Source: Chloroflexota bacterium
GTDB lineage: Bacteria; Chloroflexota; Dehalococcoidia; Lucifugimonadales; Australimonadaceae
Reading direction: 5' to 3'
DNA: 37,077 nt
Assembly: GCA_022561455.1 (NCBI GenBank)
Contig: JADFRC010000003.1
Span: 1 to 37,077 of the forward strand
The notes below the pieces were generated by a model. The model was not told where the DNA came from. It was given only the letters and a program-made list of their open reading frames with translations, and made no database searches. Within the stretch, counting starts at the first letter, position 1. Each line of letters opens with the position of its first letter. A program made the position numbers and the translations under genes. Shown piece by piece: positions 1 through 37,077 of this stretch.

Positions 1-2
1 TC

Positions 3-818
3 TCGCTCGGTCCTCATCACAGCTTTCCGCTGGAGGAGGTCATCCGCTATGTGTCCAGCCGGGGTGTCGAGGAGACACTGCGCCAGGCCATCCTCGACTC
101 ACCCCTGTTCCTGTCTCGCTGGCGATGGAACCTCAACCGCGCCTTGTTGGTGTTGCGGTTCCGCAACGGTCGCAAGAACCCGCCGCCGATCCAGCGCATG
201 GAGGCGGATGACTTCATGGCTGCGCTGTTCCCGCAGGCCGCGGCCTGCCAGGAGAACATCACCGGGCCGATCGAGATCCCCGACCACCTCATCGTCCGCC
301 AGACGATCGCCGACACGCTGCACGAAGCCCTCGACATCGACGGGGTGCGCGCGCTGTTGGGCCGGGTAGAGGCGGGTGACGTCGCCGTGCACTGCTGTGA
401 CACCACCGAGCCCTCGGTGCTCGCGCACGAGATCGTCACCGCCAACCCGTACGCGTTCCTCGACAACGAGGAACTGCCCAACCGGCGTACCAACGCGGTG
501 TCGCTCCGCCGTGGGCTCCACGTCGACTTGAGTTCCATCGGCGCGCTCGACGCCGACGCGGCGGGTGCCGGCCTCCGCCTGCGGGCGAGGGTGCGCGGCG
601 ACCGGTTCCAGCCGCTGGGGCTAAAGGAGCCCGTGCGGCTCCAGGACGTGTTGGTGAATGCGAAGGTGCCCCGCGGCGAGCGCGACGACCTGCCGCTGGT
701 GGTCAGCGACCGCGGCATCGCGTGGGTGCCGGGCGTACGGGTCGCGCAGTGGGCGGTCGTGACGGCTGCCACGCGGCGCGTCGTGGAGGTCTCGATCGAG
801 CGCGGCGCCCAGGGCTAG
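3..818 (+). CDS. Chimeric ORF, 5' truncated by window edge: Lhr-like DEAD/DEAH helicase C-terminal part joined in frame to a TilS C-terminal domain
   Basis: Frame is open from the window start (..LGPHHSFPLEEVIRYVSSRGVEETL..). HEIVTANPYAFLDNEELPNRRTNAVSLRRGL resembles Lhr helicases. LRLRARVRGDRFQPLGLKEPVRLQDVLVNAKVPRGERDDLPLVVSDRGIAWVPGVRV resembles the tRNA(Ile)-lysidine synthetase C-terminal domain. Confidence 0.75.
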   Translation, partial: SLGPHHSFPLEEVIRYVSSRGVEETLRQAILDSPLFLSRWRWNLNRALLVLRFRNGRKNPPPIQRMEADDFMAALFPQAAACQENITGPIEIPDHLIVRQTIADTLHEALDIDGVRALLGRVEAGDVAVHCCDTTEPSVLAHEIVTANPYAFLDNEELPNRRTNAVSLRRGLHVDLSSIGALDADAAGAGLRLRARVRGDRFQPLGLKEPVRLQDVLVNAKVPRGERDDLPLVVSDRGIAWVPGVRVAQWAVVTAATRRVVEVSIERGAQG

Positions 819-821
819 GAG

Positions 822-1628
822 CTAGGACGGCTGCCAGGGGCTCGGAGGGGCCACGGTCCCGCGCTCTTCTGGGGCCGTCTGCTCGTCGGCGGCCTGTGGC
901 GCTTCTTCCATCGCCGACCCGGCCTCGATACCCCCAGCGTCCGTCGCCGCAGCCGGGGGCGCTATGGCGGGCTCGCTGGGGGGGTCGCTCAAGGGCTCCG
1001 GCACGAGACCGAAGGGCATGATCGGCCTGACGCTCGGCCACAGCGGCGCCTGCTCGGCCTGCGGCGAAGCGGCTTCCGAAGGGACCACGGCCGCAGGCTC
1101 GCTACCGGCCGCCGAGGCGAGCTCGTAGAGGCGTTGCGCGACGAGGTGGGCGTCGCGCCGGGCGTCCGCGGAGCGCAGCACGTGGCGCAGCGAATAGTCG
1201 CCGGCGTGCAGGACGAGCGCGCCATCCTGGTCCGGCAACGCCCATCCCGTGAGGATGTAGATGGCCGCGAGGACCGGCAGGCCGCCCACGAGCAGCGAGA
1301 TCAGCACGACGCTGACCAGGGTCCAGCTGAGCCACCCGAACAGCACGCCGGCGCCGAGCAGGAGAAGCCCCTGAGGGAGCCGCTCAGTGGCCCGGTAGAC
1401 GTCGACGACCTCGATCCCCGTGAGCTTGCTCAGGGGAAGCAGCGCGGTCGTCCGCTTGCCCGGCTCGCTGCTGAGCAGGATCGCTCGGTGCGTGGTCACG
1501 GTCAGGATATTCTCGCCGGTGGCCGACGAGCCGACGACGCCGAGCTGGGCATCGAGGGCAACCTCGAAGCGCTCGCCCGGGAGCAAGGGCACCTGGTCGT
1601 GGGGACCATCATCCACGGGGCGGTTCAA
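822..1628 (-). CDS. Membrane protein with PH-like N-terminal region and two TM segments, Ala/Pro/Glu-rich C-terminus; unknown function
   Basis: ORF MNRPVDDGPHDQVPLLPGERFEVALDAQLG..TVTTHRAILLSS.. followed by the hydrophobic stretch LLLLGAGVLFGWLSWTLVSVVLISLLVGGLPVLAAIYIL. Confidence 0.6.
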   Translation of the reverse strand: MNRPVDDGPHDQVPLLPGERFEVALDAQLGVVGSSATGENILTVTTHRAILLSSEPGKRTTALLPLSKLTGIEVVDVYRATERLPQGLLLLGAGVLFGWLSWTLVSVVLISLLVGGLPVLAAIYILTGWALPDQDGALVLHAGDYSLRHVLRSADARRDAHLVAQRLYELASAAGSEPAAVVPSEAASPQAEQAPLWPSVRPIMPFGLVPEPLSDPPSEPAIAPPAAATDAGGIEAGSAMEEAPQAADEQTAPEERGTVAPPSPWQPS

Positions 1629-1722
1629 CGAGCACCTCCGTGCTGGCGGCGGTGGCGCGGTGAGGATACCGGCGGCGCCGTCCGGGGATCAAAGCGCGGT
1701 GGCCGCCGCCAGCTCATCGCCC

Positions 1723-2448
1723 TCATCGCCTGAAGTTGATCCTGCGGAAGACCTCGGCGAACTCGAAGCGATGCCCGTCGGCTGACGCGCGCTCGGCCGC
1801 ACTCTCCGCCCGCCGCTTCACGAAGCCCTCGATGCGGGCGGCGTCGGTGGAGAGCTGGCTGGCGTGGGCGGCCAGCGCCTCCATCTTGCGGTCGATGGTC
1901 GCGGTGATATCCACCACCGTGTCGGGGTTCTCGGAGCCCCACAGCAGGACCGCGCCGACCTTGTACGTCTCGAGCCCTTCGTCTATGTGCTCCGGGAAGT
2001 GGAGCAGGTCCCGCGCGTAGGGGAAGCACGCGTCCATCGCCACGAGGCCCGATATGCGGTGGTCGCGGTGCGTATGACCTTCGGTGCGCAACGGGTCCAT
2101 CGCGAAGAGCACGTCGGGGCGCCAGCGCCGGATCTGCCGGACGACCTGCCCTCGAAACTCGCTCGTGTCCTCCAGCTCGCCGTCGCCGTACCCCAAGAAG
2201 ACGACCTCTTCCACTCCCAGCACGCGCGCCGCGTTGCGCTGCTCCTCGTCCCTGATCGCCGCGAGGCGCTCGCTCGTCATCTCGGGGTCCGAGGACCCCT
2301 TGTCTCCGTTGGTGGCGACCACGTACAGGACGTGGCAGCCCTCATCCACCCACTTGGCCACGGTGCCCGCGCATCCCGACTCTCCGTCGTCTGGATGAGG
2401 GATGACGAGCATGGCCCGTTCCGGCGTTTCGATCGTCTCCAATTCCAC
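1723..2448 (-). CDS. PIG-L/LmbE-family deacetylase
   Basis: MLVIPHPDDGESGCAGTVAKW and HRDHRISG motifs; start chosen as GTG at 2448 (ATG at 2412 is the alternative). Confidence 0.85.
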   Translation of the reverse strand: MELETIETPERAMLVIPHPDDGESGCAGTVAKWVDEGCHVLYVVATNGDKGSSDPEMTSERLAAIRDEEQRNAARVLGVEEVVFLGYGDGELEDTSEFRGQVVRQIRRWRPDVLFAMDPLRTEGHTHRDHRISGLVAMDACFPYARDLLHFPEHIDEGLETYKVGAVLLWGSENPDTVVDITATIDRKMEALAAHASQLSTDAARIEGFVKRRAESAAERASADGHRFEFAEVFRRINFRR

Positions 2449-2489
2449 CTCCGGTGGCGTGTACGTGTAGGGGAGTCCGCTCCGTTCAG

Positions 2490-3350
2490 TTACCTGCGAG
2501 CGGCCACTAGGATGGTCTCGTTCGGCATGCGCACGACTCCGTCGGCGCCTGCGAACTGCCCGGCCGCCTCGGCGACCGCGCGCCAGGCCTCTGCCTGCTT
2601 CTCCTCCGGTTGACTGGCCAGCATGGCGCGAACGGGCGGAACGACATCCCGGATAAACTCCGTGTAGTCCTGCGCCGACGGAAACTCGACGGTCACCGTC
2701 ATCCGCTCCGTCCGGATGTCGGTGAATCCCGCATCCGCAAGCCCCTTCTCCAGGACGGACGTGTCCGCCAGAGCGAATGGCCCGGGCGCCCCGGCCGGCG
2801 GTGGAGGCGGCTGAAACATCTTCTGCATGACCCCCATCGCCAGGCTGACCATCGGAGTCTTGGGCGGCACGTCCCAGACGGCCGTGGCCATCCGGCCACC
2901 CGGAGTCAAGCTCCGCGAGATCCCGTTCAGTGCAGCGGAGAGGTCCGGGAGGAACATCAACCCCCAGCGGCACACTGCGGCGTCGAATGACCCCTCCGGC
3001 AGCTCCAGGCTCTCCGCGTCCATCTCCTTGAACTCCATGTTTTGCAGGCCCAGCTTGGCCGCCCGCTCCCGCGCGATCTCCAGCATCTGCGGCGACTGGT
3101 CCGTGGCCGTCACGTGACCGCCCGGCCCGACCCTGCGGGCAGCCGACACCGACGGCTCACCTATCCCCGTTGCCACGTCAAGGACACGCTGCCCCGGCTG
3201 CACCTCGGCCAGCTCCACGAGACGGTCGCTGACGTGCTGCGCTCCGGCTTCGATCAGCTCCCACCACTTCCTCCACCCCGCAGCCACCGCGTCCCACTCC
3301 TGCCGCTGGCGTTCTTTGTACTGCTGTGGGTCAAAAGCCTGCGTCGTCAC
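2490..3350 (-). CDS. Class I SAM-dependent methyltransferase (UbiE-like)
   Basis: VLDVATGIGEPSVSAARRVGPGGHVTATDQSPQMLEIARERA motif I and post-I. Confidence 0.85.
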   Translation of the reverse strand: MTTQAFDPQQYKERQRQEWDAVAAGWRKWWELIEAGAQHVSDRLVELAEVQPGQRVLDVATGIGEPSVSAARRVGPGGHVTATDQSPQMLEIARERAAKLGLQNMEFKEMDAESLELPEGSFDAAVCRWGLMFLPDLSAALNGISRSLTPGGRMATAVWDVPPKTPMVSLAMGVMQKMFQPPPPPAGAPGPFALADTSVLEKGLADAGFTDIRTERMTVTVEFPSAQDYTEFIRDVVPPVRAMLASQPEEKQAEAWRAVAEAAGQFAGADGVVRMPNETILVAARR

Positions 3351-3460
3351 GATCGTGCCCTCGTTCCCTCATCGCGGACTGGTTGTTGTGAGCTAAGATG
3401 ATAGCCGCGCCCGCCTAGGCTGGCTACACCGCGCCGTTACCACGCTCGTTCGATCACGCC

Positions 3461-4354
3461 ATGACCCACACCGTCCGTCGATTCGCATGGGACGACGTGC
3501 TGCTGCTCGCCGCATCGGAGGCGGCGCACGGCCCTCCGGCGAGCGCCGCGCCGGCCGGTGCGGTCGAGCGCATGCGCCGGTGGCTCGCCCAGCCGGGCAT
3601 GGATCCGGAGCGCGACTGCTTCGTCGCCATCGACGACGGCACCCCGGCGGGCTACGCGTACCTGGTGGTCGAGCAGCCGATCAGCCGCGGCGTGCTGATC
3701 TTCGAGGCGGCGCCGGCCGGCTGGCGGCCGTTGCTCGACGCGGCGGTCGCGGACGCGCGATTCCTCGGCCTCGCGGTCGTCCACGTCGACGTGGCCGAGT
3801 CGGACGACGCGCTGCGGAGCTTCTTGGGCTCCGCGGGGCTCGCGCACGTGCGCACGCACCTGCACCTGCGCCGCGACGACGCCGAAGCGATCAACGCCCC
3901 CCTGCCGACCGGGGCGGCGATACGGCCCGCCGGACGGGACGATACGGCCGCTTTGGCGGACCTCCAGAACGCAGCCTTCGGCGGTAGCTGGGGATACGCC
4001 CCCAACACGACCGATACGATCGCCTACGGCGTGTTCGAGCTGCCCGGCGACCCGCCCGACCACGTGCTGCTGCCCGAGGCGGACGGCCGGCTGCTCGCCT
4101 ACTGCTGGACCCACCGCCAGCACGCCGGAGCGCCGGGCCAGATCGGCATGGTGGGCACGGCGCCCGCGGAGCAGTCCCGGGGGCTCGGGCGCGCGGTGAC
4201 GGCGGCAGGCGTGGACCACCTCGTCGGGATCGGCGCGACGCCCATCGACATCACCGTCGACGCCGAGAACCCGCCGGCCCTCCGGCTCTACGAGCGCCTC
4301 GGGTTCACGGTGCGCTGGCGCTCGGTCTGGTACGAGCTGGCGATCAGCGCGTGA
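3461..4354 (+). CDS. GNAT-family N-acetyltransferase, probably two tandem GNAT domains
   Basis: C-terminal GMVGTAPAEQSRGLGRAVTAAGVDHL..ALRLYERLGFTV. Confidence 0.8.
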   Translation: MTHTVRRFAWDDVLLLAASEAAHGPPASAAPAGAVERMRRWLAQPGMDPERDCFVAIDDGTPAGYAYLVVEQPISRGVLIFEAAPAGWRPLLDAAVADARFLGLAVVHVDVAESDDALRSFLGSAGLAHVRTHLHLRRDDAEAINAPLPTGAAIRPAGRDDTAALADLQNAAFGGSWGYAPNTTDTIAYGVFELPGDPPDHVLLPEADGRLLAYCWTHRQHAGAPGQIGMVGTAPAEQSRGLGRAVTAAGVDHLVGIGATPIDITVDAENPPALRLYERLGFTVRWRSVWYELAISA

Positions 4355-4760
4355 GCAGGAGGATGGAGAGGGCGGCGAAGCCGATGCCGGCGACGCGCAC
4401 GGGCTTGACGGGCTCGCCCAGCACCAAGAAGCCGAGCACCACCGCGATGGTCATGCTGAGCGCGAAGATGGGCACGACCACCGAGGCGGGTCCGAGGCTG
4501 AGCGCCTTGTAGTAGGTCATGATGGACGCCGAGAGCACGACGGCCGCGAGCGCCAGCCAGGCGGTGGCCGCGTTCGCACCGAGGCCGCGGGCCGCCCCAG
4601 CCCCCACGACCGCCATCCAACCGAGGCCGACCGCGACGACCGCCACGTTCGCGACGACGAGCCCGAGCGCGGGGGAGATGCCACGGAAGGCCAGCTTCAG
4701 CAGCACCGCGGTGAGGCCGTACGTGACCATGGCGAAGAGGGCCCAGGGCAAGTATCCCAT
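4344..4760 (-). CDS. Small EamA/DMT-type transporter (single-repeat)
   Basis: About 138 aa, four hydrophobic segments; MGYLPWALFAMVTYGLTAVLLKLAFRG..VLGFLVLGEPVKPVRVAGIGF. Confidence 0.75.
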   Translation of the reverse strand: MGYLPWALFAMVTYGLTAVLLKLAFRGISPALGLVVANVAVVAVGLGWMAVVGAGAARGLGANAATAWLALAAVVLSASIMTYYKALSLGPASVVVPIFALSMTIAVVLGFLVLGEPVKPVRVAGIGFAALSILLLTR

Positions 4761-4786
4761 GCTGCTGCCTCCGTTCGGATCAGGGA

Positions 4787-6040
4787 CTACACGCAGGGGG
4801 CAACGAGGGGACGCTCGGACCCGGCGCTCAAGACGCTCCGATAGCCGTCCAGGGTCTCGTCGACCGACCGGTCCCACGTGAACCCGCTCGCCCATGCGCG
4901 CGCCGACTCTCCCATCCGCGAGGCGCGCTCCGGGTCGTCCAGCAGCTCCGAGAGCGCAGCGGCGAACGCGCGCGGCTCATGGCTCCCCACGAGACGCCCC
5001 GTCTCGCCGTCGCGCACGAGCGACGAGAGCGCACCGACGTCCGCGGCGACGACGGGCGTCCCGCACGCCATCGCTTCGAGCGCGGCCAGCCCGAAGCTCT
5101 CGTGGAACGACGGGACGGCGCAGACGTCGGCGCTCGCGTAGAAGTCCGGCAGGTCGGCCTGCGGGACCGCGGGCTGCCAGCGCACGCGCGAGCCGACGCC
5201 GAGGCCGGCCGCGATACGCTCCAGCCAGGCGGCGCTGCGCTCCTCCTCCGAGCCGCCCACGAGCACAAGGCGCACGTCGCTCGCATCCCGCATCTCGGCG
5301 AGGGCGCGCACCAGGACGTCGGGGCCCTTGAACGGCTCGAGCCGGCCGACGAAGAGCACGACCCGCTCGTGCTCGGCGATGCCGGCGGCCCGCCGGGCAG
5401 CGGCACGGTCGCGCGGGCGGAACAGCTCGGTATCGACGCCGCCGTGCACGACGTGCAGCCGCTCGGGCGGCAGGCCGAACAGCGCGCCGATATCCTCGGC
5501 CTCGCCCGCGGTCGACGCGAAAACGCGGTCGGCCGCCGCCGCCATGCGCGCCTCGGCCTCCAGCCGCTCGGGCGATTCCGGCTCGCCGCCCGCACGCTGC
5601 TTCTGGGCACCGATCGTGTGATAGCTGACCACGTGCGGTACGCCCCACTCCCGGGCGATGCCGGCTCCGACGTCACCGGAGAGCCAGTAGTGGCTGTGCA
5701 CGAGGTCGTAGGCCGTTCCTTCCTCGGCGACGAAGCGGCTGAGGCGGCTCATGTAGTCCGCGAGGTAGGGGACGACCTCTTCCTTCGACAGCTCCGGCTC
5801 TCCCGCGCTCAGGTGTATGACGCGCGCATTGGGCCCCAGCTCCAGGAGCTCCGGCCCGCCCGCGTGATGATTGCGCGTGAAGACGTCCACGCAGACGCCG
5901 CGCTCGGCGAGCAATTGAGAGATCTTGCGCAGATACACGTTCATCCCACCGGCCGAGCGCACCCCGGGCATCATGAGCGGGCAGCCGTGCACGGAGAGCA
6001 TGGCAACGCGGTGGATGGGCTGGCCGTTAGGCAACGTCAT
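4787..6040 (-). CDS. Glycosyltransferase family 4/1 (GT-B fold, MshA-like)
   Basis: MTLPNGQPIHRVAMLSVHGCP..GGMNVYLRKISQLLAERG..VVHGGVDTELFRP..VLFVGRLEPFKGPDVLV..PSFHESFGLAALEAMACGTPVVA. Confidence 0.85.
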   Translation of the reverse strand: MTLPNGQPIHRVAMLSVHGCPLMMPGVRSAGGMNVYLRKISQLLAERGVCVDVFTRNHHAGGPELLELGPNARVIHLSAGEPELSKEEVVPYLADYMSRLSRFVAEEGTAYDLVHSHYWLSGDVGAGIAREWGVPHVVSYHTIGAQKQRAGGEPESPERLEAEARMAAAADRVFASTAGEAEDIGALFGLPPERLHVVHGGVDTELFRPRDRAAARRAAGIAEHERVVLFVGRLEPFKGPDVLVRALAEMRDASDVRLVLVGGSEEERSAAWLERIAAGLGVGSRVRWQPAVPQADLPDFYASADVCAVPSFHESFGLAALEAMACGTPVVAADVGALSSLVRDGETGRLVGSHEPRAFAAALSELLDDPERASRMGESARAWASGFTWDRSVDETLDGYRSVLSAGSERPLVAPCV

Positions 6041-6044
6041 GCGT

Positions 6045-7013
6045 TCACGAACGGCGGACGACGATCCGGTGGACGGAAGCGTCCCGGGCGCCGAGGTGGT
6101 ACTTGTAGGGCTCGGCGCCGCGGAGGAAGTCGAAGTAGGTGAGCCCCCGCTCGATGGCGTCCTTGATGCACAGCGCCTTGAGCAGCAACCCCGCGGAGAG
6201 CGACGCGGATGCGCGCCGGAAGCCGCTGTTGTAGAGGAGGCGGCGCCCAGCGTAGTCGAAGGCGAGCACGGCGGCAATGGGTTCCCCGTCCATCTCAAGC
6301 AGGAGGAGACGGAGGGACCCGGCGGCCTGCATACGCTCGACGATGTCCCGGAAGAAGGCCTCCCGCTCCGGCCCCAGGAAGTCGCGTTTCTCCTCTCGGC
6401 TCTCCCTCATGAGCTCGTGGAAGAGAGCGGTGTCGGCCCGAAGCGTCTCCTCTGTCGAGAGCCGCACGCGGTAGGAGCCCGCCGCGTCCAGGCGGCGGAG
6501 CTTGCGCCGGAGCTCGTGGCGGTCCTTGCGCCGCAGACCACCCAGGTAGTCCTCCCACGTGGCGGGCAGGTCCAGGCCCGGCACGACGTCCTCCGTCTCG
6601 ACCGTGACCTCGTACCCGCGCGAGCGGTAGACGCGCGGGATCTCATGGAGCGTAGGCGAGCCGCCGGGCACGGACGTGAGGTCCATCGTGCGCCACGGCT
6701 CGCCGTCCAGACAGTCGGCCAGCGCGTCGTAGAAGCGGGGGTCGCCGGTCACGAAGTCGTGGTAGTCGAAGAGGTCGGTCCCACCGAGGAACCGCAGCAC
6801 GTCGCCGTCGAGGGTCATCGGCGCGATGCCGAGCGGGTCGGACTCGGAGCCAACCGTCAGCAAGCAGAGGTCGGCGTCTGCCCCGAAGTGCTCCCACCAC
6901 GTGCGCGCCCAGACAGGGGTGAGGAAGAGGTTCGGCTCGTCGTGGCGTGCGATCAGCGCGTCCCACTGGGGAGCGACCGCGTCGAACCCGGTCCGAAGAC
7001 CGATACAGGTCAA
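6045..7013 (-). CDS. GNAT/FemAB-like acyltransferase (CelD/BcsL-type)
   Basis: ORF ..[86 protein letters not shown] start at 7013 inferred from the 4-nt overlap with folE. Confidence 0.75.
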
Positions 7014-7579
7014 CGCGTTCCATCCTGAAGCAGGTTGAGGAACTCGGCACGGGTTGCGGAGCCCTCGCGGAACTGACCGCGCGTCGCCGAGGTGACGACG
7101 GAGGTGCCCGGCTTGCGGACGCCGCGCATGGCCATGCAAAGGTGCTCCGCGCGCATGACGACGGCGACGCCCTCGGGCACGAGCGCGGTCATGATCGCGT
7201 CGGCGATCTGGGAGGTGAGCCGCTCCTGAACCTGCGGCCGGCGCGCGAGGATGTCGACGGCGCGCGCCAGCTTGCTGAGGCCGACGATCTTGCCACGGGG
7301 GATGTAACCGACGTGGGCTGTGCCGAAGAAGGGCAGCAGGTGGTGCTCGCAGAGCGAGTAGAAGGGGAGGTCACGCATGATGACCATCTCCTGCTGGTCC
7401 TCTTCGAACTGGGTCCGGAGGACTTCGATCGCGTCGTCTTCAGCCCCCCCGGCGATCTCGTGGTACATCGCCGCCACACGCTTCGGCGTGTCCCGGAGCC
7501 CTTCCCGCTCCGGGTCCTCGCCGATGCCGATGAGGAGCTCACGTACCGCCTTCTCGATCCGCGGGCCGTCGATGCTCAT
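7010..7579 (-). CDS. folE: GTP cyclohydrolase I
   Basis: [62 protein letters not shown]. Confidence 0.95.
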
Positions 7580-8664
7580 GATCGATGACCTCCTCCGGCC
7601 GTTCCTGGTACGGCGTCGCCGAGCAGCCGTGCGACGGCCTCGACGTCCGCCGGAGCCTCCTCGGGCGGGTGGTCCGCCAGCTCCCGCGCCAATCCCGGGT
7701 CCTTCAGTCCATGCCCGGTGATGACGCAGACGACGGTGCGCCCGGTGAGCCCGTTACCCGCGCGCACATGCTTGATCAGGCCCGCGACTCCCGCGGCCGA
7801 GGCGGCCTCGCAGAAGATGCCTTCGCGGCGCGCCATGAGCTTGTAGGCATCGAGGATCTCCGCGTCGGAGACGGTCCTGATGTCGCCTTCGGACTCGTCG
7901 CGCGCGGCAAGCGCGCCCTCCCAGTTGGCCGGGTTCCCGATGCGGATGGCGGACGCGATCGTCTGCGGGTGCTCGACCGGCTTGCCGCCCACGATGGGCG
8001 CGGCGCCCTCCGCCTGGAAGCCCATCATCCGGGGGAGCCGCGCGGCATTCCCGCCGTCGTGATACTCGCGGAAGCCCTTCCAGTACGCGGTGATGTTGCC
8101 CGCGTTACCGACGGGGATGAAAAGGAGGTCGGGCGCGTCCCCCAAGACGTCGACGATCTCGAAGGCGGCGGTCTTCTGCCCCTCGATCCGGTCGGGGTTC
8201 ACCGAGTTCACGAGGCAGACCGAGCGTGCCTCGGCCAGCTCGCGCGCGATCCTGAGGGCGTCGTCGAAGTTGCCGCGCAGGTTGATGACCCGCGCGCCGT
8301 AGGCGACCGCCTGTGACAGCTTCCCCTCCGCGACGTTCCCCTGGGGGACCAGCACCACGGTCTCGAGTCCCGCGGCCGCGCCGTAGGCGGCCGCGGACGC
8401 GCTCGTGTTGCCGGTCGACGCGCACATGATGGTGCCGTAGCCGTGCTCCATGGCCTTCGCCACTGCGACGACCATGCCCCTGTCCTTGAACGACGCCGTG
8501 GGGTTGCACCCCTCGAGCTTGAAGTAGAGCTCGTCGATGCCGAGCTCGCTCGCGAGGTGGCGGGAGCGCACCAGCGGCGTCTCGCCCTCGCCGATGCTCA
8601 GCGCCGGCGTGTCGGGCGTCAGGGGCAGGTACCGGGCGTAACGCTTGAGAACGCCCTCGCCCAT
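7576..8664 (-). CDS. thrC: Threonine synthase
   Basis: [60 protein letters not shown] (PLP-lysine motif). Confidence 0.93.
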
Positions 8665-8710
8665 GCTTCACCTTCTCCGGGCGGGCCGGGCCCGCGGACT
8701 TCGACTTCGA

Positions 8711-10018
8711 CTAGGAGCCCCCGTCTTCCACGCGCACGAGGTTCGACACCTCGAGCACCACGTCGAGCGCGGCCAGCTGCGTCACCGCCTCTTGGACGGC
8801 CGACTCCTTGGCCGTGTGCGTCGTGATCACGATCTCGGCCGTGCCGGCCGCATCGGCCACTTCCTTCTGGATCACCGAGGCCAGGCTCACGCGCAGGTCG
8901 CCGAGCACCCGCGTGATCTGCGCCATGACGCCCGGGCGGTCGCTGGCACGCAGCCGGAGGTAGTACTTCGTCTCCAAGTCTGCCATCGGCTGGATCCGGA
9001 GGCCCCGGTCGAGCGCCGGTGGCCGCGCGGGCGGGGCGCCCGTCGCCACCGCCTGCGCGATCGAGATGACGTCGCCCAGCACGGCGCTGGTCGTCGGCCG
9101 CGCCCCCGCGCCGGGACCCTGGAACATGGCCCAATCCACCAGATCCCCCTCCAGCTCGACCGCATTGTAAACCCCATCGACCTTCGCGAGCGGCCGCGCC
9201 ACGGGGAGGAACGCCGGGTGGACCCGGGCCTGGAGGAGATCGCCCACGCGCTTGGCGATGGCGACGAGCTTGATCGCATAGCCGAGCTCCGCCGCGTAAA
9301 CGAAGTCGGCCGGCGCGAGCCTGGCGATGCCCTCGCGGTAGACGTCGGTATCGCGGACGGTCGTACGGAAGGCGAGCGAGCTCAGGATCGCCAGCTTGTA
9401 CGCGGCGTCGTCGCCGTCCACGTCGGACGCGGGGTCCGCCTCCGTGTAGCCGAGCCGCTGCGCCGCGGCGAGCGCGTCCGCGTACTCGAGGCCGTCGCTC
9501 GCCATGCGGGTCAGCATGTAGTTCGTCGTGCCGTTGATGATGGCGTTGACCGCGCCGATCTCGTTGGCGGCAAGCTCGCGGAGCAACGGTCCGATGATGG
9601 GGATGCCTGCGCCGACGCTGCCCTCGAAGCCGATGCTCACCCCGTGCTCCGCGGCGTGCGCGAGCAGCTCCGGCCCGTGCTTCGCCATCACCTCCTTGTT
9701 CGCCGTCACCACGTGCTTGCCGTGGTGCAGCGCGCGCTGGATGTGGCCGAGCGCGGGCTCCTCACCGCCGATGACCTCGACGACGATGTCCACCGCCGGG
9801 TCGTCCAGGATGTCGGAGGGGTCGCCGGTGATGCGCAAGCCTGCGGGCACGTCGCGCCGCCGCTTGCGCGGGTGCTCCACGAGCGCGGCCGTGAGGCGCA
9901 CGGGCCTGCCGACGGACGCCTCGATGGCATCGGCTTTGTCCGCGAGCGCCCTCGCGACGCCGCCACCGACGACGCCCAGGCCCATGAGTCCGACGGAGAT
10001 GGGACGATCGGAGGCCAC
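8711..10018 (-). CDS. hom: Homoserine dehydrogenase with C-terminal ACT domain
   Basis: ISVGLMGLGVVGGGVARAL; NAIINGTTNYMLTRM; ACT-like DRPGVMAQITRVLGDLRVSLASVIQKE. Confidence 0.93.
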   Translation of the reverse strand: MASDRPISVGLMGLGVVGGGVARALADKADAIEASVGRPVRLTAALVEHPRKRRRDVPAGLRITGDPSDILDDPAVDIVVEVIGGEEPALGHIQRALHHGKHVVTANKEVMAKHGPELLAHAAEHGVSIGFEGSVGAGIPIIGPLLRELAANEIGAVNAIINGTTNYMLTRMASDGLEYADALAAAQRLGYTEADPASDVDGDDAAYKLAILSSLAFRTTVRDTDVYREGIARLAPADFVYAAELGYAIKLVAIAKRVGDLLQARVHPAFLPVARPLAKVDGVYNAVELEGDLVDWAMFQGPGAGARPTTSAVLGDVISIAQAVATGAPPARPPALDRGLRIQPMADLETKYYLRLRASDRPGVMAQITRVLGDLRVSLASVIQKEVADAAGTAEIVITTHTAKESAVQEAVTQLAALDVVLEVSNLVRVEDGGS

Positions 10019-10019
10019 G

Positions 10020-11030
10020 TCAGCCGGCCACCAGCTGGTCGATGACCCACTGCGCGTCGTCGAAGTCGAGCTCGAGCAGGTTGATGAGCTCGAGGGTCTG
10101 CTCGTTCAGCCACTCCTGGAACTCGGTCTGGCCGAGGAGGTCGCGCATCTCGGGATCGAGCGGCTGCTCCGAAGGCCCGTCCGTCACGAGGAGCACGATG
10201 CTCCCGATGGTGGTGACGAGCGGCCCGATGGGCTCGCCCACCTCCAGCTCGGGGTCGTACAGCCACGGGTCGAACTCGGGGAACGCGCCGCGCGGGACCC
10301 ATCCGACCTCGCCCGCCTCGTCCGCAACCACGGTGTCGACGCTGAGATCGGCCGCAACGGCGGCGAACTCCTCGCCGGCCGCGATACGCTCGAGCGCGGT
10401 CTGGGCGTCGACGGAGTTCGCAGCGATGATCCAGTGCACGAAGACCTGCTCGATGCTTTCTGGCTGCGCGTCCGAGAAGTGCTGGGCATACGCCTCGGTG
10501 AGCAGCTGCCCCTCCGTCCACGCCCGATAGTCGTCGCCGGTGATGTCCACGGCGTCGAGGAACTCCTGGAGGAAATCCAGGCCCGCTTCGGTGAGCACGA
10601 CGCTCGGTTCGACGTCCGGGGGAGCCGGTGGCTCGAACCGGAGCGCGAGCGTTTCTTCCACCTCGGCCGGTGTGACGCTGACGCCAAGCTCGCCCGCCCG
10701 CAACCGCAGCACGCGATCGCGGGCGTACACGTTGCGGGCGGTCGTCGGGGCGAGCTGGCCGGTGGTCAAGCGCAGGAGCTTCGAATAGGCGACGACGTCG
10801 CGGAGCCGAACGGGCTCGCCGTCGATCTCGGCCACGACGCGGCGTGGGGGCTGATAGCTGCTCGTGTACCACCCGAGCGTGAGGAGACCAATGACCAAGA
10901 GGCCGATGACCGAGGCTGCGATCACGAGCAGGCGCCGCTGAGAGCGCTCGGTCTCGCTCCGGGACGTGCCCTGCGGGGATGAAGCACGCGCAGCGAAGTG
11001 GCCTCGCTCCGCGGCTCGGCGCTGGCGCAT
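10020..11030 (-). CDS. Membrane-anchored SurA/PrsA-like peptidylprolyl isomerase (parvulin)
   Basis: N-terminal TM RRLLVIAASVIGLLVIGLLTLGWY; parvulin-like VFVHWII..AQTALERIAAGEEFAAVAADLSVD..AGEVGWVPRGAFPEFD. Confidence 0.8.
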   Translation of the reverse strand: MRQRRAAERGHFAARASSPQGTSRSETERSQRRLLVIAASVIGLLVIGLLTLGWYTSSYQPPRRVVAEIDGEPVRLRDVVAYSKLLRLTTGQLAPTTARNVYARDRVLRLRAGELGVSVTPAEVEETLALRFEPPAPPDVEPSVVLTEAGLDFLQEFLDAVDITGDDYRAWTEGQLLTEAYAQHFSDAQPESIEQVFVHWIIAANSVDAQTALERIAAGEEFAAVAADLSVDTVVADEAGEVGWVPRGAFPEFDPWLYDPELEVGEPIGPLVTTIGSIVLLVTDGPSEQPLDPEMRDLLGQTEFQEWLNEQTLELINLLELDFDDAQWVIDQLVAG

Positions 11031-11651
11031 CTAGCTGTTCGTCTGCTCTTCGGCCGGCTCGGAGGAGTCGTCCGCCGGGCTTTCCGCCGCTTCGGGCGTT
11101 CCTTCGACGGACGCTTCCGGAGTCTCCGCCGAGGCTTCGGAAGAGGCGGCGGCCGGCTCGGATGACTCGGCTGCCGGCGCTTCGTCGGCGGATGCAGCGG
11201 TGGCTTCGGCCGGCGCTCCGGCGCCTACCGCGACCGGCGCGGGTGCCCCGTCGGTTCCGGCCGCAGCAGCAGCCGCGGCCGCTCGGGCGGCATCGCGTGC
11301 CTCGGCGTCGGCGCGCGTGAAGGGCGCATTGTCGCCGCGCATCGGCGGCCGGCGCCCACCCCCGCGGTCGCCGAAGCGGCCGAGCTCGATCAGGCTGTGG
11401 CTGCCGGTGTACGGGAGCAGCGCGAGGAAGCGCGCCCGCTTGATGGCCGTGGCGAGCTTGCGCTGGTGCGGCGCCCGCGTGCCGGTCTTGCGGCGGCCCT
11501 CGATCTTCCCCCACTCGGAGATGAAGCGGCGCAGCACCGTGACGTCTTTATAGTCCGGCGTCTTGTGCTCGGCGCTGAAGTAGCAGACCTTGCGCCGGGG
11601 GAAGTAACGCCGTCCGCCGGGGCGGCGGGGGCGTCCTCTCTGGCCTTGCAT
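11031..11651 (-). CDS. rpsR: Ribosomal protein bS18 with a long low-complexity C-terminal extension
   Basis: [65 protein letters not shown]; then about 100 aa rich in A/E/S/P. Confidence 0.92.
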
Positions 11652-11713
11652 CAAGTCGGGGCTCCTTTCCACCTGCGAGGCCGGGGCCGGAGGGCCGCCA
11701 GCCGGTCTAGTCG

Positions 11714-12175
11714 CTAAAAGGGCAGATCGTCCGTCGAAGTCTGCTCGGGCGAAGTCTGCTCGGGCGAGGTCTGCTCGGGCGGCTGCGGCTCGGCGGCCGC
11801 GGGAGCGCCCGCTTCATCGGACCGCTGCTCGCGCTCACCGGTCCCGGCCCGGTCGAGGAACAGCACGCGGTCGGCGATGATCTCGTTGCGGAACCGCATC
11901 TGGCCGTCGTTGCCCTGGTACGAGTGGCTGTGCAGCCGGCCCTCGACGTACGCGCGCTGGCCCTTGGAGAGGTACTGGTTCACCTGCTCTGCGAGCTGGC
12001 TCCAGGCGACGATGGTGAACCACTCCGTCTCCTCGCGCCGCTCGCCGTCCTGCGTGTTGTAACGCCGGTTGGTGGCCAGCCGGAACGACGTCACCGGACT
12101 GCCGCTGGGCGTGTAGCGCATCTCCGGGTCCGTACCCACGTTGCCGATGACCATGATCTTGTTGAGTCCAGCCAT
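11714..12175 (-). CDS. ssb: Single-stranded DNA-binding protein
   Basis: [37 protein letters not shown]..; C-terminal acidic tip DDLPF. Confidence 0.95.
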
Positions 12176-12220
12176 GTGCCGCCGTCCTGCCTATTCGTCC
12201 TGGGCCCTACGAGTCCTGCC

Positions 12221-12508
12221 CTACTTGTCCTGGCGGATCAGCAGGTGCCGAAGCACGTCGTCCGTCAGCTTGAGCGCGCGGTCCAGCACCTTGGGGCCCT
12301 CGCCTTCCATGCGGAGGTTCGCCAGGTGGTACATGGCCTCGGTGTGATCGTCGATCTTGTAGGCCAGCTTGCGCTTGCCCCAGGGGTCCTCGCTCACCAC
12401 CTCGCCGCCGTGTTCGGCGGCTATCGTCTTCACGCGCTCCATCACGCTGCCGAGCCGCTCTTCGTCGGCGTCGGGGTGCAGGAGCATCACCAGCTCGTAT
12501 TCCCGCAC
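12221..12508 (-). CDS. rpsF: Ribosomal protein bS6
   Basis: MREYELVMLLHPDADEERLGSVMERVKTI..WGKRKLAYKIDDHTEAMYHLANL. Confidence 0.95.
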   Translation of the reverse strand: MREYELVMLLHPDADEERLGSVMERVKTIAAEHGGEVVSEDPWGKRKLAYKIDDHTEAMYHLANLRMEGEGPKVLDRALKLTDDVLRHLLIRQDK

Positions 12509-12682
12509 GTTGCCTCTCTTCTCTTTGCTAGCTCGACGTGGCCAAGGCCATCGCCTCGCCCACGCGAAGTATAGCAGCGGGTGTGCTGCGCCTCAACGGC
12601 GCGGTGGCCTGCGCGTCACGGGCGCCCCGGCCGGACGGCTACCAAGCTCCCTCACCCACGAGCGCCGCGCCCCTTTATGGGT

Positions 12683-12699
12683 GCAGGGCTGTGCCCTGC
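12683..12699. other. Perfect hairpin GCAGGGC-TGT-GCCCTGC directly after the glyA stop codon
   Basis: 7-bp stem, 3-nt loop read directly; same TGT loop as the long repeat family at 16.1-16.5 kb. Confidence 0.6.
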
Positions 12700-13947
12700 C
12701 TAGTAGTCGAGCCCCGGCACCGGGAAGCGGGAGGTCAGCGCGCCGATCTCATCGCGCACGTCCGCCTCGACCTTCGCATCGCCGCGGTGGTCGAGCACGC
12801 GGACGATGGCCGCGGCGACCTCCTTGCACTCCTCGACGCCGAAGCCGCGCGTCGTCACGGCCGGGGTGCCGAGCCGGAGCCCGCTCGTCACGCGCGGCGG
12901 AAGCGGGTCGTTGGGGATGGCGTTCTTGTTGACGGTGATGTTGACCGCATCGAGCGCCGCCTCGGCCTCCTGGCCGGTGCACTCCAACCGCCTGAGGTCC
13001 ACCAGCATCAGGTGCGTATCCGTGCCGCCGGAGACGACGCGCAGGCCGCCCGCCTCGAGGCCCTCGGCCATCGCGCGGGCGTTCGCGACCACCGAGCGGC
13101 CGTACTCCTTGAACGACGGGTCGAGCGCCTCGCCGAAGCAGACCGCCTTCGCCGCGACGGCGTGCATGAGCGGTCCGCCCTGCGCATAGGGGAAGACGGC
13201 GCGGTCGACGGCGCGGGCGTGCGTCTCGCGGCTGAGGATGAAGGCGCCACGAGGCCCGCGGAGCGACTTGTGCGTCGTGGAGGTGACGACGCTCGCGTGC
13301 GGCACGGGCGATGGGTGCACGCCCGCGGCGACGAGCCCCGCGATGTGGGCCATGTCGACCATGAGCACGGCGCCGACGTCCGCGGCGATGGCGGCGAAAC
13401 GCTCGAAGTCGATCGCGCGCGAGTACGCGGTGTAGCCGGCGAGCAGCACCTTGGGCCGGTGCTCGCGCGCCATCGCCGCGATGACGTCGTAGTCGAGCCG
13501 CTCTGTTTCCGGGTCCACGCCGTAGCTCACGAAGTGGTAGAGCTTGGAGGAGAAGTTGACCGGGCTGCCGTGGGTCAGGTGTCCGCCCTGGTCGAGCCGG
13601 AGTCCCATCACGGTATCTCCGATATCCAGCAGCGCGGCGTACGCTTCGAGGTTCGCGGACGCGCCCGAGTGCGGCTGAACGTTCACGTGCTCCGCGCCGA
13701 AAAGCTCCTTCGCACGGTCGATGGCGAGCTGCTCGGCGATGTCGACGAACTCGCAGCCGCCGTAGTACCGCCGGCCGGGGTAGCCCTCCGCGTACTTGTT
13801 CGTCAGGGCCGAGCCCTGGGCCTCGAGCACGGCGCGGCTCGCGTAGTTCTCCGAGGCGATCAGCACGACGTTGTGCCGTTGGCGCTCGACCTCCTGCTCG
13901 ATCGCGCGGGCGATCTCAGGGTCTCGTTCCGCGAGGACACTCGCCAT
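12700..13947 (-). CDS. glyA: Serine hydroxymethyltransferase
   Basis: [66 protein letters not shown]-lysine motif. Confidence 0.96.
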
Positions 13948-14085
13948 GTCTTCTCCTCTACGCCACAGGTGGATGCGCCGCATGACGGCCACGGGCCGCA
14001 GTGCTCGGTGGACGGTGATCGGGCCGCGAACGGGGGCCGGGGACGCCGCCATGCGAGACGTGGCGGGCCACGCCGCAAGTGTATC

Positions 14086-15393
14086 TCAACCACCGCCCTC
14101 CCGCCCGGCGGCGGGGACGGCCGCGCGGTCGGCTCGCGCCTGCTCCTCGGGCGGCCGGACCCTGCGGAACAGCAGGTAGAAGCCCAGGAGGTACAGGCTC
14201 TTGAAGACGCCCGTCGCGACGAAGGGGGCGCCGATCGAGATCGTGCTCCAGAGGAAGAAGGACACCGTGGGGCTGGCTATCGAGAGGCCGCTCTGAGCGA
14301 CGTTGCTGACGCCCGCCATGGCCACGCGCTCGTCCGAATCGACGATCGCCATGGTGTACGACTGCTTGGTGCCCACGTCCATCTGCGAGAAGAAGGCCCG
14401 CGCAAGCCAGAGCGCCACGGCCGTCCCGGCGGTCGGCATGAAGGGGATGGCGAACACCGTGACGACGGCGGGGACGTGCGTGAGCACGATGGTGTTGACG
14501 AGCCCATAGCGGTTGGCGAGCTTGGCGCCGACCCAGATGGAGATCGTATTCATGATGGTCGAGCCAACGAAGAGGTAGGCCACCTGCTCTAGCTCGAAAC
14601 CGAACCGGGTGTGGAACCAGAGCGCGACGACGGCCTGCATCACCAGTCTCGTGGCGAACGAATCGATGGCCATCAGTCCCGCGATCGAGAAGATGAGGCG
14701 GCGGGACGGCAGCCGGAAGGGGTTGGTCCATGCCCGGCGCGCCACCTTGCCCTCCACCGCAGGCGAGAGCATGAGGTAGATCAGGCCCGCCATGAGCGAG
14801 ACGAGTGCATAGCCGGCGAACATCACCTTGTAGGACGGCAGCTCGTCCAGGCCGAAGAACCCCTGGAAGACCACCGGCAGCGCGGCGCCGAGCGCTCCGA
14901 ATGCCCTGACGCCGGTTGCCGCCATGCTGTAAATGGCGAACATATCCGTGCGCCGCTCGGCGGGGGCCGTCTCCGCCATCGACGCTCGTTCCAGCGGCTG
15001 GACGGGACCGGCGGGGCCTCCACCTCCGACGTTGAAGCTGCCGACGAACGCGATGAAGGCGAGCAGCACGAACTGGTCGGTCAGCGCGAGCGCAACGCCC
15101 GTCACTCCCGTGAGCACGGTGAAACCGGCCAGCAGCCACCGGCGGCCCACTGCGTTACCGAAGAAGACGATCGCCACGGAGAAGAGCGCGCTGCCTGCTA
15201 TCCCGAAGCTGAAGAAGAGACCGATCTGCGCCAGGCTGAACCCCAGCAGGTCGAGGTAGATCGCCAGCACGATGCCGATGGAGGTCTGTGCGAAGCCCCG
15301 GAGGGAGCGCGCGGAGATGATGAGCCAGGCATCGCGGCTGATCCAGGCGAGGGGCCGTGGGCGTGCGGAGAACAGCGAGAGCATCGACCGCAT
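14086..15393 (-). CDS. Major facilitator superfamily transporter
   Basis: 435 aa, about 12 hydrophobic segments, e.g. GFSLAQIGLFFSFGIAGSALFSVAIVFFGNAVGRRWLLAGF. Confidence 0.85.
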   Translation of the reverse strand: MRSMLSLFSARPRPLAWISRDAWLIISARSLRGFAQTSIGIVLAIYLDLLGFSLAQIGLFFSFGIAGSALFSVAIVFFGNAVGRRWLLAGFTVLTGVTGVALALTDQFVLLAFIAFVGSFNVGGGGPAGPVQPLERASMAETAPAERRTDMFAIYSMAATGVRAFGALGAALPVVFQGFFGLDELPSYKVMFAGYALVSLMAGLIYLMLSPAVEGKVARRAWTNPFRLPSRRLIFSIAGLMAIDSFATRLVMQAVVALWFHTRFGFELEQVAYLFVGSTIMNTISIWVGAKLANRYGLVNTIVLTHVPAVVTVFAIPFMPTAGTAVALWLARAFFSQMDVGTKQSYTMAIVDSDERVAMAGVSNVAQSGLSIASPTVSFFLWSTISIGAPFVATGVFKSLYLLGFYLLFRRVRPPEEQARADRAAVPAAGREGGG

Positions 15394-15430
15394 TCTAGCT
15401 ACCGTACTCGCGAGAACGCGAGCGCGTGGG

Positions 15431-16084
15431 CTACTGCTCTCGCGTGAAGGCGAGCGCGTGCACGGACCGCGCGCCGCCGCGTTTCAGCGCGCCCGCGGCG
15501 GCGTCCAGCGTGCTGCCGGTCGTGAGCACGTCGTCGACGAGCACGACGCGCAGGCCGGCGACGCTGGCCCCAGGAGCCAGGCCGAACGCGCCAGCGACGT
15601 TCGCCCGGCGCTCGTCGATGCTCCCGGCATCGACCTGCGGCGTGCCGGCGACGAGCCGCCGCAGGAGGTCGTCGCGCACGGGCAGACCGACGGCCTCCGC
15701 GACCGGCCGCGCGAGCAGCAGCGCCTGGTTGAAGCCACGTTGGCGCAGACGGCTCGGGTGGAGCGGAACGGGGACGACGACATCGGCCCGGACGCTGGAG
15801 GACGAGATGGCCTCGGCCATCGGACGCGCCATCGACGGGGCGATGGCGCGCAGCCCCGAGTACTTGAGCCGGTGGACGGCCGTACGCGCGGTCCCCTCGT
15901 ACGCCAAGGGTGCAGTCACCTCGTCGAACGCGCGGGCGGCCGGGTCGAAGGCCATCGGACCCGCCCGGCGCGCACGGCCGAGGCATGCGTCGCAGAGGTA
16001 CGTCCCGCCGGCCCCGCATCCGACGCAGCGCGACGGCAGCAGGACTTCGATGGCGTGCCCCCACACCGTCGCGATGGCGCCCAT
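15431..16084 (-). CDS. comF: ComF-family phosphoribosyltransferase
   Basis: MGAIATVWGHAIEVLLPSRCVGCGAGGTYLCDACL zinc finger; PVPLHPSRLRQRGFNQALLLARPVAE; VVLVDDVLTTGSTLDAAAGAL PRPP loop. Confidence 0.9.
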   Translation of the reverse strand: MGAIATVWGHAIEVLLPSRCVGCGAGGTYLCDACLGRARRAGPMAFDPAARAFDEVTAPLAYEGTARTAVHRLKYSGLRAIAPSMARPMAEAISSSSVRADVVVPVPLHPSRLRQRGFNQALLLARPVAEAVGLPVRDDLLRRLVAGTPQVDAGSIDERRANVAGAFGLAPGASVAGLRVVLVDDVLTTGSTLDAAAGALKRGGARSVHALAFTREQ

Positions 16085-16111
16085 GGCGGTGACTCTACGC
16101 TTTCTGCGGCT

Positions 16112-16495
16112 TGCCTCAAAACCCCGGCGTGACAGATCGGGAGTGTAGAGGGGCTGTGCCCCTCTGCCGGGGGCACGGGGGGCCCTAATATCCGGCTTTA
16201 TCACCCCCCTCCCTGAGAGGCCATCGCCTCAAAATCCCCGGTCGTGCAGCGGATCGGGAGTGCAGAGGGGCTGTGCCCCTCTGCCGAGGGCGCGGGGGTG
16301 TCCCCCGTATCTGGCTTTATCACCCCCCTCCTTGAGAGGCCATCGCCTCAAAATCCCCGGTCGTGCAGCGGATCGGGAGTGCAGAGGGGCTGTGCCCCTC
16401 TGCCGGGGGCACGGGGGTGTCCCCCGTATCTGGCTTTATCTCCCCCTTCCTGGCGAGGAAGGGGGACGGGGGGATGGTCGAAACGGTCGCCGGCC
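16112..16495 (+). repeat. Tandem array of about 3 copies of a multi-hairpin repeat (family A)
   Basis: Units offset by about 117 and 119 bp, each with GCAGAGGGGCTGTGCCCCTCTGC (first unit has one wobble); last copy continues into CCCCCTTCCTGGCGAGGAAGGGGG and GATGGTCGAAACG. Confidence 0.9.
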
Positions 16496-16573
16496 ACCGA
16501 CTTCGCAAAAGCGAGGGCGGAGGTTTTGCGGCACGGCCGCCTACTGGCAAGAGGTGTGTGAGAATACCGGTGC

Positions 16574-17869
16574 ATGGCCCGACCGAGCAGATTCCAACTC
16601 GTTGCCGCCCTGGCGCACCGCGATTTCCGCTTGTTCTGGGCCGGGAGCGCGCTGTCCGTCGCGGGACGCCAGACGTCGATGCTCGCGATGGCCTGGCTGT
16701 TGTTCGATATCACCGGCTCGCCGCTTCAGCTCGGGCTCCTGGGCTTCGTCCGGTTCGTGCCGTCCCTGGTCCTCGGACTAGCCGGCGGCGTGGCCGCCGA
16801 CAAGGCGGACCGGCGCCGGCTCCTCATCGGAACGGCCCTTGGCGGCGCGGTGGTCTTCACGGCCCTCGCCACGGTGACGCTGACCGGGTCGGTGCAGACC
16901 TGGCACGTCCTGGCGGCCGGGTTTGCCGCGGCGTCGGTGGGCGCGTTCGAGGGGCCGTCGCGCCAGTCGATCTTCCCGCACCTGATCGACCGCCGCGACC
17001 TGACCAACGCCGTCGCGCTCACCGCGACCATCAACCCGTCGGTGCGCATCGTCATGCCGTTGGCGGCGGGGATCGCGATCGACCGGCTCGGCGAGGGGTA
17101 CACCGGCGCTGGCGCCGTGCTGGCCTTCATCGCGGGCATGTATCTGGTGTCCAGCTATCTGCTGTTCAGGGTGCACATGCCCCGCCTCAAGGGTGCGCTG
17201 GGGAGCGGCATCCAGAACGTCGTCGCGGGCGTGCGCTACGTCCGTTCCAACCACGTCTTCGCGTTCCTGATCCTGATGGCCTACGTCTGGGCTTTCTTCG
17301 GGCAGTCCTACACCATCCTCCTGCCGGTGTTCGCATCCGCGATCGACGAGGAGTCGTCGGGGATCATCCTGGGGTCGCTGCACTCGATCAGCGGTCTCGG
17401 CGGGTTCATCGGGGCGCTCGGCAGCGGCGCGCTCCGATCGGTGCCGAGGCCAGGTCTCGTCATCGTGGCGATGGGCGTCGCGTTCGGCGCGGCCGTGGCG
17501 GGGTTCGCCTACAGCCCGTGGTACGGACTGACCTTGCTTCTGCTGATGCTCGCGTCGATGAGCCATGAGATCTTCGGGGTCACAGCCATGAGCATCCTGC
17601 AGCGCAGGCTGGACGACGAGTACCGCGGCCGCGTGATGGGGCTGTGGGGGATGCAGTTCTCCGTGCTGCACTCGCTCGGCAACCTCCAGATCGGCGCGCT
17701 CGCGCTCTTCCTGGGCGCCCCAGCGGCCGCCGCGATCGCCGGAGCCATCGTGGCCACGTTCGCCGTCTTCGTGGCGGGCTCCGACCGGCAGATCCGCAGC
17801 CTGCGGCACGACCCGCACCCAGGGGCAGAGGACGCCGCAGCGACGCCTCCGGAGCGCGAAGGCGCATGA
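16574..17869 (+). CDS. Major facilitator superfamily transporter (MFS_3/EntS-like)
   Basis: FQLVAALAHRDFRLFWAGSALSVAGRQTSMLAMAWLLFDITGSPLQLGLLGFVRFVPSLVLGLAGGVAADKADRRRLLIGT. Confidence 0.88.
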   Translation: MARPSRFQLVAALAHRDFRLFWAGSALSVAGRQTSMLAMAWLLFDITGSPLQLGLLGFVRFVPSLVLGLAGGVAADKADRRRLLIGTALGGAVVFTALATVTLTGSVQTWHVLAAGFAAASVGAFEGPSRQSIFPHLIDRRDLTNAVALTATINPSVRIVMPLAAGIAIDRLGEGYTGAGAVLAFIAGMYLVSSYLLFRVHMPRLKGALGSGIQNVVAGVRYVRSNHVFAFLILMAYVWAFFGQSYTILLPVFASAIDEESSGIILGSLHSISGLGGFIGALGSGALRSVPRPGLVIVAMGVAFGAAVAGFAYSPWYGLTLLLLMLASMSHEIFGVTAMSILQRRLDDEYRGRVMGLWGMQFSVLHSLGNLQIGALALFLGAPAAAAIAGAIVATFAVFVAGSDRQIRSLRHDPHPGAEDAAATPPEREGA

Positions 17870-18600
17870 TCGAGGCCGTCTTCCTCGACTTCTACGGCAC
17901 GCTGGTCAAGTGGGCGCCCGACGCCGAGGAGATGCAGCGCGACGCCGCCGCGGCCGAAGGGCTGGCCGTCGACCCCGCGGCGGTCGCTCGCGCCTACACC
18001 GCCGCCAACGCGTACATGAACGCGGAGAACGCGCAGGAGCGCATCGCCGCGCGCTCAGGCGAGGACCGCGCGCGGTTCTTCGCCGAGTACGAGCGCCGGC
18101 TCCTGGCCGCGGCCGGCTACGACGTGGACGTAGCGCTGGCCGGGCGGATCTGGGCTCGCGTGCAGGCGGCGCAGAAGGAGCTGGCGCCGTACGACGACGC
18201 GCTCCCGGCGCTCCGAGCGCTCCGCGAGGCGGGAGTGAGGCTCGGCGTCGTCTCGAACATGGGCCGCGAGCTCGGCTCGATCCTGGAGCACCTCGGCTTG
18301 GCAGCGCACCTCGATAGCTGGATGTCGAGCGAGGAGGCGGGCGTCGCCAAGCCGCACGCCGCGATCTTCAAAGCCGCGCTCGATCAGGCCGGCGTGCGTG
18401 CGGACGCAGCGCTCTTCGTCGGCGACAGCTACGACTCCGACGTGCTCGGCGCGCAGGACGCCGGGATGCGGGCGGCACTGCTGCTACGCGACCCCGAAGC
18501 GGCGCCGCCGCCGGGCTGCGCGGTCGTGCGCACGCTGGGCGAGGTCCTCGGCCACGCGCGTGACCTCGGTTTGAGGCCGGAGCGCACACGAAAGGAGTAG
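17866..18600 (+). CDS. HAD-superfamily hydrolase
   Basis: VFLDFYGTLVKW motif I; LGVVSNMG; GVAKPHAAIFKAAL; FVGDSYDSDVLGAQDAGM. Confidence 0.9.
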   Translation: MIEAVFLDFYGTLVKWAPDAEEMQRDAAAAEGLAVDPAAVARAYTAANAYMNAENAQERIAARSGEDRARFFAEYERRLLAAAGYDVDVALAGRIWARVQAAQKELAPYDDALPALRALREAGVRLGVVSNMGRELGSILEHLGLAAHLDSWMSSEEAGVAKPHAAIFKAALDQAGVRADAALFVGDSYDSDVLGAQDAGMRAALLLRDPEAAPPPGCAVVRTLGEVLGHARDLGLRPERTRKE

Positions 18601-18680
18601 CGCTCCGGGGGGGCGCGTGTGGTAAGCTTGCGTCAGCGGCAACGAGGCCGCTGCGTTCATTCTCTCCCCCCTGTGCCCCG

Positions 18681-18955
18681 ATGGCCTATCAGGTCTATTT
18701 CGCCGACCTCACCGAAGAGAACCGGTCGCTGATCCTGACCCTGCTCCGCTTGAAGGAGGAATCCGGAAAGCTGGAGCCGAGCGAGGAAGAGCTTCTGGCG
18801 AAGCTGCGCGAGGAAGCCGCGGCGTTGCCGCAGTCGGCTTTCGCCGAAGCGCCTCGCAGCAGCAGCAGCAGCAGCGGCAGGGGCAACGGCGTTCCTTCTC
18901 CCGGCGCGGCTCCGGCAACGGCCGGGGCCACCAGAGCAACGGCGACCGCGGCTAG
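18681..18955 (+). CDS. Small conserved-looking protein of unknown function; 3' half probably needs a frame change in a CAG tract
   Basis: N-terminal MAYQVYFADLTEENRSLILTLLRLKEESGKLEPSEEELLAKLREEAAALPQ. The supplied ORF then runs antisense into mfd, while another frame gives QQQQQQRQGQRRSFSRRGSGNGRGHQSNGDRG* ending at 18955. Confidence 0.5.
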
Positions 18956-18977
18956 CCCTCACGCGGCGGGCCAGCTC

Positions 18978-22520
<3,543 letters not shown>

Positions 22521-22541
22521 CGATAGCGCTCCAGAACCTAC

Positions 22542-22605
22542 GGATGGGCGTCCCCGGCAAGCCGGGCACGCCAAAAGGGCCGGCAGGCCGGCCTCATGGG
22601 CATCC
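22542..22605. other. Structured intergenic palindrome predicted to form a three-way junction
   Basis: Outer GGATG...CATCC enclosing GGCGT-c-CCCGGC-AA-GCCGGG-c-ACGCC and GGCCGG-CAGG-CCGGCC. Confidence 0.6.
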
Positions 22606-22739
22606 TATCACCTCGGTGGTGCGCTCGAAGGTTCTTCGCCGGAGGGGAGCGCCCCGGCCCTCACGCCGGCCGGGGTTGCGTTACAATCGGTCGGTACCTG
22701 GCGCAGCGTTCCCGCGCGTGCTGCGCGAGCGAGTCACCG

Positions 22740-23924
22740 ATGGCCTCTCGAACCCCCAAGAAAGCGCCCGCCGAGAACGGGCCCAAGCTCGCCTACCGGC
22801 GCATCGTCGTCAAGGCGGGCACGAACGTGCTTACCCGCGGCGGGCCGGGCCTGGACCGCGCGATGATGGCCTCGCTCGTCTCGCAGGTCGTGGCGGTCCG
22901 CCGCCTCGGCGCGCAGGTGCTCCTCGTGACCTCGGGCGCGATCGCGGCCGGGCGCGAGGCCTTGGGCGAGCCGCGGGCGACGAAGGGCGTGGCGCTCTCC
23001 CAGATGCTCGCCGCCGTCGGACAGAGCCGGCTGATGCACGCGTACCAGGAGCTCTTCTCCCACGACGACGTCGTCGTCGCGCAGACGCTGCTCACGCGCC
23101 GCGACGTGGACGACCGCGTCGGCTACCTCAACGTGCGCAACACGCTCGAGGGGCTCATCGACGCCGGCGTCGTGCCCATCGTCAACGAGAACGACGTGGT
23201 CGACACCGCGGAGATCGGCCAGGACCGCTTCGGCGACAACGACACGCTCTCGGCGCTGGTCGCGAACCTGGTCGACGCCGACCTGCTGGTGATGCTCACC
23301 GACACGGGTGGGCTGTACACGGCCGACCCCAAACGCGACCCGAGCGCGACGCTGATCCCCCTGGTCGAGAGCGTCGACGACTCCGTGATGGAGCTCGCCG
23401 AAGAGCACCGGAGCGCCAGCACGCGCGGCGGCATGGCATCGAAGCTCGCGGCGGCGAAGCAGGCCACCGAGGCCGGCGTCACGGTCGTGATCGCACCCGG
23501 CGGCGAGCCGGACGTCGTGCAGCGGGTCGCGTGCGGCGAGCCCCTGGGCACGCTGTTCCCGACCGGGACGACGAAGGTGGAGAGCCGCAAGCGGTGGCTG
23601 CTCAGTGGCATGGCCGACAGCGGTGGCGTGCTCGTGGCCGACGACGGCGCCGTGCGGGCGGTCCGCGCTCAGGAGCGCAGCCTGCTGCCGGCCGGCGTCC
23701 GCGGCGTGCGGGGCGCCTTCCGGCGCGGCGACGTGATCTCGGTCGAGAGCACCAGCGGCCAGCGCATCGCCTATGGGATCGCGAACTACGACGCCGACGA
23801 CCTGCGGGCCATCCAGCAGGCGAAGTCGGACCAGATCATGGACCTCATCGGCCACCACTACGGCGACGAAGCCATCCACCGCAACAACATGGTCGTCCTC
23901 GGCCGCAACGGGGCGGACTCATGA
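22740..23924 (+). CDS. proB: Glutamate 5-kinase
   Basis: [80 protein letters not shown]-terminal PUA-like region. Confidence 0.95.
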
Positions 23925-25195
23925 CGACGGCAGTCTCCGAGCTCATCACCAAGGCCAAGGCGGCCAAGGCTGCGGCACGCAGCTTGCGCATGCTGCCGAC
24001 CGAGACGAAGAACGCGGCGCTCGAAGGGATCGCGGCCGCGCTCGAGCGCGGCCAGCGTGCCATCCTCGACGCCAACGCCCTCGACATGGACGCGGGCCGT
24101 GCGGCGGACCTCGGCGAGTCGGTCCTCGACCGCCTGCTGCTCACCGAGGAGCGGCTGATCGGCATGGCCGCCGACGTGCGGGCGGTCGCCGCGCTGCCGG
24201 ACCCGGTCGGCGAGGAGTTCGACCAGCGCACGCTGGAGAACGGCATCCGTCTGGCGCACCGGCGCGTGCCCCTCGGCGTCATCGGCTGCGTGTACGAGAA
24301 CCGCCCGAACGTCACCATCGACATCTCGGCGCTCTGCCTGAAATCCGGCAATGCGGTCGTGCTGCGCGGCGGCAAGGAGGCCATACACTCCAACACCGCG
24401 CTGACGGCGCTCGTCCGCGACGCGCTCGGATCGGCCGGCGTCACGCCCGAGGCCGTCCAGTTCATCACCGACACCGACCGCGCCGTCGTGGAGCAGATGG
24501 TCCGGCTCAAGGACTACCTCGACCTCTTCATCCCGCGCGGCGGCGAGCAGTTCATCCGCTGGGTGCGCGAGAACGCGACCGTCCCCTCGGTGACGGGCGG
24601 CATCGGCGTCGTCCACACCTACGTGGACGAGACGGCCGACGCCGAGGATGCCGCGGCCATCGTCTTCAACGCGAAGGTCCAGCGCCCCAGCGTCTGCAAC
24701 GCGCTCGACACGCTGCTCATCCACCCCGCGGCGGCCGCCCGCATGCTGCCCGACATCGCCTCGCGGCTCACCGCCGCGGGCGTCGAGCTGCGCTGCGACC
24801 AGCGGGCGCTCGCGCTCCTGGGGCCCGTCGACGACCGCCCGATCAAGGCGGCGGAGGAGGGGGACTTCGGGCAGGAGTTCCTCGCGCTGGTGCTCTCGAT
24901 ACGCGTCGTCGACTCGCTCGATGAGGCGATCGAGCACATCGAGACGTACGGCTCGGGCCACACCGAGGCCATCGTGACGGGCGACGACGCGGCCGCAGCG
25001 CGCTTCGTCGACGAGGTGGACGCGGCCGTGGTGCTGGTCAACGCCAGCACGCGGTTCAACGACGGCGGCCAGCTCGGGCTGGGCGCGGAGGTCGCCATCA
25101 GCACCGGCAAGCTGCACGCCCGCGGGCCGATGGGGCTCCGCGAGCTGACGAGCTACAAGTGGGTGGCGCTGGGCACGGGCCAGGTGCGCCCGTAG
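23921..25195 (+). CDS. proA: Gamma-glutamyl phosphate reductase
   Basis: [56 protein letters not shown]; 4-nt overlap with proB. Confidence 0.95.
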
Positions 25196-25245
25196 CGGCA
25201 ACGCCGCGCCGAGCGAGTGGGAGCCTCGCTGCAAAAAGCCCTCGC

Positions 25246-25400
25246 GCACCCGAGGGGAGTGCAGAGAGCCTGCCCTGAGCTTGTCGAAGGGGGCTCTGCC
25301 CCCTCTGCCGGGGGCACGGGGGTGTCCCCCGTAACTGGCTTTTACACCCCCTTCCTGGCGAGGAAGGGGGACGGGGGGATGGTCGAAACGCTGGTGGGGC
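25246..25400 (+). repeat. Multi-hairpin repeat copy B1, first hairpin interrupted by a ~25-bp dispersed repeat
   Basis: gagtgcagagAGCCTGCCCTGAGCTTGTCGAAGGGGGCTCTGccccctctgccgggggcacgggggtgtcccccg...CCCCCTTCCTGGCGAGGAAGGGGGacggggggatggtcgaaacgctggtggggcacc. Confidence 0.9.
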
Positions 25401-25460
25401 ACCAACGCTCCCGCGACGGGGCGGGGGTCAGGCACAGCCAAGTGAGTGAGGAGGGAGCAC

Positions 25461-25769
25461 ATGCTGCGATTCGAGCGTGAGTGCCGCACACCGTACTCGG
25501 AGGTGTACACGATCTACGACGACGACCAGCCGCAGGGCCGGTTCGACGTCCACTTCGCCGGGAACCTGATCCACGCCACGCTGTGCGTGTCGGAGCGCTA
25601 CACCCAGGACGAGATCCAGGACCTGATCGAGGACCTGGACGGCGAGCTGCTCGACGCCATCGGCCTCACGCGCGACGACTTCATCGTGCACGTCCACCAG
25701 GGCCGCGACGTCGGCGTCTTCTCCCACAGCGAGTACAGCGAGGACGAGCAGGCACCCTCGGAGAACTGA
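25461..25769 (+). CDS. Small conserved-looking protein (102 aa) of unknown function
   Basis: ATG at 25461 preceded by GAGGAGGGAG; MLRFERECRTPYSEVYTIYDDDQPQGRFDVHFAGNLIHATLCVSERYTQDEIQDLIEDLDGELLDAIGLTRDDFIVHVHQGRDVGVF. Confidence 0.75.
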   Translation: MLRFERECRTPYSEVYTIYDDDQPQGRFDVHFAGNLIHATLCVSERYTQDEIQDLIEDLDGELLDAIGLTRDDFIVHVHQGRDVGVFSHSEYSEDEQAPSEN

Positions 25770-25789
25770 CGCCCTCCGTGGGCAGCCGC

Positions 25790-25975
25790 CTTGCCTCAAG
25801 ACCCCTGCCCGTGCACCGGATGGGGTGTGCAGAGGGGCGAAGCCCCTTCGTCGGGGACGGGGGGCGTCCCCCGCCTTTGGCTTCACCACCCCTTCCTAGC
25901 GAGAGCCTGCCCTGAGCTCTGTCGAAGGGAAGGGGGACGGGGGGGATGGTCGAAACGCTGGTGAGGCACCGACAC
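25790..25975 (+). repeat. Multi-hairpin repeat copy B2, third hairpin interrupted by a ~25-bp dispersed repeat
   Basis: TTGCCTCAAGACCCC left end as in family A; AGGGGCGAAGCCCCT hairpin; ccccttcctagcgaGAGCCTGCCCTGAGCTCTGTCGAAGGGaagggggacgggggggatggtcgaaacgctggtgaggcacc. Confidence 0.9.
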
Positions 25976-26025
25976 CACAGGAGCAGAGCGGAGGTTCTAA
26001 GACAACCCACCGTGAGCAGCACTCC

Positions 26026-26868
26026 ATGATCCTCGACTTCCACACGCACATCCTGCCGCCGTCGTTCCAAGAGCGCCGCGCCGAGATCGCCGAGCGCGAC
26101 GCGACGTTCGCCGCGCTGTTCGCCAACGACGGCGCGCGCATGGCGACGGCCGACGATCTCATCGCCGCGATGGACGAAGACGGCGTCGACACCTCGGTCG
26201 CCCTCGGCTACGGATGGTGCGACAAAGACGTCGCCCGCGAGTCCAACGACTACCTGCTGGAATCGGCCGAGCGCTTCCCCGGCCGGATCGTGCCGTTCTG
26301 CTCCGTCCACCCCAGGTGGGGCCGCGCGGCGCTGGCGGAGGTCGAGCGGTGCGTCGAGGCGGGCGCCGCCGGCATCGGCGAGCTGCACCCAACGTCGCAG
26401 CGCATCGCGCTCGGGCGCGACCGCGCTCTGGCCAAGCTGATGGCGCTCGCGGCCGAGCGCGGGCTGCCGGTCGTCGTGCACGGCTCGGAGCCGGTCGGCC
26501 ACGCCTACGCGGGCAAGGGCACGACGCACCCCGCCGAGCTGCTCGCGCTCATCTGCCGCTTCCCGGAGACGACCATCGTCTGCGCGCACTGGGGCGGCGG
26601 GCTGCCCTTCTACGCGCTCATGCCCGAGGTACGCGCCGCGCTTGCGAACGTGTACTTCGACTCGGCGGCCTCACCGTTCCTCTACGAGCCGGGTGTCTTC
26701 GGAGCCGTGGCGGGAACGGCCGGGACCGAGCGCATGCTCTTCGGCTCCGACTTCCCGCTCATGCGGGCGCACCGGGTCGCGAAAGAAGCCATCGACGGGC
26801 TCCCGGCGAAGGACGCGGCCGAGGTCATGGGCGGCAACGCGGCGCGGCTGCTGGGTCTAGACCCGTGA
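26026..26868 (+). CDS. Amidohydrolase-2-family metal-dependent hydrolase (TIM-barrel)
   Basis: MILDFHTHILP; CAHWGGGLPFYALMPEV; RMLFGSDFPLMR. Confidence 0.88.
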   Translation: MILDFHTHILPPSFQERRAEIAERDATFAALFANDGARMATADDLIAAMDEDGVDTSVALGYGWCDKDVARESNDYLLESAERFPGRIVPFCSVHPRWGRAALAEVERCVEAGAAGIGELHPTSQRIALGRDRALAKLMALAAERGLPVVVHGSEPVGHAYAGKGTTHPAELLALICRFPETTIVCAHWGGGLPFYALMPEVRAALANVYFDSAASPFLYEPGVFGAVAGTAGTERMLFGSDFPLMRAHRVAKEAIDGLPAKDAAEVMGGNAARLLGLDP

Positions 26869-27410
26869 GCAGCCCGACGCTGCCCGACTACCTGCGGCCC
26901 GGCCTCGACATCGTGTTCGTCGGCATCAACCCAGGCGCGTATTCGGCGAGCGTCGGCAAGTACTTCGCGACGCCGCAGAACCGCTTCTGGCCCGCGCTCA
27001 ACCGCTCGGGGATCGTCGGCGCCGGGCGCGACCTGGGCCCCGGCGACGAGGCCTGGCTGAGCGACCGGGGCCTCGGCTTCACCGACGTCGTCAAGCGCGC
27101 CTCCAACAGCGCATCGAGCCTGCGCGCCGCGGACTTCCGCAAGTGGGCGCCCGTCGCGAAGGCCAAGCTGGTCGAGGCCGCGCCGCTGGTCGTCTGCTTC
27201 AACGGTGTGACCGGGTTCAAGTGGTTCATGCAGTACGCCGAGGCTGTAAAGGTCGACGTGGAGCTCGGCCGGCAGCCGGGGCTTCTGGGGACGAGCCGGG
27301 TCTTCGTGGCGCCGAACCCGAGTCCGGCCAACGCCGTGTACTCGCTGGATGCCATCGCCGGCTGGTACCGGCGCCTCGGCGAGCTGCGCGACGAGCTCAA
27401 GCGTGGCTGA
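26865..27410 (+). CDS. mug: G/U mismatch-specific uracil-DNA glycosylase (Mug/TDG-like)
   Basis: GTG start overlapping upstream stop; DIVFVGINPGAYSASVGKYFATPQNRFWPALNRSG; FVAPNPSPANAVYS. Confidence 0.9.
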   Translation: MSSPTLPDYLRPGLDIVFVGINPGAYSASVGKYFATPQNRFWPALNRSGIVGAGRDLGPGDEAWLSDRGLGFTDVVKRASNSASSLRAADFRKWAPVAKAKLVEAAPLVVCFNGVTGFKWFMQYAEAVKVDVELGRQPGLLGTSRVFVAPNPSPANAVYSLDAIAGWYRRLGELRDELKRG

Positions 27411-27987
27411 CCCGCCGCTCCGCCTCTTTGTAAGCGTTGAGCTACCGCAGCACGTGCGCGGCGCTCTCAGCACGTCGATCGAACGATTGCGCTCAAGCCT
27501 GGGCGACGCCTACCGCTGGGTCAGGCCCGAGGCCGTCCACCTCACGCTGCGGTTCTTGGGCAACGTCGAGCAGGAGCGCGTGGCGGAGCTTGCCGCCGCC
27601 CTCGAAGCGGCGGTCGGGCCGCTCGCCGCGTTCGAATTGCGGCTCGACGGCACGGGCGTCTTCCCCAACGCGCGCGCACCGAGCGTCGTATGGGCCGGCC
27701 TCGGCGGAGAGTCCGCGGCGCTCGTCCGGCTCGTCGCAGCCGTCGGCACCGCGACCGCTGGCGTCGGCGAGCCCGCCGAGAGCCGGCCGTACGTGCCGCA
27801 CCTGACGCTCGGGCGGGTCCGCGGCCGGCTCGGTACGCGGGACGCCGGGGAGCTAGCCGCGCGTCTGCGCGAGCTCACGTACGAGGGTACCGCCCCGTTC
27901 CGCGTCGACGGCGTAAGCCTGATGCAAAGCGAGATCGGCCCCGCTGGCGCGCGCTACACGCGGCTGGCGTACGCGCCGCTCGGCTAG
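27403..27987 (+). CDS. thpR: RNA 2',3'-cyclic phosphodiesterase (LigT/ThpR)
   Basis: Two HxTx motifs: VHLTLRFLGNV and PHLTLGRVRG; N-terminal LRLFVSVELP. Confidence 0.92.
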   Translation: MADPPLRLFVSVELPQHVRGALSTSIERLRSSLGDAYRWVRPEAVHLTLRFLGNVEQERVAELAAALEAAVGPLAAFELRLDGTGVFPNARAPSVVWAGLGGESAALVRLVAAVGTATAGVGEPAESRPYVPHLTLGRVRGRLGTRDAGELAARLRELTYEGTAPFRVDGVSLMQSEIGPAGARYTRLAYAPLG

Positions 27988-28772
27988 CCCGCGACGGCCT
28001 CGAAGACCGCGCCGCCGATAACCGCCACCCCGACCAGCGCGACGAAGAAGGCGAGGTTCACCCGCCGCGCGAGCGCCAGCAGCACCTTGATGCTGGCGAG
28101 CCCCACGACGAACGCGACCGCCGCACCGGCCAGACCCTCGGCCGTCCGCAGCACGCCCGAATCGAGCCCCGCGAACAGCGCCGCGGCGAGCCCGGCGGGG
28201 ATGCCGAGGAGGAAGCTCAAGACCAACGCCTCGGAGCGCTCGACCCGCCGCCCGAGCAGCACCGCGACCGTCAGCCCGGAGCGGCTGAGGCCCGGCAGCG
28301 CCGCGAGCCCTTGCGCGAGGCCGGTCAGGACGGCGTCGAGGAGCGAGAGCCCGGTGCGGTCGCGGGTGCCGGAAATGGGCCGCCGCACCTGCACGGCCCC
28401 CGTCGCGACCATGAGCGCGCCGACGAGCGCCATCGCCCCGGCGCCGAACGCGCCGGAGAGATCGTCGAGCAGGAGCAGCAGCGGCAGCCCAACGACCGCG
28501 CTGACGACGGTCCCGACGGCCAGGAAGGCGAGCAGCGGCGAGGGGTGCATCGGGTCGCGCAGGAGCTCGCGCGCGATGCCTGCGACCTCCCGCCGGAACG
28601 CCACGACCGCCGCAAGCGACGTCCCGACGTGCAGCCAGAGCGCGACCGCGACGGCATCGGACGCGTCGTAGTCGAACAGGAACGCGGAGGCCGCCGTGAC
28701 GACCCCCTGCGAGCTGACCGGCAGCCATTCGGTGAGGCCCTGGAGCAGGCCGAGGAGTGCGCTCTCGATCAT
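27984..28772 (-). CDS. uppP: Undecaprenyl-diphosphatase
   Basis: MIESALLGLLQGLTEWLPVSSQG and GLAALPGLSRSGLTVAVLLG motifs. Confidence 0.93.
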   Translation of the reverse strand: MIESALLGLLQGLTEWLPVSSQGVVTAASAFLFDYDASDAVAVALWLHVGTSLAAVVAFRREVAGIARELLRDPMHPSPLLAFLAVGTVVSAVVGLPLLLLLDDLSGAFGAGAMALVGALMVATGAVQVRRPISGTRDRTGLSLLDAVLTGLAQGLAALPGLSRSGLTVAVLLGRRVERSEALVLSFLLGIPAGLAAALFAGLDSGVLRTAEGLAGAAVAFVVGLASIKVLLALARRVNLAFFVALVGVAVIGGAVFEAVAG

Positions 28773-28916
28773 GGGGGGACGGCTCCACGACGGCGGACGG
28801 TTGACCTGGGTCGGGGCCGACGCCATGCTAAGCGACCGGCGCCAGGCCGCATAGGCTGGCGGCCTAGCTCAACCGGCGGTTCTGGCCCATGTCTTACGCG
28901 AGATAGGAGATCAGAC

Positions 28917-29330
28917 GTGCAGTTCAACGACGCTCTGGAGTTCCTCGGGCGCGAGCACAGCGCCGTCGTCACGACCTTCGGCCGCTCCGGCCGCGCGCAG
29001 GCGACGATCGTGCGCGCGGGGCCCTACGAGGGCGGGATGGCGTTCGTGGTGCGCGGCGCCACGGTGAAGCTCGCGAACCTCCGCCGCGACCCGCGGTGCA
29101 CCGTGCTCACCGTGTCGCCCGACTGGCGGAAGTACGTCACGGTCGAGGGCAGCGCAACGGTCCACGCACCCGACAACACCGGCGCCGAGGAGCTGCGCCT
29201 GCTGCTCCGGGCGGCATTCGCAGCCGCCGGCGGCACGCATGAGGACTGGGAGGAGTACGACCGCGTCATGCGGGAGCAGGGGCGCGCGGTGGTCCTCGTC
29301 GCGCCCGAGCGAGTCTACGGCAGCGCCTAG
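28917..29330 (+). CDS. PPOX-class pyridoxamine 5'-phosphate oxidase/F420-dependent-like protein
   Basis: FLGREHSAVVTTFGRSGRAQATIVRAGPYEGGMAFVVRGATVKLANLRRDPRCTVLTVSPDWRKYVTVEGSATV. Confidence 0.85.
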   Translation: MQFNDALEFLGREHSAVVTTFGRSGRAQATIVRAGPYEGGMAFVVRGATVKLANLRRDPRCTVLTVSPDWRKYVTVEGSATVHAPDNTGAEELRLLLRAAFAAAGGTHEDWEEYDRVMREQGRAVVLVAPERVYGSA

Positions 29331-29761
29331 TCCGCCGAGAGCTCCTCGAGCAGCGCCGCCGCCCAGGCCGCCTTCGGCTCGGGGATGCCGCAGTGCGCGG
29401 CGAGCGTCCGGCTGCCGGGCAAGCGGCGCGGCGTCGCGGGCAGCAGCAGCCCCGCGGCGAACTCCTCCGCCTGGCGCTCGGCCTTCACGCGGTTGACCCA
29501 CTGCCACGACTCCAGATACAGGCTCGTGCCCGTGTGCAGCAGCCGGTGGCCGATGGCATGCGCGGTCAGCCAACGCACCCAGGGCGCAGACAGCCGGTCG
29601 TCGATGCCGATAGCACCCTCGATGATCACCTCGCGGACCCTGCCCTCGAACCGCCACGGGACGACCTCGAGACCGAGGCGGTGGAGCAGCGGCGACAGGT
29701 CGGCTGGTGCTTCGAGACCGGACGAGCGGGCCAGCGAGCGGCCCCTGGCAAACGCACGCAT
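29327..29761 (-). CDS. ImmA/IrrE-like domain protein, motif HAIGH in place of HExxH
   Basis: WVRWLTAHAIGHRLLHTGTSLYLESWQWVNRVKAERQAEEFAAGLLLP; the ImmA/IrrE family normally has HExxH plus a downstream E. Confidence 0.75.
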   Translation of the reverse strand: MRAFARGRSLARSSGLEAPADLSPLLHRLGLEVVPWRFEGRVREVIIEGAIGIDDRLSAPWVRWLTAHAIGHRLLHTGTSLYLESWQWVNRVKAERQAEEFAAGLLLPATPRRLPGSRTLAAHCGIPEPKAAWAAALLEELSAD

Positions 29762-29853
29762 AACGGCGATCCTCCGGGTCCTCCCCCGAGGGCGCATTGT
29801 CCGAGACGGCTGATGCGGATGCTAGGGGCGATTGTCGGGAGGCGTGCGGACAG

Positions 29854-30222
29854 CTAGCTGCGCTTGCTGCGGACGTAGCGGGCGAAGTCGCGGACCTGCT
29901 CCCACTCCGCGTCGGTGAGGTCGCCGACCTCGTAGAGGCGTGCCAGGTCCGTGCCGCGGATCGGCGTGTCGTACTCCTCCTGCGTGATGTGGCCCGCGTG
30001 GACCAGCAGCTCGCCGACCGGCACGCCCATGGCGGCGGCGAGCTTCTTGAGCGTCGACGGCCGCGGCACGTTGCCGTGGTTGAACAGCGCGCTCAAGGTC
30101 GTATGCGGGATCCCCGCGCGCTGGGCGAGCGCCAGCTGCGAGCTTGAGCGTTCGCCGAGCCACCGCTTGATGAAAGCCGCCAGCTGCTTCGAGTCCGTGC
30201 TTGCCACGGCGGGATTGTACAT
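29854..30222 (-). CDS. XRE-family HTH regulator
   Basis: LALAQRAGIPHTTLSALFNHGNVPRPSTLKKLAAAMGVPVGELL. Confidence 0.85.
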   Translation of the reverse strand: MYNPAVASTDSKQLAAFIKRWLGERSSSQLALAQRAGIPHTTLSALFNHGNVPRPSTLKKLAAAMGVPVGELLVHAGHITQEEYDTPIRGTDLARLYEVGDLTDAEWEQVRDFARYVRSKRS

Positions 30223-30283
30223 CGGCCAGCCCGAATCCCGTGACAGCCGGCCCTCGCCCGGCGGTGGGCTTCTGCGTACCATC

Positions 30284-30318
30284 GTCATATTCATTTCAGT
30301 CAGTACCCGTTATATGAC
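30284..30318. promoter_or_regulatory. AT-rich inverted repeat GTCATAT-N21-ATATGAC, candidate operator/promoter
   Basis: Perfect 7-bp arms between the divergent XRE gene and zinc-ribbon micro-ORF, in an AT-rich island within GC-rich DNA. Confidence 0.5.
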
Positions 30319-30339
30319 TACGCCGGTCCAGGGGGTGGC

Positions 30340-30501
30340 ATGCCCGTCGTCCACGAGAACGTCCGATGCCCGCGCTGCCTGAGCCGAGGCGCTCGCGAGC
30401 TGAGTTGCCTGCCGGAGGAGCGCCACGCCGTCTACATGTGCCCGTTCTGCAAGCACACGTGGTGCGAGTCGGGCCGCCAGCCCGCGCCCGCCGCGGCCTG
30501 A
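30340..30501 (+). CDS. 53-aa zinc-ribbon micro-protein (absent from the supplied ORF track)
   Basis: MPVVHENVRCPRCLSRGARELSCLPEERHAVYMCPFCKHTWCESGRQPAPAAA*; CPRC..CPFC pair; AGGGGGTGG upstream. Confidence 0.65.
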   Translation: MPVVHENVRCPRCLSRGARELSCLPEERHAVYMCPFCKHTWCESGRQPAPAAA

Positions 30502-30568
30502 CCTCCGCCGCTGGTGTGCCCCGTAACCGTGGCCTCAAGCGCAGGACGGTTTGACGCGTTGGCCGACA

Positions 30569-30585
30569 CCAAACGGTACGTTTGG
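30569..30585. other. Perfect hairpin CCAAACG-GTA-CGTTTGG
   Basis: 7-bp stem, 3-nt loop read directly. Confidence 0.5.
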
Positions 30586-30656
30586 CGCTCGGACAGCGTT
30601 GGCACTGAGGTCGGTCGTTGGGCGAGAAGCCCGCAGTCTGACCCGAGAGTCTGTCT

Positions 30657-30682
30657 CTAGCTAGTCGAGCGTGACTCGCTAG
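30657..30682 (-). terminator. Hairpin overlapping the methyltransferase stop codon (CTAG-CGAGT-cacg-CTCG-a-CTAG), possible 3'-end structure
   Basis: ctagctagtcgagcgtgactcgctag read directly; no clear U tract. Confidence 0.35.
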
Positions 30683-32322
30683 ATCATCCTCTTTGTCCTG
30701 CTCGGGGGCCTCCGTCGCCGGGGAGCACGCTTAAAGGTCGGCGCCGGAGCATGTCGCGGATAGTGGGGTTCTCGGCCATCTAGGAGCTCGGCAATGGTGA
30801 GGATCTGGACCCGCGGGTACTTGTCCTCGGGAAAGTGCTCTGGCGTGTAGAATCCCGCGACTACGGCTTCCTCCTGCATTGGCTTCGTCGGCTCTTCCAG
30901 GGTGACGAACAATCCGATGGGCGCTCCTTCTCGCTCGAGCACGCCTTTCAGGTCGCGTATCTGGTTCACCGTCACGTGGCCGCTCTTCACCGATACGATG
31001 ACCTCTTTGGCCTTTCCACTGTTGTCGTCGAAGAAGTTGATATAGCCGTCTATTCCCTTGTCCGCTCCCTTTTTCCCGGCTTGGGAGGGCCGTGCGTCTA
31101 CAAGCCCCGCAGCCCAATACTGGAACTGGTACCGACCGTCATGCTCGCTCTCGGCAGCGAGTGCCTTTGCGCCCTCAAGATCTTTCGGGTCACCCACCAC
31201 GTCGTAGGGTGCTAGGTCTTCCTCGAACGTGTCTTTCAGCCGTTTCTTCATCAGGCTGATTGCCAAGTGCGTGATGTCGATGCCTACCCACCGCCGCTTT
31301 AGCCGCTCAGCGACCGCGACCGCGGTGCCACATCCGCAGAAGGGATCCAACACAAGGTCCCCCTCGTCGCTGCTCGCCTCAACGATCCGTTCCAGAAGTG
31401 CCTCTGGTTTCTGCGTGGGGTATCCGAGACGCTCGCGGGCCTGCGGATTGACGGGCGGAATGTCCGTCCAAATGTTCTGAAGTGGTACCCCAGGCATCTC
31501 GTCGGCGTACTCAAGAAGAGTGGGGGTGCCGGTCCGCGTGTAACGTAGAAGGCCGTCCCTCTCGTACTGCTCCATCACCTCCTGCCGAATCGCCCACGTC
31601 CGGCTGGGAGCCGGCATCTTGCCTCGCCAGTTGTAGAGAAGTGCGGGACTACCTTCGCCATGGCGTGGAGCGTCCAGCGGGACAGTGCGGAAGAGTCTTC
31701 CGGTCGCGTCGGGCTTGAAGTGTGAGTCGTAATATTCCTCGCGATAGGGTGTGTGCCGTGTGTTCCACTTGGCCTTGGAGGTTTTGCCGTAGAAGAGGAT
31801 GGTGTCTGAGATTCGCCCAAACCTCTTTGGGTCATTGTGGGCATTCGCCCGTTTCCAGATGATCTCGTTTCTGAAGTTTCGCGCGCCAAAGACCGCGTCC
31901 ATCAGCAGCTTCAAGTAGTGGCTAGCCGTGGGGTCGCAATGTAGGTAGATACTGCCTGTCATCTTCAGGACCCGATGCAGCTCCATCATCCGCTGGGCCA
32001 TCATGGTCAAGTAAGCCATCATGTCGTTCTGACCAAGGAAAGCACGCATCGCTTGGAGCAAGTCGCCTACGTGTTTTGGCGCGTGCCGAACCATCTCTTC
32101 GTAGGCGGCTTCGGACTCCAGCCCCCAGTGCCAGGTGTCTTCAAACGCCGCAATCTGCGCCGCGGAGCGGTCCCCGCTCGTTTCTTTGAACAGCACATTG
32201 TACGTGGCGTTTGAGTTGAACGGCGGGTCCAAGTAGATGAGATCAACGCTCTCGTCGGGCACGTGCTGCCGCAGGATGTCGAAGTTGTCCCCGAAGTAGA
32301 GTTTGTTTTTCCAGTCTGCCAT
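30679..32322 (-). CDS. Beta-class-like DNA methyltransferase (N6-A or N4-C) with C-terminal Mrr/PD-(D/E)xK-like domain
   Basis: Motif [18 protein letters not shown] precedes motif [29 protein letters not shown]-terminal [44 protein letters not shown]. Confidence 0.88.
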
Positions 32323-32525
32323 TCCCCCACCTCTCGCCCCAGCGGGCTGATGGCCATGTTACACGGGGGTAGACCCAATCACGCACCCGCGGAATGGCGC
32401 TAGCAGGCGTTCATCGTGGAATGGCCGGGTAGCGAGCTCCAGATCCAGCACCGCTCGCACCCTTCTCCTCGCCCTGCCACCTCCCCCTTACCCCATTGCA
32501 ACCGTTATGACAGCATGAGCGGGAG

Positions 32526-32545
32526 GGCCGGTGCGCGCACCGGCC
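32526..32545. other. Perfect 20-bp palindrome GGCCGGTGCGCGCACCGGCC
   Basis: Read directly; in the non-coding stretch upstream of the terminase. Confidence 0.6.
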
Positions 32546-32583
32546 ATGCCAGCCGCTAGACCCGGCCGGCGATCGAGACCCCC

Positions 32584-32623
32584 AGCAAAGCGGAGCGAGC
32601 CGTTACGGCCCGCTCCGTTTTGC
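32584..32623. terminator. Terminator-like hairpin AAAGCGGAGCGaGCC-gttac-GGCcCGCTCCGTTTT
   Basis: GC stem with A-rich left and T-rich right flanks, upstream of the terminase gene. Confidence 0.5.
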
Positions 32624-32656
32624 GTTCCCCGGCCCGCCGGGCGAGAGACGAGAGGA

Positions 32657-34306
32657 ATGGCCGAGCAACCGGAGCAGCAGCGAGACGCACCTGCGGCAGG
32701 CGATGCCGCCGGAGCGGCGCCGCGTGCTCAGGCCGGAGCCGGGGCAGAGCACGAGCAGCAGCCCTACGTCCTCGCCATCCGCCAGTGGCTCCAGCGCAAC
32801 CACGTCAGAAACGTGGCGCTCGCCGGCAGGGCCCGCATCGGCCGCTCCACCCTCGGGCACATCCTCTCCGGCCGCGAGCCCTCTGACTTCATCCTCGACA
32901 AGCTCGCCACGTCCACCAAGCCCCCCCTGACCCGGATGCGGCGCGATCAGCGCGTCGCGGCCCAGGCCCGGCCGGCGCCCCAGCCTTCGGACTACGCCTC
33001 CGACCCCGTCGCCTTCGTGCGGGACGTGCTCGGCGACGCCGGGCGTCCCTACGCCAAGCAGGTCGAGCTGTTCGAGGCCGTCGCCCGCCACCGACGGGTC
33101 TCCGTCGTCGGCTGCAACGGCTCCGGCAAGGACTGGGCCGCGGCCAGGGTCGTGCTCTGGTGGCTCGCCACCCATCGGCGGGCCAAGGCCGTCGTGACGG
33201 GACCCACCCAGCGCCAGGTCGAGGAGGTCCTCTGGCGGGAGATGCGCACCGCCTTCGGTGCGGCCCGCGACCGGCTCCCCGGACAGATGTACACCGCGCG
33301 CTACGTCGTCGACAACGACCGCTTCGCCCTGGGCTTCGCCACCAACCACCCCTACAACCTCCAGGGCTTCCACTCGCCCAACCTGCTCGTGGTCGTGACC
33401 GAGGCGCACGCCGTCGGCCAGGAGCACATGGACGCGCTCAAGCGGCTCAACCCGAAGCGCCTGCTGCTCACCGGCAACCCGCTCACGCTCTCCGGCGAGT
33501 TCTACGACTCCCACCACCGCAAGGCCAGCCTTTATACGCGCGTGTCCATCTCGGCCTTCGACACGCCGAATCTCCAGCTGGGACGCGACGACGCCGTGCC
33601 CGGCATGCTCACGCCCGAGGACGTCGAGGAGCGCCGGCGCGACTGGGGCGAGGACCACCCGCTCTACGTGGCCGCCGTGCTGGGGCAGTTCCCCGAGGCG
33701 CTCGAGGACTCGCTGATCTCCCGCAAGCAGCTCGACGAGGCGGTCGAGCGGTGGAGCTCGACCTCGGCCGAGACCGGCAAGCCGTGGATCATGGGCGTCG
33801 ACGTCGCGCGGTTCGGGTCCGACAAGACCGTCTTGTGCCTGCGGCGCGGCGGGCGCGTGGAGCGCATCCATGAGCTGCGTGGCGCCGACACCATGCAGAC
33901 CGCGGGGCGCGTCCTGGACTACGTCTGGCGGCACGGCGTCCAGGCCGTCTTCGTCGACGCGGCCGGCGTGGGCGGCGGCGTGGTGGACCGGCTCAAGGAG
34001 CTCCAGCAGCCGGTGGTAGAAGTGCAGGTCGGCGGCGCAGCCTCGAACCCGAGCCGGTTCATCAACCTGCGCGCCGAGATCTTCTGGGACCTGCGCCGGC
34101 GCTTCCTGACCGGCAGCATCGCCATCCCCGACGACGCCGAGCTCGCCGGACAGCTGCTCGCGCTGCGCTACGACATCGCCAGCAGCGGCCGCATCCAGCT
34201 CGAGAGCAAGGCGGACCTGCGCGCCAAAGGACAGCCGTCGCCCGATCGGGCCGACGCCCTGGCGCTCGCCTTCATGGCGCCGGCCTCGATGGACGTGTGG
34301 GTATGA
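32657..34306 (+). CDS. Phage terminase large subunit with N-terminal HTH-like region
   Basis: VSVVGCNGSGKDWAAARVVLWWL Walker A-like; KAVVTGPTQRQVEEVLW; nuclease-like GVDVARFGSDKTV..VFVDAAGVGGGVVDRL; N-terminal VALAGRARIGRSTLGHILSGREPSDFILDKLATST. Confidence 0.9.
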   Translation: MAEQPEQQRDAPAAGDAAGAAPRAQAGAGAEHEQQPYVLAIRQWLQRNHVRNVALAGRARIGRSTLGHILSGREPSDFILDKLATSTKPPLTRMRRDQRVAAQARPAPQPSDYASDPVAFVRDVLGDAGRPYAKQVELFEAVARHRRVSVVGCNGSGKDWAAARVVLWWLATHRRAKAVVTGPTQRQVEEVLWREMRTAFGAARDRLPGQMYTARYVVDNDRFALGFATNHPYNLQGFHSPNLLVVVTEAHAVGQEHMDALKRLNPKRLLLTGNPLTLSGEFYDSHHRKASLYTRVSISAFDTPNLQLGRDDAVPGMLTPEDVEERRRDWGEDHPLYVAAVLGQFPEALEDSLISRKQLDEAVERWSSTSAETGKPWIMGVDVARFGSDKTVLCLRRGGRVERIHELRGADTMQTAGRVLDYVWRHGVQAVFVDAAGVGGGVVDRLKELQQPVVEVQVGGAASNPSRFINLRAEIFWDLRRRFLTGSIAIPDDAELAGQLLALRYDIASSGRIQLESKADLRAKGQPSPDRADALALAFMAPASMDVWV

Positions 34307-34506
34307 AGGCCGTGCTGCGCTCGATCGAGCGAGCCGCCCGCGAGCTCGTGGCGCTCTTCGCAGCGCTGGCCCTCGTGCCGCTGGCGCCCGGCCTCGGCGC
34401 GTCGTACGCGGGCGCGCCCTGGCAAGCCCTCGTGCTGAGCGGCGCGTGGGCGGCGTGCTGGTACGCATGGCTGTGGGGGCGGCTGCGGACGCAAAACGCG
34501 CCGTGA
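34303..34506 (+). CDS. Small membrane protein in phage module
   Basis: ATG at 34303 overlaps terminase stop; hydrophobic ELVALFAALALVPLAPGL and ALVLSGAWAACWYAWLWG. Confidence 0.6.
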   Translation: MKAVLRSIERAARELVALFAALALVPLAPGLGASYAGAPWQALVLSGAWAACWYAWLWGRLRTQNAP

Positions 34507-34884
34507 CCCCCCCTCCTCAGAGGGGGCCCTGCGGAATGCCCGTTCCGTGGGCGGGATGAGGAGTGCAGAGGGCCTGCCCTGAGCCTGTCGAAGGGGGCAG
34601 AGCCCCTCTGCCGGGGGCGCGGGGGTGTCCCCCGCATCCAAGTTTCCCACCCCCTTCCTGGAGGAAGGGGGACGGGGGGATGGTCGAAACGCCCGTCGGC
34701 AGCCGACGCCATAACGAGGTAACCCGCAGTCAGGCAAGTGGACACAAAAGAAGGGAGTGCAGAGGGGCGGAGCCCCTATGCCGGGGGCGCGGGGGTGTCC
34801 CCCGCATCCAAGTTTCCCACCCCCTTCCTGGAGGAAGGGGGACGGGGGGATGGTCGAAACGCCCGTCGGCAGCCAACCATAGCG
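34505..34884 (+). repeat. Two multi-hairpin repeat copies (C1, C2) inside the phage head module; C1 carries an extra 24 bp
   Basis: 34609-34704 and 34779-34874 read as identical 96-bp blocks; C1 first hairpin contains CCTGCCCTGAGCCTGTCGAAGGGGG while C2 has the uninterrupted GCAGAGGGGCGGAGCCCC. Confidence 0.92.
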
Positions 34885-34907
34885 AGGACAGAAAAGAGAG
34901 GTGAGCG

Positions 34908-36083
34908 ATGCTCGATACCCTACGGACCCTGCTCGGTACCCCAGACACGACCACGAGGGCCAACGACCCCCTCGGCGGCGCGCTGCGCATGCTCCAACCC
35001 GACCACGGCGTCGGCCCCGAGTGGCAGGCGACCGTCTACGGCGAGTACTACGCCCGCAGCCCCGACGTCTATGCGGCCGTCAAGCTGCGCGCCGAGTCGG
35101 TCGCCCGCCCGCCGCTGCTGGTCCGCAGGCGCGATGCCTCCGGCACCTCCGTGCCCGTCGGGCACGACCACCCGGTCCAGCGGCTCATCGACTCCGTCAA
35201 CAGCTGGTGGACGCGCGTCGACCTGCTCGTCGCCACCGAGACGTACCTCTGCCTCTGGGGCGCCGCATTCTGGTTTTTAGGGCACTCAGGTGCCGGGTCA
35301 GCCGACCCCGACGAGATCTGGGCGCTGCGGCCGGACCGCGTCCGCGTCGTGCGCGACCCCGGCAAGTACGTCGCCGGCTTCGTCTACACGGAGAACGGGC
35401 GCGAGTTCCCGATGCTGCCCGAGGAGGTCGTCTGGTTCCGCTACTTCAATCCGCTCGAGGAGTTCGCAGGCCTCTCGCCGCTCGCGGCCGCGCGGCTGAC
35501 CGCGGACATGGGCATAGACGCGCTGCGCTTCAACCGCGAGTTCTTCCGGAACGGCGCGCAGCCGCAGGACATCGTCTTCCGCGCGCACGGGCAGGTCACC
35601 GACGAGCAGGTCGCGGCGTTCTATGCGCGGCTCGACGCCCGCTTCACCGGCCCGCAGCGCGCACAGCGCCCGATCGTGACCGGCGAGGGCTGGGAGGTCC
35701 AACGCCTCGGCATCAACCACCGCGACATGGAGTGGCTGGCCGGGATGCGGTGGAGCCTGGAAGGCATCGCCCGCGTCTACGGCATCCCACTGCCGCTCCT
35801 CGAGGACTTCTCGCACGCCACCTTCGCCAACGTGCGGGAGGCGCGGCGCCTGTTCTGGGAGAAGACGGTTGTCCCAGAGCTCGTGTTCCTAGAAGCGACC
35901 ATCGCCGAGGGCCTGCTCCCACGCCTCGGCCCGCAGGCGCAAGGCCTCGAAGTCGCCTTCGACCTGAGCGCCATCGAGGCCCTGAGCGAGACGGACGCCG
36001 AGCGCACCCGCCGCCACGTCGCCCTCGTCCAGGCGGGCATCATGACCGTGGACGAAGTGCGCAGGGAGCGGGGGCTTGGGTGA
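34908..36083 (+). CDS. HK97-family phage portal protein
   Basis: YYARSPDVYAAVKLRAESVARPPLLVRRR; FNPLEEFAGLSPLAAARLTADMGIDALRFNREFFRNGAQPQDIVF; YGIPLPLLEDFSHATFANVREARRLFWEKTVVPEL. Confidence 0.92.
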   Translation: MLDTLRTLLGTPDTTTRANDPLGGALRMLQPDHGVGPEWQATVYGEYYARSPDVYAAVKLRAESVARPPLLVRRRDASGTSVPVGHDHPVQRLIDSVNSWWTRVDLLVATETYLCLWGAAFWFLGHSGAGSADPDEIWALRPDRVRVVRDPGKYVAGFVYTENGREFPMLPEEVVWFRYFNPLEEFAGLSPLAAARLTADMGIDALRFNREFFRNGAQPQDIVFRAHGQVTDEQVAAFYARLDARFTGPQRAQRPIVTGEGWEVQRLGINHRDMEWLAGMRWSLEGIARVYGIPLPLLEDFSHATFANVREARRLFWEKTVVPELVFLEATIAEGLLPRLGPQAQGLEVAFDLSAIEALSETDAERTRRHVALVQAGIMTVDEVRRERGLG

Positions 36084-36181
36084 GGGTAAGCAAAACCGAA
36101 GGTGACAACCGCATGTAGTGTAACTGTCACTCATCTGTCATCATAGTGACGAGTCATCGACACACACACCCGGGCGGACGA

Positions 36182-36222
36182 GCCCCCGGCAGGTCCTTTG
36201 CAGGACGGCCGGGGGCTTTTTT
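36182..36222 (+). terminator. Rho-independent terminator between portal and protease genes
   Basis: GCCCCCGGC-aggtcctttgcaggacg-GCCGGGGGC followed by TTTTTT. Confidence 0.85.
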
Positions 36223-36248
36223 CGTGCCCCGGCGTGAGGAGCGCAAGC

Positions 36249-36941
36249 ATGACGACGCTGACGAACGCAGCCGCAACCGACCGCGAGCGCTGGGAGCGCG
36301 AGCGGCTCTTCGAGTCGCTCGAGGCCTACCGCCGCGGCATCGCCGACGCACCGACGGTGCACAAGTACTTCGTCAGCACGGCCAGCCTCCCCAACGAGGA
36401 CCGGCCGCTGACGTTCGTTGCATCCGACGAGACCGAGGACCGCCTCGGCGACGTGGTCCGCGCCGACGGATGGGAGCTCGACACGTACCGGCACAACCCG
36501 GTGTTCCTCTGGGCCCACGACGTGTCGCGCACGCCCATCGGCCGCAGCTCGTGGGTCGGCGTCGAGGGCACGCGGCTGCTGGCCACGGTCGAGTTCGCGC
36601 CGACCGCGTTCGCACGCGAGGTCGAGCTGCTGTACCGCCAGCGCTTCCTGCGCGCCGTCAGCGTCGGGTTCCGCGCGAAGGCGTTCAGCTTCCGCCGGGA
36701 CCCCGTGCGCGGCGTGGAGGGCGTGGAGTACTCGAAGCAGGAGCTGCTGGAGATCAGCGCCGTGCCGGTGCCCGCGAACCCGCGGGCGCTGGCCCGCGCC
36801 CTGGCCAGCGGGCTCGAGGTGCCGCGGCTGCGTCCGCTGTTCACGTTTGAGGAGAAGGGCGACGGGACGGCGGGCATCGCCTCCGGCGACGCCGACCAGA
36901 TCGTCGGCGCTCTGCGGGCGCTGCGGACGGCCATCGGCTGA
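36249..36941 (+). CDS. HK97-family prohead protease
   Basis: FVASDETEDRLGDVVRADGWELDTYRHNPVFLWAHD; LYRQRFLRAVSVGFRAK; ELLEISAVPVPANPRAL. Confidence 0.9.
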   Translation: MTTLTNAAATDRERWERERLFESLEAYRRGIADAPTVHKYFVSTASLPNEDRPLTFVASDETEDRLGDVVRADGWELDTYRHNPVFLWAHDVSRTPIGRSSWVGVEGTRLLATVEFAPTAFAREVELLYRQRFLRAVSVGFRAKAFSFRRDPVRGVEGVEYSKQELLEISAVPVPANPRALARALASGLEVPRLRPLFTFEEKGDGTAGIASGDADQIVGALRALRTAIG

Positions 36942-36947
36942 GTGCTT

Positions 36948-37046
36948 CCAGGTTCCCGTTCGTGGTGAGGGTCTCGGACCACGTACGGAGGTTTCGCCGC
37001 AATCGTCTGTTCGCCCTTCGAGAACCTCAGGACGAACGGGACCAGG
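36948..37046. repeat. Inverted repeat (~30-nt arms) containing variants of the CCTGAG..TCGAAGG dispersed repeat
   Basis: Left arm CCAGGTTCCCGTTCGTGGTGAGGGTCTCGGA; right arm reverse complement CCTGGTCCCGTTCGTCCTGAGGTTCTCGAA. Confidence 0.7.
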
Positions 37047-37077
37047 GACTCTTCGACTGGCTCAGGGTGGCCGAACG

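Follow-up and report, generated by a model that had tools for sequence, protein, structure and literature searches.

The repeat array and its copies in the window

The DNA analysed here, termed the window, is a stretch of 37,077 nucleotides from contig C14 of a Dehalococcoidia MAG (G000; 2.1 Mb in 196 contigs). A gene for a phosphoribosyltransferase-domain protein on the minus strand, consistent with ComF, and a gene for an MFS protein on the plus strand diverge from an intergenic region that contains a tandem array of hairpin-rich repeats. A previous sequence-only reading had placed three near-identical units between divergent comF and MFS genes, and both the gene assignments and the units are borne out, the units being spaced 117 and 119 bp apart. 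The array proposed at 16112–16495 is real, but its limits are slightly wider (16107–16537), as defined by an empty site in the congener G002. None of 100 shuffled sequences folds as well as the array, so that the repeat greatly exceeds chance expectation.

The hairpins differ somewhat between units. Hairpin 1 (H1; GCAGAGGGGC-TGT-GCCCCTCTGC), which had been assigned to every unit, has no change in units 2 and 3 and one in unit 1 (GTAGAGGGGC). A GGGGG-TGT-CCCCC hairpin is present in the last unit, as was stated, but it is not exclusive to it, being found in unit 2 also; unit 1 has GGGGGGCCC instead. The CCCCCTTCCT-GGCG-AGGAAGGGGG motif is confined to the last unit, in agreement with the earlier description. 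The first two units do end differently, with ..CCTCC(C/T)TGAGAGGCCATCGCCTCAAAATCC, and this alternative ending is the left arm of hairpin 3 (H3) fused to the following unit's left end. The array is modular, as had been suggested, although instead of dissimilar modules it has incomplete copies of a single element: it consists of two left-end fragments and one full element, with the fragments joined at the hairpin 3 tip (Table 1).

The related copies that had been noticed elsewhere in the window are found at 25.25–25.40, 25.8–25.98 and 34.55–34.88 kb, all on the plus strand. A covariance model built in this work detects seven cores at the four window sites, again all on the plus strand; weaker minus-strand scores stem from the palindromic arms. 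The gene adjoining the fourth copy (34908–36083) matches a phage portal protein (PF04860, 2.9e-66), and because of this match the window may end, on its right side, in a prophage. The window also contains a 15-bp tandem repeat, CGAAGTCTGCTCGGG, at 11735–11793.

Table 1. Positions of the repeat element, its parts and its further copies in the window
Feature	Position	Strand	Remark
Left target-site duplication CGCTTTCTG	16098..16106	.	Single copy CGCCTCCTG at G002 empty site
Whole inserted element, two left-end fragments plus full element	16107..16537	+	Absent from syntenic site in G002 and G001
Left terminal inverted repeat (CGGCTTGCCTCAAAACCCC; family GGCYTTGCCTCAAAACCCC)	16107..16125	+	
Unit 1, left-end fragment, stops in hairpin 3 left arm/loop; H1 with one change, H2 altered	16113..16225	+	
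Unit 2, left-end fragment, H1 and H2 intact, stops in hairpin 3 left arm/loop	16226..16344	+	
Unit 3, full element: H1, H2, H3, conserved tail GGGGGGATGGTCGAAA, right end	16345..16537	+	
Hairpin 1, full unit	16381..16403	+	Family covariation
Hairpin 3, full unit; near-invariant class-wide	16442..16466	+	
Right terminal inverted repeat (reverse complement GCCGTGCCGCAAAACC)	16522..16537	-	
Right target-site duplication CGCCTACTG	16538..16546	.	Comparison with congeners G001 and G002
Second copy, left end decayed, CCTGCCCTGAGCTTGTCGAAGGG insert in H1	25256..25391	+	Site empty in G001 and G002
Third copy, same kind of insert as second copy but in H3	25786..26010	+	Site empty in G001 and G002
Fourth site, tandem pair of cores	34556..34880	+	One copy here in G002

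Full copies of the element are approximately 200–240 bp in length and gene-less; those with a second type of end, termed B-type, are 140–165 bp. The left part of a full copy consists of GGCYTTGCCTCAAAACCCC, about 20 nt, GGGGAGT, hairpin 1 (GCAGAGGGGC nnn GCCCCTCTGC) and CGGGGG. This is followed by hairpin 2 (ACGGGGGTGTCCCCCGT), about 15 nt, hairpin 3 (CCCCCTTCCTGGCGAGGAAGGGGG), the tail GGGGGGATGGTCGAAA and the inverted right end. Thus a core of three GC-rich hairpins with a conserved tail (GGGGGATGGTCG) is enclosed, in the A-type element, by terminal inverted repeats with GGCYTTGCCTCAAAACC at both ends.

In many copies an arm or loop of hairpin 1 or 3 carries an insert of another short repeat, CCTGCCCTGAGC(C/T)TGTCGAAGGG (e.g. 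25268–25292, 34571–34595 and 25908–25930 of the window, and loci L008, L021, L162 and L167). This repeat is also found outside the element, for example in flanking sequence of G038. Its appearance is REP-like, with a seeming preference for the tips of hairpins.

Insertion, target duplication and tandem units

The window from 15300 to 35250 was compared by BLAST with two congeners, G001 and G002, and the array is missing in both at the same place. The G002 match on the left runs up to 16106 and that on the right begins at 16538, with an overlap of 9 bases in G002 (CGCCTCCTG). In the window CGCTTTCTG precedes the array and CGCCTACTG follows it, while the unoccupied G002 site has one copy of CGCCTCCTG. 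Because the G002 matches abut the array and share these 9 bases, 431 bp (16107–16537) were inserted with a 9-bp target duplication, and a single pair of duplications encloses the whole tandem multimer. The 25.2- and 25.8-kb sites are also empty in both congeners, with only 27–50 and 21–36 nt there. Thus only the fourth window site, at 34.5 kb, is occupied in a congener, with one copy in G002 and two in G000; both congeners lack the element at the other three.

Sites outside the window have the same signature. At C30:26319–26559, ACGATAGTG is present on both flanks, and it is found once, without the element, in both congeners. Perfect 9-bp duplications are also found at C41:17362–17513, C167:5042–5193 and C139, which brings those outside the window to four, and these four copies have the common end GGC(T/C)TTGCCTCAAAACC. 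In the 12 copies for which automatic recognition succeeded at both ends, the mean identity of the 9-bp flanks is 0.50 compared with 0.32 for mismatched flanks, and other lengths give no such signal. Clean target duplications are kept in only a minority of copies; therefore many copies are old or rearranged.

The sequence-only reading had entertained a non-autonomous mobile element, and this is upheld by the terminal inverted repeats, the 9-bp target duplications and the empty sites. Being short and gene-less, with terminal inverted repeats, a target duplication of fixed length and empty sites, the element is a MITE by the working definition. We read the array as a single insertion locus of a Dehalococcoidia MITE, inserted between the comF and MFS genes and partly copied in tandem, with a probability of about 0.9. 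The insertion most likely took place after G000 split from G001 and G002, since the element lies between comF and MFS in G000 and not in these congeners.

Movement of the element and duplication of the 9-bp target would be the work of a transposase that acts on the inverted repeats in trans. An end match to a trans-acting autonomous element is usual for a MITE but not required. Searches of G000 with PF01609, PF00872 and PF06782 gave no match (for PF06782 without a positive control), and no member of these families in relatives has the element's ends. Pairs of the terminal inverted repeat 0.6–3.5 kb apart likewise revealed no transposase element with matching ends. Multi-copy IS elements are often missing from MAGs, and the parents of MITEs are frequently lost.

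The joints within the array follow one pattern. Units 1 and 2 both stop in the hairpin 3 loop, and the left end of the next unit follows directly. The same joint, with a loop of 5–7 nt, is found at at least 10 further G000 loci, always head to tail (joint loci are on C22, C30, C41, C46, C122, C128, C146, C153, C175, C38 and C78, and in the window). The joint events are not all independent, because some dimers carry the same hairpin 2 variant. Perhaps the units arose by nested transposition into the hairpin 3 tip, the right half then being lost by recombination, and the exactness of the joints at the left terminus and within the loop is in keeping with this. Simple nested insertion is expected in both orientations, however, and only one is seen, without an inverted nest or an extra right half at any G000 joint locus, which weakens the proposal; in addition, dimers with a common variant H2 may be descendants of one event. 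Nested transposition is thus rather unlikely. For the duplication we favour either a joint made at one end with a sister copy, or slippage at hairpin 3. The left part, from the left end to the hairpin 3 tip, is present three times head to tail; its left end would have been joined to a sister copy's hairpin 3 tip, or replication would have slipped at hairpin 3, and the joint in the window would afterwards have been duplicated once more.

Hairpin covariation and a possible role in transcripts

When 32 cores drawn from many genomes are aligned, 10 of 27 pairs have two-sided changes, and 94.9% of cells are paired. The covariation score is 0.177 compared with 0.088 for shuffles, none of 500 of which reaches it, and slid versions give at most 0.054. 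The stems therefore vary in a compensatory manner, and the signal is carried by hairpins 1 and 2, while hairpin 3 hardly varies. It should be pointed out that the named loci were searched with the hairpin 3 right arm and tail as the pattern; the invariance of these two parts at those loci is thus partly selected, the left arm not having been in the pattern.

Copies of the element are intergenic. No overlap with called genes was found for 47 clusters in G000 or 145 in other genomes, where genes were called with a simple hexamer script written for the analysis. Between co-directional genes the core is in sense orientation 71 times and antisense 21 times (p=1.6e-7). In convergent and divergent contexts its orientation is unrelated to the wider gene direction, which is evidence against a replication-strand cause of the bias, and that cause was rejected. 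The sense bias hints at a transcript role, or at harm done by antisense copies. Of the two roles that had been offered, mobile element or regulatory RNA/DNA structure, the first stands, and the second is only hinted at by this bias.

As was pointed out in the sequence-only reading, the array is no simple 3′ terminator: no U tract follows any hairpin on either strand, and a plain intrinsic terminator is therefore unlikely. Judging from the orientation bias, the hairpins in transcripts of the downstream gene would probably form a folded leader or spacer.

Covarying hairpins, strictly intergenic sites and the sense bias might also be explained by a conserved cis-regulatory RNA (5′-UTR or intercistronic) that is non-mobile and inherited at loci under selection. 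But the congener sites are empty with one target copy, the element has terminal inverted repeats and target duplications, the window has no match to an Rfam family, and the neighbouring genes are varied. This is very improbable and, as the sole explanation, is refuted by the empty sites; a secondary role of the kind is possible. A MITE whose hairpins are selected in RNA, where they are processed or stabilise or attenuate mRNA in the manner of Correia and ERIC elements, is a better prospect, at somewhat less than even odds. It accords with the sense bias being tied to adjoining genes only, with the two-sided changes in H1 and H2, and with the action of RNase III or RNase E on such repeats elsewhere (PMC10969869). 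On the other hand, pairing would also be preserved by DNA cruciforms, antisense copies might just do more harm, and wobble pairs have no consistent strand preference: their total favours the plus strand but rests on two or three columns, and other columns favour the minus strand.

Distribution, alternative ends and comparable repeat elements

The G000 genome has at least 55 BLAST matches to the repeat. With the core model, cores are detected in 76 of 148 Dehalococcoidia genomes sampled, over more than 40 families, many genomes having at least 26, and almost all repeat-core matches listed with names are from Chloroflexi or Dehalococcoidia MAGs. Copies are thus genome-wide and class-wide, and with their dispersal, different flanks and many host genomes they do not all derive from recent local duplication. 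Repeats break the contigs of these MAGs and several copies lie at contig ends, as a purely local tandem repeat or an assembly artefact might; dozens of dispersed copies and the syntenic empty sites refute this, and its likelihood is negligible. In G038, contig ends (L031–L042) carry numerous B-type copies that are nearly identical, and the element appears to break that assembly. An A-type element is also present on a contig labelled Acidobacteria (L120, JADFOM010000038.1), by binning error or transfer between phyla, and a core copy on one viral-collection contig (L160, IMGVR_UViG_3300009373_000582).

The core lies between more than one kind of end. A-type ends, GGCYTTGCCTCAAAA, are accompanied by the 9-bp duplications. 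B-type ends, CAGGNTGNTGAAAAA, flanked by YTAR (mostly CTAG), directly surround the core in G038, G027, G028 and G034, the cores of which are approximately 82% identical to G000 over 103 nt. The CAGGNTGNTGAAAAA end pattern has 35 to 116 matches per genome and its reversed control has 0. YTAR is found on both B-type flanks, where a 4-bp duplication is likely but indistinguishable from a fixed target. Ends in G056 are GAGACTGTTTAATAAC/GTTGCTAAACGCTCTC, GGCYTTGCACNAAAAG-like ends are found in G067 and some Baikal MAGs, and further genomes look different again. Left and right types are paired: A/A in 16 copies, B/B in 59 and mixed A/B in 3.

Thus one core, present in about half of the genomes sampled from the class, is combined with several different transposon ends. 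The different target sites point to exchange of ends more than to divergence beyond recognition. A subfamily in the JACVQK MAG B4_bin.23 (L084, L089, L127 and L129) has the left end TAGTGTCGCGTCA(C/G)GCTATT with mostly the usual B-type right end, possibly an end exchange caught in one genome. Tentatively, and with the odds against it, the three-hairpin core may be a unit of its own that was repeatedly acquired by unrelated ends across the Dehalococcoidia, hairpins and ends being separately evolving modules, with transcript work favouring sense retention and the left terminus re-added at the hairpin 3 tip in one-sided growth.

Several known repeat families can be compared. REP/BIME sequences with RAYT transposases are likewise high-copy extragenic palindromes, but REPs are not known to have terminal inverted repeats or a 9-bp target duplication; a closer likeness to REPs is seen in the small CCTGCCCTGAGCYTGTCGAAGGG insert that some copies contain. 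MITEs derived from IS elements in other bacteria are also gene-less, with inverted repeats and a fixed-length target duplication, but here one core is common to several end types and no parental IS was found for either end type. Correia (NEMIS) and ERIC elements have ends that differ from those of the element. They are examples of repeats acting on mRNA, and are similarly non-autonomous and intergenic, with terminal inverted repeats and hairpins active in transcripts (PMC10969869). RNA processing has been demonstrated there and may occur in the present element, and ERIC behaviour is orientation-specific where the element shows an orientation bias only.

The closest precedent is the BOX family of Streptococcus pneumoniae and S. 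suis: short, intergenic, MITE-like sequences with strong folding, whose inner modules are repeated in tandem a variable number of times. In S. suis, two different end pairs can flank the same boxB modules (PMC3049150). The likeness is one of organisation (boxA-(boxB)n-boxC in streptococci). In the present element, what is repeated is the left end together with two and a half hairpins. Its core is very GC-rich, A ends go with a 9-bp target duplication, and the family is class-wide instead of limited to one genus.

No paper with the end, core or inner-repeat strings was found in the open literature searched. The element is very widespread, previously undescribed in that literature, and of a known kind. 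Such repeats break Dehalococcoidia MAG assemblies and reshape intergenic regions. The sharp empty sites in congeners ease expression comparisons in principle, and one core with several ends across the class makes a good test case for the nature of the folded part inside a MITE: cargo, transposition signal or regulatory RNA.
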